From Arthrobacter sp. 35W (GTDB taxonomy: Bacteria; Actinomycetota; Actinomycetes; Actinomycetales; Micrococcaceae), in contig NZ_KI519454.1 in assembly GCF_000482545.1 (NCBI RefSeq), forward strand, positions 310,001 to 374,000: 64,000 nt of DNA, in the 5' to 3' direction. Below the pieces are notes generated by a model. That model saw only the letters and a list, made by a program, of their open reading frames with translations. It was not told the origin of the DNA and did not search any database. Numbering within the stretch: position 1 is the stretch's first letter; the number at the start of each line of letters is the position of its first letter. Below, piece after piece: positions 1 to 64,000 of the stretch. A program made the translations under genes and the position numbers.

Positions 1-2305
1 CGGCCCCGGCCCGGCCCAGCGCCTGGCCGAGCTCTTCCACGAGGCGAACATCCCCGCCGCCCGGGTGGACTCGCTGGACAAGGAGCCGGAGCCGGGGATC
101 ATCGAGGTGACCACCGCCGCCGTCGGGCGCGGTTTCGTCTTCGAGGGGCTCAAGCTGGGCCTGCTGACCGAGGCGGACCTGCTGGGCCGCTCCACGGCGA
201 GCTCCACCAAGGACATGCGCAGGATGCCCTCCAAACGCCGCAACGCCGTCGACCCGCTCCAGCTGCGCGCCGGGGACTATGTGGTCCACGAGCAGCACGG
301 CGTGGGGAAGTTTGTTGAGCTGATCCAGCGGAAGGTCGCCGGGGCGGGGGCCGGCGGCGCCGTCGGGCTGCGGGAGTACCTGGTGGTGGAGTATGCGCCG
401 TCCAAGCGCGGTGCCCCGGGCGACAGGCTCTTTGTCCCGACCGACCAGCTGGACCAGGTCACGGCCTATGTGGGCGGCGACGCCCCGGCGCTGAGCAAGA
501 TGGGCGGCTCGGACTGGGCGGCCACCAAGTCCAAGGCCCGCAAGGCCGTCAAGGAGATCGCCGGCGAGCTGATCCGGCTGTACTCGGCGCGCATGGCCAG
601 CCGCGGCCACGCCTTCAGCCCCGACACCCCCTGGCAGCGCGAGCTGGAGGAGGCCTTCCCCTATGTGGAGACGCCGGACCAGCTGACCACCATCAACGAG
701 GTCAAGGCGGACATGGAGAAAGAGATCCCCATGGACCGCCTGGTCTCCGGCGACGTCGGCTATGGCAAGACGGAGATTGCCGTGCGGGCGGCGTTCAAGG
801 CGGTGCAGGACGGCAAACAGGTGGCCGTGCTGGTGCCCACCACGCTGCTGGCCCAGCAGCACTACGAGACCTTCACCGAACGCTTCTCCGGCTTCCCGGT
901 GCGCGTGAAGCCGCTGAGCCGTTTTCAAACTGCCAAGGAGTCCAAGGAGACGGTCGAGGGCGTGCGGACCGGCGCCGTCGACGTCATCATTGGCACCCAC
1001 CGGTTGCTGTCCAAGGATTTCGCGTTCAAGGACCTGGGCCTGGTGATTGTGGATGAGGAGCAGCGCTTCGGCGTGGAGCACAAGGAGGCGCTGAAGAAGA
1101 TGCGCACCAATGTGGACGTGCTGGCCATGAGCGCCACGCCCATTCCGCGCACCCTGGAGATGTCCTTGACGGGCATCCGCGAGACCTCCACGCTGGCCAC
1201 CCCGCCGGAGGAGCGCCACCCGGTGCTGACCTACGTTGGCGCCTACACGGACAAGCAGGCCTCCGCCGCCATCCGCCGCGAGCTGATGCGCGAGGGGCAG
1301 GTGTTCTTTGTCCACAACCGGGTCTCCTCCATCGACAGGACGGCTGCGCACATCCAGCAGCTGGTGCCCGAGGCCCGCGTGGCCGTGGCGCACGGGCAGA
1401 TGAGCGAGTCCAAGCTGGAGCAGATCATTGTGGACTTCTGGGAGAAGCGCTTCGATGTGCTGGTCTGCACCACCATCATCGAAACCGGCCTGGACATCTC
1501 CAACGCCAACACGCTGATTGTGGACCGGGCGGACAACTACGGCCTCTCCCAGCTGCACCAGCTGCGTGGGCGCGTGGGCCGAGGCCGCGAGCGGGCCTAC
1601 GCCTACTTCTTCTACCCCTTCGACAAGCCCCTGGGCGAGGTGGCGCTGGAGCGGCTCAAGGCCGTGGCGGCGCACAACGAGCTCGGCGCCGGCATGGCCC
1701 TGGCCATGAAGGACCTGGAAATCCGCGGCGCCGGCAACCTGTTGGGCGGGGAGCAGTCGGGCCACATCCAGGGCGTGGGCTTCGACCTGTACATCCGCCT
1801 GGTGGGCGAGGCAGTGGCCGAATACCGCGGCGACGCCGAGGAGCGTCCGGCGGAGATGAAGATCGAGCTGCCGGTCAACGCGCACCTGCCGCACGACTAC
1901 GTGCCGGGGGAGCGGCTGCGCCTGGAGGCCTACCGCAAGCTGGCCGCCGCCGTCACCCACGAGGAGATCGACGAGGTCCTGGCGGAGCTGGTGGACCGCT
2001 ACGGCGAGCCGCCGGCAGCGGTGGTGAACCTGATCGCCGTCGCACGTTTCAAGGTGCATGCCCGCGCGGTGGGGCTGACGGATGTGGCGATGCAGGGGAA
2101 CTTCATCAAGTTCGCCCCCGCGGACCTGCCCGAATCCAAGCAGATGCGCCTGACGCGCATGTACCCGGGCGCCATGGTCAAGCCGGCGCTCGCGTCAGTG
2201 CTCATCCCCAAGCCCAAGACGGCCCGGATCGGCGGCCGGGACCTGGCCGACGCCGAGGTGCTCAAGTGGGCCGAGGGCGTGCTGGAGGCCATCTTCACCG
2301 ACTAG
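1..2305 (+). CDS. mfd: Transcription-repair coupling factor Mfd (5' end outside window)
   Basis: Mfd is a DNA translocase that removes stalled RNA polymerase from lesions and recruits UvrA. Only the C-terminal two thirds (about 767 residues, frame open from base 2) lies here; the start is upstream of the window. In order the visible part shows a CarD-like polymerase-interaction domain ([14 protein letters not shown]), the helicase Walker A segment GDVGYGKTE, the DEEQ box in VDEEQRFG, motif [11 protein letters not shown], motif [12 protein letters not shown], and the TRCF C-terminal domain before the stop. The GTG at 65 is an internal codon, not the start. A strong hairpin terminator follows at 2327. 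Very sure of the family. Confidence 0.96.
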
Positions 2306-2326
2306 CCTGGCGTGTCCGGGCATGCA

Positions 2327-2369
2327 AAAGGCCCCGTGCCACCGGTTTCGACCGGCGGCACGGGGCCTT
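2327..2369. terminator. Bidirectional intrinsic terminator
   Basis: Arms AAGGCCCCGTGCC and GGCACGGGGCCTT form a 13-bp perfect stem, with an A-run on the left for the minus strand and a short T-run on the right. It lies between mfd and the convergent small membrane protein gene, so it can end both transcripts. Confidence 0.8.
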
Positions 2370-2380
2370 GGTGTGTGCTG

Positions 2381-2596
2381 CTAGCGCTGCTGGCCCGTGT
2401 CCGAGCGGTTCATGAACGTCATCGGCACGATGAAGGACAGGGAGCACAGGCCGATGGCGATGGCTGCCGGCCAGACATTGTCCAGGCTCAGGAAGGAGAA
2501 GGCGAAAACGCCGCCGCAGAACAGGACCGAGAAGATGACGACCAGAATGATGGTCTGGGCGAGATTGTTCTCCGGCTTGTACGCACCGTTGGACAT
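2381..2596 (-). CDS. Small two-helix membrane protein, function unknown
   Basis: A 71-residue protein with two hydrophobic segments (about residues 15-34 and 41-60) separated by a short polar turn, a hydrophilic N-terminus and a polar C-terminal tail. I do not recognise a family. An AGGAGG Shine-Dalgarno lies 5-7 bases upstream of the ATG, which supports it as a real gene despite its size. It is convergent with mfd and lies downstream of deoC on the same strand with a 72-base gap, so it could be read from the deoC transcript. Confidence 0.7.
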   Translation of the reverse strand: MSNGAYKPENNLAQTIILVVIFSVLFCGGVFAFSFLSLDNVWPAAIAIGLCSLSFIVPMTFMNRSDTGQQR

Positions 2597-2668
2597 GGTT
2601 CCTCCTGACCCCTCACGGGGGAGCTGTTGGGGTGGCCGGGCGCGCCGGCGCTGATTCTGCCTCTGATC

Positions 2669-3349
2669 TTAGTACGAAGTGCTGCCCGTCCCACCATTGA
2701 CGATGGCGATGCCGGAACTGGCACCGATGCGGGTGGCACCGGCGTCGATCATGGCCTGGGCATCCGCCAGGGAGCGCACACCGCCGGAGGCCTTCACGCC
2801 GATGTCCGGGCCCACCGTGGCGCGCATCAGGGCCACGTCTTCAACAGTGGCGCCGCCGCCGTTGAAACCGGTGGAGGTCTTGACGAAATCCGCGCCAGCC
2901 TCGACGGCGGCCTGGCAGGCCAGGACCTTGGCCTCGTCGGTCAGGAGCGAGGTTTCGATGATGACCTTCAGGATCGCGTCCCCGGCGTGCACGGCCTCGG
3001 CGACGGCGGAGATGTCCTCCACCAGCGCGCCCTTGTCCAGGGCACGGGCGGCGGCGATGTTGATGACCATGTCGATCTCATCCGCACCGTCCAGGGTGGC
3101 GCCGCGGGCCTCAAAGACCTTGACGTCGGTGTTGGTGGCGCCCAGCGGGAAGCCGATGACGGAGCAGGTCAGCACACCTGTGCCACGAAGGGCGCGGTGG
3201 ACGGTTTTGACCCACACCGGGTTCACACAGACCGACTTGAAATGGTACTCGGCGGCTTCTGCGCAGACCTTCAGGATCTCGGCCTCGCTGGCCTCGGGCT
3301 TGAGCAGCGTGTGGTCGATGTAGGCGGCGATGGGTGCCTGCTCGGTCAT
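2669..3349 (-). CDS. deoC: Deoxyribose-phosphate aldolase
   Basis: Cytosolic class I aldolase that cleaves 2-deoxyribose 5-phosphate to glyceraldehyde 3-phosphate and acetaldehyde during deoxynucleoside salvage. The TIM-barrel sequence has the N-terminal [10 protein letters not shown] signature, the Schiff-base lysine in FVKTSTGF and the second lysine in KASGG. The start chosen gives 226 residues, the usual length, and has GGAAGGGA upstream; an ATG 33 bases further upstream would only add a non-conserved tail. It fits functionally with the purine nucleoside phosphorylase and phosphoglucomutase genes at 11221-13976, though it is not adjacent to them. Confidence 0.95.
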
Positions 3350-3378
3350 GGTGTCCCTTCCGGTAGGAATAGTTGCTC

Positions 3379-4578
3379 TCATGGTGCCACATGAGTGCGC
3401 ATCCGGGCACGGAGCCGGTACCCCCGCTTCACCACCGTTTCCACCACGGAACCGTCCGGCAGGGCCGAGCGCAGCCTGCTGACCGTCATGTCCAGCGCAT
3501 GGGCCGATCCATCCAGATCCAGCAGCCCTGTCAGGTCCTGGCGGCTGAGGACGTTGCCGCCGGCCCCCAGCAGGGCGCGCATCAGCAGCAGCGGCGCCGG
3601 CGCCAGCGGGACGGGAGCGCCGTCGATCCGCAGGGAGCGTCCCCGCATTTCCACCGTCCCCGCCTCGGTGCCCAGGCTTTGGACGTGGTTGCGGGCCAGG
3701 TGCTCGCAGACCAGCCGCACCAGCGCCCCCATCCGGAAGCGTTGGGGCACCAGGGGTGTGATGCCGGCGGCGATCAGCGGGGCCGCGGTGACGGGCCCGA
3801 CGGCGGCCGTGGCCACCGGGCCGGCCAGCGCCTCCCGGAACGCCGCACCCAGGCCCAGCTCCTCCGCGGCGGCAAACACTGCTTCCACGGCCGGAGCGCT
3901 GGTGAACACGACGGCGTCGAGCTCCTGGTTGCAGACGGCCTCGATCAGAGCGGGGAGCCGCTGGGCGCCGCCGGACGGGCCGGATTCGGCAGCGGGCTCC
4001 GGATCCGCCCAGCGGTACGGTGCCACCGTCAGGACCCTGGCCCCGGCCTCGCGCAGCCGGGTCAACGCGTCCTCATCCACGAAGCCGTGCAGCTGCACGG
4101 CCACTGTGAGCCCGTTGAGGTCCTCCGTGAGCATCATGTCCACCAGCGTTGCTGTGGTCTCATCGGAGCTGATGGCGGCGTCGTGCAGCCCCGCCGCGCG
4201 GACGGCGCCGCGGGCCTTGGGGCCGCGGACAAAGATCTTGCAGGACTGCAGCACGTCCAAAAGGTCCTCGCCCAGTCCTGCGGCGTCGGCACCCTCGCAC
4301 CAGCGCCGGATCCCGTAGGCGGTGGTGGCCACCAGCATGTCCGGCCGGGCGGCGATGATGGCGCGGGTGTCCGCCACCAGGCCCTCGTCCTCCACCATCG
4401 GGGCGATCCGCAGGGCCGGTGCATGCAGCACCGTTGCGCCCCGGCGCTGCAGGGCCTCGATCAGATCCTTGGAGCGGCGGTGTGCTGTGACACCCACCCG
4501 GAAGCCGTCCAGGGAGGCATCGAGCCGGTCCGGGGTGCCGCCGTCGTCGTCAATTGGTGCAGTGGTGTGGTCTGTCAT
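3379..4578 (-). CDS. Uroporphyrinogen-III synthase-like protein fused to a winged-helix DNA-binding domain
   Basis: A 399-residue fusion. Residues about 25-290 resemble HemD (uroporphyrinogen-III synthase), which closes and inverts the tetrapyrrole ring. Residues about 300-395 form an OmpR-type winged helix, visible in [12 protein letters not shown] and in [11 protein letters not shown] followed by VVKRGYRL. This architecture is known in actinobacterial nitrite-reductase clusters (the Rv0260c type) and is often annotated as a response-regulator-like protein, although no phospho-acceptor receiver is present. Its start overlaps the stop of cobA by 4 bases (ATGA), so the two are translationally coupled. 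It may be an enzyme, a regulator of nir genes, or both; the sequence cannot decide. Confidence 0.85.
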
Positions 4579-5591
4579 GATGTCTCCAGCGTAGAGGCCA
4601 GGCTGTCCAGCAGGGCCTGCTCGGGGGTTCCGGCCAGGGAGACCACCTCGCCGATCACCAGCACCGCGGGGTTGCTGGCCAGGGCCGCGGCCGCCGGCAG
4701 CGTCCCCAGCGTGGCGATGGTGGTGCGCTGGCCGGGGCGGAATCCGCGTTCGATGACGGCGGCGGGCATGTCGGCCCGCATCCCGGCCCGCTCGAGCCCG
4801 GCCGCGGTGTCACGCAGCGTGCCCACGCCCATCAGCACCACGATGGTCCCGCCCAGGCCCGCCAGATGCTCCAACTCGCTGTCGGAGAGCGGGGCGTGGC
4901 CGGAGACCACCGTAAACATGCGGCTGATGCCGCGGTGCGTGACGGGAATGCCGGCAGCCCCTGGCACGGCAATGGAACTGCTGATCCCGGGAACCACCGA
5001 GACCGGCACCCCCGCCGCGGCACAGGCGGCCAGTTCCTCGCCGCCGCGGCCGAAGACGTACGGATCCCCACCCTTGAGCCGGACCACGCGGGCGCCGGAG
5101 CGTGCCGTGGACACCAGCATGGCCTCGATCTCGTGCTGGGGGATCTTGTGGTGGCCGGGGGTCTTGCCCACGTCCACCAGCAGGGCTCCGGGCGCGAGCT
5201 GCGTCAATCCCTCCACCGGTCCCAGCCTGTCGTAGTAGACGACGTCGGCCTCCCGCAGCGCCTCCTTGGCCCGCTCCGTGAGCAGGTCCACCGGACCCGG
5301 ACCGCCACCCACCAGGGTGACGTGGCGGCCGGGCAGTGCCGCGGGCTCGGACACCATGAAGACTCCGTGCAGCCGGCAGGCCGTGCGCAACGGCTCCCAG
5401 CCCGGATCGCCGTCGTCCACGGCAGCCACGAGCAGCACCTCATCCATCGCGCTGGTGCGGAAATGGGCCGGGCACTCGATGGTGCTGACGACGGCGCCGG
5501 CGGCACGGTAGCGGCGCACCGCGCGGCGGGCGGCGACGGCGTTGCCGGTGACCAGGACTGATGCTCCGGTGAGGTCTGCTGTGAGGTCCAT
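4575..5591 (-). CDS. cobA: Uroporphyrinogen-III C-methyltransferase (SUMT) with remnant N-terminal domain
   Basis: Makes precorrin-2 from uroporphyrinogen III using two S-adenosylmethionine, the first committed step to siroheme, the cofactor of NirB. The methyltransferase core begins near residue 105 with LVGGGPGPVDLLT and contains VVYYDRL, RLKGGDPYVFGRGGEE and VVPGISSS, all SUMT signatures. The first 100 residues look like a shortened CysG-type dehydrogenase/ferrochelatase domain, but the glycine-rich NAD loop is degenerate (VTGNAVAARRAV). The protein probably only methylates, and precorrin-2 dehydrogenase and iron chelatase must be supplied elsewhere. It sits 47 bases downstream of nirB on the same strand. 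Confidence 0.9.
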   Translation of the reverse strand: MDLTADLTGASVLVTGNAVAARRAVRRYRAAGAVVSTIECPAHFRTSAMDEVLLVAAVDDGDPGWEPLRTACRLHGVFMVSEPAALPGRHVTLVGGGPGPVDLLTERAKEALREADVVYYDRLGPVEGLTQLAPGALLVDVGKTPGHHKIPQHEIEAMLVSTARSGARVVRLKGGDPYVFGRGGEELAACAAAGVPVSVVPGISSSIAVPGAAGIPVTHRGISRMFTVVSGHAPLSDSELEHLAGLGGTIVVLMGVGTLRDTAAGLERAGMRADMPAAVIERGFRPGQRTTIATLGTLPAAAALASNPAVLVIGEVVSLAGTPEQALLDSLASTLETS

Positions 5592-5638
5592 GGGACGTGC
5601 CTCTTTCAGGTAGTGGTTGATGCTTGGTTGCCGGCGGC

Positions 5639-8278
5639 TTAGGAGCCGGCGCGGACCGGGATGGTGGCGCCGAGGCTGACCCGCTCCGCGCTGGTGGCGG
5701 GGCGGATCTGGCCGCGCTCGGGCACAAAGGCGATCGAATCATCGGCGTCGGACGGGGCGTTGACGAAGGTGCGGAACCGGCGCAGGCGCTCCGGGTCCTT
5801 CAGCGTGGCGGCCCATTCGTCCTCGTAGTTGCCCACGTGGCTGGCCATGGCGGCCTCGAGGTCCTCGGCAATGCCGAGCGAATCGTTGACCACCACGTCC
5901 ACGACGTGGCCCAGGCCGCCGTCGAGCTCCTCCTGCCAGCGGGCGGTGCGCTGGAGCCGGTCCGCGGTGCGGATGTAGTACATGAGGTAGCGGTCGATGT
6001 AGCGGATGAGGGTCGCATCATCCAGATCCTTGGCCAGCAGCTGGGCGTGCGCCGGGGTGGCACCGCCGTTGCCGCCGACGTACAGGTTCCAGCCGTCCGC
6101 CGTCGCGATCACGCCGACGTCCTTGCCGCGGGCCTCGGCGCATTCGCGGGCACAGCCGGAGACGCCCAGCTTGAGCTTGTGCGGGCTGCGCAGGCCGCGG
6201 TAGCGCAGCTCCAGGTTGATGGCCATGGCCACCGAGTCCTGCACACCGAAGCGGCACCAGGTGGAGCCGACGCAGGATTTCACCGTGCGCAGGCTCTTGC
6301 CGTAGGCCTGGCCGGATTCGAAGCCGGCCTCCACCAGGATCGTCCAGATTTCGGGCAGCTGCTCCAGCCGGGCGCCGAAGAGGTCGATCCGCTGGCCGCC
6401 GGTGATCTTGGTGTAGAGGCCGTAGTCCTGCGCCACCTTGGCGATGACGGCGAGCTTGTCCGGGGTGATCTCCCCGCCCGGGATGCGCGGCACCACGGAG
6501 TACGTGCCGTCCTTCTGCATGTTCGCCAGGGCGCGGTCGTTGGTGTCCTGGAGGGTGCCGCGGCCCTCGTCCAGCACATAGGCGCCGTTCTGGCTGGCGA
6601 GGATGTTGGCGATGGTGGGCTTGCAGATGTCGCAGCCGGCTCCCGTGCCAAAGCGGGCCAGAATGTCCTCGAAGTCGGTGAGCTCCAGGGCGCGGACGGC
6701 CTCGAAGAGCTCCGCGCGGGACATCTCAAAGTGCTCGCAGAGTGCCTTGGAGACGGCGATGCCGCTCTTGGTGAGCTCGCCCTCCAGCAGCTTCTTCAGC
6801 AGCGGAACGCAGGAGCCGCAGGAGGTGCCGGCGCGGGTGCAGCCCTTCAGCGCGCCCAGTTCCTGGACGGGCTCCTGGCCCTCGCAGGCGCCGCAGCCGC
6901 CGATGGCGTCGCGGATGGCGCCGGCGGGGACGTTGTTGCAGGAGCACAGGATGGCGTCGTCGGGCAGCTCGGTCTCCGGGGCGTCGCCGCCGCCGGCCGC
7001 AGAGAGGAAGGCGCCGGGCTCGGCCGGGAGGTCGCGGCCCAGCAGCGGACGCAGGCTGGTGTAAGGGGAGGCGTCGCCCACGAAGATGCCGCCCAGAAGG
7101 GTCTTGGCATCGGAGGAGGTGACGATCTTTTGGTAGACGCCGCGGGCCGGGTCAGCGTAGACAACTTCCAGGCTGTGCTCCGTCTTGGCGAAGGCATCGC
7201 CGAAGCTGGCCACATCCACACCGGAAAGCTTGAGCTTCGTGGCGGTGTCGAAGCCGGGGAACGTGGCATCGCCGCCGTGCAGGCGGTCCGCGACGATCTC
7301 CGCCATGGTGTTGGCCGGAGCCACCAGGCCCAGGCACATGCCGCCGAAGTTGGCGACCTCGCCGATGGCCCAGACGTTCTCCACGCTGGTTGCGCAGTCC
7401 TCACCGATGACGACACCGCCGCGCGGGCCCAGGTCAAAGGGGGTCACTGCGTCTTCATTGTTGGCCTCTGCTGCGGCCTTGGCCTCGGCGGTGGGGCGGG
7501 CCAGCTCGTCGCGGGGCCTGACGCCGATGGCCACGACCACCAGGTCCGCCGGAATCACGCGCTCGTCGGCCATCAGCACCCCGGTGACGCGGCCGTCGTC
7601 GTCGGCCTCAACAGCGGAGGGGAACACGCCGCAGTGGACCTCAAGGCCCTTGGCCGCCACCAGCCGGCCCAGCGCCTGGCCGGCGCCCTCATCCAGCTGG
7701 GTGTTCATCAGCCAGGCGCCGCCGTTGACCACGGAAGATACGGCACCCAGTTCGGCCAGGCCTGCGGCGGCTTCAAGGCCCAGCAGACCGCCGCCGATCA
7801 CCACAGCGTTGACGGGCCGGCCCAGCTCGCTGGCCAGCCTCGCAACCTCCAGGCGCAGGGTCACCACATCCTCCACCGTGCGGTAGACGTGGCTGAACTC
7901 GGAGCCGGGGATGGGCAGCCGGGCGGCATCGGAGCCGGTGGCCAGGACCAGATGGTCGTAGGCGTGGGTGGCGCCGTCACTCGTGCTGACGGTGCGGGCC
8001 TCGGTGTCCACCGAGGTGGCACGGGCGCCGGTGTGCAGGGTCAGGGCCGGGTGCTCCCACATGTCCGCCTGGCCCAGCGTCAGGTCGACATCCGCCACGA
8101 GCGCACGGCTCAGGGCCACCCGGTCGTAGGGCAGGTGCGGCTCCTCGGCCAGAACGGTGACCCGGAACTGCTGAAGTCCACGGGCGTGCATGGCCTCCGC
8201 GAAACGGTGCGCCGCCGGCCCTCCACCCACGACGAGGACCGTCTGGGGTTCTTCGGTCCACTGCATTGATCGGCTCAT
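5639..8278 (-). CDS. nirB: Assimilatory nitrite reductase [NAD(P)H] large subunit
   Basis: Reduces nitrite to ammonium in the cytosol. The 879 residues hold an N-terminal FAD/NAD disulfide-oxidoreductase module (VLVVGGGPAAHRF, VVIGGGLLGLEAAAG), BFD-like [2Fe-2S] cysteines (CSCNNVPAGAI, CTRAGTSCGSC), ferredoxin-like half domains, and the siroheme/[4Fe-4S] cysteines in CVGSTWCRFG and GVSGCARECAE. The start at 8278 has GGAAAGG upstream and begins just before the FAD motif; longer frames add only unconserved sequence. Unlike the common nirBD operon, nirD lies divergently across a 260-base regulatory gap. The siroheme genes follow downstream. Confidence 0.97.
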   Translation of the reverse strand: MSRSMQWTEEPQTVLVVGGGPAAHRFAEAMHARGLQQFRVTVLAEEPHLPYDRVALSRALVADVDLTLGQADMWEHPALTLHTGARATSVDTEARTVSTSDGATHAYDHLVLATGSDAARLPIPGSEFSHVYRTVEDVVTLRLEVARLASELGRPVNAVVIGGGLLGLEAAAGLAELGAVSSVVNGGAWLMNTQLDEGAGQALGRLVAAKGLEVHCGVFPSAVEADDDGRVTGVLMADERVIPADLVVVAIGVRPRDELARPTAEAKAAAEANNEDAVTPFDLGPRGGVVIGEDCATSVENVWAIGEVANFGGMCLGLVAPANTMAEIVADRLHGGDATFPGFDTATKLKLSGVDVASFGDAFAKTEHSLEVVYADPARGVYQKIVTSSDAKTLLGGIFVGDASPYTSLRPLLGRDLPAEPGAFLSAAGGGDAPETELPDDAILCSCNNVPAGAIRDAIGGCGACEGQEPVQELGALKGCTRAGTSCGSCVPLLKKLLEGELTKSGIAVSKALCEHFEMSRAELFEAVRALELTDFEDILARFGTGAGCDICKPTIANILASQNGAYVLDEGRGTLQDTNDRALANMQKDGTYSVVPRIPGGEITPDKLAVIAKVAQDYGLYTKITGGQRIDLFGARLEQLPEIWTILVEAGFESGQAYGKSLRTVKSCVGSTWCRFGVQDSVAMAINLELRYRGLRSPHKLKLGVSGCARECAEARGKDVGVIATADGWNLYVGGNGGATPAHAQLLAKDLDDATLIRYIDRYLMYYIRTADRLQRTARWQEELDGGLGHVVDVVVNDSLGIAEDLEAAMASHVGNYEDEWAATLKDPERLRRFRTFVNAPSDADDSIAFVPERGQIRPATSAERVSLGATIPVRAGS

Positions 8279-8368
8279 GGCGGCCCTTTCCTTACGTTGG
8301 CGCCCACCGGGTTCGGCGGGGCCTGGAATCAGCCTAGAAGGCGGGGGTATCGGCCCCATTTCCCCTAT

Positions 8369-8406
8369 GTTTCGTGGGGTTAACTTTCGCGTCACCACCA
8401 TGTTTC
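8369..8406. promoter_or_regulatory. Four-box GlnR-like operator between nirB and nirD
   Basis: Four pentamers start exactly 11 bases apart: GTTTC at 8369, TTAAC at 8380, GTCAC at 8391 and GTTTC at 8402. On the minus strand this reads GAAAC-n6-GTGAC-n6-GTTAA-n6-GAAAC, the alternating GAAAC/GTnAC boxes with 6-base spacers known for the actinobacterial nitrogen regulator GlnR; one base departs from consensus. It lies 91-128 bases upstream of nirB and 133-170 upstream of nirD, so it could serve both. GlnR binding is inferred from the pattern only. Confidence 0.65.
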
Positions 8407-8538
8407 GGGCCCTGTGAGGCGGGTTTTACTTTGCGGACATATCCGGCGCGTCCACATGAAACAGGGCGGTTCTAGCGTCTTTCCTATGAGCTTCCGGGAC
8501 TGCGATGGTCCCGGTGTTGGCAGGAAAAGGAGAAGGCC

Positions 8539-8967
8539 ATGACAGCAGTAGTTGAACGGCCCGCAGCCCAGGGCAGCACGGATGTGCAGGATTCTGTGAA
8601 TGGAACGCCGCAGTGGCAGCGCATCTGCGCCCTGTCCGAGCTGGAGGCATCGTGGGGCGAGGCGGCCTTTGTTGGCGGGCGGCAGATTGCCCTGTTCCGC
8701 GTGGGCGGAGGTGCTGGGCACATTGGGGGAGTCGGCACCGGCCCGGCGGACGCGGTGTTCGCAGTGGACCAGGCGGACCCCGCCACGGGCGCCTGCGTGA
8801 TGGCCCGCGGCATCGTGGGCTCCCGCGGCGGCCAGGCCACTGTGGCCTCGCCGCTGCACAAGGAGGTCTACGCCCTGGCCACGGGGGAGTGCCTCAGCGG
8901 CTCCGAGCACCGCCTCCCCGTGCACCCCGTGCGCGTGGTGGACGGGTTCATCGAGGTGGAGGTCTAG
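8539..8967 (+). CDS. nirD: Nitrite reductase small subunit, Rieske-like fold
   Basis: Partner of NirB in NADH-dependent nitrite reduction. The 142 residues match the NirD family: WQRICALSELEASWGEAAF near residue 25, then a region equivalent to the Rieske cluster loops (ARGIVGSRGGQATVASPLHKEVYALATGEC). The CxH...CxxH cluster ligands are absent, as expected for NirD, which has the fold without the iron-sulfur cluster. The ATG has AAGGAGAAGG just upstream. An unusual feature is its divergent position relative to nirB; the GlnR-like boxes between the genes suggest joint control. Confidence 0.92.
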   Translation: MTAVVERPAAQGSTDVQDSVNGTPQWQRICALSELEASWGEAAFVGGRQIALFRVGGGAGHIGGVGTGPADAVFAVDQADPATGACVMARGIVGSRGGQATVASPLHKEVYALATGECLSGSEHRLPVHPVRVVDGFIEVEV

Positions 8968-9080
8968 AACCTGCTCCCACCTTGGTGCCCGGCTTGGCGC
9001 CCGGCGTCCGGTCCGATGCCCGGCCCGGGTGTCGGTCCAGCCCGGCGGTCTCAACGGTCTCAATGGTCTCGCCGGGCAGG

Positions 9081-9138
9081 GACGCAGTTCCCCGCTGGGG
9101 ATGCGGTAGTAGACGCATCCCCAGCGGGGAACTGCGTC
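9081..9138. repeat. Dispersed hairpin repeat, copy downstream of nirD
   Basis: A 58-base nearly perfect palindrome, GACGCAGTTCCCCGCTGGGG facing its complement around a GTAGTAG-type loop. It is one member of a family found at about a dozen sites in this window; see the finding on the family. Confidence 0.8.
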
Positions 9139-9201
9139 TTTGGCTGTTCCGGTGGCTGGGCGCAGCCGAAAACTGGTGCGGCGTGGGTGTCCCGGCCGCC
9201 G

Positions 9202-10215
9202 TCATTCTTTGGACGTACGACGGCGGCGGGTGGCTTGGGGCAGCCCGGCGCGGCCCAGCTTTCCGGCTAGGGTGGGCAGGTTCATCATCGCTTTCCAATC
9301 CCACCGGACGAAGCCCAGACCGAGGGCGCGGATGGCGTCCTCGCGATCCTTCTCCTTCATGACGCGCTCGGCTGGGGTGAGGCCACCGCCCCAATCGGCG
9401 CGCATGTACTTCCCCTTGCCGTCGAACTCGCCCACCAAACCGTGCTCCGCCCAATGGAAGTCGGTCCTGGCCCACGTCCCATCCGGCAGATCGAATTTGT
9501 GCTGGAGCTCCGGCGCGGGGAAGCCCAGGATGTGCATATTGGCGCGGCTGATGGATTCACCCGCAGATTCGGCAAGGTCCGAGCTGAACTCAATGACACG
9601 CAGCGCCCGCCGGATCTTTGCGGCGCTGGGAAGCCTTTCGGCGAGGCTGTGCAGCTCATCCACGGTGGCCGGTGCACCCAGCAGCGACTCCTCGGCCCAG
9701 CGCGGTCCCAGTGCGGGGTCCAAATCCCTGTTCTCCGAGTCCTTGCCGGGCGGCCGCCGGCACGAATCCACCACAGCCACGGCCTGGGCAAAGGGCAGCC
9801 GAACGGCGAGTTCCACCGCAGTGTTGGCCTTGGGCATCACCAGAAACTCCCCGAGGGCCACCGGCTGGTCATCCAGCGGCAGTAGATGGCTCCGTACGCC
9901 AGGACGGGACCGACCGCCACCGGAGAACTGGGTGCGGAGGTTGAGGTCCCGGGGCGTCCCCACCAACCACAAACCCCACATGACAGCAGCGGTGGAGAGC
10001 GCAAACACCGGCGCTGCGTCCCGGGTCCGGTTGCAGGCGGTGGCCTTGGCTCCGTACTTCTCCCGCGTTGTGAGCACATCCCATTGGGTGCGGGCAGCGT
10101 AGGCACCGCGCCGGATGCGGACCAGCCGCCCGGCGGCTGCCTCACGGGCCAGCCGGCGGGCATCCTGGCCCACGGAATCAAGGTCTGTACAAAGGATCAA
10201 CTGTGGCATGTTCAT
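9202..10215 (-). CDS. Orphan AbiEi-like/DUF559-like protein
   Basis: Residues about 10-75 resemble the winged-helix/RRGAY region of AbiEi-type antitoxins and related actinobacterial proteins (GRLVRIRRGAYAART). The C-terminal third has a DUF559-like PD-(D/E)xK nuclease core: an aspartate in RTDFHWAEHG, then VGEFDGKGKY. Proteins of this make-up are common in Arthrobacter-type genomes and usually annotated as hypothetical. No AbiEii nucleotidyltransferase toxin is next to it, so a toxin-antitoxin role is not supported. I chose the ATG at 10215; ATG 10209 and 10260 are alternatives and no clear Shine-Dalgarno decides. Its upstream DNA is the repeat block 10340-11200. Confidence 0.7.
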   Translation of the reverse strand: MNMPQLILCTDLDSVGQDARRLAREAAAGRLVRIRRGAYAARTQWDVLTTREKYGAKATACNRTRDAAPVFALSTAAVMWGLWLVGTPRDLNLRTQFSGGGRSRPGVRSHLLPLDDQPVALGEFLVMPKANTAVELAVRLPFAQAVAVVDSCRRPPGKDSENRDLDPALGPRWAEESLLGAPATVDELHSLAERLPSAAKIRRALRVIEFSSDLAESAGESISRANMHILGFPAPELQHKFDLPDGTWARTDFHWAEHGLVGEFDGKGKYMRADWGGGLTPAERVMKEKDREDAIRALGLGFVRWDWKAMMNLPTLAGKLGRAGLPQATRRRRTSKE

Positions 10216-10339
10216 CCACCCATGCTGGATCCGTGCCGCCCGGCGCTCGCGGTGCTGCATGGCGTTTGTGGACCATTCCCGCCCTCCGCCGCCCGGTGCA
10301 GGACGCGGATTCCCGCCTCGGACCCGGTTCCGTCGTCGC

Positions 10340-11200
10340 CCTCCCCGGCTGGCGACGTCGTTCCCCTTTGGCGACGCAGTAGTGGACGCGTCCTCAGAGG
10401 GGTGGTGCGTCCTGGGCGAGTGCAGTGGTTGAGTGCGGCGATGCGGAGTCGAAACCTGGTGGGGTGGGCGCGTCCTGGGCCAACGCCGTCGTCCTCGGGA
10501 GGTCTCGGCTTCGCTCAACCAACGAGACCGGTGGTTGAGCCTGCCGAAACCTGGTGCGGCGGGCGCGTCCCCGGCTGGCGACGTCGTTCCCCTGTGATGA
10601 CGCAGTAGTGGACGCGTCCTCGGAGGGGTGGTGCGTCCTGGATGCAACTAGGCGCGGAGGTCTCGGCTTCGCTCGACCAACGAGACCGGTGGTTGAGCCT
10701 GCCGAAACCTGGTGCGGCGGGCGCGTCCCCGGCTGGCGACGTCGTTCCCCTTTGATGACGCAGTAGTTGACGCGTCCTCAGAGGGGTGGTGCGTCCTGGG
10801 CCAGTGCAGTGGTTGAGTGCGGCGAAGCGGAGCCGAAACCTGGTGCGGCGGGCGCGTCCCCGGCTGGCGACGTCGTCCTCGGGAGGTCTCGGCTTCGCTC
10901 AACCAACGAGACCGGTGGTTGAGCCTGCCGAAACCTGGTGGGGTGGGCGCGTCCCCGGCTGGCGACGTCGTTCCCCTTTGATGACGCAGTAGTGGACGCG
11001 TCCTCGGAGGGGTGGTGCGTCCTGGGCCAGTGCAGTGGTTGAGTGCGGCGAAGCGGAGCCGAAACCTGGTGCGGCGGGCGCGTCCCCGGCTGGCGACGTC
11101 GTTCCCCTGTGATGACGCAGTAGTGGTCGCGTCCTCGGAGGGGTGGTGCGTCCTGGGCCGGTGCGGGGGCGTATCGACAGGCTCGACGACCGAGCTAAAT
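10340..11200. repeat. Mosaic of interleaved direct repeats, 0.9 kb without genes
   Basis: Most of the gap between the AbiEi-like gene and the phosphoglucomutase is built from two repeat types. Type 1 starts GGCTGGCGACGTCGTTCCCC and carries a GACGCAGTAGTGGACGCGTCC core; full copies begin near 10349, 10573, 10731, 10948 and 11089, with a truncated copy near 10862. Type 2 joins GGTCTCGGCTTCGCTCAACC to GGTTGAGCCTGCCGAAACC, near 10506, 10658 and 10886. Linkers such as GTGCAGTGGTTGAGTGCGGC also recur. No protein, CRISPR or tRNA is seen. Any promoter of the gene at 9202-10215 must lie in or beside this block. Confidence 0.85.
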
Positions 11201-11220
11201 GCCCGAGTGCGGTGCCGGGG

Positions 11221-13071
11221 TTACAGGCCCAGGGCGGTGCGGACGTCGGCGAGGACGGCGTCGAGGGCGGTGCGGGCGCGGGTGCGGGCGGCGTTGAGGT
11301 CCGTCCGGCCGCCGACGTCGATGATGACCTCCAGGTAGCACTTGAGCTTGGGCTCGGTGCCGCTGGGGCGGATGATCACGCGGCTGCCGTCCTCGGTCAG
11401 GAACAGCAGGCCGTCGGTGGGCGGCAGCTGCTCCGAGCCGGCGGCCAGATCCGTGAAGACCTCGACGGCGGAGCCGCCAAAGGACGACGGTGGGCTCTGG
11501 CGCAGGGCGGCCATCATGGTGCCCAGCAGGGCCAGATTGTCCACCCGGACGCTGAGCTGGTCGCTGGCGTGCATGCCGTGTTCCAGGGAGAGGTCATCCA
11601 GCGTGTCGAAGAGCGTGCGCCCCGCAGCCTTGGCGGCGGCGGCCATTTCGGCAATCAGCAGGCCGGCGGAGATGCCGTCCTTGTCGCGCACCAGCTCCGG
11701 CGCCACACAATAGCCCAGCGCCTCCTCATAGCCGTAGACCAGTCCCGGCACGCGGGAGATCCACTTGAAGCCGGTGAGGGTCTGCTCGTGCCGGTAGCCC
11801 TGGGCCGCGGCAATGCGGGACAGCAGCCGCGAGGACACGATCGAGTTGGCAAAGACGCCCCCTGCGGCCGGTCCGCCCCCGCCGTCGGTGGCCAGCATGG
11901 CGCGGCGGGCAGCGACGTGGGCGCCCAGCAGCGCCCCCACCTCGTCCCCGCGCAGCATCCGCCATTCGCCGGTGGAGGGGTCCAGGGCTGCGGCGGCGGC
12001 CCTGTCGGCGTCGGGGTCGTTGGCCAATACCAGATCCGCGCCCAGCGAGGCGGCGGCGGCCAGGGCCAGGTCCAGGGCCCCGGGCTCCTCCGGATTGGGG
12101 AAGGATACGGTGGGGAATTCCGGGTCCGGCTCGGCCTGCTCGGTGACCAGCGTGACGTCGGCGAACCCAGCGGCCGCCAGCACGTCAGTGGCCGTTTCAC
12201 CGCCGACGCCGTGCATGGGCGTGAGCACAATCTTCAGTTTCCGCGCGGGGAAGGCCGCAGGGGCTGCCAGCGCGCCGATGGCCGTGCCGTAGCCCGATAC
12301 GAAATGGGCGTCCAGCACATGCCAGCCGGATTCGGCGAGGGCGATGCTGGACAGCGGCCCGACGGCAGCGATCTTCGCCGCGATCAGAGAGTCGTAGGGT
12401 GCCACGATCTGGGCGCCGCGCCCGGACTCCTCCACGGCCCGGCCGCCCAGGTAGACCTTGTAGCCGTTGTCCGCCGGCGGATTGTGGCTGGCGGTGACCA
12501 TCACCCCGGCCTCGGCATCCAGGGCACGGACGGCATAGGCCAGGATCGGCGTCGGCAGGGCCGCGGGGAGCAGGAAGGTGTCGATGCCGGCCGCCGTGAA
12601 AATGGCAGCCGTTTCCGCCGCGAAGACGTCCGAATTCCAGCGCGCGTCGTAGCCGACGACGGCGCGGGGCATGTAGGTGTTCGAGGGGTCCTTGGTGGCG
12701 GCCTCCAGCAAGAAGGCCGCCAGTCCCGCAGCGGCACGCCGCACCACCACACGGTTCATCCGGTTGGACCCCGGCCCCAGCGCCGCGCGCAGTCCGGCGG
12801 TGCCAAACTCCAGGGTTCCGTCGAAGGCATCCGCCAGCTCGCGCCGGGCCGCCGCAGCCTCGGCCGCAACACCGTCGGCGTCGGAAGCGTCGGCCCCGCC
12901 GTCGTCGTCGCCGCCGCCTCCAGAACCCGCCCCGCCGCCGTCGTCGCCGGCACCCGACGCACGGGCCATCAGCCTTCGCAGAGCCGCAGCCGTGGCCGGA
13001 TCCGGATCCTCCGCCGCCCAGCGTTCGGCCGTGTCGAGCAGGGACTCAAGTGCGTCGTCGTGCGTGGTCAT
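11221..13071 (-). CDS. Phosphoglucomutase/phosphomannomutase family enzyme
   Basis: Interconverts hexose or pentose 1- and 6(5)-phosphates in the cytosol; in this neighbourhood a phosphopentomutase-like or phosphoglucomutase role in nucleoside sugar salvage is plausible. The four-domain alpha-D-phosphohexomutase signature is complete: phosphoserine loop TASHNPP, metal loop NDPDADRA, sugar-binding GYEEALGY and phosphate-binding RPSGTEPKLKCYLEV. Length is 616 residues. Residues about 39-68 are an inserted stretch of Gly, Asp, Ala and Ser with no folded character, unusual for the family. The gene matches the PmmB position beside deoD/punA in mycobacteria. Start has no strong Shine-Dalgarno. Confidence 0.93.
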   Translation of the reverse strand: MTTHDDALESLLDTAERWAAEDPDPATAAALRRLMARASGAGDDGGGAGSGGGGDDDGGADASDADGVAAEAAAARRELADAFDGTLEFGTAGLRAALGPGSNRMNRVVVRRAAAGLAAFLLEAATKDPSNTYMPRAVVGYDARWNSDVFAAETAAIFTAAGIDTFLLPAALPTPILAYAVRALDAEAGVMVTASHNPPADNGYKVYLGGRAVEESGRGAQIVAPYDSLIAAKIAAVGPLSSIALAESGWHVLDAHFVSGYGTAIGALAAPAAFPARKLKIVLTPMHGVGGETATDVLAAAGFADVTLVTEQAEPDPEFPTVSFPNPEEPGALDLALAAAASLGADLVLANDPDADRAAAAALDPSTGEWRMLRGDEVGALLGAHVAARRAMLATDGGGGPAAGGVFANSIVSSRLLSRIAAAQGYRHEQTLTGFKWISRVPGLVYGYEEALGYCVAPELVRDKDGISAGLLIAEMAAAAKAAGRTLFDTLDDLSLEHGMHASDQLSVRVDNLALLGTMMAALRQSPPSSFGGSAVEVFTDLAAGSEQLPPTDGLLFLTEDGSRVIIRPSGTEPKLKCYLEVIIDVGGRTDLNAARTRARTALDAVLADVRTALGL

Positions 13072-13136
13072 GGCACACAGCCTAATTGTCGGGCGCCCCG
13101 GGAGGCGCTAAGCCGGGGTGGGGATTCAGCGGGACC

Positions 13137-13976
13137 TTAGAGCTTGGCGATGATCTGGGCGAGCAGCTTGGAGATCCGCGGGCCGGCGGCGGCGCCGGCC
13201 TCCAGCACCTCCTGGTGGTTCAGCGGTACGGGGCTGATGCCGGCGGCCAGGTTGGTCACCAGCGAGATGCCGAAGACCTCCATGCCGGCGTGTCGTGCCG
13301 CGATGGCCTCCAGCGCCGTGGACATGCCCACCAGATCAGCGCCGATCCGCTTGGCGTACTGCACCTCGGCGGGCGTCTCATAGTGCGGGCCGGTGAACTG
13401 GGCATAGACGCCCTCGTCCAGCGTGGGGTCCACCTCCCGGGCCACGGCGCGCAGCCGGGAGGAGTACAGGTCCGTCAGGTCCACGAAGGTGGCGCCCTCC
13501 AGCGGGGAGCTGGCGGTGAGGTTGATGTGGTCGCTGATCAGCACGGGCGTGCCGGGAGTCCACGCGGGGTTCAGCCCTCCGCAGCCGTTGGTCAGCACCA
13601 GCGTCTTGGCGCCGGTGGCGGCGGCGGTGCGCACGCCGTGGACGACGGCGCGCACGCCCTTGCCCTCGTAGAAGTGGGTGCGGGCGCCCAGCACCAGGGC
13701 GCGCTTGCCGCCGGGGGTCAGGATGGAGCGGATGGTGCCCACATGCCCCTCCACTGCGGGGGCGGAAAAGCCCGGGATGTCGGTGGAGGCCAGTGTGGCG
13801 GTGGTCTCACCGATCAGTTCGGCGGCGTCGCCCCAGCCGGAGCCCAGCACCAACGCCACATCGTGGCGTTCGACGCCGGTGGCCTCGGCAATGTAGGCGG
13901 CCGCGCTGCGGGCCAGCTCGAAGGGATCCGCGGCAGGGGCCGCGTGGCGGGCGGAAGAGGTCTCTGAAGTGCTCAC
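13137..13976 (-). CDS. punA: Purine-nucleoside phosphorylase, trimeric type
   Basis: Phosphorolyses purine (deoxy)nucleosides to base plus (deoxy)ribose 1-phosphate. The 279-residue sequence carries the phosphate loop LVLGSGWG, the ARTHFYEGKG histidine motif, NGCGGL, and HYETPAEVQY leading to the guanine/hypoxanthine site asparagine in SLVTNLAAG, all typical of the trimeric PNP family. The start is GTG at 13974-13976. It is transcribed toward the phosphoglucomutase 65 bases away, and is divergent from lpdA over 54 bases. With the mutase and DeoC it forms a nucleoside salvage route. Confidence 0.95.
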   Translation of the reverse strand: MSTSETSSARHAAPAADPFELARSAAAYIAEATGVERHDVALVLGSGWGDAAELIGETTATLASTDIPGFSAPAVEGHVGTIRSILTPGGKRALVLGARTHFYEGKGVRAVVHGVRTAAATGAKTLVLTNGCGGLNPAWTPGTPVLISDHINLTASSPLEGATFVDLTDLYSSRLRAVAREVDPTLDEGVYAQFTGPHYETPAEVQYAKRIGADLVGMSTALEAIAARHAGMEVFGISLVTNLAAGISPVPLNHQEVLEAGAAAGPRISKLLAQIIAKL

Positions 13977-13993
13977 CAGATCAACCTACCGGC

Positions 13994-14030
13994 TTGGTGG
14001 CGGGGCCGCGATAGGCGAGAATGATCAATT
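13994..14030 (+). promoter_or_regulatory. Candidate promoter of lpdA, leaderless
   Basis: TTGGTG at 13994-13999 and GAGAAT at 14017-14022 are 17 bases apart. Transcription would begin around 14029-14031, at or next to the GTG start of lpdA. No Shine-Dalgarno precedes that GTG, in keeping with leaderless translation, which is common in actinobacteria. Confidence 0.45.
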
Positions 14031-15458
14031 GTGACCAGCCAACATGATCTCTCGTCCTCCCTCTCCATTCCCAGCCTTGCCATTTTGGGCGGCGGTCCCG
14101 GCGGCTACGAGGCGGCCATGGTGGCGGCCTCCCTCGGCGCCCAGGTGACGGTGATCGAGCGCGCCGGACTCGGCGGCTCTGCCGTGCTGACCGACGTCGT
14201 GCCGTCCAAGACGCTCATCGCCACGGCCGACGCGATGACCCGCACGGTTGATGCCGCTGAACTCGGCGTGAAGTTCGACGTCGACGGCGCCAACGGCCAG
14301 CCGATCATGCGTGCGGACCTCAAGGAGGTCAACGAGCGCCTGCTGCGCCTGGCCAAGGAGCAGTCCGCCGACATCCGCGCGGGGCTGGAGAGCCTGGGCG
14401 TGAAGATCATCATTGGCCACGGCCGGATGCTGGACAACCGCACCATCGAGGTGGACCGCGGCGAGACGAGCGAGATCGTCAAGGCCGATGCCATTCTGCT
14501 GGCCGTGGGCGCCCACCCGCGCGAGCTGGCCACCGCCCAGCCCGACGGCGAGCGGATCCTGAACTGGGCCCAGATCTACAATCTGCAGGAACTTCCCCGC
14601 GAGCTCATAGTGGTGGGTTCCGGCGTCACGGGTGCCGAGTTCGCCTCCGCCTACAACGGCCTGGGCTCCAAGGTCACCCTGATATCCAGCCGCGACCAGG
14701 TGCTGCCGGGCGAGGATTCCGATGCCGCCCAGGTGCTGGAGGACGTGTTCGAGCGCCGCGGCATGACGGTGCTCTCCCGCTCCCGCGCCGAGTCCGTGGA
14801 ACGCACGGACGACGGCGTCGTCGTCACCCTGGGCGACGGCCGCAAGGTCACCGGTACGCACTGCCTGGTCTGCGTGGGCTCCATCCCCAACACCTCCGAT
14901 CTGGGTCTGGCGGCTGCCGGCGTCGAACTGACCCCCAGTGGCCACATCAGGGTGGACGGCGTCTCGCGCACCAGTGTGAACAATGTCTACGCCGCGGGCG
15001 ACTGCACGGGCGTCTTCGCTCTGGCCTCCGTGGCGGCCATGCAGGGCCGCATTGCCGTGGCGCACCTGCTGGGCGACGGCGTCAGCCCGCTGAAGCTGAA
15101 CCAGGTGTCCTCCAACATCTTCACCTCCCCGGAGATTGCTTCCGTGGGCGTGTCCGAGGCGGACCTGGCGGCGGGCAAGTACCAGGGCGATGTGATCAAG
15201 CTGTCGCTGCACACCAATGCCCGGGCCAAGATGCGCAACTTCAAGGACGGCTTCGTGAAGATCATTGCGCGCAAGGGCTCCGGCACAGTCATCGGCGGCG
15301 TGGTGGTGGGGGCTGGCGCCTCCGAGCTGATCTTCCCGATTGCCCTGGCCGTGTCACAGAAGCTGCACGTGGATGATGTGGCCAACACGTTCACCGTGTA
15401 CCCGTCGCTGTCCGGATCGATCTCCGAGGCCGCGCGCCGCCTGCACGTGCACCAATAG
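14031..15458 (+). CDS. lpdA: LpdA-type NAD(P)H quinone reductase (flavoprotein disulfide reductase family without the cysteine pair)
   Basis: 475 residues with the FAD motif LAILGGGPGGYEA, the NAD(P) motif VVGSGVTGAEFAS, the second FAD motif VYAAGDCTG and the C-terminal dimerisation domain of the disulfide reductase family. The redox-active CxxxxC is missing: the segment reads GLGGSAVLTDVVPSK. This matches mycobacterial LpdA (Rv3303c), a soluble NAD(P)H:quinone reductase rather than a lipoamide dehydrogenase. The placement near deoD and pmmB also matches mycobacteria. Start is GTG with no Shine-Dalgarno and a promoter placed for leaderless initiation. Confidence 0.88.
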   Translation: MTSQHDLSSSLSIPSLAILGGGPGGYEAAMVAASLGAQVTVIERAGLGGSAVLTDVVPSKTLIATADAMTRTVDAAELGVKFDVDGANGQPIMRADLKEVNERLLRLAKEQSADIRAGLESLGVKIIIGHGRMLDNRTIEVDRGETSEIVKADAILLAVGAHPRELATAQPDGERILNWAQIYNLQELPRELIVVGSGVTGAEFASAYNGLGSKVTLISSRDQVLPGEDSDAAQVLEDVFERRGMTVLSRSRAESVERTDDGVVVTLGDGRKVTGTHCLVCVGSIPNTSDLGLAAAGVELTPSGHIRVDGVSRTSVNNVYAAGDCTGVFALASVAAMQGRIAVAHLLGDGVSPLKLNQVSSNIFTSPEIASVGVSEADLAAGKYQGDVIKLSLHTNARAKMRNFKDGFVKIIARKGSGTVIGGVVVGAGASELIFPIALAVSQKLHVDDVANTFTVYPSLSGSISEAARRLHVHQ

Positions 15459-15495
15459 GCTGCTTCTTTGGCTGCTCCTTCTTTGGCTGCCCCAG

Positions 15496-16262
15496 CCGCT
15501 GGCGACGCAGTTTCCCGTTTGGGATGCGGTTGTAGTCATGTCCTGGGCGGGGAAGTGCGTCCTGGATGCAATGGTGCGTGCCGGATGGGCTCGACGTCGT
15601 GCGTCCGCCTCCACCGCCTTCGTCGGCGTGCGTCGAGTAGTCCCGGCGTCGCACCCATGCACTCGGCCTTAGTTGAGCGGTGTCTGCCGAGCCGAAATCC
15701 GCCCCCGGCGGCTGCTCCGGCCGCTGGCGACGCAGTTTCCCGTTGAGGATGCGGTTGTAGTCATGTCCTGGGCGGGGAAGTGCGTCCTGGATGCAATGGT
15801 GCGTGCCGGATGGGCTCGACGTCGTGCGTCCGCCTCCACCGCCTTCGTCGGCGTGCGTCGAGAGGTCCCGGCGTCGCACCCATGCACTCGGCGTTAGTTG
15901 AGCGGTGCCTGCGGAGCCGAGATCCGGCCGCTGCTGGCTGCTCCGGCCGCTGGCGACGCAGTTTCCCGTTGAGGATGCGGTAGTAGTCATGTCCTGAGCG
16001 GGGAAGTGCGTCCTGGATGCAATGGTGAGTGCCAGATGAGCTCGACGTCGTGCCTCCGCCTCCACCGCCGTCGTCGGCGTCCGTCGAGTAGTCCCGGCGT
16101 CGCACCCGTGCACTCGCGCTCGTTGAGCGGTGCCTGCGGAGCCGAGATCCGGTGGGTTGGAGTGCCCCAGCCGCTGGCGACGCAGTTTCCCGTTGAGGAT
16201 GCGGTTGTAGTCATGTCCTGGGCGGGGAAGTGCGTCCTGGATGCATTGGTGAGTGCCGGATG
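15496..16262. repeat. Three and a half tandem copies of a 225-bp repeat
   Basis: Copies begin with CCGCTGGCGACGCAGTTTCC at 15496, 15721, 15948 and 16171, so the period is 223-227 bases; the fourth stops after about 90 bases. Each unit starts with the dispersed hairpin element (GACGCAGTTTCCCGT ... GGGGAAGTGCGTCC) and continues with a non-palindromic part containing GCTCGACGTCGTGC and CGTCGCACCCATGCACTCG. Copies differ by scattered substitutions. Open frames across the block (both strands) simply follow the repeat and show no protein-like features. The block separates lpdA from the bioQ-like gene. Confidence 0.9.
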
Positions 16263-16293
16263 GGTGCTGCCACCGCCCGAGCGACGGCTGCGC

Positions 16294-16836
16294 CTACGGT
16301 GCGTTGAGGCCGCGGAGGATGGTGTCGATGCCGAACAGGAACGCGTCGTCGGGGGAGTGCCCGGCGTCGTTGGCTTCGACGGGGTCCAACAACCCGGCGC
16401 GCAGCAGCTCGGCCTGGGTCTGTTCCTCGGCCACCGAGCCCAGAATGTAGTGCGCCAGCGTACGCGCGCCCCAACTGGCTGCGCGTGCGTCCAGGCCGCC
16501 GTCGGCGAGCATGGTGCCTAGCCGCTGGATCGGCGCGAGGGACTGCGGGTCCAGGGCCTGGGCGAGCGCGACGACGTCGGCCCCGTCCCGAACCTTCAGC
16601 AGGGCCGTGCGGATGCCGGCAGCGCTGCGGCGCACATCCGGTTCCGAGCCGTCGACGGGTTCCAGGATCCGCTCCGCCAGCACCACCAGCAGCTCCTGCT
16701 TGTTCTTCACATGCCAGTAGAGCGCTCCGGGCTGGACGCCAAGATCGCGGGCGAGCCTGCGCATGGACAGGTCCGCCAGGCCGTAGCTGCTCAAAATCCC
16801 GAACGCCGTATCGACGATCTGCGCCCGTGAGAGCAT
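16294..16836 (-). CDS. bioQ: TetR-family repressor, probably BioQ
   Basis: 180 residues: an N-terminal TetR helix-turn-helix ([29 protein letters not shown]) and a C-terminal TetR_C-like ligand/dimer domain. The length and the divergent position 78 bases from bioB match actinobacterial BioQ, the repressor of biotin synthesis genes. Start at 16836 places the HTH at the usual distance; AGGAGAAT lies 5-12 bases upstream. The palindromes at 16908-16937 are the likely operator. A longer frame runs on past this ATG but covers bioB in antisense and is not coding. The assignment as BioQ rests on context, not on a search. Confidence 0.8.
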
Positions 16837-16879
16837 CCTTATTCTCCTTCTGTGGAACCGGTCCCATTCTGCCCCACGA

Positions 16880-16940
16880 TTGACATTGCCCCTGACGGTC
16901 AAGATACTTGCACAGTGTTCAATAAAACAGTGTTCAATAA
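16880..16940 (+). promoter_or_regulatory. bioB promoter with overlapping BioQ-type operators
   Basis: TTGACA at 16880-16885 and GATACT at 16903-16908 are exactly 17 bases apart, a near-consensus promoter. Immediately downstream are two palindromes, TTGCACAGTGTTCAA (16908-16922, two paired mismatches) and TAAAACAGTGTTCAA (16923-16937); they share the 13-base direct repeat CAGTGTTCAATAA at 16913 and 16928. The first overlaps the -10 box and predicted start point near 16914, so bound repressor would block polymerase. The regulator is inferred to be the divergent TetR protein. Confidence 0.65.
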
Positions 16941-18246
16941 TTCCGGCACCGCAATAGAGGCCCTCGATTTCGACGCCCTGGCCGGCCGCCAGCTCGACGG
17001 CGGCACCCTCACCGAGGCCGAGGCCCTGGCCGTACTGCGCTCCACCGACGGCGAGTTGATGGCCCTGGTGGCCGCGGCGTCGAGGCTGCGCCACGCCCAC
17101 TTTGCCAACACCGTCAAGGTGAACTACCTGGTCAACCTGAAGTCCGGCCTGTGCCCGGAGGACTGCGGCTACTGCTCCCAGCGCCTGGGCTCGGCCGCGC
17201 AGATCCTGAAGTACAGCTGGCTCAAGCCCGCCGAGGCCGTGGAGCAGGCCAGTTCCGGCATCGCCGCCGGCGCCTCCCGGGTGTGCCTGGTGGCCAGCGG
17301 CCGCGGCCCCAGTGACCGGGACGTGGACCGCGTCGCCTCCATTGTGGGCGAGCTGAAGGAGAGCTACCCGCAGGTGGAGGTGTGCGCCTGCCTGGGGATC
17401 CTGAAGGACGGCCAGGCCGGGCGGCTGCGCGACGCTGGGGTGGACGCCTACAACCACAATCTGAACACCAGCGAATCCAACTACGCCGAGATCTGCACCA
17501 GCCACGAGTACTCGGACCGCATCGCCACCGTGGAGCACGCCAAGTCCGCCGGGCTCTCGCCGTGCTCCGGGCTGATCGTGGGCATGGGGGAGAGCGAAGA
17601 GCAGCTGGTGGAGGCGGTGTTCGCCCTGCGCGGCCTGGGCAGCGATTCCATTCCGGTCAACTTCCTGATGCCCTTTGACGGCACGCCGCTTGCCGACACC
17701 TGGCTGCTCACCCCCGCCCAGTGCATCCGCATTCTGGCCCTGGTCCGGCTCGCCTGCCCGGCGGCGGAGCTGCGCATGGCCGGCGGGCGCGAAATGCACC
17801 TGCGCTCCCTGCAGCCGCTGGCCCTGCAGATCGCCAACTCGCTGTTCCTGGGCGACTACCTCACCAGCGAGGGCCAGGAGGCCGCCGCGGATCTGGCGAT
17901 GATCGCCGACGCCGGGATGGTGGTGCTGGGCGCCGACGGCGGTTCCGGCCCGGGTGCCGTGGCCGACGGGGGTGCGGCGGGTTCCGCGGGTGGTTCCTGC
18001 ACCGGCGCCACCGGCACCGTCGCTGCAGGACCGGACGGTGCCGGGCACGACCGGGCCGGGCAGGGCTGCGCGGGTTCGTGCTGTTCCGGCGGCGGATGCG
18101 GAACGGGTGCTGCGTCCTCCGACCCGGGTGCTGCGTCCTCCGAAACAGGCGCGGGCGCCGTCCCAGCCCCAGGCACCGGCGTGCCGGCGGATGCCGTGTC
18201 CATCCGCCGCCGCGGAGCCGGCACCACCGTGGCCCCCAATGCGTAG
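16915..18246 (+). CDS. bioB: Biotin synthase with Gly/Cys-rich C-terminal tail
   Basis: Radical SAM enzyme that inserts sulfur into dethiobiotin. The CxxxCxxC motif is CPEDCGYC at about residues 80-87; NLNTSESNY and the end of the TIM barrel ([19 protein letters not shown]) follow. I chose GTG 16915 because the promoter predicts transcription starting at that base; GTG 16930 is in frame and possible; no Shine-Dalgarno is visible for either. After about residue 340, where BioB normally ends, there is a tail of about 104 residues rich in Gly, Ala and Pro with five cysteines, including [12 protein letters not shown]. First gene of the biotin operon; its end overlaps the bioA ATG. Confidence 0.93.
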
Positions 18247-19648
18247 CGCCGCCATTACCGACACTGCCACTCCCGTCACTGCAGCCATTCCCGGCAGCAC
18301 GGCCGTGCCAAACAAGTCCGCTCCCGGAATGCGCCCCACGAGCCTGGCCGCGCGGGACGCCGGGCTGCTGTGGCACCCCTATGCGCCCTTGGACGGGCCC
18401 GCGCCCTACACGGTGCACGGCGCCTCGGGCGTGCGGCTGGACCTTCAGGGGCCCGACGGCGCCCGCTACGACGTCGTCGACGCCATGTCCTCCTGGTGGT
18501 GCATGGTCCACGGCTACCGCAACCCGGTGCTGGACGAGGCCCTGCGCCGCCAGATCGATACGTTCAGCCACGTGATGTTTGGCGGGCTGACCCATGCTCC
18601 GGCGGTGAAGCTGGCCGAGCGGCTGGTGGACCTCACGGGCGGAAAACTCCCGCATGTGTTCTTCGCGGACTCCGGCTCCGTCGCCGTGGAGGTGGCGCTG
18701 AAGCTGGCCGTGCAGTACCAGGCCGCAGTGGGCCGCCCGCGCCGCCAGCGCTTCCTGGCCCTGCGCGGCGGCTACCACGGGGACACCATCGGGGCCATGG
18801 GCGTGTGCGACCCCGTGGACGGGATGCACAGTGCCTTCCCCGGGCTGGTGGCGGAGCACGAGTTCCTGCCCCGCCCGCCCGCCGCCACGCTGGTGGACGG
18901 CGCGTTGGTGTCCGACGACGCCGAGGTGGCCGCCTGGATCGGCGTGCTGGAGGCTGTCGTGGCCCGGCACGAGGGAACGCTGGCGGGCATCATCATGGAA
19001 CCGGTGCTGCAGGGCGCCGGCGGGATGCACATCTACGCACCGGCGTGCCTGCGGGCCCTCCGCCGGGTGGCCAGCGAGCATGGGCTGCTGCTCATTGCCG
19101 ATGAGATCGCCACAGGTTTTGGCCGCACCGGCAGGCTCTTTGCCACCGACTGGGCCGGCATCACCCCTGACATTCTCTGCGTGGGCAAGGCGCTGACGGG
19201 CGGCTACCTGAGCCTGGCGGCCATGCTCTGCAGCGCCGAGGTGGGATCCGCCATCTCGGCCTCCGAGTTCCGGGCGCTGCTGCACGGGCCAACCTTCATG
19301 GCCAACCCGCTGGCCTGCGCCGTCGCCGATGCCTCGCTGGAACTCCTGGTGGCCTCCGGCTGGCAGGCCCAGGTGGCCCGGGTGGAACGGGGGCTGGCCG
19401 CTGCGCTGGCCCCGGCGTCGTCGCTGTCATCGGTCAAGGAGGTCAGCGTGCTGGGTGCCACGGGCGCCGTCCAGCTCCATGGCCCCGTGGATGTCCCAGC
19501 CGTAACGCGCGCGGGGCTGGAGCACGGGGTGTGGCTGCGGCCCTTCCGCGATCTGGTCTATGCGATGCCGCCGTACGTCAGCACCGAGGCCGATGTCGCG
19601 GCCATGGGTGCCGGCATGGTGGCCGCGATTGCGGCGGTGCACGGCTGA
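18239..19648 (+). CDS. bioA: Adenosylmethionine-8-amino-7-oxononanoate aminotransferase
   Basis: PLP enzyme converting 7-keto-8-aminopelargonate to 7,8-diaminopelargonate with SAM as amino donor. Typical BioA features are [11 protein letters not shown] near residue 43, [20 protein letters not shown], the [13 protein letters not shown] loop, the aspartate in [14 protein letters not shown] and the PLP lysine in [10 protein letters not shown]. The ATG at 18239 lies inside the last codons of bioB (8-base overlap), arguing for translational coupling; ATG 18329 would remove a low-complexity N-terminus of 30 residues and is a possible alternative. It ends in TGATG with the bioF start. Confidence 0.95.
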
Positions 19649-20847
19649 TGGGCGCCACCACCGAGTGGCTCGAGGGCCGCGAACGCGTCCGGATCCAACG
19701 CGGCCTTGTCCGCGAAGACACCGTCCGCGTAGACACTGTCCGCGACGGCAAATCCCCGCTGCTGGATCTGGCCTCCAACGACTACCTGGGCCTGTCCACC
19801 GACCCCCGCCTGGCGGCGGCCGCCATTGCCGCGATCCACCGCCACGGCACCGGTGCCCGGGCCTCCCGCGTGGTCACCGGCACCTCCGCCGTCCACCACG
19901 AACTGGAGCAGGAGCTCTGCACGCTCACCGGGGCCGAATCCGCTCTGGCGTTCTCCAGCGGCTATGCGGCCAACCTGGGTCTGCTGGGCGCGCTCGGGGG
20001 ACCGGGCACGCTGATGGTGCTGGACGAGCACATCCACGCCTCCCTAATCGATGCCGCCCGGCTCTCGCGGGCCGAGGTGGCCACCTGCGCGCATTCCGAC
20101 CTGGCCGCGCTGCGCGCCCTGCTGGCCGGTCGCACCCAGCCGCGCGCCGTCGTTGTACTGGAATCCGTCTACTCGGTGCTGGGCGACGCGGCGCCGCTGG
20201 CCGAGGCCGCGCGCCTGTGCCGGGAGTTCGACGCCCTGCTGGTGGTGGATGAGGCCCACGGCATCGGCGTCACCGGAGGCGGGGCGGGCAGCGTACACGC
20301 CGCCGGGCTGGCCGGGCGCGACGACGTCGTGGTGACGGCCACGCTGTCCAAGGCGCTCGGCGCGCAGGGCGGGGCCGTGCTGGGCTCCGCGCTGCTGCGC
20401 CGGCATCTGGTCAACACCGCCCGCACCTTCATCTTCGACACCGGCCTTGCCCCGGCTGCCGCGGCCGCTGCGTCCGAGGCCTGCCGGATCATCGCCGCGG
20501 AGCCGGAGCGCGTTGCGGCAGTGTCGCGCAATGCCGCGCTGCTGGCCGCCGGCTGTGGCACCGAGGCGGCCGCCGGCGCCGTTCAATCGATCCGCGTTGG
20601 AGCGCCGGAGCGGGCTCTGGCCATCGCCGCCCGGCTGCAGAGCCAGGGCCTGCTGGTGGGCTGCTTCCGCCCACCCAGCGTGCCCGACGGCGTGTCCCGG
20701 CTCCGGCTCACCGCCCGGGCCGATCTGTCGACCGAGCAGGTGCGGCACGCCGCCGGGCTCGTTTCCACTGCGCTCGCGGAACAGCCGGACGCCGACGAGC
20801 AGGCGGCCGCCGGCCCCGGCGCCGCCGGCGCGGGGGAGGCGGCATGA
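19648..20847 (+). CDS. bioF: 8-amino-7-oxononanoate synthase
   Basis: PLP-dependent condensation of pimeloyl thioester with L-alanine. Among its 399 residues are LDLASNDYLGLS near residue 40, the substrate-binding histidine region GTGARASRVVTGTSAVHHELE, DEAHGIGVTGG and the PLP lysine in TATLSKALGAQGG. The ATG overlaps the bioA stop by one base (TGATG). The C-terminal 20 residues are an Ala/Gly/Asp-rich tail. The next gene starts within its stop codon (ATGA), so bioF and the P450 are coupled. Confidence 0.95.
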   Translation: MGATTEWLEGRERVRIQRGLVREDTVRVDTVRDGKSPLLDLASNDYLGLSTDPRLAAAAIAAIHRHGTGARASRVVTGTSAVHHELEQELCTLTGAESALAFSSGYAANLGLLGALGGPGTLMVLDEHIHASLIDAARLSRAEVATCAHSDLAALRALLAGRTQPRAVVVLESVYSVLGDAAPLAEAARLCREFDALLVVDEAHGIGVTGGGAGSVHAAGLAGRDDVVVTATLSKALGAQGGAVLGSALLRRHLVNTARTFIFDTGLAPAAAAAASEACRIIAAEPERVAAVSRNAALLAAGCGTEAAAGAVQSIRVGAPERALAIAARLQSQGLLVGCFRPPSVPDGVSRLRLTARADLSTEQVRHAAGLVSTALAEQPDADEQAAAGPGAAGAGEAA

Positions 20848-21914
20848 GCTACCACGTCGTCTCCGAACCCTCCACAGTGCGCGAGGTGCTGCGCCGGGTG
20901 GACGACTTCCTCCCCACGAACGCCCTGACCGCCGTCGTGCCGCTCAGCCCTGGCGCCCGACGGATCCTGGCCCGGGAACGCTTTGCCCTGCCGCCGATCC
21001 TGGCCTCGGCCACGGGGGAGCAGCACCGGCACGTGCGTTCCATGGTGGCCGGCTTCTTCACACCCGCCACCGTCGCGAGGATCGGACCCCGCGTCCGCGA
21101 AATCAGCCGGGAACGGGCGCTCGCCGCCCTGGCTGGGCTGGATGACGGCCCAGTGGATCTGGCCGATGCTGTCGCCAAGCACATCCCGCCGCTGATCATG
21201 GCCGAGCTCATCGGCGTCGACTGCCCGGATCTGGACCTCTTCAAGCGTTGGAGCCGGGACTCGCTGGAGCTGTTTTGGGGCTGGCCGGATGAGGAGCGGC
21301 AGTTGGTGCTGGCCGCCAGCGCCGCCGAATTCTACGGCTGGCTGCGCGGCGTGGTGCTGGCGAGCCGCGGTGGGGATTCGCTCTTCGGCGTGCTGGATGC
21401 GGCCGGATTGTCGACGGCGGAGATCTGCTCGCTGGGCTACTTTCTGGTCATCGCCGGGCAGGAAACCACCTCGCAGCTGATCGCCACCACGCTGCACCGG
21501 GCGGTTGCGGACTCCGCCACCTGGGCGGCCGTGGCGGAGTCGGAGGACGCCGCCGGGGCCTTTGTCCGGTCCGTACTGGCGACGGAATCCTCCGTCCACA
21601 CCTGGCGGCGGGCCACCGCCCACGCCACCGAGCTCGACGGCGTCGAGCTTCCGGCAGGCTCGGAAATCCTGCTGGAACTCAGCGGCCGCCACGGCGAGGA
21701 CTCCCGCCCCACCGCCTACTCGCTGGCCTTTGGCTACGGGCTGCACCGATGCCTCGGCGCCAAACTGGCTGAAATGGAGACCACGCTGGTGCTCCACGAA
21801 ACGGCCCGGGTGCTGCCGGGCGTGCGGCCCAGCGGACCGGATCCCGAGTGGCTGCGGCTGCTCTCGTTCCAGGCGCCGCTGACAGTTTTTGTTGAGGGAG
21901 CTTCACATGCCTAG
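20844..21914 (+). CDS. Cytochrome P450 in the biotin operon, lacking the ExxR motif
   Basis: A P450 of 356 residues, about 40-50 shorter than usual bacterial ones. The heme-ligand loop FGYGLHRCLG (cysteine near residue 303), the I-helix IAGQETTS near residue 203 and the C-helix GEQHRHVRSMVAGFFTP are intact. At the K-helix, where nearly all P450s have ExxR, the aligned residues are SVLA (in FVRSVLATESSVHTWRR), and the meander before the heme loop is very short. It overlaps bioF by 4 bases and bioD by 8. By analogy with Bacillus BioI it may cleave an acyl chain to a pimeloyl precursor; no bioC, bioH or bioW is in the operon. The role is inference. Confidence 0.88.
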   Translation: MSYHVVSEPSTVREVLRRVDDFLPTNALTAVVPLSPGARRILARERFALPPILASATGEQHRHVRSMVAGFFTPATVARIGPRVREISRERALAALAGLDDGPVDLADAVAKHIPPLIMAELIGVDCPDLDLFKRWSRDSLELFWGWPDEERQLVLAASAAEFYGWLRGVVLASRGGDSLFGVLDAAGLSTAEICSLGYFLVIAGQETTSQLIATTLHRAVADSATWAAVAESEDAAGAFVRSVLATESSVHTWRRATAHATELDGVELPAGSEILLELSGRHGEDSRPTAYSLAFGYGLHRCLGAKLAEMETTLVLHETARVLPGVRPSGPDPEWLRLLSFQAPLTVFVEGASHA

Positions 21915-22716
21915 GGCACTGGTTGGTGCGCCGCGTGTCCTGCTGGTCACCGGGACCGATACGGACGTGGGCAAGACGATCGCGACGGCGGCGCTGGCTG
22001 CCGCGCTGACGGCCGGCGGGAGGTCCGTGGCGGTGTACAAACCGGTGCAGACCGGTGTGTCTGGGGATGCGCCGGGCGACGCCGCCGAGGTCCGCCGCCT
22101 GGCCGGGACCGGCGGCGTCCACGAGGGCATCCGGTTGACCGAACCCATGGCCCCCGTGCCCGCCGCGGTGGTCGACGGTGCGGAGCTGCCGTCGCTGGAG
22201 CAGCATGTGCAGAGGGTTCACGGGCTGGCCGAGGCCCACGACCACGTGCTGGTGGAGGGTGCCGGCGGGCTGCTCGTGGAGCTGGACGGAGCCGGCAACA
22301 CCCTGGCGGAGCTGGCCGGTGCGCTGGCGCCGGACGCCGCCGTCGTGCTGGTGGCGCGGAGTGCGCTGGGTACGCTCAACCACGTGGCGCTGACCCTGGA
22401 GGCGCTGGAACGGCGCGGGCTGCCGGTGCTTGGCCTCGTGATCGGCTCGTGGCCGGAGGCCCCGGACGCCGTCGAACTTTCCAACCGGGAGCATTTCGCC
22501 GCCCTGGACACCCCGCTGCTGGCCGCCATCCCCGCCGGCGCCGCCGCCCTGCCACCCAAAGTGTTCCGGAAGCGGTCCGCCGGATGGTTCGGCGCCCCTC
22601 CGGACCCGCCCCGGCGAACGCGTCCCCTGCTGGCGACGCAGTTTCCCTCCGAGGATGCCGTTGTAGTCATGTCCCGGAAGGGAAACCGCGTCATGGGAGC
22701 CGGAGTGCAGTTCTAG
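21907..22716 (+). CDS. bioD: Dethiobiotin synthetase with repeat-derived C-terminus
   Basis: ATP-dependent closure of the ureido ring from diaminopelargonate and CO2. The P-loop is VTGTDTDVGKT near residue 13, followed by KPVQTGV and EGAGGLLVELD. GAGGGAG lies 8-14 bases upstream of the ATG, which overlaps the P450 stop. Length is 269 residues, about 30 more than typical, because the last 30 or so codons run through a dispersed hairpin repeat (22634-22692). The gene is convergent with the aerolysin-like gene and the two stop codons overlap. It closes the operon. Confidence 0.94.
   Translation: MPRALVGAPRVLLVTGTDTDVGKTIATAALAAALTAGGRSVAVYKPVQTGVSGDAPGDAAEVRRLAGTGGVHEGIRLTEPMAPVPAAVVDGAELPSLEQHVQRVHGLAEAHDHVLVEGAGGLLVELDGAGNTLAELAGALAPDAAVVLVARSALGTLNHVALTLEALERRGLPVLGLVIGSWPEAPDAVELSNREHFAALDTPLLAAIPAGAAALPPKVFRKRSAGWFGAPPDPPRRTRPLLATQFPSEDAVVVMSRKGNRVMGAGVQF
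22634..22692. repeat. Dispersed hairpin repeat inside the 3' end of bioD
   Basis: GACGCAGTTTCCCTCCGAGG ... GGGAAACCGCGTC with the central TTGTAGTC element, matching the family consensus. It lies wholly within the bioD frame and encodes approximately residues 244-262. Confidence 0.8.
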
Positions 22717-23849
22717 CGCACTTCGATGGGTGCCGAGCCCGGCTGCTGTGACACGACGGTGGTGCCCTTGGGTCCGTTCAAGGTCCACACGCCATGGCCG
22801 GAGGCATCCGGGCTGTCGAAATAGACATCGTGCAGCTTCCAGGTGGTGTTGCCCATGGTGATGGTGAAGGTCCCCGTATCGCGGACCATCGGCTCCGACG
22901 CCGTCAGCCAGACCGATCCGAAGGGCGGAACATCCGCCTCGACAGACTCGCTGAACGTGTGCTGCTTGGTCCACTCGTGGTTGTATTGGGCGCTGATCTC
23001 CGCATCGATGATGCCGAACAGGGTGGTGCCGGCCTTGACGCCAACGCCCAAACTGTCGCTCACCCCGACGGTGTCCTGGCCCGAGACGGTCTTGCGGGAG
23101 GTCATATTGGTGGGGTTGTTGTAGGTGTGGCCTACCTGGTGTTCGGGACCCTGGATCTTTTCCTGCTTGGTGGCGGTGAACTTGCAGGTTGCCGCACTGG
23201 ACTTCATGCACAGGTCCTTCAGCACCTGTGCCTGGGCCTGCGCCAGCGATGCGGGGATGTTCTGCACAGTCCCAGGCGCGTTCAGGATGTAGACATCGGT
23301 GCCGCTGAATTGCAGGACGAAGCTGCCGCCGGCGCTGGAGAAGGGGAAGCTCGGCACCCCGATGAGCGGGTCGATCCTCATCCCGAGCCTGGCCTCGGCG
23401 CCGTTGCCCAGATTGTAGGAAACGGTGGCGGAGTTCCAATTGGAGGCGAACAGCCACTCCATCTCCCAGCGGTCGCTGCTGCCCGGCTGCAGGACGTGCC
23501 CCACATCCGGGCGGCCGCCGGGGAAGCCCGCGTTCAGTTCCAGCTTCGAGACCGTGATGGGCTCGCTCGTCAGGTTGTGGACATTGAATCCGCGGGTGTA
23601 TGAGGCGGCCATGGTGCCCGACGTCGACGCCGCCATCATCGATGACTCCTTGTCGTCGAGGGCCGGGGTCACCGGTGTGGCGGCATTGGCGGCCGCCGGT
23701 GTCAGGACGAGGGCTCCGAGGAGCAGCGGGGCCATGGCGGCGAGCAGCACCCGGCGGCCGCGCTTCCGCGGACGCTTGGGCGTCGGGCGGCCCTTGCCCT
23801 GCGGGGTTGCGGTGTTCTCGTTCTTCGGGTTCTTGGCTGCTGTCGTCAT
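22713..23849 (-). CDS. Secreted protein, candidate aerolysin/ETX-MTX2-type beta-pore-forming fold
   Basis: 378 residues with a basic N-terminus, a hydrophobic signal segment and a cleavage site around PAAANA-ATP near residue 57. The mature part is rich in beta-type Ser/Thr/Val/Gly patterns. From about residue 255 the order (KTVSGQDTVGVSDS, then GVGVKAGTTLFGIIDAEIS, AQYNHEWTKQHTFSESV, and VPPFGSVWLTASE) resembles the insertion-loop and flanking strands of aerolysin-fold toxins: an amphipathic stretch between two Ser/Thr-rich strands, then a proline-plus-glycine turn. AAGGAG precedes the ATG. It faces bioD and no immunity or processing gene is adjacent. The fold is my reading; without a profile search a different secreted beta-protein is possible. 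Confidence 0.55.
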   Translation of the reverse strand: MTTAAKNPKNENTATPQGKGRPTPKRPRKRGRRVLLAAMAPLLLGALVLTPAAANAATPVTPALDDKESSMMAASTSGTMAASYTRGFNVHNLTSEPITVSKLELNAGFPGGRPDVGHVLQPGSSDRWEMEWLFASNWNSATVSYNLGNGAEARLGMRIDPLIGVPSFPFSSAGGSFVLQFSGTDVYILNAPGTVQNIPASLAQAQAQVLKDLCMKSSAATCKFTATKQEKIQGPEHQVGHTYNNPTNMTSRKTVSGQDTVGVSDSLGVGVKAGTTLFGIIDAEISAQYNHEWTKQHTFSESVEADVPPFGSVWLTASEPMVRDTGTFTITMGNTTWKLHDVYFDSPDASGHGVWTLNGPKGTTVVSQQPGSAPIEVR

Positions 23850-23971
23850 TGGTTTCTCCTTGATCGTGGCCGCTGTTCTGCGGGTATGAATCAAGATTCG
23901 CCGAATCCGGGCACCCGTGTTGCCAGCCGATTGGTGGATCAGCCGGGTGACGCCGGGGCGCCGATGGGTGG

Positions 23972-24007
23972 ACGCGTCGTGTCCTCCGATCGGGGGACAG
24001 GACGCGT
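23972..24007. other. 36-bp imperfect palindrome downstream of the histidine kinase
   Basis: Arms ACGCGTC/GACGCGT enclose GTCCTCCGATCGGGGGAC, itself almost a perfect palindrome. It lies between the histidine kinase stop (24061) and the start of the secreted protein (23849). No T-run follows, so it may be a rho-type end, an mRNA-stabilising hairpin or an operator. Confidence 0.4.
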
Positions 24008-24060
24008 TTCCGGGGCACCGTGGCGGGCCCAGAACACGGCCGGCCAGGAACACCGCCGGG

Positions 24061-25281
24061 TCAGGGGACCGGAACCGCGATGCTGACAGCCGTGCCGTGC
24101 GGCTCCACCGGCACGACGTCGAAGCGTCCGCCCGCGGCCTGGATCCGTGCGCGCTGGGATGCCAGCCCGATGTGCCCCTCGCCCAGCCGGGCCGGGAGCG
24201 ACGCCGGATCCAGCCCGCCGCCGTCGTCGGCCACCTCCAGCCGCGCCTGCCCATCGCGGAGGGCGAGCACCACCGTGACACGGCTGGCTCCGGCATGCTT
24301 GGCGACGTTGCCCACCAGCTCCCGGGCTGCGGCGTACAGCAGCGCATCGACGCCGGTCCGCAGATCCTGGGGCCAGCCGGCCGTGTCGACGACGGCGATG
24401 AACCCGCCGCGGGCCTGCGCGCCGTGGGCCAGCGCAGCCACGGCGCCGGCCAGCCCGGCCTGGGCCAGCACGGCCGGATGCAGCTCGGTCACGGTGGAGC
24501 GCAGCAGCTGCGAGGACTCCGTGAGGGCATGGTCGATCCGAGCCAGCGGCTCGGAGGCGTCCGGACCGCGGGCATCGGGGAGATCCTGCCGGGCGGCAAG
24601 GATGTACTGGAGGGCGCCGTCGTGCAGGGCCTCGGCCAGGGCCTGCCGTTCCCTGTCCTCGATGCCGAGCAGGTCCGCCAGCAGCTCCGTGCGGCTTTCC
24701 ACCAGCCCGGCGATGGTCCGCACGCGGGAGCGCTGGACGTGCGAGAGGGCGATGCAGCCCGCACCCAGGCCGGCGATCACCAGCGTGCGCAGGGCCACCG
24801 ACTCCCAGGGCTCGGCGTTGGCGCTCCGGGTGGCGATGTTCGTGCCCAAATAGACCAGCACCGTGGGGGCCACAACTGCCGCGCACACGCCGGGCCGCAG
24901 CTGGCTGGCGGCAAGCACCGGGATCAGGAACAGGCCGTTGGCCAGCACGTCCGCCGTCCAGCTCTGCTCCGACGACAGGCCGGTCGCCAGGGACAGCGAG
25001 CCCAGCAGGGCGACGTCGGCGAACAGCGCCAGCCACGCGAGCCGGACCGCCGTCGGACCTCCCCGCCAGACCCAGGCGGCGACGGCGGCAGCGAAGACGG
25101 CGTAGCCCCCGGCGGCCGCGAAGCAGGCAGCGGTGTCATTGGCCGGCGGCACCAGAACGAGGGTGAGCACCACGAAGGCCACCAGCACCGCCCGCAGCGC
25201 GAGCTGGATGTGCACGCCGCTGCGGGCATGCTTGAGGAACGCGGCGGATACGGCGGGGCCGGCCATCAGTCCATCGGCCAT
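24061..25281 (-). CDS. Two-component sensor histidine kinase, NarL/DesK class
   Basis: 406 residues. About six hydrophobic segments occupy the first 190 residues (for instance ALRAVLVAFVVLTLVLV and LVIAGLGAGCIALS), then a HisKA_3 dimerisation helix with the phospho-acceptor histidine in EALAEALHDGALQYIL, and a C-terminal HATPase with ELVGNVAKHAGA (N box) and DDGGGLDP (G1 box). The ATG overlaps the response regulator stop by one base (TGATG), so the pair is coupled with the regulator first. The sensed signal is not apparent; there is no extracellular sensor domain, so it may sense within or at the membrane. Confidence 0.9.
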   Translation of the reverse strand: MADGLMAGPAVSAAFLKHARSGVHIQLALRAVLVAFVVLTLVLVPPANDTAACFAAAGGYAVFAAAVAAWVWRGGPTAVRLAWLALFADVALLGSLSLATGLSSEQSWTADVLANGLFLIPVLAASQLRPGVCAAVVAPTVLVYLGTNIATRSANAEPWESVALRTLVIAGLGAGCIALSHVQRSRVRTIAGLVESRTELLADLLGIEDRERQALAEALHDGALQYILAARQDLPDARGPDASEPLARIDHALTESSQLLRSTVTELHPAVLAQAGLAGAVAALAHGAQARGGFIAVVDTAGWPQDLRTGVDALLYAAARELVGNVAKHAGASRVTVVLALRDGQARLEVADDGGGLDPASLPARLGEGHIGLASQRARIQAAGGRFDVVPVEPHGTAVSIAVPVP

Positions 25282-25922
25282 CAGTCCAGCAGGCCGCGCC
25301 GCATGGCCTCCGCCACGGCCTGGGCACGGTCGGCGACGCCGAGCTTCTCGTACAGCCGCGCCGTGTAGGTCTTGACGGTGCTGGCCCCGAGGAACAGCTC
25401 GGCTCCCACCTGCGGGATGGACAGGCCTCGGGCGAAGCCTTGCAGAACCTGGAGTTCGCGCTCGCTCAGCACCGGCACCTCGGGGGCGGCGCGCAGCCTG
25501 ATCTGGGCCACCAGGGCCCCGGCGAGCTCGGGCGGCAGCACCGTCTGGCCGCGGGCAATCTTCAGCACGGCGTCGACAATCTCCGTCCTCGGGGCGTCCT
25601 TGGACAGGTAGCCCGCGGCGCCCTCCTCCATGGCCTTGTAGACCACAGTGCTGTCCGTGAAGGCCGACAGCAGGAGCACCCGGGTGGGCAGCTGCTCATG
25701 GGCCAGGGCACGGACCAGGCCGACGCCGTCGAGCTGGGGCATCTGGTAGTCCACCACGGCGACGGCGGGCCGCTCGGTGCGCAGCAGGGCCAGGGCCTCC
25801 ACGCCGTTGCCGGCCTCGCCCACCACCTGGATCTGGGGGCTCTGGGCGAGTCCACGCTTGACCCCGTCGCGGAAGAACGGATGATCGTCCACCACAACCA
25901 CCGTTACCGGTGCATCCGACAT
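25281..25922 (-). CDS. LuxR/NarL-type response regulator
   Basis: 213 residues: receiver domain with the acidic pair in VVVVDDHPFFRDG, phospho-acceptor aspartate in VAVVDYQMPQLDG and the conserved lysine in LSKDAPR; then a LuxR helix-turn-helix (LSERELQVLQGFARGLSIPQVGAELFLGASTVKTYTARLYEKLGV). It pairs with the kinase whose start overlaps its stop. Targets are unknown; the neighbouring secreted-protein gene and nitrate genes are candidates only by proximity. Confidence 0.93.
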   Translation of the reverse strand: MSDAPVTVVVVDDHPFFRDGVKRGLAQSPQIQVVGEAGNGVEALALLRTERPAVAVVDYQMPQLDGVGLVRALAHEQLPTRVLLLSAFTDSTVVYKAMEEGAAGYLSKDAPRTEIVDAVLKIARGQTVLPPELAGALVAQIRLRAAPEVPVLSERELQVLQGFARGLSIPQVGAELFLGASTVKTYTARLYEKLGVADRAQAVAEAMRRGLLD

Positions 25923-26052
25923 GGCGCCTCCTGGCCTCGTGGCCTCCGGGTCGACGGCGGCTGGCAGGTCGGCGCCGTTGAACCAGACACTAGCGCCAGC
26001 GGTGGGATAAAGACAGGACTCCGCGCGATTGGAGCGTCCCCCGGCCGCTGGC

Positions 26053-26110
26053 GACGCGGTTTCCCGCTGAGGACGCAGTAGTAGTCATGTCCCGGGCGGG
26101 GAACTGCGTC
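26053..26110. repeat. Dispersed hairpin repeat between response regulator and nucleotidyltransferase
   Basis: GACGCGGTTTCCCGCTGAGG ... GGGGAACTGCGTC around AGTAGTAGTC; a family member with one substitution in the outer arm. It lies just 36 bases beyond the nucleotidyltransferase stop. Confidence 0.75.
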
Positions 26111-26146
26111 CTGGGAGCAGGACTGCGTCGCGGGAGCAGGGGCGCG

Positions 26147-26884
26147 TCAGCGCTCGCCGCGGAGGAAGCCTTCCTGGACATAGCCGCCGGACCTGTGCAA
26201 AACCGCACGGGCCAGCATGGAGAGGGATTCCACGGGTCGCTGGGGATCGGCTGCCCACGCATTCAAGGCAACGGCGAGGTGGTCCCCACTCAGCGCGAGG
26301 CGGCGGGGGATCCATTTGCCGCCGCCAAGCCAGCTGCCGTTCTCGAGAAGCAGCAGATCGGCCGCCTCCCGGAAAACATCTGCGGCCAGCATAAAGGTCT
26401 CGGCGGGGTTCGTGCTGCCGTCCAGATCGTCGACGAGGGCGCTCAAACCGTAGCGGCGAAGGCCGCGTTCGCCGTCGGTCAGGGGCTCCGGGCCTCGGGA
26501 CATCTGCGCCTGGGCCTCCGCCTGCCACGCCGCGCCGCCGTCGTCGTCCGTGAGGAGCACGCCCCTGGCGCACAGATCGGCGATCACGGGGCGCCGGTCC
26601 GCCGCCTCCTTCTGGTACCAGAACTCCAGACTGGCCGGGGTGTGCACGAACGCCTCGATGAGCCAGCCCCGGAACCGGATGGTCTCGGCGTAGTTGGAAT
26701 GTCCGTCCGGGTAGAGCACTGCGATGTCCAGGTCCGACGTCGTTGTCGCGTTCCCTGCGGCGGCACTGCCCCCAAGGATGGCGGCGCGGGCATCGGGGTG
26801 GTGCTCCTGGACGTAGGCACGGGCAATCACGATGACGTCCGCCCGCACCAGATCGTTGGGGGCGGCATCGACGGGCAGGCTCAT
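26147..26884 (-). CDS. Nucleotidyltransferase-fold protein
   Basis: 245 residues. The minimal nucleotidyltransferase signature is clear: ILGGSAAAGNATTTSDLDIAVL near residue 35, giving the GS...DxD metal ligands, with a possible third acid in IEAFVH. The rest is mostly helical and unassigned, similar in outline to aminoglycoside adenylyltransferase-like or MNT-like proteins. The ATG at 26884 is preferred because a longer frame continues into a dispersed repeat (26927-26984) that is clearly not coding. No HEPN partner gene sits beside it, so an MNT/HEPN toxin-antitoxin pair is not supported. Substrate unknown. Confidence 0.75.
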   Translation of the reverse strand: MSLPVDAAPNDLVRADVIVIARAYVQEHHPDARAAILGGSAAAGNATTTSDLDIAVLYPDGHSNYAETIRFRGWLIEAFVHTPASLEFWYQKEAADRRPVIADLCARGVLLTDDDGGAAWQAEAQAQMSRGPEPLTDGERGLRRYGLSALVDDLDGSTNPAETFMLAADVFREAADLLLLENGSWLGGGKWIPRRLALSGDHLAVALNAWAADPQRPVESLSMLARAVLHRSGGYVQEGFLRGER

Positions 26885-26926
26885 GCGCCCAGTCTGCCAC
26901 CGCCGTCGGGCGCATCCCTCGCTGGG

Positions 26927-26984
26927 GACGCAGTTCCCCGCCCAGGATGCTGTTGTAGACATGTCCTGGGCAGGGAACTGCGTC
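26927..26984. repeat. Dispersed hairpin repeat upstream of the nucleotidyltransferase
   Basis: GACGCAGTTCCCCGCCCAGG ... CAGGGAACTGCGTC around TTGTAGAC. Family member; lies between the nucleotidyltransferase start and the nitrate reductase operon end. Confidence 0.8.
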
Positions 26985-27016
26985 ATGGATGCAGGAGTGC
27001 GCCCGGGGAGCGCCCT

Positions 27017-28618
27017 TTACGCGGCGGCGGGGGCGAAGTGGCGTTCGATGAGGGTGCGGATGGTGTCATGGCAGCCACCGCAGCCGGTGCCGGCGCGGGT
27101 GGCGGCGGAAACTTCGGGCAGGGTCCCGCAGCCGGATTCCACGGCGTCGGTGATGGTGCCGCAGGTGACTCCGGCGCAGCGGCACACGGTGTCCTCTGGT
27201 CCCGTGGGGCCCGAGGATGCTCCGGTGTCCACGAGCTGCTCCGGTCCATCCAGGCGAAGCAGCGAGGACCTGTCCGCGGGGAGCTCGGAGCCGCGCTCAA
27301 AGAGCAGCACCAGCTCCGCGGCCGTACGCGGCATGCCCACGCAGACAAAGCCCTCCAGCACTCCGGCCCGGGTGCTCATCTTCACGTAGCGGCCGTGCCC
27401 CGGATCGGACCACTGCGAGACCATCAGCGGCTCCCGCACGGGTGCCACATCTGTCTCGGGCAGTTCCTCGTCCCACGGGTCCGCCGTGACGGTGCCCGCG
27501 GCGGCCAGGTCTACGCCGCGGGCCTTGAGCAGGATCACGGATTCCTTCTCCTGTGGCAGCCCGGCAGGGGACGCAGCGTTGGAGGCTTCGGCCAGCAGCG
27601 CGCGGGCGGCAAATTCCGCCTGCCGCCAGCCGGGCCCGATCAGCCCGGAGGGGCCGGTGGTGCCCCGGCAGGGCAGGCAGGAGGCGTCGAGGCAGCGGAC
27701 CTCGGCACAGTCGCCGACGGCGAAAACGGTGGGATCGTGGTGTGCCCGCAGCTCGTGGTCCACCAGGATGCCGCGGCCGGTGGCCAGACCGGAGCCGGCG
27801 GCCAGGGTGGTCCGCGGCCGTACGCCGCAGGAGAGGATCAGCAGGTCGCCGTCGATGGCGCTGCCGCCGTCGAGCAGCAGGGCGGAGAAGGAGCGGCCGG
27901 GGCCTGCCAGTTCGACGCCGGTGGAGCGGGCGTTGCCGGCCACGGTGATGCCGCGCCGGCGCAGGGTGGTGGCGAGCAGCGAACCGCCGGCCTTGTCCAG
28001 GCTGCGTCCCATCAGGTGGCTGCCGTGGTGGACCACCGTCACGCGGGCACCCTCCTCGGCCGCGGCCAGTGCCGTCTCAAGCCCCAGGATGCCGCCGCCC
28101 AGCACCACCACGCGGGCCCCGGCGTCGACGGCGGAGCGCAGCACGGCGGCGTCGCGCACGTCCCGCAGCGCGGCCACTCCCGCCGGCAGCACGGCGCCGC
28201 CCGAGCCTGCACTGCCCAGGCCGGGGTCGGCCAGCGGGTCCGGGTTCAGCCCGGTCAGGTTGGGCACCACGGCGGCGGAGCCGGTGGCGAAGACCAGCCA
28301 GGAGTAGGCCACCGTGCCGCCGTCGGCCAGCAGCACGCGCCGGCTGGCCCGGTCCACCCGGCGGACGCGCACACCGAGGCGCACGTCCACGCCGGCGCTG
28401 CGCAGCTGGGTGGGGTCGGCCAACGTGATGGCATCGAGGGTGGTCCGGCCGACGCCGAGATCCGCCACGAGCACACGGTTGTACGCCGGTTCGGGTTCGG
28501 CGCCCAGCACCGTGACAGCCAGGGTTCCGGCGGCCACTCCGGGCAGCAGTTCCTCAACCAGCCTGGCGGCTACGGGGCCGAAGCCCACCACTACGACGCG
28601 CGGCGCATTCTCGTTCAT
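27017..28618 (-). CDS. Assimilatory nitrate reductase electron-transfer subunit (FAD/[2Fe-2S], NirB-like N-terminus)
   Basis: 533 residues: an FAD/NAD oxidoreductase half (VVVVGFGPVAARLVEE, VVVLGGGILGLETAL, VFAVGDCAE) like the N-terminus of NirB, and a C-terminal BFD-type [2Fe-2S] domain with four cysteines in CRCAGVTC and GTGCGGC. It lacks siroheme-reductase domains, so it is not a second nitrite reductase; by family and position it passes electrons from NAD(P)H to NasA, as Bacillus NasB does. Its ATG overlaps the nasA stop (TAATG) and AGGAGGGG lies inside the nasA end, implying coupled translation. Confidence 0.87.
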   Translation of the reverse strand: MNENAPRVVVVGFGPVAARLVEELLPGVAAGTLAVTVLGAEPEPAYNRVLVADLGVGRTTLDAITLADPTQLRSAGVDVRLGVRVRRVDRASRRVLLADGGTVAYSWLVFATGSAAVVPNLTGLNPDPLADPGLGSAGSGGAVLPAGVAALRDVRDAAVLRSAVDAGARVVVLGGGILGLETALAAAEEGARVTVVHHGSHLMGRSLDKAGGSLLATTLRRRGITVAGNARSTGVELAGPGRSFSALLLDGGSAIDGDLLILSCGVRPRTTLAAGSGLATGRGILVDHELRAHHDPTVFAVGDCAEVRCLDASCLPCRGTTGPSGLIGPGWRQAEFAARALLAEASNAASPAGLPQEKESVILLKARGVDLAAAGTVTADPWDEELPETDVAPVREPLMVSQWSDPGHGRYVKMSTRAGVLEGFVCVGMPRTAAELVLLFERGSELPADRSSLLRLDGPEQLVDTGASSGPTGPEDTVCRCAGVTCGTITDAVESGCGTLPEVSAATRAGTGCGGCHDTIRTLIERHFAPAAA

Positions 28619-30768
28619 TACCCCTCCTGGGGATCGGCGGCCCGCACCAGCACGGTGCTTGTCTTGAATTCCGGCATGCCGGAGATGGGGTCGGTGGCGG
28701 ACTGCGTGAGCAGATTGGCGCTCTGCAGGCCGGGGTAGTGGAACGGCAGGAACACCGTGTCCGGGCGGATGCCGGTGCTCAGCTGGGCCCGGACCCGGAC
28801 GTTGCCGCGGGCGTTGGCGACATCCACGGCGGCGCCGTCCGTGATGCCGCGGGCGGCGGCGGTGGCCGGGTGGATCACCAGCCGGGCCTCGGGCTGGGCC
28901 GCGGCGAGCTCGGGCACACGCCGGGTCTGTGCGCCGGATTGGTAGTGCTCCAGCAGCCGTCCCGTGGCCAGGGCCAGCGTGGCGCCGGCGAAGCGCTCCT
29001 CGGCCGGTGCCCCGGGGGCGACGGCGGTGAAGGCGGCGCGGCCGTCCGGCCGCGGGAAGCGCTCCAGGAACAGCCGCGGCGTGCCGGTGCTGCCCACCGG
29101 GTAGGGCCAGTAGGCGGCCGCACCGGAATCCAGCAGCGGGTAGTCGATGCCGGAGTAGTCGGCCAGCCCGCCGGCGGAGGCGAGGCGCAGTTCTTCGAAC
29201 ACGGTTTCCGGCTCGGCGCTGAACATCGACGGCGCCTCCAGCAGCCGGGCCAGCTCGGCCATGATCCACAGTTCGGTGCGCACGCCGGGCGGGGGAGTGA
29301 TGGCGGCCCGGCGGCGGATCACGCGGCCCTCAAGGTTGGTCAGCGTGCCCTCCTCCTCGGCCCACTGCGCCACCGGCAGCACCAGATCCGCCTCGGCAGC
29401 CGTCTCGGAGAGGAAGAAATCGCAGACCACCAGGAAGTCCAGGCTCCGCAGGCCCTTGACGACGGCGCCGGCGTCGGGCGCGGACACGGCGACATTGGCT
29501 CCGTGCACCATCATCATCCTGACGCCGCCGGGGGCGCCCATGGAGGCCAGAAGTTCGACGGCGGGCAGGCCGGGGCCGGGGATGCTGGACTCCGGCACGC
29601 CCCACACGGCGGCCATGTGCGCGCGGGCGGCCGGGTCGGTGATCTTGCGGTAGCCCGGCAGCTGGTCAGCCTTTTGGCCGTGCTCGCGGCCGCCCTGGCC
29701 GTTGCCCTGGCCGGTCAAGGTGCCGTAGCCGCCGTTGGCCGAGCCCGGCAGCCCCAGCAGCAGGGCCAGGTTGATGGCCGCCGTCGCCGTGTCCGTGCCA
29801 TCTACATGCTGTTCCACGCCGCGGCCGGTGAGGATGTAGGTGCCGGCACCGCGGGCGCCGGCGGCCAGCCGGGCGGCGGCGTCGCGCAGCATCGGCGCGG
29901 GTACACCCGTCACGGAGGCGGTGCGCTCGGGCCACCACGGTGCCACGCTGCGGGCCAGCGCCGCGTAGCCGGTGGTCCGCTCGGCGATGTACTCGGTGTC
30001 CGCCAGACCCTCGGCGATGACCAGGTGGGCCAGCCCCAGCAGCAGGGCCAGATCCGTGCCCGGTGCCGGTGCCAGGTGCAGGCCGGCCCCGTTGGCAGTG
30101 AAATCGGCCGTGGCGCTGCGCCGCGGATCCACCACCAGCAGCCCGCCGGCTGCCCGTGCCCCGGCCAGGTGCTGGACGAACGGCGGCATGGTCTCGGCGA
30201 CATTGGAGCCCAGCAGCAGGATCGTGGCCGCGGTGTCCAGATCCTCCACCGGGAACGGCAGCCCGCGGTCCACACCAAAGGCGCGGTTGCCGGCGGCCGC
30301 GGCGGAGGACATGCAGAACCGGCCGTTGTAGTCGATCCGCGAGGTGCCCAGGGCCAGCCGGGCGAACTTGCCCAGCTGGTAGGCCTTCTCATTGGTCAGC
30401 CCACCGCCGCCAAAGACGCCGACGGCGTCGGAACCGTAGGCGGCGCGGGTGCTGCGGACATTGCGGACCACCAGCTCCAGCGCCTCGTCCCAGGAGATGG
30501 GGCGGTGCACGCCGTCGGCCCCGCGCAGCAGCGGTTCGGTGATCCGCTCCGGGTGCCGCAGCAGCGACGCCGAGGTCCAGCCCTTGCGGCAGAGTCCGCC
30601 GCGGTTGGTGGGGAACTCGCGCCCACTGACCACCGGAACGCCCGGCGCCGTCGTGCCGGCACCGGCGGCACCGCCCGCCCCCGCCGCCGGAAAAGTTCCG
30701 GGGGCGGGGGCGTCCAGCGTCATGGCGCACTGCAGGGCGCAGTAGGGGCAGTGGGTGGCGGTGGACAT
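28618..30768 (-). CDS. nasA: Assimilatory nitrate reductase catalytic subunit (molybdopterin oxidoreductase)
   Basis: Cytosolic reduction of nitrate to nitrite. The N-terminal [4Fe-4S] cysteines are CPYCALQC and, after a 50-residue Ala/Gly-rich insertion, GLCRKGW; molybdopterin domains follow (RIDYNGRFCMSSAA with a cysteine at the Mo-ligand position, LLLGSNVAETMPPF, GQGNGQGGREHGQKADQLPGYR typical of nitrate reductases) and a C-terminal molydopterin-dinucleotide-binding domain (ALATGRLLEHYQSGAQTRR). 716 residues. CAGGAG precedes the ATG, one base after the narK stop, so narK, nasA and the electron-transfer gene form one operon. Confidence 0.93.
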   Translation of the reverse strand: MSTATHCPYCALQCAMTLDAPAPGTFPAAGAGGAAGAGTTAPGVPVVSGREFPTNRGGLCRKGWTSASLLRHPERITEPLLRGADGVHRPISWDEALELVVRNVRSTRAAYGSDAVGVFGGGGLTNEKAYQLGKFARLALGTSRIDYNGRFCMSSAAAAGNRAFGVDRGLPFPVEDLDTAATILLLGSNVAETMPPFVQHLAGARAAGGLLVVDPRRSATADFTANGAGLHLAPAPGTDLALLLGLAHLVIAEGLADTEYIAERTTGYAALARSVAPWWPERTASVTGVPAPMLRDAAARLAAGARGAGTYILTGRGVEQHVDGTDTATAAINLALLLGLPGSANGGYGTLTGQGNGQGGREHGQKADQLPGYRKITDPAARAHMAAVWGVPESSIPGPGLPAVELLASMGAPGGVRMMMVHGANVAVSAPDAGAVVKGLRSLDFLVVCDFFLSETAAEADLVLPVAQWAEEEGTLTNLEGRVIRRRAAITPPPGVRTELWIMAELARLLEAPSMFSAEPETVFEELRLASAGGLADYSGIDYPLLDSGAAAYWPYPVGSTGTPRLFLERFPRPDGRAAFTAVAPGAPAEERFAGATLALATGRLLEHYQSGAQTRRVPELAAAQPEARLVIHPATAAARGITDGAAVDVANARGNVRVRAQLSTGIRPDTVFLPFHYPGLQSANLLTQSATDPISGMPEFKTSTVLVRAADPQEG

Positions 30769-30769
30769 G

Positions 30770-32149
30770 TTAGAGCTCCTGCAGCCGGGCTGCGGAGGAG
30801 CGGCGCAGGTAGACGAACCAGGTCAGTCCCATCAGGGCCACGTAGCAGGCCACGAAGCCGTAGAAGGCTCCGGCGTAGCCGCCCGTGGCGGTCTTGGAGG
30901 CATTGAGCAGCTGGGGGACCAGGAATCCTCCGTAGGCACCGATCGCGGAGATCAGGCCCAGCGCGGCGGCACCCTTGCGGGTGGCACCCATGCCGTCGTC
31001 GTCCGACCCGGCCCGCAGGGCGAACACCAGCGGAATCATCCGGTAGGTGGAGCCGTTGCCGGCGCCGGCGGCTGCAAAGAGCAGCAGGAACAGGCCCAGG
31101 AAGAGCCAGAAGTTGTGCAGCGGCAGCGTCCAGACCTGCACCAGGGTGACCGTCGCCAGGAGGGCGAAGCAGACCATGGTGACCCGGGCGCCGCCCCAGC
31201 GGTCCGCCAGCCGTCCACCGTAGGGCCGGGCCAGCGAGCCCACCAGCGCGCCAAGGAAGGCCAGCGAGAGCGTTGCATAGCCGAGGGTGAAGCCGGTGCC
31301 CTTGCCGAAGGTGTCCAGCAGGAGCTTGGGGAAGACGCCGGCGAAGCCGATGAACGAGCCGAAGGTGCCGATGTAGAGCAGGGCCAGGATCCACATATGC
31401 GGTTCGCGCAGGGCCGCCAGCGAGCCGGCCACGTCCGACTTCGCCGTGGTGATGTTGTCCATGTAGAGCCAGGCGCCGACGGCGGCGGCCAGGATGAGCG
31501 GGATCCACATCAGTCCGGCGAACGGCAGGTTCAGCGAGCCGGCGGCCAGGCCCGTGACCACCAGCGGGACGGCCAGCTGGGCGACGGCGGCACCGAGGTT
31601 TCCGCCGGCGGCGTTCAGGCCCAGCGCCCAGCCCTTTTCGCGGGCCGGGAAAAAGAAGGTGATGTTGGCCATCGAGCTGGCGAAGTTGCCGCCGCCCAGG
31701 CCGGCCAGGGCGGCCACCACCAGCATCGTGCTGAAGGGGGTATCGGGGTTGGCCGTGCAGATGGCCAGTCCGGTGGCCGGCAGCAGCAGGAGCAGTACGG
31801 AGATGATGGTCCAGTTCCGTCCGCCGAAGCGGGCCACCATGAAGGTGTAGGGGATGCGCAGCGTGGCGCCCACCAGGCTTGGCATGGAGATCAGCCAAAA
31901 CAGTTCGGAGGAGCTGTAGCCAAATCCGGCGGCGGGCAGGAAGACCACCACCACGCTCCACAGCTGCCAGATGACGAAGCCCAGGAACTCGCAGGCGATG
32001 GACCAGTTCAGATTTCGCCGGGCGATGCCGCGCCCGCCGGCGGCCCACTGGGCGGTGTTCTCCGCGTCCCAGCCGGACAACCAGCGGCCCTTGCCGAGGG
32101 TCAGCGGCGGAGCGGTGGTGCTCTGTGTCTGGGTGTTCTGATCAATCAT
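30770..32149 (-). CDS. narK: NarK-type nitrate/nitrite transporter (MFS)
   Basis: A 459-residue protein of the nitrate-nitrite porter family with about 12 membrane segments. The two family signatures are present: GLGGGNFASSMANITFFFP and GAGNGSTYRMIPLVF, including the conserved arginines for nitrate (RIPYTF and TYRMIP). GGAGG lies 6 bases upstream of ATG 32149, which decides this start over the ATG 12 bases upstream. First gene of the nitrate operon, read away from the MHS transporter. A weak GlnR-like array lies 52-90 bases upstream. Confidence 0.94.
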   Translation of the reverse strand: MIDQNTQTQSTTAPPLTLGKGRWLSGWDAENTAQWAAGGRGIARRNLNWSIACEFLGFVIWQLWSVVVVFLPAAGFGYSSSELFWLISMPSLVGATLRIPYTFMVARFGGRNWTIISVLLLLLPATGLAICTANPDTPFSTMLVVAALAGLGGGNFASSMANITFFFPAREKGWALGLNAAGGNLGAAVAQLAVPLVVTGLAAGSLNLPFAGLMWIPLILAAAVGAWLYMDNITTAKSDVAGSLAALREPHMWILALLYIGTFGSFIGFAGVFPKLLLDTFGKGTGFTLGYATLSLAFLGALVGSLARPYGGRLADRWGGARVTMVCFALLATVTLVQVWTLPLHNFWLFLGLFLLLFAAAGAGNGSTYRMIPLVFALRAGSDDDGMGATRKGAAALGLISAIGAYGGFLVPQLLNASKTATGGYAGAFYGFVACYVALMGLTWFVYLRRSSAARLQEL

Positions 32150-32200
32150 GGGGTCCTCCATGGGTGGGTCGTGCTTGTCCTTCAACGGTAGGAAGCGTCC

Positions 32201-32238
32201 GTTTCGCGCAGCGGCGCGGGATGTAAACGCGGTGTGAC
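32201..32238 (-). promoter_or_regulatory. Weak GlnR-like box array upstream of narK
   Basis: GTTTC at 32201, GTAAA at 32223 and GTGAC at 32234 keep the 11-base phase seen in the nirB/nirD site, but the 32212 position (CGGCG) does not match and GTAAA departs from GTnAC. The position upstream of a nitrate uptake operon makes GlnR control plausible. Confidence 0.35.
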
Positions 32239-32310
32239 ATTTGCCTATCCGGCGTTGAAGGCCCGTGGTGAGGGCGGCGCGTATAGCCGGGATGTCCACA
32301 GAGGGCCAGA

Positions 32311-32333
32311 GTGGTCCCACATAGTGAGACCAC
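32311..32333. promoter_or_regulatory. 23-bp palindromic operator before the MHS transporter
   Basis: GTGGTC-n-CAC faces GTG-n-GACCAC around a TA-containing centre; 10 of 11 base pairs of the two arms except the n positions match. It lies about 100 bases upstream of the MHS transporter and adjacent to a weak promoter (TTCACT at 32337, TAGGGT at 32360, 17 apart). Such symmetry suits an IclR- or GntR-type repressor; no regulator gene is adjacent. Confidence 0.55.
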
Positions 32334-32384
32334 TTATTCACTGACCGGACGGTCGGGCATAGGGTTGAGGGATCATCCCGCACC

Positions 32385-32415
32385 GCCGGGCGCCCTTCGG
32401 TGCGCCGGCCCTTTT
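32385..32415 (+). terminator. Possible attenuator hairpin in the MHS transporter leader
   Basis: GCCGGGCGC pairs with GCGCCGGC (one bulged base) across a CUUCGG tetraloop region, followed by CCTTTT. It resembles an intrinsic terminator but sits upstream of the coding region and downstream of the predicted promoter, so it could act as an attenuator or simply protect the 5' end. Confidence 0.45.
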
Positions 32416-32430
32416 ATGAAAGCCGGAACC

Positions 32431-33840
32431 ATGAGCAGCACTGAAACCGCGCCGGGGGAGGCCGTACCCCAGGCCAACAGCCGTGGACGCGTGATTGTGG
32501 CCAGCCTGATTGGCACCACCATTGAGTTCTACGACTTCTACGTGTACGCCACCGCGGCCGTCCTGGTCTTCCCCAAACTTTTCTTCCCCAACGCGGACAG
32601 TGCCACGCAGCTGCTGAGCTCCTTCGCGATCTTCGGTGTGGCGTTCATCGCCCGCCCGGTGGGTTCCATCCTCTTTGGCCACTTTGGCGACAAGGTGGGC
32701 CGCAAGGGCACGCTGGTGGCCTCGCTGCTGACCATGGGCATCGCGACCTTCCTGATCGGCTGCCTGCCCACGGCGCAGGTTCCCGGGTGGACGTTCTGGG
32801 CGCCGGCCATGCTGGTGCTGCTGCGCTTTGCTCAGGGCCTGGCCCTGGGCGGCGAGTGGAGCGGCGCGGCCCTGCTGGCCACCGAAAATGCGCCGAAAAA
32901 CAAGCGTGCCATCTACGGCACCTTCCCGCAGATGGGCGCCCCCATCGGCTTCATCATCGCCAATGGCCTGTTCCTCTACCTGAACCTGACGTTGACCACC
33001 GAGCAGTTCTCCTCCTGGGGCTGGCGCCTGCCCTTCCTGGCCAGCGCCATCATGGTCATCGTGGGCCTGTACGTCCGCCTGAAGCTGGTGGAGACCCCCG
33101 CCTTCCAGAAGGTCATCGACGACGGCGAGGTGTCCAAGCTGCCGATCGGCCGCGTCTTCAAGACGAGCTGGCGCCCGCTGATCCTGGGCACGTTCATCAT
33201 GCTGGCCACCTATGTGCTCTTCTACCTGATGACCACCTTCACCCTGACCTTTGGCACCGCCCCTGACACGCTGGAGAAGGCCAGGGCCGCCGCGGAGAAG
33301 GCGGGCAAGCCCATGTCCCAGTCCGCCATCGACGCCTTCGTGCCGGGCCTGGGCTACGGCCGCAACGACTTCCTGATCATGCTGATTGTCGGCGTCGTCT
33401 TCTTCGGCATCTTCACCCTGGTGGCCGGCCCGCTGGCGGAGAAGTACGGCCGCCGCAAGACCCTGCTCTGGGTCACCGCAGCGATCTTCCTGTTCGGCTT
33501 CACCTTTGTGCCGTTCTTCGCCGGCGGCACCGTGGGCGTCCTGGCCCTGCTGATCGTGGGCTTCACGCTGATGGGCCTGACCTTTGGCCCGATGGGCGCG
33601 CTGCTCCCGGAGCTGTTCCCGACCAACGTCCGCTACACGGGCTCCGCCGTCAGCTACAACATGTCCTCGATCCTGGGTGCCGCGGTGGCGCCGTTCATCG
33701 CCGTCGCGCTCTGGCAGTCGGCAGGTGGCAGCCCGGTTCTGGTGGGCGTCTACCTGAGCTCCATGGCCGTGCTGACGCTGATCGCGCTGTTCATCATGAA
33801 GGAAACCAAGGACGAAAACCTCACGGCCAACGTGAAGTAG
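32431..33840 (+). CDS. MFS transporter, metabolite:H+ symporter (MHS) subfamily
   Basis: 469 residues, about 12 membrane helices. The MHS subfamily is indicated by GTTIEFYDFYVYATAAVL near the N-terminus, ARPVGSILFGHFGDKVGRKGTL (MFS loop 2-3 motif), RFAQGLALGGEWSGAALL and the long central loop. Members carry organic acids, osmolytes or aromatic acids (shikimate, proline/betaine, alpha-ketoglutarate); the substrate cannot be read from sequence. I preferred ATG 32431 (weak GGAA upstream) to ATG 32416, which abuts the leader hairpin. Its own promoter/operator region is separate from narK, and a strong terminator follows. Confidence 0.88.
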   Translation: MSSTETAPGEAVPQANSRGRVIVASLIGTTIEFYDFYVYATAAVLVFPKLFFPNADSATQLLSSFAIFGVAFIARPVGSILFGHFGDKVGRKGTLVASLLTMGIATFLIGCLPTAQVPGWTFWAPAMLVLLRFAQGLALGGEWSGAALLATENAPKNKRAIYGTFPQMGAPIGFIIANGLFLYLNLTLTTEQFSSWGWRLPFLASAIMVIVGLYVRLKLVETPAFQKVIDDGEVSKLPIGRVFKTSWRPLILGTFIMLATYVLFYLMTTFTLTFGTAPDTLEKARAAAEKAGKPMSQSAIDAFVPGLGYGRNDFLIMLIVGVVFFGIFTLVAGPLAEKYGRRKTLLWVTAAIFLFGFTFVPFFAGGTVGVLALLIVGFTLMGLTFGPMGALLPELFPTNVRYTGSAVSYNMSSILGAAVAPFIAVALWQSAGGSPVLVGVYLSSMAVLTLIALFIMKETKDENLTANVK

Positions 33841-33859
33841 CCTTCCGCGTCTGGACGCA

Positions 33860-33898
33860 AAAGTGCCCCGCCGGTTCAATGAACCGGCGGGGCACTTT
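33860..33898. terminator. Bidirectional intrinsic terminator
   Basis: A perfect 18-bp stem, AAAGTGCCCCGCCGGTTC against its complement with a 3-base loop, flanked by A- and T-runs, between the convergent MHS transporter and accA3 genes. Confidence 0.9.
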
Positions 33899-33909
33899 GT
33901 CTGTGGAGC

Positions 33910-35721
33910 CTAGTCCTCGATGGTGGCGAGGATGGCGCCGGCGGAGACGGTGTCACCGGCAACGGCGCTCAGGCCGGTGATGGTGCCGGCGCGGTGCGCG
34001 GTGAGCGGCTGTTCCATCTTCATGGCCTCCAGCACCACCACCAGATCGCCCTCGGCCACGACGTCGCCGTCGGCCACGGCCACCTTGACGATGGTGCCCT
34101 GCATGGGGGAGGAGAGGGCGTTGCCGTTGGCTGCCGCCGGGCCGGCGCTGCGGCCGCGGCTGGCCTTCTTGGCCTTCACCTTGCCGGTGCCGGCGGCGCG
34201 GCCATTGGCCACGGCCAGCGCTGCCGGCAGGACCACCTCGAGGCGCTTGCCGCCCACCTCAACGGTGATGCGCTGGCGCTCTCCGGCGTCCTCCGCTGCG
34301 GCAGTGGCACCCGTCGGCACGAAAGCCGGCAGGTTGTTGTTGAACTCGGTCTCGATCCAGCGCGTGTGCACGGTGAACGGCTTGCCGTCCGCCGGGGCGA
34401 AGGCGGGATCGGCGACGACGGCGCGGTGGAAGGGGAGCACGGTGGGCATGCCGCCGATTTCCATCTCCGCCAGGGCGCGGCCCGAACGCTGCAGGGCCTG
34501 CTCGCGCGTGGCACCGGTGACGATCAGCTTGGCCAGCATGGAATCGAAGTTGCCGCCGATCACCTCGCCGGCCTCGATGCCGGAATCGACGCGGACGCCG
34601 GGGCCGGTGGGCAGCTTGAGGGATTCCACGACGCCGGGAGCCGGCATGAAGCCGCGGCCCGGGTCTTCACCGTTGATGCGGAACTCGAAGGAGTGGCCGC
34701 GGATCTCGGGGTCCGTGTAGCCTAGGGCCTCGCCGCGGGCCAGGCGGAACTGCTCCCGGACGAGGTCGATGCCGGAGACTTCCTCGGAGATGGTGTGCTC
34801 CACCTGCAGGCGGGTGTTCACCTCAAGGAAGGAGATGGTGCCGTCCGTGCCCACCAGGAACTCGCAGGTGCCGGCACCGCGGTAGCCGGCCTCCTTCAGG
34901 ATGGCCTTGGAGGATTCGTACAGGCGGGCGTTCTGCGCGTCCGTCAGGAACGGCGCGGGGGCCTCCTCCACCAGCTTCTGGTTGCGGCGCTGCAGCGAGC
35001 AGTCGCGCGTGGAGATGACGACGACGTCGCCAAAGGCATCGGCCAGGCACTGGGTCTCCACGTGGCGGGGAGCATCCAGGAAGCGCTCCACAAAGCACTC
35101 GCCGCGGCCGAAGGCTGCAATGGCCTCGCGGACGGCGGACTCGTAGGCCTCGGGGATTTCGTCGCGGTCGCGGACCACCTTGATGCCGCGTCCACCGCCA
35201 CCGTAGGCGGCCTTGATGGCCAGGGGCAGGCCGAACTCGTCGGCGAAGTCCAGGACTTCCTGGGCGGAGGCCACGGGGTCCTTGGTGCCGGGAACCTGCG
35301 GAGCGCCAACCTTTTCGGCAATGTGGCGCGCGGCCACCTTGTCACCGAGGGAGGCGATCGCGGACGGCGGCGGGCCGATCCAGATCAGGCCGGCGTCGAT
35401 GACACGCTGGGCAAACTCGGCGTTTTCGGCGAGGAAGCCATAGCCCGGGTGGACGGCGTCGGCGCCGGAAGCGGCAGCGGCGTCGAGGATCTTTTCGATC
35501 AGCAGGTACGACTCTGCGGCGGTGTTCCCGCCCAGGGCAAAGGCCTCATCGGCCAGGCGGACATGCAGGGCATCGCGGTCCGGCTCGGCGTAGACGGCCA
35601 CGGAGGCCAGCCCCTCGTCGCGGGCGGCGCGGATGATGCGCACCGCAATCTCGCCGCGGTTGGCGATCAGTACCTTGGTCATGGATCCGGGCTGCGCACC
35701 GGCCGATTGTGCATTGCTCAC
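33910..35721 (-). CDS. accA3: Acyl-CoA carboxylase alpha subunit (biotin carboxylase plus BCCP)
   Basis: 603 residues: biotin carboxylase N-domain ([15 protein letters not shown]), ATP-grasp with [14 protein letters not shown], catalytic [10 protein letters not shown], and after an Ala/Lys-rich linker a C-terminal biotinyl carrier domain with the acceptor lysine in [11 protein letters not shown]. It carboxylates its own biotin, then passes CO2 to AccD5-type transferases for malonyl- or methylmalonyl-CoA synthesis. GAAGGAG is 9-15 bases upstream of the GTG start at 35721; ATG 35682 is internal. AccD5/AccE lie at 52423-54245 and the ligase BirA at 54463. Confidence 0.95.
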
Positions 35722-35850
35722 GCAAGACTCCTTCTATTCTCCCTGTGAGCCTAGCGTGGTTGTGAGGTTTTCGCCCATGCATCATGCTGAATCGGCGTGT
35801 AGGAGGCGTTCCTTTTGGAGGGTTCCTACAAAAGCGTCTCCCCGGGCTGC

Positions 35851-35908
35851 GACGCAAAATCCCTTCCATGACGCAGCAGTGGTTGCGTCCTGGAAGGGAT
35901 TTGGCGTC
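35851..35908. repeat. Dispersed hairpin repeat between maf and accA3
   Basis: GACGCAAAATCCCTTCCATGACGC ends in a matching GGAAGGGATTTGGCGTC arm, around AGCAGTGGTT. It follows the family plan but its arm sequence has drifted in a compensated way, both arms changing together. Confidence 0.8.
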
Positions 35909-35935
35909 ATGGATGCAGTTGTGTCCCGGTGGGCG

Positions 35936-36556
35936 CTACGCCCAGAGGTCGGTGATGGACAGGGCTGCGTGGTCCAGCAGGGAGCGCAGGGTGGCCAGGG
36001 AGAGGCCGACGACGGCGTGCGGGTCGCCGTCGACGCGGTGCACGAAGGCGCCGCCCAGTCCGTCGATGGTGAAGCCGCCCGCGACGGCGAGGGGCTCGCC
36101 GGTGGCGATGTAGGCGTCCAGCTCGGCGTCGGAGATGTTCTCGAAGTAGACCTCGGCTGAGGCGACGGCGCCGATGGTGGCACCGCTGCCGCCGTCGCGG
36201 TTGTCCACCAGCCAGTGCCCGGTGTGCAGGATGCCCGAGTTTCCGCGCATCCGGGTCCAACGCTCCCGCGCCACGGCGGGCTCCCACGGCTTGCCGTAGG
36301 CCTCGCCGTCGAACTCGAAGACGGAATCGCAGCCCAGCACCACGGCGCCGTCGGCGGAATCCAGCGAGGCGACGGCCTCGGCCTTGGCGCGGGCCAGCAG
36401 CAGGGCGGTGTCGTGCGGGTCCAGGACGCCGTAGCGGGCGGCGACGGCGTCCTCGTCCACGTCGGAGACCAGCACCTGGTGGGCCACACCGGCATCGGTG
36501 AGCAGCTTGGTGCGGGCGGGGGAGGCGGAGGCCAGGATCAGCAGGGGTTCAGTCAT
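35936..36556 (-). CDS. maf: Maf family nucleoside triphosphate pyrophosphatase
   Basis: 206 residues. Maf proteins hydrolyse non-canonical or canonical nucleoside triphosphates and have been linked to septum control. Signatures are ILASASPARTKLLTDAG at the N-terminus, KAEAV, the catalytic aspartate in VLGCDSVFEFDG, and GYGG-like region GFTIDGLGGAFVHRVDGDPHAVVGLSL. The active-site loop reads TRMRGNSGILHTGHW. Mycobacteria also keep maf between accA3 and accD5/accE. The sequence has no clear Shine-Dalgarno beyond the weak CGGTAGG region. Confidence 0.92.
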   Translation of the reverse strand: MTEPLLILASASPARTKLLTDAGVAHQVLVSDVDEDAVAARYGVLDPHDTALLLARAKAEAVASLDSADGAVVLGCDSVFEFDGEAYGKPWEPAVARERWTRMRGNSGILHTGHWLVDNRDGGSGATIGAVASAEVYFENISDAELDAYIATGEPLAVAGGFTIDGLGGAFVHRVDGDPHAVVGLSLATLRSLLDHAALSITDLWA

Positions 36557-36613
36557 GGATCGAGCCTACCGGGGGCCCCGCCGGGACCGCGCATGGAGCT
36601 GTTGCCACTCCAC

Positions 36614-36671
36614 GACGCAGTTTCCCGTTGGGGACGCGTCCACTACTGCGTCCCGAGAGGGGAGCTGCGTC
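36614..36671. repeat. Dispersed hairpin repeat between maf and DUF779 gene
   Basis: GACGCAGTTTCCCGTTGGGG and its near complement close on the loop GTCCACTACT, ending in CTGCGTC. Standard family member, about 30 bases from the DUF779 stop. Confidence 0.8.
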
Positions 36672-36700
36672 GCCAGGGACCGGCGGGCCCGGCCACGGGG

Positions 36701-37129
36701 TCAGCGTGCGTCGAAGCCGTCCACCAGGCGGGAGCGGATCAGGAAGCGGACGCCCTCGGGGGCCTCCACGGAGAAGCCGCTGCCGCGCCCTGGCACCACA
36801 TCCACCGTCAGATGGGTGTGGCTCCAGTACCTGAACTGCTCGGTGGACATCCAGAACTCGATCGGCCGCCCTCCGCCAAAGCCGCCGCCCTCGTCGGGAA
36901 CCGGCAGCTCGAAAACCCCCAACAGCACATCCGAGCTGCCGGTGATGAACTCGCCCGCCGGGAAGCACATGGGCGAGGAGCCGTCGCAGCAGCCGCCCGA
37001 TTGGTGGAACATCAGCGGGCCGTGGCGTTCCCACAGCAGCGCCAGCAGCTCCACGGCCGCGCCGGTGAGCGCCACCCGGGAAGCGAGCTCCCCGGGCAGC
37101 ACCACCGACGCATCAACGACATTGGCCAT
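36701..37129 (-). CDS. DUF779 protein accompanying aldehyde dehydrogenase
   Basis: 142 residues matching DUF779: MFHQSGGCCDGSSPMCFP near residue 40 with three cysteines, and EFWMSTEQFRYWSHTHLTVDVVPG. DUF779 genes are almost always next to ExaC/AcoD-type aldehyde dehydrogenases, as here, three bases after that gene's stop codon. The biochemical role is not established; the Cys-rich loop suggests metal or redox chemistry, which is inference. Cotranscribed with the dehydrogenase. Confidence 0.88.
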   Translation of the reverse strand: MANVVDASVVLPGELASRVALTGAAVELLALLWERHGPLMFHQSGGCCDGSSPMCFPAGEFITGSSDVLLGVFELPVPDEGGGFGGGRPIEFWMSTEQFRYWSHTHLTVDVVPGRGSGFSVEAPEGVRFLIRSRLVDGFDAR

Positions 37130-37132
37130 GGC

Positions 37133-38656
37133 TTAGAAGAAGCCCAGCTTGTTTTCGTTGTAGCTGACCAGCAGGTTCTTGGTCTGCTGGTAGTGGTCCA
37201 GCATCATGGAGTGGTTCTCGCGGCCGATGCCGGAGGACTTGTAGCCGCCGAACGCAGCTCCCGCGGGGTAGGCGTGGTAGTTGTTCACCCACACGCGCCC
37301 GGCCTGGATCTCGCGCCCGGCCCGGTAGGCCACGTTGCCGTTGCGGCTCCACACACCGGCGCCGAGGCCGTAGAGGGTGTCGTTGGCGATGTGCATCGCC
37401 TGGGCGTAGTCGTTGAAGCGGGTCACCGACACCACGGGCCCGAAGATCTCCTCCTGGAAGATGCGCATGTTGTTGGTGCCCTCGAAGATGGTGGGCTGGA
37501 CGTAGTAGCCCTCTGCCAGGTCGCCCGGCAGCTGGGCGCGGGCGCCGCCGGTGAGCAGCTTGGCGCCCTCTGCCTTGCCAATGTCGATGTAGGAGAGGAT
37601 CTTCTCCAACTGGTCGTTGGAGGCCTGGGCACCCAGCTGGGTCTCGGTGTCCAGCGGGTTGCCCTGGATGATCTTCTCGGTGCGGGCGATGGCGTCGGCC
37701 ATGAAGGAATCGTAGATGGAGTCCTGCACCAGGGCGCGGGAGGGGCAGGTGCAGACCTCGCCCTGGTTGAAGGCGAAGAGCGTGAAGCCCTCCTGGGCCT
37801 TGTCGTAGAAGGCGTCGTCGGCGTCGGCCACATCGGAGAAGAAGATGTTGGGGCTCTTGCCGCCCAGCTCCAGCGTGACGGGGATGAGGTTCTGCGAGGC
37901 GTACTGGCTGATCAGCCGGCCGGTGGTGGTCTCGCCGGTGAAGGCGATCTTGCGGATCCGCGGGGAGGAGGCGAGCGGCTTGCCGGCCTCCACGCCAAAG
38001 CCGTTGACCACGTTGAGCACGCCGGCCGGGAGCAGGTCGCCGATGAGTTCCATCAGCACCAGAATGGACGACGGCGTCTGCTCGGCGGGTTTGAGCACGA
38101 CGGCGTTGCCGGCGGCCAGCGCAGGCGCCAGCTTCCACACGGCCATCAGGATGGGGAAGTTCCAGGGGATGATCTGCCCGACCACACCGAGGGGCTCGTG
38201 GTAGTGGTAGGCGGTGGTGTCGTCGTCGAGCTGGGAAAGGCGGCCCTCCTGGGCGCGGACGGCCGAGGCAAAGTAGCGGAAGTGGTCAGCCGCCAGCGGG
38301 ATGTCGGCATTGAGGGTTTCGCGGATCGGCTTGCCGTTGTCCCAGGACTCGGCCACGGCCAGCATTTCCAGATTGGCGTCGATGCGGTCCGCGATCTGGT
38401 TCAGCACGGCGGCGCGCTCGGCCACGGAGGTCTTGCCCCAGGAGGGGGCGATCTTGTGGGCGGCATCCAGCGCCAGTTCAATGTCTTCGGCCGTGCCGCG
38501 GGCCACCTCGCAGAAGGGCTTGCCCGTCACGGGGGAGATGTTCTCGAAGTACTGGCCCTTGGCCGGGGCCACCCATTCCCCGCCAATGTAGTTCTCGTAG
38601 CGGTCCTTGAAGGTGACCTTGGAACCAGGGGTGCCGGGCTGTGCGTAAACAGTCAT
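37133..38656 (-). CDS. NAD-dependent aldehyde dehydrogenase, ExaC/AcoD type (acetaldehyde dehydrogenase candidate)
   Basis: 507 residues, oxidising aldehydes to acids in the cytosol. Rossmann and active-site elements are [25 protein letters not shown], the NAD-loop FTGETTTGR, catalytic glutamate in [12 protein letters not shown] and the nucleophilic cysteine in [13 protein letters not shown]. YxxGxxFGGYKxSGIGRE is present as [21 protein letters not shown] precedes ATG 38656. The nearby DUF779 gene and the GAF regulator at 41072 are the usual companions of acetaldehyde dehydrogenases; a pair of identical 11-bp repeats lies in the upstream region. Confidence 0.93.
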
Positions 38657-38718
38657 TGTTGGTGCTCCTCGCGCATTCAGGGGGACGTCGTCGTCCTTGC
38701 CGGGAAGCCTACGCACGG

Positions 38719-38740
38719 CAACGTTGCATCAACGTTGCAT
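38719..38740. promoter_or_regulatory. Tandem 11-bp repeat upstream of aldehyde dehydrogenase
   Basis: CAACGTTGCAT occurs twice without spacer at 38719 and 38730; each carries the palindrome CAACGTTG. The pair is centred about 73 bases upstream of the aldehyde dehydrogenase ATG, one helical turn apart, as expected for an activator site. The GAF regulator at 41072 is the candidate ligand. Confidence 0.5.
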
Positions 38741-38888
38741 GGCCCGTTCCACCCGTGGCCGGGCCTCCGGTGCGGTCCTGGAAGCATGGATGCGCCACTG
38801 TGCCGGGCGTACCATGGGCTTAACCACAGGGGCCCTTCGACCTGGATGTGGGCCGCCCTGTGATGGTCGATAGGCACAGGAGCAATCG

Positions 38889-41033
38889 ATGTCGGAATTT
38901 GAGCTCATTGGCTTCAGCCGGATGAGGCTCCTCCACCGCGGGGACTTCGCGTCCGTGTACTGCGCCACCGATCTCGCCACCGGGGAAGTCCTGGCCTTCA
39001 AGGTGCTGGACCACGTCGGTGAACTTGAGGCATCGCGCTTCCGGCGGGAGCGCAGCTCCTATGAGCTGCTGTCGACGCATCCGAACATCGTCAACGTTGC
39101 AGGGGTGGGCCGCCAGCCCACCGGGACCTCCTATGTGGTCATGGAGTATTTCCCGGGCGGGGGCTTGGACAATGTCCTCGCCACCGCGGGCGCACTGGGC
39201 GCCGACGACGCTGCCTGGGTCGGCGCGAAGATGCTGGACGCGCTGGAGTTCGCCCATTCGTACGGCGTGGTCCACGGCGACGTCAAGCCGTCCAACATCC
39301 TTGTGGGACTCGGGGCCATCAAGCTGGGCGACTTCGGCATGGCGAAGCTGTACGAGGCCGCCCCGCGGTTTGACGGCACGGAAGTGGTGGCGCCGGACGC
39401 GCCCGCGGCCCCTGCCTTCGGTGCGCCGGAGGTGGTGCGGGGGGAGCCGGCGACGGCGGCCTCCGACCTCTATTCCCTCGGGGCCACGCTGTACAACCTC
39501 GCCACGGGCCGCCTGGCCGGTTCCGCCGGGTCAGATGCGGCTGCCGGGGTTGGGCCCGGGGGCACCGACTGGGCGTTGGTGCCGGAGCGGCTTCAAGCGG
39601 TTCTGCGCCACCTGCTGGACCCCGAGCCGTCCCTGCGCCCCGGCTCCGCCGCGGAGGCCCTGGCCGAATTGGCGCCGCTGGTTCCAGAGCGCCCCTCGGA
39701 GCGGTTCCTGGGGCACCTCAACGCAACAGTGGTGGGCGGCGGCAGCGACCTGCCGGTGCCACTGGATGGGGCGGAGGATCGGACGGCCGCCGCCGAAGGG
39801 ACGGCAACGGAAACGCTCAGCACCGTCCCCGTGGTCCAGGTCGCAACGACGATCGTCCCGGCCAGCGCTGCCGGGGCGGATGCCGTCCCCACGCTCCCCA
39901 GCACCGTTGACGGCACTTCGGACCTCGTTGGCACTGTGGGCGCCGCGGGGGCCGTGGGGGCCGTGGGCGCCGCGGGGGCCGCGGCAGCAGAACCTGCGGC
40001 CGTGGACGCAGGCACCGAAACGGCGGAAACTCCCGCTGCGAAGGAAAAGGCGGATGCTCCCGCGGTGAAGGCGGCGGACGGCGCCGTCGAGGCCGGCAAG
40101 CCGAAACGCTCGCCGGTGGCGGTGGGCGCCTTGGCACTTCTCGCGCTGCTCATCATCGCCGGTGGCACGGTCTTCGCCTTCCAGCTCACAGCATTCCTAA
40201 ACCCGGCAGCCGTGCAAACAACGACGTCGGGCGGACCGCCACCGAGTCTGGACACCCAATCCCCGGGCCAGGGCACCACCAGTCCAAGCGAGGGCAGCGC
40301 CACCCCTGGCACCGCGTCTCCCAGCCAAAGTGCCACAGGCCAAAGCACCACCGCGCCCAGCCAAGGGACAACAGGGGCCAGTGGGGTCGCCACCAACCCA
40401 AGCCAGGGCGGAACGAGCCAGGGCACCAATGCCACGCCCCCCGGAGCCCAGCCGACGGTTCCGGCAGGTCTGGTCAATGCACGGCAGCGCGACGCCGAGG
40501 CCCTGCTCAAATCGAAGGGATTCGCCGTTGACGTGAGGGAAGTGGCGCTGCAGACCGGCGATGGCCGGGATGGAAAAGTCATCGATGTGCAGCCACCCGA
40601 GAACAGCCAACTGGACGCTGGCGGTCTTGTGACACTGACCATCGGCCGGGCCGGACAAGCACCCGCACCCCAACCAGCCGGTTGGGATGTGCAACTGGCC
40701 TCGAACTGCCAGTGGATCCAAAATGGCCAGGATCCATCGAAGGACATCCTCGTCTTCAAGCTCTCCATCACGAGCCTTGGCGACATGTCCAAGGGTGAAA
40801 CCGTCCAGATTTCATCCCGCGGCAAGCCGCCCGCAGGAGGCAGCGGATCAGCGCAGGTGGGCTACCGCTCCGGTGGAGTCACTGTCGATTACACCCACTA
40901 CGGGCCGGGACGGTTCGACAGGAACGTATCCGGGGTCATTGCCATCACGGTGGGAGAAACCACGAGCCAGCTGGTCGTTTCCTTCACGAAGGATCCACCG
41001 TCCGACAACTTTGTGGCCTGCAGCTTCGCCTGA
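38889..41033 (+). CDS. Membrane Ser/Thr protein kinase with one PASTA domain
   Basis: 714 residues. Kinase domain residues about 5-270: ATP-site lysine in VLAFKVLDHV, catalytic loop HGDVKPSNILV (glycine replaces the usual arginine of HRD, so a non-RD kinase), DFGMAK. An Ala/Pro/Thr-rich juxtamembrane region, a single membrane helix near residue 415 (VGALALLALLIIAGGTVFAF), a Ser/Thr/Gly linker with repeated Gly-Thr motifs, one PASTA domain near 530-600 (ARQRDAEALLKSKGF ... VIDVQPPENSQLDAGGLVTLTIG) and a C-terminal extracytoplasmic domain follow. AGGAG is upstream of the ATG. It stands between the aldehyde dehydrogenase operon and its likely regulator; PASTA suggests binding of muropeptide-type ligands. 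Confidence 0.88.
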   Translation: MSEFELIGFSRMRLLHRGDFASVYCATDLATGEVLAFKVLDHVGELEASRFRRERSSYELLSTHPNIVNVAGVGRQPTGTSYVVMEYFPGGGLDNVLATAGALGADDAAWVGAKMLDALEFAHSYGVVHGDVKPSNILVGLGAIKLGDFGMAKLYEAAPRFDGTEVVAPDAPAAPAFGAPEVVRGEPATAASDLYSLGATLYNLATGRLAGSAGSDAAAGVGPGGTDWALVPERLQAVLRHLLDPEPSLRPGSAAEALAELAPLVPERPSERFLGHLNATVVGGGSDLPVPLDGAEDRTAAAEGTATETLSTVPVVQVATTIVPASAAGADAVPTLPSTVDGTSDLVGTVGAAGAVGAVGAAGAAAAEPAAVDAGTETAETPAAKEKADAPAVKAADGAVEAGKPKRSPVAVGALALLALLIIAGGTVFAFQLTAFLNPAAVQTTTSGGPPPSLDTQSPGQGTTSPSEGSATPGTASPSQSATGQSTTAPSQGTTGASGVATNPSQGGTSQGTNATPPGAQPTVPAGLVNARQRDAEALLKSKGFAVDVREVALQTGDGRDGKVIDVQPPENSQLDAGGLVTLTIGRAGQAPAPQPAGWDVQLASNCQWIQNGQDPSKDILVFKLSITSLGDMSKGETVQISSRGKPPAGGSGSAQVGYRSGGVTVDYTHYGPGRFDRNVSGVIAITVGETTSQLVVSFTKDPPSDNFVACSFA

Positions 41034-41071
41034 TGCGCCGGTCCCAGGCGCCAGGGGCGACCGGGCCGGGG

Positions 41072-42289
41072 CTATTGCGCCAGGGCTTCCAGGTGGGCGA
41101 CGACGGCGGCCCGCCGGGGCGAGCGCGGCGGCAGCAGGCGCAGGGCCGTGGCCCAGGCCTCGCCGTCGTCGTGCGCCTCGGGCAGCTGCAGATAGGCCAG
41201 CAGCACGTCGGGGCTCGCGTCGGCCAGAATGGCCTCGCGCAGCAGGGCGCTGGTGCGGTGCCGCAGCTCGGTCAGGGCGGGTGATTCCGAGCGGGGGAGG
41301 ACCTGCCCCCGGTAGATGTTCAGGGCCAGCCGGTGTGCGCCGCGGTCCAGATAGCTGAGCACCTGCGCGGCGTCGACCACCAGCGGCGCCGGCAGCCGGT
41401 AGGGCCGGGATTCGGGCACGAGCGTGCTGCCGGCCCGGTGCAGGATGCGGCGCAGGCGGACCAGCTCCGCCCTGACGGTGGTGGCCGAGGCTCCCTCCGG
41501 GTAGACCATGGCGGCCAGCTCCTCGGCGCTGAGGCCGTTCGGGTGCAGGGCCAGCACGGCCAGGATCTCGGCATGGCGCTCGCTGAGCGGGACCTCCTGG
41601 CCGCTGGCATGCAGAACGCCGTGGTCCCGGCCCAGGATCTGCAGGCTGTCCCGGTACAGCGGCTTCGCCGCGGCAGCCGCAGTGGCTGGAGCCGTCGGGC
41701 GCAGGCGGCGCCGGGGTGCCTCGGCCCGCCGTTCCAGCCGCTCGATCCGCAGCTGGGCCTCGGCGGCCGCCACTGTGGCCTCCACCAGGGAGAGCGTGTT
41801 GGTGCCCACGGCCTCGGCGCCGCCGGTGATGTCCACGATGCCCAGGATGCTGCCCGAGTCCGGGTCCCGCAGCGGAACCGCCGTGCAGCTCCAGGGGTGC
41901 ACGGAGGGGCTGAAGTGCTCGTCGCCGGAAATCTGCACGCTGCGGCCCAGCGCCAGGGCGGTGCCCGGTGCACTGGTGCCCATGGCACGCTCGGACCAGT
42001 CGGCGCCCGAGGCGAAGTTGATCCTGTCCGCCTGCCGCAGGGCGGATGAATCGCCCTCCACCCAAAGCAGGCGCCCATGCTCATCGCCCACGGCCACCAG
42101 CAGGCCGGTGCCTTCGCTGGGGCGCACCAACAGCCGGGAGATCACCGGCAGTACGGCGGCCAGCGGGTGGGCGCGGCGGATGCCGGCGAGTTCATCGCTG
42201 TCCCACACCACCGGAGGCAAGGCAGCATCGGGGGAGGCAAGGTGTTCCAAGGACCGTTCCCATGACTGAAGCACAAGGCTGCGTGGCAT
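41072..42289 (-). CDS. GAF-domain transcriptional regulator (AcoR-like, actinobacterial form)
   Basis: 405 residues. The N-terminal half is a GAF sensor as in AcoR-type regulators (TGLLVAVGDEHGRLLWVEGD, INFASGADWSERAMGTSAPGTAL, HFSPSVHPWSCTAVPLRDPDSGSILGIVDITGG). There is no sigma-54 ATPase domain; instead a C-terminal helix-turn-helix region (LSERHAEILAVLALHPNGLSAEELAAMVY ... TVRAELVRLRRIL). This form is usual next to acetaldehyde dehydrogenase genes in Arthrobacter and relatives. Convergent with the kinase gene, 38 bases apart. It likely activates the aldehyde dehydrogenase/DUF779 pair. Confidence 0.85.
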   Translation of the reverse strand: MPRSLVLQSWERSLEHLASPDAALPPVVWDSDELAGIRRAHPLAAVLPVISRLLVRPSEGTGLLVAVGDEHGRLLWVEGDSSALRQADRINFASGADWSERAMGTSAPGTALALGRSVQISGDEHFSPSVHPWSCTAVPLRDPDSGSILGIVDITGGAEAVGTNTLSLVEATVAAAEAQLRIERLERRAEAPRRRLRPTAPATAAAAAKPLYRDSLQILGRDHGVLHASGQEVPLSERHAEILAVLALHPNGLSAEELAAMVYPEGASATTVRAELVRLRRILHRAGSTLVPESRPYRLPAPLVVDAAQVLSYLDRGAHRLALNIYRGQVLPRSESPALTELRHRTSALLREAILADASPDVLLAYLQLPEAHDDGEAWATALRLLPPRSPRRAAVVAHLEALAQ

Positions 42290-42333
42290 GGGCCACAGTC
42301 TAACCGCCCAGTGTGGGGATTGGCTGGGACCCG

Positions 42334-44262
42334 CTAGCGGAACAGGGCGCCTCTGACGCCCATGATGATCCTGTCGCCGACGGCCGCCTTTTGCAGCCAG
42401 TCCACCATGTAGGGATGGGCGATGGCGATGCAGCCTGCCGTGGGCACGGGGTTCTCATGGAGGAAGATGGCGAAGCCCGCGTCCTGCACAATCGGGGAGT
42501 CCGGGGGCCGGTTGTAATTGATGACGGCGCCCTGCTGGTAGTCATTGCCGGCCTTCTGGAGGAAGTACCACATGTTCTCATCCCAGCCCGTCCACGAGGT
42601 GGATTCGAAGTACCGGTTGTAGGTCGATGTTCCAGGGTTTCCACCCCACCGGCTGTTGGGGTTCAGCTTTTGGTAGGGGAGTGCCGTCCCCGGGTTGCCG
42701 GCGCCGAAGGCCTCCGTCACCGAATAGGATCCCGTCGGGCTGTAGAGGTTGCGGGTGGGGCCCGATGCGATGCCAGGGGGCTTGAACCCGCTGGCTCCCA
42801 CGGTGCCGCGCACCGCCCAGTCCTCGACATACTGTCCGGCGATGCTCCGGCAGCGGATGAACCACGCCCCGGACTGGCCGTAGCCTTCAGCAACCGCGAA
42901 GGACACGGTCCGGGCCCCATAGCCGCTGTACACGGAACGGCCGTTGTTCAGTGATTCGCATTCGTTGTACCGTTTTTGCCCCACCCACCCGTTCTCCCAG
43001 GAGATGGTGCCCGTCTGGAACTTTTGGATGCAAGTGGTGCCCTGACAGATTTCCCTGCCGATCGGATAGCCCAACCACCCCCAGGCCCAGCCCGCGCTTG
43101 AGTACGACGATTGGATGCCACCCCAAACGGGGTGGGCCCCCGAGCTGGGGGACCACCAAATGATGCCGCGCTGGTACCACTGGTAGCAGCCGCCGCCGGG
43201 CAGACCACACACCTCGTTGGCGGTCGGGTAGCCGAGGTGGCCGTTCTCATAGCCGTTGGCGGCCCAGGCGCCGCGGACGGCGCCAAGGGAAACGGCAGCA
43301 CCGGTGGCCGGGGACCACACGATGGCTCCGCTTTGGAACATTTGGTAGCAGCCGCCGTCGCGCAGCCCGCAGACCTCGTTGGTGGTGGGGTAGCCGAGGT
43401 AGCCGTTCTCGAAGCCGGTGGCCGCCCACGCGGTTCGAATGGCACCGAGGGAAATGGCGGCGCCGGTGGCCGGGGACCACACGATGGCTCCACCTTGGAA
43501 CATTTGGTAGCAGCCGCCGTCGCGCAGGCCGCAAACCGTGTTGGTGGTGGGGTAGCCCAGGTAGCCATTCTCGTAGCCGGAGGCTGCCCAGGAGCTTCGG
43601 ATGGGGCCCGCGGAAATGGCAGCGCCTGTGCCGGGCGAGAACAGGATGGCACCGTTCTGGAACATTTGGTAGCAGCCGCCGTCGCGCAGGCCGCAGACCT
43701 CGTCGGTGGCCGGGTAGCCGAGCTGGCCGTTCTCGAAGCCGGAGGCGGCCCACGTGGTGCCGATGATGCCGGTGACTGAGTGGGCGCCCGTTGCCGGGGT
43801 CCACACGATTGCCCCGTGCTCGAACGCTTGCGAACATCCGCCCTGGGCGAGACCGCAGTTCGCCGGCCCCAATGCCGCGCCGAGCCCGCCCGCTGCTCCG
43901 CCAAGCTGGGCGTATTTGGCCTGGATCGGCGATTCAGGGTCGGGCTCCGGCTGCTGCACACCCGCCGGTTCGGTGGACGACGGCGGCAGCGGGCCAGGCG
44001 TCGCCGGAACCTTTGGCGCCGGGGGAGCAGCCGGGACCGCCGGCGGTTCGGCGGGTGACGGCTCCAGGGCGGATGCGGACGGCCTGGGGCCGGTAGTGTC
44101 CGGACCGGGGGCGCCAGGCGGTGCCGTTGGTTCGGAGCTGGCAGTGGCGGACGGCGGGGAAACGGAATCCACGGCTGCCGCCGGGCCCGCCAGCCCCGCC
44201 AGAAGGGCAAGTGTGGCAGTCAATGCAAGGACAGGGAGAACGGTTCCCCGGCGTACTCTCAT
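42334..44262 (-). CDS. Secreted L,D-transpeptidase with LGFP repeats
   Basis: 642 residues: signal peptide (VLPVLALTATLALLAGLAGPAAA), a Pro/Ala/Ser-rich linker to about residue 115, six LGFP repeats of about 53 residues (key pattern ENGYLGYPTTNEVCGLRDGGCYQ, cell-wall anchoring), a further wall-binding-like region, and a C-terminal YkuD-type L,D-transpeptidase with FAIFLHENPVPTAGCIAI, cysteine as nucleophile. Four of the repeats are also close copies at DNA level (about 160-bp period, 43190-43780). AAGGAG precedes the ATG; the start overlaps the lipoprotein stop (ATGA). It would form 3-3 or lipoprotein/wall links in peptidoglycan. Upstream frame to 44295 is not needed. Confidence 0.9.
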   Translation of the reverse strand: MRVRRGTVLPVLALTATLALLAGLAGPAAAVDSVSPPSATASSEPTAPPGAPGPDTTGPRPSASALEPSPAEPPAVPAAPPAPKVPATPGPLPPSSTEPAGVQQPEPDPESPIQAKYAQLGGAAGGLGAALGPANCGLAQGGCSQAFEHGAIVWTPATGAHSVTGIIGTTWAASGFENGQLGYPATDEVCGLRDGGCYQMFQNGAILFSPGTGAAISAGPIRSSWAASGYENGYLGYPTTNTVCGLRDGGCYQMFQGGAIVWSPATGAAISLGAIRTAWAATGFENGYLGYPTTNEVCGLRDGGCYQMFQSGAIVWSPATGAAVSLGAVRGAWAANGYENGHLGYPTANEVCGLPGGGCYQWYQRGIIWWSPSSGAHPVWGGIQSSYSSAGWAWGWLGYPIGREICQGTTCIQKFQTGTISWENGWVGQKRYNECESLNNGRSVYSGYGARTVSFAVAEGYGQSGAWFIRCRSIAGQYVEDWAVRGTVGASGFKPPGIASGPTRNLYSPTGSYSVTEAFGAGNPGTALPYQKLNPNSRWGGNPGTSTYNRYFESTSWTGWDENMWYFLQKAGNDYQQGAVINYNRPPDSPIVQDAGFAIFLHENPVPTAGCIAIAHPYMVDWLQKAAVGDRIIMGVRGALFR

Positions 44263-44756
44263 GGTGCTCCTTCTGCGGACGTGACGACCCCACACGTTGC
44301 CCCCGGATCAGGGGCGGTGGCGAAGTTTCGCGATGCGACGGACAGGGTGGCCTGTGCGGCAACTGTTTCGCGCACCAGCGCATGGCCCAGGACCGGAACG
44401 CCTCCCGGGCCGGTGACGGCAATGGCGATGGCGTAGGTCTGGGGCGACTGGCCCGCGTTGTGGAGGGTGCCCGTGAAGCTCCAGGATCCGGCGTCGTCCG
44501 CCCGGCAGGACACCTCGGACAACGCCCCCGCCGCGTCAAACCCGGCACTGGCGCCGGCCGCCGGCGGGTGGATGGGTGGGGTTGATGCAGAAGCCGCCGT
44601 CGTGGAGGACGTGCCAGCAGACGATGTGCCTGTTGGCGGCTGGTTGCCGGTGCACCCTGCCAGCGGGAGCGCCGCGGCGAGGAGGGCGCCGGACAGCAAT
44701 GCCGCCCTGGCCACGCCGCGGGAAATCCGGCTGTGCCGCTGAGAAAAACCGATCAT
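44259..44756 (-). CDS. Predicted lipoprotein, function unknown
   Basis: 165 residues with a type II signal peptide: basic start, hydrophobic ALLSGALLAAALPLAGC ending in the lipobox LAGC (cysteine near residue 35), followed by a Thr/Ser/Ala-rich tether. The folded part (residues 75-150) has an immunoglobulin-like beta pattern, SWSFTGTLHNAGQSPQTYAIAIAVTGPGG, and two cysteines able to form a disulfide. I recognise no family. It is coupled (ATGA) to the L,D-transpeptidase downstream, so it may help position that enzyme at the wall. A TTGCAC-n3-GTGCAT palindrome lies just upstream. Confidence 0.8.
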   Translation of the reverse strand: MIGFSQRHSRISRGVARAALLSGALLAAALPLAGCTGNQPPTGTSSAGTSSTTAASASTPPIHPPAAGASAGFDAAGALSEVSCRADDAGSWSFTGTLHNAGQSPQTYAIAIAVTGPGGVPVLGHALVRETVAAQATLSVASRNFATAPDPGATCGVVTSAEGAP

Positions 44757-44775
44757 GACGCCCCCAAACGCACGA

Positions 44776-44790
44776 TTGCACCAAGTGCAT
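44776..44790. promoter_or_regulatory. TetR-type palindrome upstream of the lipoprotein/L,D-transpeptidase operon
   Basis: TTGCACCAAGTGCAT, differing in one base from the TTGCAC-n3-GTGCAA palindrome at the TetR/MMPL promoter (48122). It is 20-34 bases upstream of the lipoprotein ATG, where a repressor would block initiation. Confidence 0.55.
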
Positions 44791-44903
44791 CCGCCCAGGA
44801 AATCCTGCAGCGGTCGCTCATTCTAACCACAGCCACAGTTGAACCGTCGGCATGTGACGGAGCAGGAGCCCGTGCCGGGCCCTGGCTGGGTCCGGTCCAA
44901 AAC

Positions 44904-44958
44904 GAAAACGCAGATGCCGTGGCCTTCACATGGTGAAGGCCACGGCATCTGCGTTTTC
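44904..44958. terminator. Long intrinsic terminator after the MMPL gene
   Basis: A perfect 26-bp stem (outer bases GAAAACGCAGATGCCGTGGC) with a 3-base ATG loop and T-run, 12 bases beyond the MMPL stop. A-runs on the other side also allow termination from the opposite direction. Confidence 0.9.
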
Positions 44959-44969
44959 GATGGGGGTTG

Positions 44970-47453
44970 CTACCGCTGGGCGGTCTCCAGCTCGGTTTCT
45001 GCCTTACCGGCGTCGCGTTCTGCCTCAACGAGGGTGCCCAGCTTGGCGCCCTCGACGTCGACGTCGGGCAGGATCCGCTCCAGCCACGCCGGCAGCCACC
45101 AGGCGCTGCGGCCCAGCAGGTGCATGGCGGCGGGGACGATGGTCATGCGGACCACGAAGGCATCAATCAGCACGCCGAAGGCCAGGGCGAAGCCCAGCGG
45201 GCGCACCATGGTCAGGTGGCTGAAGATGAAGCCGGCAAAGACGCTGGTCATGATGATCGCGGCGGCCGTCACCACCGGGGCGGCATGGCTGAAGCCGGTG
45301 CGCACCGCGGTCTTGGCGTCCTGCCCGTGCACATAGGCCTCGCGCATGCCCGAGGCGATGAACACCTGGTAGTCCATGGCCAGCCCAAACAGCACACCGA
45401 TCAGGATGATGGGCAGGAAGCTCAGGACGGCGCCGGGGTTGGCGACGTCGAACACGCCCCCGAGCCAGCCCCACTGGTACACGGCCACCACGCCACCGAA
45501 GGCGGCGGCGAGCGAGAGCAGGAAGCCTGCCGTGGCCAGCAGCGGCACCAGGATGGAGCGGAACACCAGGATCAGCAGGATCAGGGAGAGCCCGACGACG
45601 ATGGCCAGGTAGGTGGGCAGCGCGGCCCCCAGCTTGGCCGAGACATCCACATTGGCGGCGGTCTGGCCGGTGAGGCCGATCGTGGCACCGGTGGTGGATT
45701 CGATGGCGGCGCCCGCGGCCCGCAGATCGGACACCACGGCCACGGTGCTGGCGCTCGCCGGACCCTCGGCGGGGACCACCTGGATGATCGAGGTGCGCAG
45801 GTCATCGCTCGTGGCCATGGGCACGGCGGCCGTTACATTGGGCACCGTCCGCAGCTCGGCGGCAATGTCCAGATTCTTGGACGTCGCGGCGTCCTTGTCC
45901 AGTCCCTCGGGCAGCGAGGCCACCACGATGATGGGTCCGTTCATGCCGGCGCCGAAGTTCTCGCCGGTGATGGAGTACGCCTGGTAGGCGCTGGAATCCA
46001 CCGGCTCGGAACCGCCGTCGGGCAGGGCCAGACGCAGACCGGCGGCCGGCAGGGCCACCACAATCAGGGCCAGCACCGACACCACCAGGGCTGGCACGGA
46101 GAACCGGGTCACGAGCCCGCCCCAGCCGCGGCCGGCGTGCGCGGCGTCGGCGGCCGCATCCTCGGCGGCGGTGTGGGTGGCGTGGTGGGCGGCGTTCTTC
46201 GCCCAGGCCCGCTTGGAGATGAGCCTCGTGCCAATCAGGGACAGCAGCGCCGGGGTCAGGGTCAGCGCGATGACGACGGCGACGGCCACCGTGGCCGCGG
46301 CGGCCAGGCCCAGCACCGCCAGGAACGGCAGGCCGGTGACGGACAGGGCCGCCAGGGCGATGACGACGGTGAGGCCGGCGAAGAGCACGGCGTTGCCGCT
46401 GGTGCCCGTGGCCTTGGCAATGGATTCGCGCATCTCCATGCCCGCCAGCAGCTGCTGCCGGTGGCGGTTGACGATGAACAGCGAGTAGTCGATGCCCACG
46501 GCCAGGCCGAGCATCAGGGCCAGCATGGGGGAGATGGAGGACATTTCAATGGCACCGGTGAGGGCAAAGGTGCCGCCCACGCCGACGCCCACGCCCACCA
46601 CTGCCATCAGCAGGGGCAGCCCTGCGGCGATCAAGGTGCCAAGCATGATGATCAGCACCAGCGCGGCCACGGCGATGCCCACGGCCTCGGAGATCCCGAA
46701 GAGCGATGACACGTCCTCGGTGATGTCCTTGCTGAAGAAGACCTCGACGCCGGAGGAGGAGGCCTTGTTCAGGACCTCCTGAACCTCGGCGCGGACCTTG
46801 GGGGAGACGGCGTTGATGGAGACGTCGAACTGCACCGCGGCGACGGCGGCCTGGCCGTTCTCGGAGACAAAGCGGATGCCCGAGGCGGCCTCGGCGGTGC
46901 GCTCGCCGAGCAGCAGTGCGCTGGTCTTGGCGGCGAGGGTGGCGGTGCCCTCCTCATACTGCTTCATGCCGGCGTCGTACTGGGCCTGTGCGGCGGGAAA
47001 AAGGGCCTTCAAACCGTCGAGCTGGGCCTTGGAGGCGTCCAGCTCGGCCTGGCCGGCGGCCAGCTGGGCCTTGCCGTCGGCGATCTGGGCGGCGGCGCCG
47101 TCGGACGTGGCCTGCATGGTGAAGGGATCGATCACGCCGCGGATGTTCGAGACGGAGGTGACGTCCTTCAGCGCCGCGGAGACGGCGTCCTTCTGCGCCT
47201 GGGTGAAGGAGCTGCCGTCGCCGGTGGTGAAGACCACCGTGCCGGTGCCGCCGGCGGAGTCGGGCAGATCCGCCTTGAGCTTGTCCGCCATCTGCTGCGT
47301 TTCGGTGCCGGGGATCTGGAAGTTGTTGGTCATCTGGCCGTGGAAGAGGGCAGCGGAACCGCCAACCAATCCCATGACAACCGTCCAGATGGCGATCACC
47401 AGCCAGGAGCGGCGGGCGGAGAACCGGCCGAGCCGGTAGAGCAGAAGTGCCAT
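44970..47453 (-). CDS. MMPL-family RND transporter
   Basis: 827 residues in the MMPL/HpnN plan: a membrane helix at the N-terminus, an extracytoplasmic loop of about 150 residues with coiled-coil character ([22 protein letters not shown]), then two blocks of five to six helices. Proton-relay motifs are LAVGIDYSLFIVNRHRQQL in the first half and FGLAMDYQVFIASGMREAY in the second, each with the conserved Asp-Tyr. Such proteins export lipids, siderophores or drugs; the substrate is unknown. The gene lies 29 bases downstream of the TetR gene and is probably cotranscribed with and repressed by it. Confidence 0.93.
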   Translation of the reverse strand: MALLLYRLGRFSARRSWLVIAIWTVVMGLVGGSAALFHGQMTNNFQIPGTETQQMADKLKADLPDSAGGTGTVVFTTGDGSSFTQAQKDAVSAALKDVTSVSNIRGVIDPFTMQATSDGAAAQIADGKAQLAAGQAELDASKAQLDGLKALFPAAQAQYDAGMKQYEEGTATLAAKTSALLLGERTAEAASGIRFVSENGQAAVAAVQFDVSINAVSPKVRAEVQEVLNKASSSGVEVFFSKDITEDVSSLFGISEAVGIAVAALVLIIMLGTLIAAGLPLLMAVVGVGVGVGGTFALTGAIEMSSISPMLALMLGLAVGIDYSLFIVNRHRQQLLAGMEMRESIAKATGTSGNAVLFAGLTVVIALAALSVTGLPFLAVLGLAAAATVAVAVVIALTLTPALLSLIGTRLISKRAWAKNAAHHATHTAAEDAAADAAHAGRGWGGLVTRFSVPALVVSVLALIVVALPAAGLRLALPDGGSEPVDSSAYQAYSITGENFGAGMNGPIIVVASLPEGLDKDAATSKNLDIAAELRTVPNVTAAVPMATSDDLRTSIIQVVPAEGPASASTVAVVSDLRAAGAAIESTTGATIGLTGQTAANVDVSAKLGAALPTYLAIVVGLSLILLILVFRSILVPLLATAGFLLSLAAAFGGVVAVYQWGWLGGVFDVANPGAVLSFLPIILIGVLFGLAMDYQVFIASGMREAYVHGQDAKTAVRTGFSHAAPVVTAAAIIMTSVFAGFIFSHLTMVRPLGFALAFGVLIDAFVVRMTIVPAAMHLLGRSAWWLPAWLERILPDVDVEGAKLGTLVEAERDAGKAETELETAQR

Positions 47454-47482
47454 TAGTGCGTTTCCGTTCGTGGGTTGGGTGG

Positions 47483-48100
47483 CTAGCTGGCGAAACCGCG
47501 GCGCAGATGGCCGACGGCGTCAATGAGGAGTTGGCGGAGTTCGTCCAGGGATTCGGGGCTGGTGTCCGAGCCGTGCCGGCGGTGCCAGACCTCGACGGCG
47601 GCGCGGCAGCCGCCGACGACGGCACCCACCAGGGCATGGACGTAGAGTTCGTCGCCCGCCCCGCCCAGGCGTTCCAGGGCCATGGCGGTGATCTTGGTGC
47701 TGCACTTGTCCCATGCCTCCAGCTGGAAGCGGGAGAGCTGCGGACTTTGGGTGAGGTCGCAGGTCTCGGCCAGCACGGCGAGGTCGCGGGGGCTGCCCAC
47801 GGCCTCGAGGGCGAACTGGGCAGATTCCAGCACCGGCTCGTCGATGGGCCGCTGGGCCAGCACCGCCAGCAGGGAATCGAGGTATCCCTCCGTGAAGCTG
47901 GCAATGGCCGCTTCAACCGAGGGGAAGTAGTTGAAGAACGTCCGGCGGGAGACGCCGGCGGCGGTGGCGACGTCGTCGACGGTGAAATCGCTGATGTCCT
48001 TGGCCCGCAGCAGATTCAACGCCGCGTTGGCGATGGCCTCCCGCGTGGCGGCCTTGTTTAGTTCGCGCCGCGAGGCGGCGGCTTCTTCCAATGGGGTCAC
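47483..48100 (-). CDS. TetR-family repressor of the MMPL exporter
   Basis: 205 residues with an N-terminal HTH (FTVDDVATAAGVSRRTFFNYFPSVEAAIASF) and a TetR C-terminal domain (TETR_C_17-like in outline, helical, with CDLTQSPQLSRFQLEAWDK). Start is GTG at 48098-48100, without Shine-Dalgarno; a promoter (TTGCAC, 18 bases, TAGTGT on the minus strand) would begin transcription at that codon, so it is probably leaderless. Both promoter hexamers lie in TTGCAC-type palindromes, which points to autorepression. Confidence 0.9.
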   Translation of the reverse strand: MTPLEEAAASRRELNKAATREAIANAALNLLRAKDISDFTVDDVATAAGVSRRTFFNYFPSVEAAIASFTEGYLDSLLAVLAQRPIDEPVLESAQFALEAVGSPRDLAVLAETCDLTQSPQLSRFQLEAWDKCSTKITAMALERLGGAGDELYVHALVGAVVGGCRAAVEVWHRRHGSDTSPESLDELRQLLIDAVGHLRRGFAS

Positions 48101-48104
48101 GTTC

Positions 48105-48136
48105 TTACACTAAGTGCAAGTTTGCACGCAGTGCAA
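48105..48136 (-). promoter_or_regulatory. Double TetR operator overlapping the TetR/MMPL promoter
   Basis: TTACACTAAGTGCAA at 48105-48119 and the perfect palindrome TTGCACGCAGTGCAA at 48122-48136, 17 bases apart. The minus-strand -10 hexamer TAGTGT (48107-48112) lies in the first and the -35 hexamer TTGCAC (48131-48136) in the second. Confidence 0.7.
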
Positions 48137-48203
48137 GTTTAAGCTGCCCGGGCCCTGGTCCGGGCCCCGCTCCGGGCCCGGGCGGGCTGCCGGTTAAACG
48201 GCT

Positions 48204-48246
48204 GAAGCCCGTCCGGGCAGCCATGGTGGCTGCCCGGACGGGCTTC
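48204..48246. terminator. Hairpin terminator downstream of the symporter
   Basis: A perfect 20-bp stem, GAAGCCCGTCCGGGCAGCCA against its complement with a 3-base loop. It lies about 70 bases beyond the symporter stop on the minus strand; the T-run is weak, so termination efficiency is uncertain. Confidence 0.7.
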
Positions 48247-48314
48247 GTGGATGTGCCTTCTACATGCTCATCGGCAATGTTCTGCGGCAGGGCCGCGGTT
48301 GCGCCGCGGAGGCG

Positions 48315-49757
48315 CTATGCGTTGACGAGGTCCTTCTCGCCGGAGCGGGAATCGCCCTTGCCGGACTCGGTGCCGGACTCGGTGTCAACAGCCTCGGCGG
48401 CGGCGTCGTCGGCGTCGTCGGCGAACGGATCGCCATTGCGCGGTGCGTTGTACAGGTCCATATCCAGGATGCCCTGGCGTTTGGCCACGATGGCCGGAAC
48501 CAGTGCCTGGCCGGCCACGTTGACGGCGGTGCGGCCCATGTCCAGGATCGGGTCGATGGCCAGCAGCAGGCCCACGCCGGCCAGCGGCAGACCCAGGGTG
48601 GAGAGCGTCAGCGTGAGCATGACGACGGCGCCGGTGGTGCCGGCCGTGGCGGCCGAGCCCAGGACGGAGACCAGCACGATCAGCAGGTACTGGCTGAAGT
48701 CCAGGTTGATGCCGAAGAACTGGGCCACGAAGATGGCGGCGATGGCCGGGTAGATCGCGGCGCAGCCGTCCATCTTGGTGGTGGCGCCCAGCGGGACGGC
48801 GAAGGAGGCGTAGGCGCGGGGGACGCCCAGGTTGCGCTCGGTCACGCGCTGGGTCAGCGGCAGGGTGCCGATGGAGGAGCGGGAGACGAAGGCCAGCTGG
48901 ACGGCCGGCCAGACGCCGGAGAAGTACTGCTTCACGGACAGGCCGTGGACTCGGGCCAGGATCGGGTAGACCACGAAGAGCACGATGGCCAGGCCAACGT
49001 AGATCGCCACGGTGAACTTGCCCAGCGAGCCGATGGTGTCCCAACCATAGGTGGCAACGGCCTTGCCGATGAGGCCGACGGTGCCGATGGGGGCGATGCG
49101 GATGATCCACCAGAGGACCTTCTGGATGACCTGCAGGGCGGAGGCGTTCAGGTTCAGGAACGGCTCGGCGGCCTTGCCCACCTTCAGGGCGGCGATGCCG
49201 ATGGCGATGGCGATGACCAGGATCTGCAGCACGTTGAAGCTGATCGAGGTGGTGACGGCGCCGCTCTCGGCAACGGAGGAGCTGGCGCCAAGGCCCAGGA
49301 AGTTCTTCGGGAACAGGCCGGTCAGGAAGGCCCACCAGTCACCGGACTTGCCGGTGTATTCCTTGGGGGTGGCCTGACCGGTGCCGGCGCCCGGCTGGAA
49401 GATGACACCCAGACCGATGCCGATGACGACGGCGATCAGGGAGGTGATCGCGAACCAGAGCAGGGTGTTCCACGCCAGCTTCGCGGCGTTGGTCACCTGG
49501 CGCAGGTTGGCGATGGAGGAGACGACGGCGGTGAAGATGAGCGGGACCACGGCGGCCTGCAGCAGCGACACATAGCTGGAGCCGATGGTGGTCAACGTGG
49601 TGGTCAGGCCATTGGGATTCTTGGCGTCGCCGCCAAGGGACTTGGCGATGAGGCCCAGCACGAGGCCGAGCACGAGGGCTGCGATGATTTGGACGCCGAA
49701 GGAGCTGGCCCACTTGGGGAGCCGCGTTGCCTTGGGGGTCTGCGTAGTAGAAGTCAC
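48315..49757 (-). CDS. Dicarboxylate/amino acid:cation symporter (DAACS family)
   Basis: 480 residues, with eight or so membrane helices and two re-entrant hairpins of the GltPh fold. Family marks are LLQAAVVPLIFTAVVSSIANL, the serine-rich hairpin region SRSSIGTLPLTQ, TKMDGCAAIYPAIAAIFVAQFFGI (the NMDG-like sodium/substrate region) and GSAATAGTTGAVVMLTLTLSTLG. The C-terminal 50 residues are acidic and polar. Substrates in the family are glutamate, aspartate or C4-dicarboxylates; the residue pattern does not settle which. Divergent from the 2H-like gene across 139 bases with a palindrome. Confidence 0.92.
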   Translation of the reverse strand: MTSTTQTPKATRLPKWASSFGVQIIAALVLGLVLGLIAKSLGGDAKNPNGLTTTLTTIGSSYVSLLQAAVVPLIFTAVVSSIANLRQVTNAAKLAWNTLLWFAITSLIAVVIGIGLGVIFQPGAGTGQATPKEYTGKSGDWWAFLTGLFPKNFLGLGASSSVAESGAVTTSISFNVLQILVIAIAIGIAALKVGKAAEPFLNLNASALQVIQKVLWWIIRIAPIGTVGLIGKAVATYGWDTIGSLGKFTVAIYVGLAIVLFVVYPILARVHGLSVKQYFSGVWPAVQLAFVSRSSIGTLPLTQRVTERNLGVPRAYASFAVPLGATTKMDGCAAIYPAIAAIFVAQFFGINLDFSQYLLIVLVSVLGSAATAGTTGAVVMLTLTLSTLGLPLAGVGLLLAIDPILDMGRTAVNVAGQALVPAIVAKRQGILDMDLYNAPRNGDPFADDADDAAAEAVDTESGTESGKGDSRSGEKDLVNA

Positions 49758-49828
49758 GGGACCACGCTATGGCTGTGTCGACGGGTGTGAATAATTAGTG
49801 TTTCGCTTTGTGACAATGCGGAATCCAC

Positions 49829-49844
49829 TGTGCCGTGCGGCACA
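49829..49844. promoter_or_regulatory. 16-bp palindrome between symporter and 2H-like gene
   Basis: TGTGCCG and CGGCACA arms with a two-base centre. It lies 72-87 bases upstream of the symporter and 53-68 upstream of the divergent gene. Regulator unknown. Confidence 0.45.
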
Positions 49845-49896
49845 TGGCGGGGGACAATCAAGGCACCAGTGATCCACTGCCCGACAGGGGGTTCAG

Positions 49897-50469
49897 ATGA
49901 CCATCGTTCCACGCATCACCGTCGAGGTTCCGGTGCTGGGGATTGGCTCCGGGACCGGCGGCTACGAGGGGCTGGCCCGCCATGTCAGGTCCCTGCGGAG
50001 GCCCGCAGGCCTGCACATGACACTGCTGCACCTTGGCGTCCTGGCGGACTTTGCCCGCGACGTCGAGGGGTGGACCAAGGGCCGCACCAGTGCCGCCCGG
50101 GCCACCGACGCGACAGTTGCCTGGCTCAGGGGGCTGCCGGTGCTGGAACCGTTTTCCGCCACGGCCGCACGGCTGGTGGTGCTGGGCGGCGGGGGAGTCT
50201 ACGGGCTGGACGTTGACGTGCCCGAGGAGGTGCGCACCTTCCAGACGTCCCTGGTGGCGGGCCTGCATGCGCTGTTGGACTCGCTGCTGATGGACAACAT
50301 CGACGATTTCATCCTCAGCTCGCCGGCCCTCGGCTACCGGTACCCGCACTGGACCCCGCATGTCGCCGTCGGCCGTCCGGCGGCGTACCCGGCGAAGGTG
50401 GTCGAGGTGCTGCCGCTCAACGTGCAGTTCGGCCCGTCCCAGATCCGCAACGAGCGGTATCTGCCCTAG
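49897..50469 (+). CDS. 2H-phosphoesterase-like protein (2'-5' RNA ligase/LigT superfamily candidate)
   Basis: 190 residues. The first half carries HMTLLHLG, a good HxTx motif near residue 47; the second half carries HWTPHVAVGR near residue 160, where the usual second HxTx reads HVAV, so threonine is replaced by alanine unless HWTP is the functional copy. Spacing and the surrounding hydrophobic strands fit the 2H fold. AGGGGG is upstream of the ATG. Substrate unknown; possibly RNA 2',3'-cyclic phosphates. No partner gene in the same direction. Confidence 0.55.
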   Translation: MTIVPRITVEVPVLGIGSGTGGYEGLARHVRSLRRPAGLHMTLLHLGVLADFARDVEGWTKGRTSAARATDATVAWLRGLPVLEPFSATAARLVVLGGGGVYGLDVDVPEEVRTFQTSLVAGLHALLDSLLMDNIDDFILSSPALGYRYPHWTPHVAVGRPAAYPAKVVEVLPLNVQFGPSQIRNERYLP

Positions 50470-50504
50470 CCCCGCTGGTCAAACGGGGCGGAGCGAGACC
50501 CGGG

Positions 50505-50562
50505 GACGCACTTCCCCTTTGAGGACGCGTCCACTACTGCGTCCTCAAAGGGGGAGTGCGTC
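50505..50562. repeat. Dispersed hairpin repeat, best-preserved copy
   Basis: Arms of 24 bases starting GACGCACTTCCCCTTTGAGG are almost perfectly complementary and close on the loop GTCCACTACT. It stands between the convergent 2H-like and DUF885 genes, where it could also act as a terminator-like barrier, though no T-run follows. Confidence 0.85.
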
Positions 50563-50576
50563 GCGAGCCGTGGAGA

Positions 50577-52271
50577 TTACCCCAGCAGGGCCACGCGGAG
50601 GGTGTCCAGGCCTACGGAGCCCAGGTTCAGCGCCTGCGTGTGGAAGGCCTTCAGATCGAAGTCCGTGCCATCGGCTGCGGCGCGGGCATCGCGGATCTCC
50701 TCCCAGAGGCGCTGGCCGATCTTGTACGACGGCGCCTGGCCGGGCCAGCCCAGGTAGCGGTTGAACTCGAAGTCCAGCTGTCCGGGGGAGGTGTCAAGGT
50801 TCGTCTTGAGGAACTCGAAGCCGTTCTCCGGCGTCCAGGTCCCCGTGCCCCACTGGGCCGGCATGTCCAGTTCGAGGTGGACGCCGATGTCGAAGACCAC
50901 GCGGGCGGCGCGCATCCGCTGGCCGTCCAGCATGCCCATCTTGTCGCCCGGGTCGGAGAGGTAGCCCAGCTGGTCCATCAGGCGCTCGGCGTACAGGGCC
51001 CAGCCCTCGCCGTGTCCGGAGACCCAGCAGGCGTTGCGGCGCCAGTTGTTCAGCAGGCCGCTCTGGTAGACGGCCGTGGCCACCTGCAAGTGGTGGCCGG
51101 GGACGCCCTCGTGGTAGACCGTGGTGGTTTCGGACCAGGTGGTGAAGGAGTCCTCGCCCTCCGGCACGGACCACCACATGCGGCCCGGGCGGGAGAAGTC
51201 GTCCGAGGGGCCGGAGTAGTAGATGCCGCCGTCCTGGGTGGGGGCGATCATGCACTCGAGGCGGCGCATGATCTCGGGGATGTCGAACTGCTCGCCGGCC
51301 AGATCAGCCACGGCCTTGTCGGAGAGCTCCTGCATCCAGGACTTCAGGGCGTCGGTGCCCTTGAGCTGGCGGGCAGGGTCCGCATTGAGAACGGCCTTGG
51401 CCTCCTCGATGCTGGCGCCGGGGGCGATCTGCTCGGCGACGGCGCGCTGCTCGGCGATGATCCGGTCCAGTTCCGCCACGCCCCAGGCGTACGTTTCCTG
51501 AAGATCGACGGCGGAGCCCAGGAATACGCGGGAGGCCAGGGCGTAGCGCTCGGCCCCGACGGCGTCCTTCAGCGGGGCCTGCGGCAGCAGCTCGTCCGCC
51601 AAGAAGTCCACCAGGGCTGCATAGGCGGCGCGCGCGGTCTCGGCCCCGGTGGCCAGGGTCTCGGTGAGCTCCCCGGTGAGGGCCTCGCCGGATTCCAGTG
51701 TGGCCTCCTTGGCGAAGGTGGTGAAGAAGCCGTCCTCGGACGCGTGGCGCTGGCACTGCTCGATGACGATTTCCACCTGGCGGCGGGCGGCCACCAGGGA
51801 GTTGGCGGCGCCGGAACGCAGCGAGGAGATGTAGCCCTCGATGGCGCCGGGGACATTGGCCAGGCGGCCGGCAATGTGCTCCCAGTCCGTCGCCGTTGCG
51901 GTGGGCATCAAATCGAAGATGGCCCGGATGTCCTGCGAGGCGGAGGCGATGTTGTTCAGCTCGGCCAGCTGCCATCCGGTCTCGTGCAGCTCCAGGTCCA
52001 GGCCGAGGCGCTCGCGCATGGCGTGCAGGGTGACCTTGTCGACGTCGTCCGTCGGTTCCAAGGCGGCCAGCTCCTCCAGCGTGGAGCGTGTGGCGGCGGC
52101 GAAGGCCTCAAAGCCCGCGGGGGAGTAGTCGCGGTATTCGGTTTCATGCCCGGGCAGGCCCAGGCTGGTGGCGAAGCTGGGGTCGAGCTCCAACAGGGTG
52201 GCCGTGTAGGCGTCGGCAACGGCGTCGATGGCGGTCTGGGTGCGGGTGGGTTTCGTTGTTACGTTAGTCAC
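50577..52271 (-). CDS. DUF885 family metallopeptidase-like protein
   Basis: 564 residues of the DUF885 family, which is related to zinc carboxypeptidases of the gluzincin type. The active-site-like motif is VYHEGVPGHHLQVATAVYQ around residue 390, with a downstream glutamate in GHGEGWALYAERL. No signal peptide is seen, so it is probably cytosolic. Family members lack a firm physiological role. The gene stands alone between repeats. The start (ATG at 52271) is followed by a plausible Thr-rich leader; a weak GGGAAG precedes it. Confidence 0.88.
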   Translation of the reverse strand: MTNVTTKPTRTQTAIDAVADAYTATLLELDPSFATSLGLPGHETEYRDYSPAGFEAFAAATRSTLEELAALEPTDDVDKVTLHAMRERLGLDLELHETGWQLAELNNIASASQDIRAIFDLMPTATATDWEHIAGRLANVPGAIEGYISSLRSGAANSLVAARRQVEIVIEQCQRHASEDGFFTTFAKEATLESGEALTGELTETLATGAETARAAYAALVDFLADELLPQAPLKDAVGAERYALASRVFLGSAVDLQETYAWGVAELDRIIAEQRAVAEQIAPGASIEEAKAVLNADPARQLKGTDALKSWMQELSDKAVADLAGEQFDIPEIMRRLECMIAPTQDGGIYYSGPSDDFSRPGRMWWSVPEGEDSFTTWSETTTVYHEGVPGHHLQVATAVYQSGLLNNWRRNACWVSGHGEGWALYAERLMDQLGYLSDPGDKMGMLDGQRMRAARVVFDIGVHLELDMPAQWGTGTWTPENGFEFLKTNLDTSPGQLDFEFNRYLGWPGQAPSYKIGQRLWEEIRDARAAADGTDFDLKAFHTQALNLGSVGLDTLRVALLG

Positions 52272-52344
52272 TTCCCGAGCCTACCGCCCAGTAGCCTTTT
52301 TCTGAAGCACTGCTTTCACACCGACGGCCGCGCCACTCCCAACG

Positions 52345-52411
52345 AAATCGCGCCCCTTCATAACAATCGCGCCGGGTGACCGGACGCGATTGTTATGAAG
52401 GAGCGCGATTT
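52345..52411. repeat. 27-bp inverted repeat between accE and the DUF885 gene
   Basis: AAATCGCGCCCCTTCATAAC and onward pairs with GTTATGAAGGAGCGCGATTT with a single mismatch, leaving a 13-base loop. It ends in T-rich bases on the right and A-rich on the left. It may be the terminator of the accD5-accE operon, or a repeat; it does not resemble the GACGC hairpin family. Confidence 0.65.
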
Positions 52412-52422
52412 TGGTGGGAATC

Positions 52423-52665
52423 CTAGGTGCGGGACCGGCGCCAGGCCCCGGGGCCGGGCTTGGGGCCGAGGTTCAGCTGGGCGCGCCGCACCCAGGCACG
52501 GGTGGCGGGCTTGGCCTCGGGCTCCTCGTCAACGCTCTGCAGGGAGAGCACGACGGCGGTGAGTGCCGCCAGCTCCTCCGGCGTCGGGTTGCCCTTGGCG
52601 ACGGTGAGCAGCGGGGTGCCGGGGGCCTCGGTGGGCTCGACCAGCGGTGTCTGGTTCGCCGTCAC
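52423..52665 (-). CDS. accE: Acyl-CoA carboxylase epsilon subunit
   Basis: An 80-residue protein of the AccE5 type that stabilises the AccA3-AccD5 complex in actinobacteria. It has the short conserved core [24 protein letters not shown] and the C-terminal [21 protein letters not shown]. The ATG overlaps the accD5 stop by 4 bases (ATGA). Confidence 0.9.
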
Positions 52666-54245
52666 AGCGGGATGTTCCCGTGCTTCTTGGCGGGGAGGCT
52701 GGCACGCTTGTCGCGCAGGGCGCGCAGGCCCTTGATCAGCTGGATGCGGGTGTCCGACGGGGCGATGACGGCGTCGACGTAGCCCAGCTCGGCGGCCTGG
52801 TACGGGTTCAGGAGCTCCTCCTCGTAGCCGCGCACGATCTCCGCGCGGCGGGCCTCGACGTCGCCGCCGTCGGCAGCCACAGCGGCCAGGTCGCGGCGGT
52901 ACAGGATGTTGACGGCGCCCTGGGCACCCATCACACCGATCTGGGCGGTGGGCCAGGCGAGGTTCAGATCCGCACCGAGCTTCTTGGAGCCCATCACGAT
53001 GTACGCTCCGCCGTAGGCCTTGCGGGTGATGACCGTCAGCTTGGGCACGGTGGCCTCGGCGTAGGCGTAGAGCAGCTTGGCACCGCGGCGGATGATGCCC
53101 TGGAACTCCTGGTCCTTGCCGGGCAGGAAGCCGGGGACGTCCACCAGCGTGATGATGGGGATGTTGAAGGCGTCGCAGTGGCGGACAAAGCGGGCGGCCT
53201 TCTCCGAGGCGGAGATGTCCAGGGTGCCGGCAAACTGCATCGGCTGGTTGGCCACGATGCCCACCGTATGGCCCTCGATGCGGCCGTAGCCGATCATCAC
53301 GTTGGGTGCGTAAAGGGACTGCATCTCAAGGAAGTGGCCATCGTCGACGATCTGCGAGATGACCTTGCGCATGTCATAGGGGTGGTTGGCCGAATCGGGG
53401 ATCAGCGCATCCAGTTCCAGATCGGCGTCGTCGATCTCCAGTTCCTGCTCGTGCTCCTGCACCGGGGCTTCGGCCAGGTTGTTGGAGGGCAGGAAGTCCA
53501 GCAGCTCGCGGACAAACTCGATCGCATCGGCTTCATCCGACGCGAGGTAGGTGGAGGTTCCGGTGGTGGTGTTGTGCTGGCGGGCGCCACCGAGGGTCTC
53601 CATGTCCACGTCCTCGCCGGTGACGGTCTTGATGACGTCCGGGCCGGTGATGAACATGTGCGAGGTCTTGTCCACCATGACGACGTAGTCCGTCAGGGCG
53701 GGGGAGTAGGCGGCGCCACCGGCGCACGGACCCATGATGAGGGAGATCTGCGGGACGACGCCGGAGGCGTGGACGTTGTTGCGGAAGATGTCGGCGAACA
53801 TGGCCAGCGAGGCCACGCCCTCCTGGATGCGGGCGCCGCCGCCGTCGTTGATGCCCACCACGGGGCAGCCGTTGCGCAGCGCAAATTCCTGGACCTTGAC
53901 GATCTTCTCGCCGTTGACCTGGCTCAGCGAACCGCCGTAGACGCTGAAGTCCTGGCTGTAGAGGGCCACCAGACGGCCGTCTACCGTACCGTAGCCGGAG
54001 ACGACGCCGTCGCCCAGAGGCTTCTTCTTCTCCATGCCGAAGGCGGTGGAGCGGTGCACGGCCAGAGCGTCGAACTCGACAAACGATCCTTCGTCCACCA
54101 GCAGATCGATGCGCTCGCGGGCGGTGTTCTTGCCGCGTGCATGCTGCTTCTCAACGGCCTCGGGGCCGGAGGGCTGGGCGGCCTGAGCCAGACGGTCGCG
54201 GAAATCCGCGATCTTGCCTGCGGTGGTCGAAAGATCGTGGCTCAT
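52662..54245 (-). CDS. accD5: Acyl-CoA (propionyl/acetyl) carboxylase beta subunit
   Basis: 527 residues, carboxyltransferase that moves CO2 from AccA3-bound biotin to acetyl- or propionyl-CoA. The two crotonase-like halves are visible: [19 protein letters not shown] and [20 protein letters not shown] in the N-domain, then [13 protein letters not shown] and [33 protein letters not shown] in the C-domain. It is divergent from birA and coupled to accE. Substrate preference (propionyl versus acetyl) depends on one residue in the C-domain and I do not assign it. Confidence 0.95.
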
Positions 54246-54365
54246 AGGTTCTCTTCGCTCGCTTGTCTGCCCGGTGTGGCTTCTTTACGGTGGCTGCATT
54301 AAGTAGGAAAGACACAAAGAATGCGCCTCCATCCACAGTCTAGTGACGTTTTGGATGCCAGCCTC

Positions 54366-54403
54366 TGTAGAAAACCTACAATTTCCCGCCGAATGTATCT
54401 ACA
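54366..54403. promoter_or_regulatory. Palindromes in the accD5-birA divergent region
   Basis: TGTAGAAAACCTACA (54366-54380) is a perfect TGTAG-n5-CTACA palindrome. TGTATCTACA (54394-54403) repeats similar half-sites with a shorter centre. Both lie between the accD5-accE and birA operons and could bind one regulator of lipid or biotin genes. Identity unknown. Confidence 0.45.
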
Positions 54404-54450
54404 TCCACCGCGCATTGCCCTTGCGCAGCGGCGGTGTCGGAGGGTGCCGA

Positions 54451-54462
54451 TAAGATCAAACC
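54451..54462 (+). promoter_or_regulatory. -10 box placing birA transcription at its ATG
   Basis: TAAGAT at 54451-54456 is a good -10 hexamer and the A of the birA ATG is 7 bases further. No Shine-Dalgarno is present, so birA is probably leaderless. No clear -35 at 17 bases. Confidence 0.5.
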
Positions 54463-55368
54463 ATGACCAGCGCGCTGCCCCCCTTGGATGCGTCCAGCCT
54501 GCGGGCGGCCCTGCTGGCACCCAGCGGAGCCTACGCCCGGGTGGACGTCGTGCCCGAAACCGGATCCACCAACGCGGACCTCATGGCCGCCGCTGCCAAC
54601 GACGACGCCGGCTGGCCGGATCTGTCCGTGCTGCTCACCGACAGCCAGGTGGGCGGCCGTGGACGGCTTGACCGCAGCTGGACCGCGCCTGCCGGCAGTT
54701 CCATGATCAGCTCGGTGCTGCTGCGGCCCACCAACCGCGGCGCGGCGCTGCCGATGCGGGCCTATGGCTGGTTCTCGGTGCTGGCCGCCATCGCCCTGGT
54801 GGATGCCCTGGCGGCGGAAACCGGCACGCAGCCGGCCCTGAAGTGGCCCAATGATGTGGTGCTGAACGGCCGCAAGATCTCCGGCATCCTCGCCCAGCTG
54901 GTCCCTGCACAGCCCGGCGCGGCTTCAGGCGCGCCCACCCCGCCCGCCGTCGTCGTCGGCATTGGCACCAATGTGCACCAAAGCCGGGCCCAGCTGCCCG
55001 TGGACACCGCCACCTCACTGGTGCTGGAAGGCGCCGCCACGCTGGACCGGCACATCCTGCTGCCCGCCTTCCTCAACCGTTTTGCCGCCCTGTACGCCCA
55101 GTTCTGCGCCGTCTCCGGCGATGCCTCGGCCCCGCTGCCCGGTGGGTTGAGCGTCCGCGCCCTGGCCACCGGGCGGATGGCCACCCTGGGCGTGGGCGTG
55201 CGTGCCGAGCTGCCCGGCGGTCAAATGCTCACCGGCCTGGCCGAGGGCCTGGACGCCGATGGCTCGCTGCTGATCCGCGATGCCGCCGGAACCCTGCACA
55301 CCGTCTCCGCCGGTGACGTGGTGCACCTGCGCCGCGATGCGTCCGACGGCGGCAGTGCCTATGCGTAG
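54463..55368 (+). CDS. birA: Biotin-[acetyl-CoA-carboxylase] ligase, class I
   Basis: 301 residues. Attaches biotin to the AccA3 carrier lysine via biotinyl-AMP. The ligase core shows STNADL near residue 35, the biotinyl-AMP loop GGRGRLDRSWTAP, KWPNDVVLNGRKISGILAQ with the catalytic lysine, and GIGTNVHQ. The small C-terminal SH3-like domain is present. There is no N-terminal helix-turn-helix, so it cannot act as a repressor; this fits control of bio genes by the TetR protein at 16294. Its stop overlaps the next gene by 8 bases. Confidence 0.95.
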   Translation: MTSALPPLDASSLRAALLAPSGAYARVDVVPETGSTNADLMAAAANDDAGWPDLSVLLTDSQVGGRGRLDRSWTAPAGSSMISSVLLRPTNRGAALPMRAYGWFSVLAAIALVDALAAETGTQPALKWPNDVVLNGRKISGILAQLVPAQPGAASGAPTPPAVVVGIGTNVHQSRAQLPVDTATSLVLEGAATLDRHILLPAFLNRFAALYAQFCAVSGDASAPLPGGLSVRALATGRMATLGVGVRAELPGGQMLTGLAEGLDADGSLLIRDAAGTLHTVSAGDVVHLRRDASDGGSAYA

Positions 55369-55957
55369 CTGGCTGGCCCCGGGGGAGCAGGTGATAGTGC
55401 GCACGCGGCCCCACAAGCACGTTCTGCTGCTTCCGGCAGTTGTGGCGGTGGTGGTGCCCTTCGTGGTGGGCCTGCTGATGGCCTGGCTTGATGCCAGCCG
55501 CTACCACCGCTGGGCCCCGGCGGCTCCGCAGCTGCGCGAACCGGCCATCGTGGCGGTGCTGGTGCTGGCGTCCATGGTGCTGGTGCTCTTTCCGCTGCGG
55601 AAGTACCTGGCGTGGCTGGGCACCGGCTATACACTCACCAGCCGCCGGATTGTGGTCCGCAATGGCTGGCTGCGCAGGCACCGGCGGGATTATCCGCTGG
55701 CCGTAGTGCACCATCTGGGCACCAGCCAGACGCTGGTGGAACGGATGTGGCGCTCGGGGACTATAGCCTTGGACATGGGATTCGACGGTTCCGCGGACAT
55801 CAGGCACGTGCCGGAGGTTGACACCTTTGGCCACTACGCCCTGGACGCCATCGAAGACCTGCCGCACTCGGCGCTGGCGCCCGCGGGCCCGCAGCGCGAC
55901 TACGCTGATGAAACTGACATTGAAGGATGGGAGGGAATGCCGCATGGAAGAGACTGA
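55361..55957 (+). CDS. PH-like (bPH2/DUF304) membrane protein
   Basis: 198 residues: two hydrophobic helices near residues 21-42 (LLLPAVVAVVVPFVVGLLMA) and 62-80, then a bacterial PH-like domain with YTLTSRRIVVRNGWLRRHRRDYPLAVVHHLG and IALDMGFDGSADIRHVPEVDTF. Start ATG 55361 lies inside the birA stop region (ATGCGTAG), so it is coupled. The order birA then bPH2 gene is also known in mycobacteria (Rv3279c-Rv3278c). Its function is unknown. The C-terminus overlaps the cyclase start by 14 bases. Confidence 0.85.
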   Translation: MRSWLAPGEQVIVRTRPHKHVLLLPAVVAVVVPFVVGLLMAWLDASRYHRWAPAAPQLREPAIVAVLVLASMVLVLFPLRKYLAWLGTGYTLTSRRIVVRNGWLRRHRRDYPLAVVHHLGTSQTLVERMWRSGTIALDMGFDGSADIRHVPEVDTFGHYALDAIEDLPHSALAPAGPQRDYADETDIEGWEGMPHGRD

Positions 55958-57023
55958 GCAGACGGCGGACCTTCCCCTGCCCCCTGCCACCCGCGGCGAG
56001 ATCAAGGCGCTGGAAGCGGAGCTGCTGGGCGGGGAACGCAAGCTGCGCCGCCGCGAAGTTGCCGCCGGCGCCGGGGTGTCGCTGCTGTCCGCCCGCAAGA
56101 TTTGGCGCGCCATGGGCTTTCCCAATCTGGGCGACGACGACGTCGCGTTCACCGAGCGTGACCAGGAGGCCCTGGGCATCGTGGTGGATCTGGTCCGCCG
56201 CAAGGTGGTCACCGAAGAGGCCGCCATCTCCATCACCCGCTCCATCGGCCAGATGACTGACCGCATGGTGGTCTGGCAGATCGAGGCCCTCGTTGAGGAT
56301 CTCGTGGCCGAGCACGGCGTCAGCGACGCCGCAGCCCGCCGCGCCGTCGTCTCCGAGCTGCCCCAGCTGATTGATTCGCTGGAAAAGGTGCTTATCTATT
56401 CCTACCGCCGCCAGCTCAATGCCGGCGTCCAGCGCCTGGCGGTCCGCGCCCAGGCCGGGCTGGAGGCCAGCGCCGAGGGGCGCGACGGCGAAGAGGACGA
56501 TGCTCCGCTGCCCCTGGCCCGGGCCGTGGGCTTTGCGGACCTGGTCAGCTACACCTCCCTGTCGCGGCGGATGAACGAGAAGACGCTGGCCAAGCTGGTG
56601 ACGCGCTTTGAGACCATCTGCGCGGAGATCATCTCCGTCGGTGGCGGCCGGCTGGTGAAGACCGTGGGCGATGAGGTGCTGTTCAACTGCGAGACGCCCG
56701 TTGCCGGTGCGGAGATTTCCCTGGCCCTGGCCGAGGCGATGGCGGCGGATGAATTCCTGCCCCAGGCCCGCGTGTCCATGGTGTGGGGGCGCGTGCTCTC
56801 GCGGCTGGGCGACATCTATGGGCCCACCGTCAACCTCGCCGCGCGCCTGACCGCTCTGGCCGAGCCCGGGACGGTGCTGATCGATTCCGCGACGGCGGCA
56901 GCCCTGGCCGAGGACGAGCGCTTCATCCTCATCCCGCAGGAGGTCCAGGAGGTGCGCGGATTCGGCGCCATCCACCCGGTGCTGCTGGCCCGCGGCCGCG
57001 GACGCGGCCTCGTGGTGGACTAA
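55944..57023 (+). CDS. Class III adenylate/guanylate cyclase
   Basis: 359 residues. Residues about 1-170 form a helical N-terminal domain resembling the autoinhibitory, pH-sensing part of Rv1264-type cyclases (ARKIWRAMGFPNLGDDDVAFTERDQEAL). The catalytic domain has first metal aspartate in ARAVGFADLVSYTSLSRR, VGGGRLVKTVGDEVLFNC with second metal aspartate, and NLAARLTALAEPGTVLID with the transition-state asparagine-arginine. GGGAGGG precedes ATG 55944. It is third in the birA operon. Product cAMP is most likely; the substrate-specifying residues are not decided here. Confidence 0.9.
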   Translation: MEETEQTADLPLPPATRGEIKALEAELLGGERKLRRREVAAGAGVSLLSARKIWRAMGFPNLGDDDVAFTERDQEALGIVVDLVRRKVVTEEAAISITRSIGQMTDRMVVWQIEALVEDLVAEHGVSDAAARRAVVSELPQLIDSLEKVLIYSYRRQLNAGVQRLAVRAQAGLEASAEGRDGEEDDAPLPLARAVGFADLVSYTSLSRRMNEKTLAKLVTRFETICAEIISVGGGRLVKTVGDEVLFNCETPVAGAEISLALAEAMAADEFLPQARVSMVWGRVLSRLGDIYGPTVNLAARLTALAEPGTVLIDSATAAALAEDERFILIPQEVQEVRGFGAIHPVLLARGRGRGLVVD

Positions 57024-57203
57024 CGCCCCCCAACACTGGGGGAGTTCTCCCCATGGCGGTGCGGGGAGAGGTGCGGCAGACTAGGGCACATTGGTTAATC
57101 CATGAAATAGTTGAATTGCTCCCACGGCTCTTTTGCTTCGTTGGGCACCCCTAATCCCGAGGTAGTGGCACGGTCTCAACCGCCGCCGCAGAGGTAATGA
57201 CGC

Positions 57204-60200
57204 ATGGCACTGGCAGGTCTCTACTCCACGTCCCGGCGGCGCAGACGGCTGGCAACTGCCGGCTCCCTAGGCACCGTGGCGGCGGTTGTTGTCGCCGGTG
57301 CCCTGATCTACCCGGGGTTCACCACGGCCGACGTCGAACTCAATGACGGCAGCGTGTGGGTCACCAACAAGAACGCCAACATGGTGGGGCACCTCAACGC
57401 CCAGTCCAAGGTGCTCGACGGCGGATTCGCCGCCACGACCACGGGCTTTGACGTTCTGCAGCACTCCGGCACCGTCTTTATGGACAACGATTCCGGCACC
57501 CTGTTGAACCAGATCAGCGTTCCGGACATGTCCCTGGGGGACGACTCCGCCCTGCAGGGCTCCAAGACGTTTTCGCTCGGCAGCACCCTGATGGTGCTGG
57601 CCGACAAGGCAAAGGGCTCCGTGTGGGCGCTGCCCTCCGCAGAGGTCCCCTCGTTCAACGACCAGACCACCAAACCCATCCTGGAATCGCTGGGCAATGC
57701 CAACGCCGTCGTCGCCCTGGAGGTGGATGCCGGGGTCAGCACCGTCGTCGCCCTCGACGCCCGCAAGGGCGAGCTCACCACCGCCGAGGTGGCCGGGGAC
57801 GGGTCCCTGATCAAGAGCAGCACCAGCACCGTGGAGGGTCTGCCGGACAAGGCGGATCTGCAGCTCACCGTGGTGGGGGACAAGCCCGTCATCCTGGATG
57901 CCGCCGGGGGCACCGTCTACCTGCCGGGCAACAAGCGCGTCCAGCTGGGGGACGGCGACGGCGCCAAGCTCCAGCAGCGCAGCACCGCCTCGGACTTTGT
58001 GGCCATCGAAACCCGCAAGGGGCTGGTGAATCAGCCGCTGGACGGCTCCGCCGCGGCCGTGGCCGAGCTCGGCGCCCAGGGCACGCCCGTCGCCCCGGTG
58101 CAGCAGGACGGCTGCATCCACGCGGCCTGGGGTGGCGTGAACCAGTACCTTCGCTATTGCGTCGGCGGCGAGAACACGCCGGTGAAGGTGCCGCAGTCCT
58201 CGGGCCAGTCGCAGTTTGTCTTCCGGCAGAACCGCGATGTGGTGGTGCTCAACGACGTCAACGGCGGCAATGTGTGGCTGGTGAACCAGAACCTCTTCCT
58301 GGTCAACAACTGGGACGACATCAAGACCGACACCACCAAGGCCGATGAATCCAAGGAGGAATCGGCCGATCCCAATGTGGTGAACACGCTCCCGGACCGC
58401 ACCCAGCCGAACCGGGCGCCCACCGCCGAGGCCGATGAATTTGGCGTGCGCCCGGGCAAGACCACCATCCTGCCGGTGCTCTACAACGATTCCGACCCCG
58501 ACGGCGATGTGCTGGCGGTGCGGCCCGTGGACACCCAGCCGGCCGCCGGCGCCGTCGCGTCCATCTACGGTGGCACGGGTCTGCAGATCACCGTCCCGGC
58601 CAATGCCGCCGTCGGCGATGATTCCTTCACCTACACCGCCGACGACGGGCGCGGCGGCACCGCCGCGGGCAGGGTTGCCCTGCACATCGTCCCGCCCTCC
58701 ACCAACCGCCCGCCCCTCTCCCGCCGCGAAAGCACGCTGATCGTGGCCCAGGGGCAGTCGGTCAGCCAGAACGTGCTGGCGGACATGATCGACCCCGACG
58801 GCGATGATGTGTTCCTGACCGGCGCCGTGTCCGATGACGGCTCCGCGGACCTGAAGTTCACGCCCGACGGCAACCTCACGTATGCGGACAATGGGCAGTC
58901 CAACGGCCCCAAGACCGCCACGATCAGCGTCTCGGACGCGGTCAACACCATGCAGAAGAAGATCGCCGTCAACGTCCGTGCGGCCGGTGGCGTGCCCCCG
59001 GTCGCCAACGCGGACTTCGTGCGGGTGACGGCCGGCCAGCCCACGGTGATCGCACCGCTGAAGAACGACCAGGACCCCTCCGGCGGCCAGCTGCGCCTGG
59101 CCAGCGTGGAGCAGTCCGCCAGCGGCACGGTGTCGGAGATTTCCGACAACGGCACCGTGACCTACACCTCTTCCACGCTGGGCACCGTGTACCTGCAGTA
59201 CCAGGTGACCAATGGCCCGCTCAGCTCCACCGGCCTGATCCGCGTGGAAGTGGTCGCTGCCGGCAGCCAGGAACCGCCGACGGCGGTGAAGGACACGGCC
59301 CTGCTGCCCGCCGGCGGCTCGGTGCTGGTTGACGTGCTCGGCAATGACACCGATCCCGGCGGCGGAGTGCTGGTGGTCAAGTCCGTGGAGGTTCCGGCGG
59401 ATGCGCCAATTTCGGCGACGCTGCTGGACCACAATGTGCTCAAGCTGACCGACACCCGCGGCCTGCAGAGCAATGTCACAGTCAAATACACCATCTCCAA
59501 CGGCCACGGAACCGCCGTCGGCGATGTGGAAGTGATCCACATCCCGGCCGCGAGCACGCTGCTGCCGCCGGTGGCCCGCCCCGACACCGCCAAGGTGCGC
59601 GCGGGCGACGTCGTGACCATCCCCGTGCTGGCCAATGACATCGACCCCAATGGCAGCCAGCTCACCAGTCCCGAGGTCATCCAGGCGCCCGACGCCGCCG
59701 CCGGCAAGATCTGGGTCCACCAGGATTCCCTGCGCTTTTTGGCCGGCCCGACGGCGGGCACGGTGGATGCCATCTACAAGGTCACCAACCAGTCCAACCA
59801 GTCGGACTCGGCCACCGTGAGAATCACCGTCATTGCGCCGGATCCGGAACACAACCTGCCGCCGGCGCCGAAGGACCTCACCGGCCGGGTGGTGGCCGGG
59901 TCCAAGACGCGCATCCAGGTGCCGCTGGACGAGATCGACCCCGACGGCGACTCCGTGGAGCTGGTGGGCCTGGACAAGGCGCCGCAGCTGGGCACCGCCG
60001 TTCCGGGCAATGGCTTCATCGAATACACGGCCGCCGGCAATGCTGCGGGCACCGATTCCTTCACCTACCGCGTCCGCGACCGCTTTGGCGCGAGTGCCAC
60101 CGCCACCGTCCGCGTGGGCGTGGCACCGGTGGAAACGCTCAACCACCCGCCGGTGGCCAACGATGATTTCATCACCATCCGCCCCGGCCGCAATGTTGCC

Positions 60201-63200
60201 CTGGACGTGGCCCTGAACGATTCCGACCCCGACGGCGACACGCTGGCCGTGGCACCGGACGGTTTCAACGGCCCCGGGTCCATGAACCCGCACCTGAGTC
60301 CGGTGGGCCGCGTGATCGTCACCTCGCCGCAGGAGGCCGGCCTGTTCACGATGGGCTACACCGTCAAGGACCGCGTGGGCGCCCCGGCGACGGCCAACAT
60401 CCGCATGACCGTGACGCCCGAGGCGCCGCTGCGGGCCCCGATTGCCCGCGACGACACCGTCACCGCCCAGGATGCCCTGGGCAAGAACACGGTGAGCGTC
60501 CCCGTGCTGAAGAACGATGAGGATCCTGACGGCGTCACGGATGATTTGAAGCTGTCCCTGGACGGCGCTCCCGCGACGGCGCGAATTGGCGAGGGAGGCA
60601 CCGTGCTGGTGGATCTCCTTGAGAGCGCCCAGATGCTCACCTACACCATCACCGATGTGGACGGCCTCGCCTCCACGGCCATCATCCGGGTGCCCGGGCA
60701 GGGGGAGCAGTACCCCGTCCTGGCCAAGAATGATGTCATCAAGGTCCAGGCCGGCCAGAGCGCCACGCTGGATCTGAAGAGCTATGTGAAGGTCCGCGAC
60801 GGCCGCACGCCGCGCGTCACCCAGGTGGACAAGATCAGCCTCATCGGCGCCGGCTCGGAGAACCTGCTGAACTCCTCTGCGGATGTGGTCACCTATGCGG
60901 CCAGGGAGGATTTCTACGGCCCCGGCTCGATCACCTTTGAGGTCACCGACGGCACCGGACCGGACGACCCCGAGGGCCTGAAATCCACGCTGACGGTCAT
61001 GACGGAGGTTGCCCCGGCACCGGCAAAGAACCTGCCGCCCCTCTTCCAGGGCAGCTCCCTCGACGTCCCGCAAGGCGACGATGCATCAGTGGATCTGGGG
61101 CCGCTGGCCACCGACCCCGAGGGCGACAAACTGACATTTTCCTTCGACGGCGACAAGCCCGCCGGATTCTCCATCTCCCTGGACGGAACGGTGCTGAAGG
61201 TCCGCGGCGGCAGCGAACAGGCGGCCGGAACGACGTCGACCATTGGCCTGAAGGTCAACGACGGCCACAACCCGGACGCCAAGGCCGGCATCCAGCTCCG
61301 CCTGACCTCCTCCACCCGGCCGCTGGCCGTGGCCAACGACGACACCATTGCCGACGCCCATGCCGGGCGCGAGGAAAACGTGGCCGTCACGGCCAACGAT
61401 GTGAACCCGTTCCCCGAGACCCCGCTGAAGGTGGTGGACGCCGTGCTGGAGACCGGCGCGCCCGGGACCATCGTGGTCATCGCCGGGGACCGCGTCAACG
61501 TCACGGCGCCGGAGAGCTTCACCGGCAACGTGGTGGTGCGCTACGCCGTCGAGGACCAGACGGGCGACAAGGCCCGCCAGGTCAACGGCCGCATCCGGCT
61601 GAACGTCAAGGGCAAGCCCGCCGTCCCCACCGCCCCGCGCATTGTCGAGGCCAAGGACAAATCCGTGATGCTGCAGTGGGCCACGCCTGCCGACAACGGC
61701 TCGCCCCTGACCGGATACACGGTGCTGACAAGTGCCGGCGTCGAGCAGGCCTGCCCGGGCAACACCTGCCTGGTCGCCGGGTTGAAGAACGACACGCCGT
61801 ACACCTTCACCGTCAAGGCGAACAACGACGTCGGCAGCTCCGCCTATTCGCCGGCCTCGGCCAGCGCGACGCCGGACAAGTCGCCGGATGCCCCGGCCGC
61901 ACCCACCATCGTGCGCGGGGACACCGAGCTGGACGTCAGCTGGGTGGCGCCCGTGGGTGAGTTCTCCGCGGTGAAGAGCTACAACCTGGAAATCTCCCCG
62001 GCACCGGCCGGCCAGAACGGCCAAAAGACCGGTCTGACGGGCACCAAGTACACCTGGACGGGGCTGAAGAACGGCACGGCCTACACCTTCCGCGTGCAGG
62101 CTGTGAACAATGCGCCCAATCCGTCCGCGTGGAGCTCCTATGCCCCCGTGCCGGTGAAGCCCGTGGGCAAGCCGGCCACCCCGGCGGCACCCACCGTCGC
62201 CAAGGTGGGCACCACCGGTGACCAGAACCAGGTCCGCGTGGATTGGGCACAACCAAGCCTCAACGGTGGAACGCTGAAGAGCTACACCCTGACCACCTAC
62301 CTGAACGGAACCGTCAGCGGCGCACCCCAGACGCTGACGGGCACCAGCACCAATGTGGCGCTGGACAACGCCAGCGGCGCGTACACCTTCACCGTGGCGG
62401 TGGCCAACGAGGTGACCACCTCGGATACGAGCGCCCACTCGGCACCCATGCGCTCGGTCAGCAAGCCGGGCAGGGTCGCAAGTGCCACCATCGCAGGTGC
62501 CACGAGCGGGGCAGGTGGAACCGTGACTGTCAGTTTCCAGCCGCTTTCCGAATATGAGCGGCACGGCTCCGCAGCTGGGGAAATCAGCTACTACGCCAAC
62601 CTGTCCACCGGAGCAACGGGCGTACGGGTGCAGCCGGGCGGCACCGCGATCAACTCGCCCAACGGCACGGCCGTCAGTGTTGCTGTCTACGCCCAGTCCA
62701 GTGCCTTCGCCGGCGCCGGAGATGCCGTGGCGGCCAGCCCGGCCTCGGTGACGCCCTACGGCTCCCCGGGCTCGGCCTCGGTCACCGCCAAGTCCAGCGG
62801 CCAGGGTGACAAGACCGCCTACTACAGCTGGTCGGCACCCGGTGGGGCGACCGACTCGGCCTATGTGGAGATCAACGAGGGCGGCGGCTGGGTCAGGTCC
62901 AACGCAAACAGCGGACAGGGCTCCATTGCCACCGGCGGCTACAGCACGACACGGACCGTGCAGATCCGCTCGATCAACTCGGTGGGGACCGCGGGACCGG
63001 TTGATTCCGCCAACATCACCAGCGGTTCGGCGCCGCCGCCTCCCGCCGACACTGTCAGGGTCAAGGCCGGAGACTGGCACTCCTGCACCACCAACGGCAG
63101 CGACGGCAACTTCTCAAGCAATCCGGCAACCTGCGACGGCGTCGTTTCGCCCGGTGGAAACGTCAACTTGGGTGGACACTGGCTGGACTACGCGGACGGC

Positions 63201-63338
63201 TGGGTTGAAATCAACAGTTGCGGCAATCCCTACGGTGGCGGTTCCAGAAACTGGTACCACATGACCACCGGGCCGCAGGCTGGCCGCTGGGTTCGCGCAG
63301 ACACCGTGGACAAGAACGGTGGCCAAGTGGGCTGCTGA
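57204..63338 (+). CDS. Giant Ig-like/FN3 cell-surface protein
   Basis: 2044 residues. A basic start and one membrane helix (LGTVAAVVVAGALIYPGF, residues about 22-39) anchor it with the bulk outside. Residues 40-380 look like a beta-propeller-type domain. From about 400 to 1470 there are eleven modules of cadherin/Ig-like type marked by phrases such as PPVANDD and VLANDIDPNG, many with DPDGD calcium-site-like acids. Five FN3-like domains follow (1475-1945), then a 95-residue domain with four cysteines. The family is usually encoded ahead of MoxR, DUF58, transglutaminase and PP2C genes; none of those is here. Weak AGAGG before the ATG. Role in envelope or adhesion is inference. Confidence 0.85.
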   Translation: MALAGLYSTSRRRRRLATAGSLGTVAAVVVAGALIYPGFTTADVELNDGSVWVTNKNANMVGHLNAQSKVLDGGFAATTTGFDVLQHSGTVFMDNDSGTLLNQISVPDMSLGDDSALQGSKTFSLGSTLMVLADKAKGSVWALPSAEVPSFNDQTTKPILESLGNANAVVALEVDAGVSTVVALDARKGELTTAEVAGDGSLIKSSTSTVEGLPDKADLQLTVVGDKPVILDAAGGTVYLPGNKRVQLGDGDGAKLQQRSTASDFVAIETRKGLVNQPLDGSAAAVAELGAQGTPVAPVQQDGCIHAAWGGVNQYLRYCVGGENTPVKVPQSSGQSQFVFRQNRDVVVLNDVNGGNVWLVNQNLFLVNNWDDIKTDTTKADESKEESADPNVVNTLPDRTQPNRAPTAEADEFGVRPGKTTILPVLYNDSDPDGDVLAVRPVDTQPAAGAVASIYGGTGLQITVPANAAVGDDSFTYTADDGRGGTAAGRVALHIVPPSTNRPPLSRRESTLIVAQGQSVSQNVLADMIDPDGDDVFLTGAVSDDGSADLKFTPDGNLTYADNGQSNGPKTATISVSDAVNTMQKKIAVNVRAAGGVPPVANADFVRVTAGQPTVIAPLKNDQDPSGGQLRLASVEQSASGTVSEISDNGTVTYTSSTLGTVYLQYQVTNGPLSSTGLIRVEVVAAGSQEPPTAVKDTALLPAGGSVLVDVLGNDTDPGGGVLVVKSVEVPADAPISATLLDHNVLKLTDTRGLQSNVTVKYTISNGHGTAVGDVEVIHIPAASTLLPPVARPDTAKVRAGDVVTIPVLANDIDPNGSQLTSPEVIQAPDAAAGKIWVHQDSLRFLAGPTAGTVDAIYKVTNQSNQSDSATVRITVIAPDPEHNLPPAPKDLTGRVVAGSKTRIQVPLDEIDPDGDSVELVGLDKAPQLGTAVPGNGFIEYTAAGNAAGTDSFTYRVRDRFGASATATVRVGVAPVETLNHPPVANDDFITIRPGRNVALDVALNDSDPDGDTLAVAPDGFNGPGSMNPHLSPVGRVIVTSPQEAGLFTMGYTVKDRVGAPATANIRMTVTPEAPLRAPIARDDTVTAQDALGKNTVSVPVLKNDEDPDGVTDDLKLSLDGAPATARIGEGGTVLVDLLESAQMLTYTITDVDGLASTAIIRVPGQGEQYPVLAKNDVIKVQAGQSATLDLKSYVKVRDGRTPRVTQVDKISLIGAGSENLLNSSADVVTYAAREDFYGPGSITFEVTDGTGPDDPEGLKSTLTVMTEVAPAPAKNLPPLFQGSSLDVPQGDDASVDLGPLATDPEGDKLTFSFDGDKPAGFSISLDGTVLKVRGGSEQAAGTTSTIGLKVNDGHNPDAKAGIQLRLTSSTRPLAVANDDTIADAHAGREENVAVTANDVNPFPETPLKVVDAVLETGAPGTIVVIAGDRVNVTAPESFTGNVVVRYAVEDQTGDKARQVNGRIRLNVKGKPAVPTAPRIVEAKDKSVMLQWATPADNGSPLTGYTVLTSAGVEQACPGNTCLVAGLKNDTPYTFTVKANNDVGSSAYSPASASATPDKSPDAPAAPTIVRGDTELDVSWVAPVGEFSAVKSYNLEISPAPAGQNGQKTGLTGTKYTWTGLKNGTAYTFRVQAVNNAPNPSAWSSYAPVPVKPVGKPATPAAPTVAKVGTTGDQNQVRVDWAQPSLNGGTLKSYTLTTYLNGTVSGAPQTLTGTSTNVALDNASGAYTFTVAVANEVTTSDTSAHSAPMRSVSKPGRVASATIAGATSGAGGTVTVSFQPLSEYERHGSAAGEISYYANLSTGATGVRVQPGGTAINSPNGTAVSVAVYAQSSAFAGAGDAVAASPASVTPYGSPGSASVTAKSSGQGDKTAYYSWSAPGGATDSAYVEINEGGGWVRSNANSGQGSIATGGYSTTRTVQIRSINSVGTAGPVDSANITSGSAPPPPADTVRVKAGDWHSCTTNGSDGNFSSNPATCDGVVSPGGNVNLGGHWLDYADGWVEINSCGNPYGGGSRNWYHMTTGPQAGRWVRADTVDKNGGQVGC

Positions 63339-63380
63339 CCCGCGGCCTCGCTCCCCACCCGCTCCCGGTGTGTCCATCCG

Positions 63381-63706
63381 CGACGCACTTTCCCTCCGGC
63401 GACGCGTCTACTACTGCGTCGTGGGCGGGGAGCTGCGTCGCGGGCCGGGGACGCGTGCGTCGCACCGGGTTTCGGCAGGCTCAACCGGCGGTGCCCGTGC
63501 CGACACCGTCCACCACGTGTCCGGCCCCAACCTGGGCTGCTGACCCGCGGCCTCGGTGGTCCAGCGGAGCGGGACTTCGGACACCACAGTGCGCATTGGC
63601 GACGCACGTTCCCTCCGGCGACGCGTCTACTACTGCGTCGTGGGCGGGGAGCTGCGTCGCGGGCCGGGGACGCGTGCGTCGCACCGGGTTTCGGCAGGCT
63701 CAACCA
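63381..63706. repeat. Two 107-bp direct repeats with hairpin element, in a 420-base gap
   Basis: Copies at 63381-63487 and 63600-63706 are identical except for a few bases. Each starts with the dispersed hairpin (GACGCACTTTCCCTCCGGCG and onward to GAGCTGCGTCGC) and ends in GGGTTTCGGCAGGCTCAACC. The 112 bases between them are unique and hold no gene. The rest of the gap to 63758 holds only the ribosome binding site of the next gene. Confidence 0.9.
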
Positions 63707-63758
63707 GAGGTGGGAGGGCGTATTCTGGTGTCCACCGACGGCGGCACCGGAGGCAGAG

Positions 63759-64000
63759 ATGGACAGCAACTTTGAGTCGTATGACTTTCTTGCTTCGTTC
63801 GAGCGGATCGACGCCATTCTGGCCGCGTCCAATGCCAACTTCCAGGAGACGGCCTCCCTGCCCGCCCGGGACACCCTGACCTTCGACAACGGGTTCCACG
63901 CCCTGTGCACGGTGCTCTTCATCGACATCCGGAATTCCTCGGCCCTGCCGGACATCTACGAAACCCCCGCGCTCGCCAAGCTCTACCGGGCGTACATCTC
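63759..64000 (+). CDS. Class III nucleotidyl cyclase, N-terminal part, Pycsar PycC-like (cut by window end)
   Basis: 80 codons are visible. After a helical N-terminus (ESYDFLASFERIDAIL) comes DTLTFDNGFHALCTVLFIDIRNSSALPD and ALAKLYRAYI. The aspartate of LFIDIR (residue 56) is the first metal ligand of class III cyclases. The combination of a LTFxNGF strand, FxDIRxSSxL and aKxYRAYI resembles one branch of the cyclases (PycC) of Pycsar anti-phage systems as I recall them; ordinary signalling cyclases of this phylum, such as the one at 55944, look different. GGAGG lies 5-9 bases upstream of the ATG. The effector that would confirm Pycsar should be in the next gene, outside the window. Confidence 0.75.
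   Translation, partial: MDSNFESYDFLASFERIDAILAASNANFQETASLPARDTLTFDNGFHALCTVLFIDIRNSSALPDIYETPALAKLYRAYI

Follow-up and report, generated by a model that had tools for sequence, protein, structure and literature searches.

A cytochrome P450 is encoded within the biotin operon of Arthrobacter sp. 35W. It belongs to a conserved family of P450s linked to biotin genes, and one lineage of that family lacks both the ExxR motif and the meander. ExxR is a motif long held to be nearly essential in P450s. From sequence and genomic context we consider it probable that the protein is a BioI-like enzyme, predicted to make the pimeloyl thioester used by BioF, and that its ExxR motif decayed after it had joined the pathway. 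To our knowledge the source of pimelate carbon in many actinobacteria is unsettled outside a few species.

The stretch of DNA analyzed (the window, 64,000 nucleotides) is part of a genome of 4.66 Mb. The operon has the gene order bioB-bioA-bioF-P450-bioD, all on the forward strand, and ends at 22716. bioB lies at 16915..18246 and bioA at 18239..19648; both starts are uncertain, the frames being open from 16852 and 17954 respectively. bioF (19648..20847) scores under the TIGR00858 cut-off of 426.45. The P450 reading frame (20844..21914) encodes 356 amino acids from an ATG whose overlap with the bioF stop is 4 bases long (20844-20847). The ATG of bioD, the dethiobiotin synthase gene (21907..22716), gives an 8-base overlap with the end of the P450 gene, but since an in-frame TTG at 21889 is also present the bioD start is a matter of choice. 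A gene for a TetR-family regulator (16294..16836, reverse strand) is divergent from bioB, in a BioQ-like placement. Comparison of the operon reading frames with family profiles found no bioC, bioH or bioW among them, and a Pfam p450 search of the whole genome gave a single match, which is the operon P450. The two overlaps and the lack of bioC, bioH and bioW in the operon agree with what the preliminary description of this DNA had stated.

Some other features of this region were seen. BioB has a Gly/Ala/Cys-rich stretch, encoded at 17950-18246, with CCSGGGC close to its C-terminal end. A tandem array of units of about 225 bp (15485-16264) lies beside the TetR gene. A dispersed palindromic repeat occurs in the window at 9081-27012, 36614, 50505, 63382 and 63601, in overlapping families of a 63-nt unit (13 copies) and a 102-nt unit (eight copies). 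One copy (22619-22720) takes in the 3' end of bioD.

The BioQ operator is reported to have the consensus TGAAC-N3-GTTCA (PMC3398298). Of 179 loci, many of them short or not extending as far as bioB, 64 contain an exact match. In the loci compared the matches lie at the start of bioB (for example in L034 and L059), and P450-free operons carry the sequence too. The window has a single match with one mismatch (16909..16921, forward strand), likewise at the bioB start, where 0.78 such matches are expected by chance in the window; this is a possible BioQ operator.

The Pfam p450 profile matches the P450 with 30.0 bits against a cut-off of 22.8, its best stretch covering only residues 287-319. A phmmer search of PDB chains covered residues 3-348, with 5gwe as the best match (E = 8.2e-33). 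The N-terminus is short, so that residue 3 of the P450 pairs with residue 35 of 5gwe. The helices, the meander and the E-R-R triad are given their usual P450 names, and the structural statements rest on alignments. The I-helix sequence AGQETT (residues 204-209; 21453..21470, forward strand, as are all the following) has the (A/G)GxxT pattern of P450s, and the heme-ligand loop FGYGLHRCLG (residues 296-305; 21729..21758) has the pattern FxxGxHxCxG, with Cys303 at 21750-21752. At the K-helix the site of ExxR reads SVLA (residues 243-246; 21570..21581). S243-V-L-A246 is aligned by phmmer with E-V-L-R of 5gwe, and 15 of 15 other P450s from related genomes have ExxR at that position of the alignment. 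The meander (residues 280-294; 21681..21725) is shortened; the measured stretch is 17 residues long, against 29 in five outgroup rows of the tree. The retained cysteine loop and I-helix, the SVLA sequence and the cut meander had all been read from the sequence in the preliminary description, and the alignments bear this out. Since CYP157 shows that ExxR is not absolute, the window protein still counts as a P450.

We collected 98 loci with a match, and aligned the 76 non-redundant proteins that they encode; this set leaves out two of the P450-containing genomes of the family (G148 and G220). The 18 loci from named relatives are mostly from Arthrobacter, together with Specibacter, Salinibacterium, Cryobacterium, Zhihengliuella and Glutamicibacter, and in several of them the P450 is identical to that of genomes in the window's genus. 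The A, G, Q, T and T of AGQETT are present in all 76 sequences and the E in 75, with E changed to Y in one row. The ligand cysteine is present in all 75 rows that reach that position. The sequence SSVHTWRR (residues 249-256; 21588..21611) contains a signature of the family, W-R-R being found in 76 of 76. Position 243 is E in 13 relatives and position 246 is R in six, both being present in five: L065 and L084 (ETLR), L076 (EVLR), and L087 and L092 (ECLR). A loose scan for a nearby E..R gave 13 of 76, and those beyond the true ExxR motifs were out of register. With the incomplete L047 excluded, 75 relatives could be compared for the meander stretch: in 70 it is 11-20 residues long, in four (L048, L073, L075 and L081) it has 30-37 residues with a Pro/Gly-rich stretch, and in L076 it has 29 residues, equal to the outgroup.

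A survey of bio operons in Micrococcaceae had been suggested in the preliminary description, and we find that all 76 non-redundant P450 loci are located in a biotin cluster. In 60 the P450 gene directly follows bioF, in seven it is fused to it, in eight it follows bioD, and in one it lies beside bioD at a contig edge. Where bioF and the P450 gene are adjacent the latter overlaps the bioF stop in 31 of 60 pairs, by 4 bases in 25, given P450 starts chosen by script. No extra conserved gene, for example for an ACP or a ferredoxin, was found within the operon among the loci compared. Eight loci (L048, L077-L082 and L110) have the order bioB-bioA-bioF-bioD-P450, and this arrangement is accompanied by a second type of BioB, only 33-36% identical to that of the window.

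The P450 is present in 71 of 245 genomes of the family, with matches down to E = 2.8e-45; the next match (1.5e-43) is a 33% paralogue. A TIGR00858 search matched 175 of the 245 genomes, none above cut-off. Because that profile apparently does not separate BioF from a related enzyme, the window BioF was taken as the query, and at E ≤ 1e-70 BioF is found in 84 of 245 genomes. It is present in 69 of the 71 genomes with the P450. In the two exceptions the locus is cut at a contig edge (G105), or a more distant BioF lies in the same open frame as the P450 (G118). The 15 BioF genomes lacking the P450 all retain bioF, bioA and bioD, and in 13 of them bioB was also seen. Inspection of the neighbors of bioF by eye and by BLAST of conserved reading frames, in seven of these 15 loci, revealed no obvious pimelate gene. 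One of the 15 (G144, locus L059) has bioB, bioA and bioD, and a bioF match broken by three stop codons, a point on the side of a role for the P450 in pimelate formation.

Fusion to BioF is the strongest single result in favor of a role in pimelate formation. In seven of the 76 loci (L065, L083, L084, L087, L088, L092 and L114) the reading frame of BioF continues into the P450 with no stop codon in between. These span four genera (g3, g13, g14 and g15), and six of the seven share a linker CPFxxxDxRP. NCBIfam profiles place bioF at 16-386 of the L065 fusion and P450 models within 458-666. Pfam (E = 0.001), applied to four fusions, recognized both domains in L088 and the BioF part only in L065, L083 and L114, whose P450 part was recognized through alignment with relatives. 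Such a fusion suggests that the two proteins act one directly after the other, and the reaction that precedes BioF is the formation of the pimeloyl thioester.

Related P450s are found more widely in actinobacteria. A survey of the order gave matches at E ≤ 1e-42 in 11 of 396 genomes, two of them outside the window's family. A survey of the phylum with the window P450 as query, which scored few candidates per genome, gave three of 296 at 1e-40, one of them new (G805). There some 2.2 kb separates the P450 gene from bioD, bioF and bioB follow further on, and the intervening gene is transporter-like by eye. That threshold probably missed distant members, because with the G805 P450 as query a sister P450 was found in 73 of 121 genomes of a second actinobacterial family, that of G805 (E ≤ 1e-50), and in nine of 202 genomes in a survey of the class (1e-38), of which five were new. 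In the second family 19 of 20 relatives fetched have biotin genes no more than about 6 kb away from the P450 gene, which points towards them from the opposite strand; with G805 included, such proximity holds for 20 of 21 loci. A small gene, methyltransferase-like by eye (8676-9344 of L133), lies directly upstream of the P450 gene in G805 and in six of the 20 relatives fetched. Three of the five newcomers of the class survey (G1046, G1108 and G1062) also sit with biotin genes. Counting against the link to biotin, no biotin gene was found near the P450 in G933, one of the 21 second-family loci, wider flanks included, nor in the stretches fetched for two of the five new class matches, G1157 and G1057. 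G1157 (locus L175), for which 18.5 kb was fetched, also has AGQST in place of AGQET in the I-helix.

These relatives exist in three living states. All 29 non-redundant proteins of the second family retain E(G/S)LR, with a somewhat short meander in a few. L076, G805, G1046 and G1108 keep both ExxR and the meander, G1062 and L084 have kept ExxR and lost the meander, and the lineage of the window P450 has lost both. The simplest order of events would be that the P450 joined the biotin pathway, then lost the meander and finally lost ExxR. This order stays inferred because the tree was built quickly: 19 of its 77 inner branches are open, and several of its rows are long. On it ExxR changes at least three times, a count that is blind to loss versus gain.

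We examined other routes to pimelate by profile searches of 80 genomes, 65 with the P450 and 15 without. BioW was found in none of the 80, and nor was BioC above cut-off; weaker BioC matches occurred in 66, and the three that were scanned were Tam-like. In the window genome the BioC profile TIGR02072 gave 64.5 bits against a cut-off of 184.95, in the same place as a match to the Tam profile NF010703 of 352.2 bits against a cut-off of 320. At E ≤ 1e-50 Tam is present in 65 of the 80 genomes, being found in 59 of the 65 with the P450 and six of the 15 without, so the two are not mutually exclusive. Tam is reported to be the BioC of Mycobacterium smegmatis (PMC9302846), and hence a BioC-BioH route may exist in P450-containing genomes. 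The preliminary description had proposed that the P450 replaces BioC/BioH or BioW. Only half of this is supported: it agrees with the lack of BioW and of a BioC above cut-off in the 80 genomes, but Tam is present in the window genome and most others. Six P450 genomes of the 80 have no Tam, no BioC above cut-off and no BioW. Nine genomes of genus g6 (L051, L053, L055, L057 and L060-L064) have bioBAFD and lack the P450, Tam, BioW and BioC above cut-off; these either are auxotrophic for pimelate or obtain it by a different route.

The co-occurrence with Tam bears on a different role for the P450, since it could be an active enzyme of the biotin pathway whose target is a different step or a side product. 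It might modify a biotin precursor, oxidize an off-pathway intermediate, or provide a second, O2-dependent source of pimelate in addition to a housekeeping Tam/BioH route. Some operons lack the P450, and P450s of Streptomyces are reported to serve biotin-like antimetabolites (PMC13336041). Yet apart from the P450 the operon is an ordinary bioBAFD set, the P450 is fused to BioF and not to a late enzyme, and there are the six genomes of the 80 with none of Tam, BioC above cut-off and BioW. We therefore regard such a role as unlikely, while giving it some weight.

It is considerably less probable that the protein is a dead P450 derivative that stabilizes BioF or channels for it, comparable to the P450-derived glycosyltransferase activators of TIGR04515. 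The loss of ExxR and meander, and the overlap and fusion with BioF, might be expected of a helper of this kind, and there is a match to TIGR04515 of 48.3 bits, far under the cut-off of 343. The members of TIGR04515 have lost the cysteine, whereas here it is present in every row that reaches it and AGQETT is nearly invariant. Lastly, the absence of a near-universal motif could reflect a decaying gene or, as the preliminary description had named among possible refutations, a sequencing error at the K-helix. The same loss is seen in 71 of the 76 relatives, whose assemblies are separate, and dN/dS is 0.07-0.33 (NG86; 12 close pairs chosen by hand). With the state of the motif conserved across relatives and purifying selection on the gene, chance, sequencing error and decay are untenable as explanations, and we give them a negligible probability.

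We therefore return to the formation of pimelate, the role put forward in the preliminary description. It is well supported by the linkage, the co-occurrence with BioF and the fusions, together with the operon position, the conserved catalytic motifs and the purifying selection, and it is unproven. Against it stand the presence of Tam in the window genome, and the 15 bioF genomes that lack the P450, nine of which lack Tam also. The dispensability of BioI in B. subtilis (PMC11089781) and the lack of a conserved ACP or ferredoxin gene in the operon among the loci compared likewise count against it. In the mechanism that we propose, the P450 would oxidize a fatty-acyl thioester, probably acyl-ACP, in successive rounds and cleave a C-C bond, giving a pimeloyl thioester that the neighboring BioF would condense with alanine. 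Electrons would presumably come from general redox partners, and the heme would have to be incorporated without the E-R-R triad.

Several known systems may be compared with this P450. BioI of Bacillus subtilis (CYP107H1) is reported to be a biotin-operon P450 that forms a pimeloyl thioester, and to be dispensable in that organism (PMC11089781). Like BioI the window P450 is encoded with biotin genes, but unlike it most of the family lack ExxR and meander, and in some genera there is fusion to BioF. The best PDB matches of the window P450 are 5gwe/5xjn and 6kbh/6ldl, and the BioI entries were not among the best 60 of 300 PDB matches. Membership of the same CYP family, such as CYP107, corresponds to over 40% identity. 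The family is perhaps of separate descent from BioI.

The nearest precedent is MkpG of Streptomyces. Deletion of mkpG, whose product is a P450 called a BioI homologue, is reported to abolish formation of alpha-methyl-KAPA, as does deletion of the BioF-like mkpD (PMC13336041). By analogy this lends genetic support to an actinobacterial P450 that feeds a BioF-like enzyme. MkpG, compared here by its description, differs from the window P450 in that its gene lies in a cluster for an antimetabolite, which also encodes a dedicated ACP and ketosynthase, and not in a primary operon. Judged likewise from description, CYP157 shares with the window P450 only the missing standard ExxR. Its reported motifs EVLW and EQSLW retain the E but carry W at the R position, and its genes are conservon-linked (PMC3599690), whereas in most of the window family neither the E nor the R of the motif is left, the meander is lost as well, and the link is to biotin. 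Fusions of BioW to BioF are also known (PMC9544090). They too join an enzyme that forms pimeloyl thioester (putatively so for the P450) to BioF, but BioW is an ATP-dependent ligase and N-terminal, whereas the P450 is C-terminal. In the open-licence literature we found no description of a biotin-operon P450 of Micrococcaceae or of a BioF-P450 fusion.

A broader reading, to which we give an even chance, is that these P450s represent a widespread and undescribed O2-dependent route to pimelate in actinobacteria. A dedicated P450, sometimes fused to BioF, would cut fatty-acyl-ACP and pass the C7 unit to BioF, and one lineage would have come, via living intermediates, to dispense with the whole E-R-R triad (ExxR and the meander Arg) while remaining in primary metabolism. 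Because the P450 is so tied to BioF, and in four genera forms one protein with it, the source of pimelate in actinobacteria becomes a directly testable question. The family is also a natural series for the function of ExxR and the meander, as the same type of locus is found with both, with ExxR alone, and with neither.
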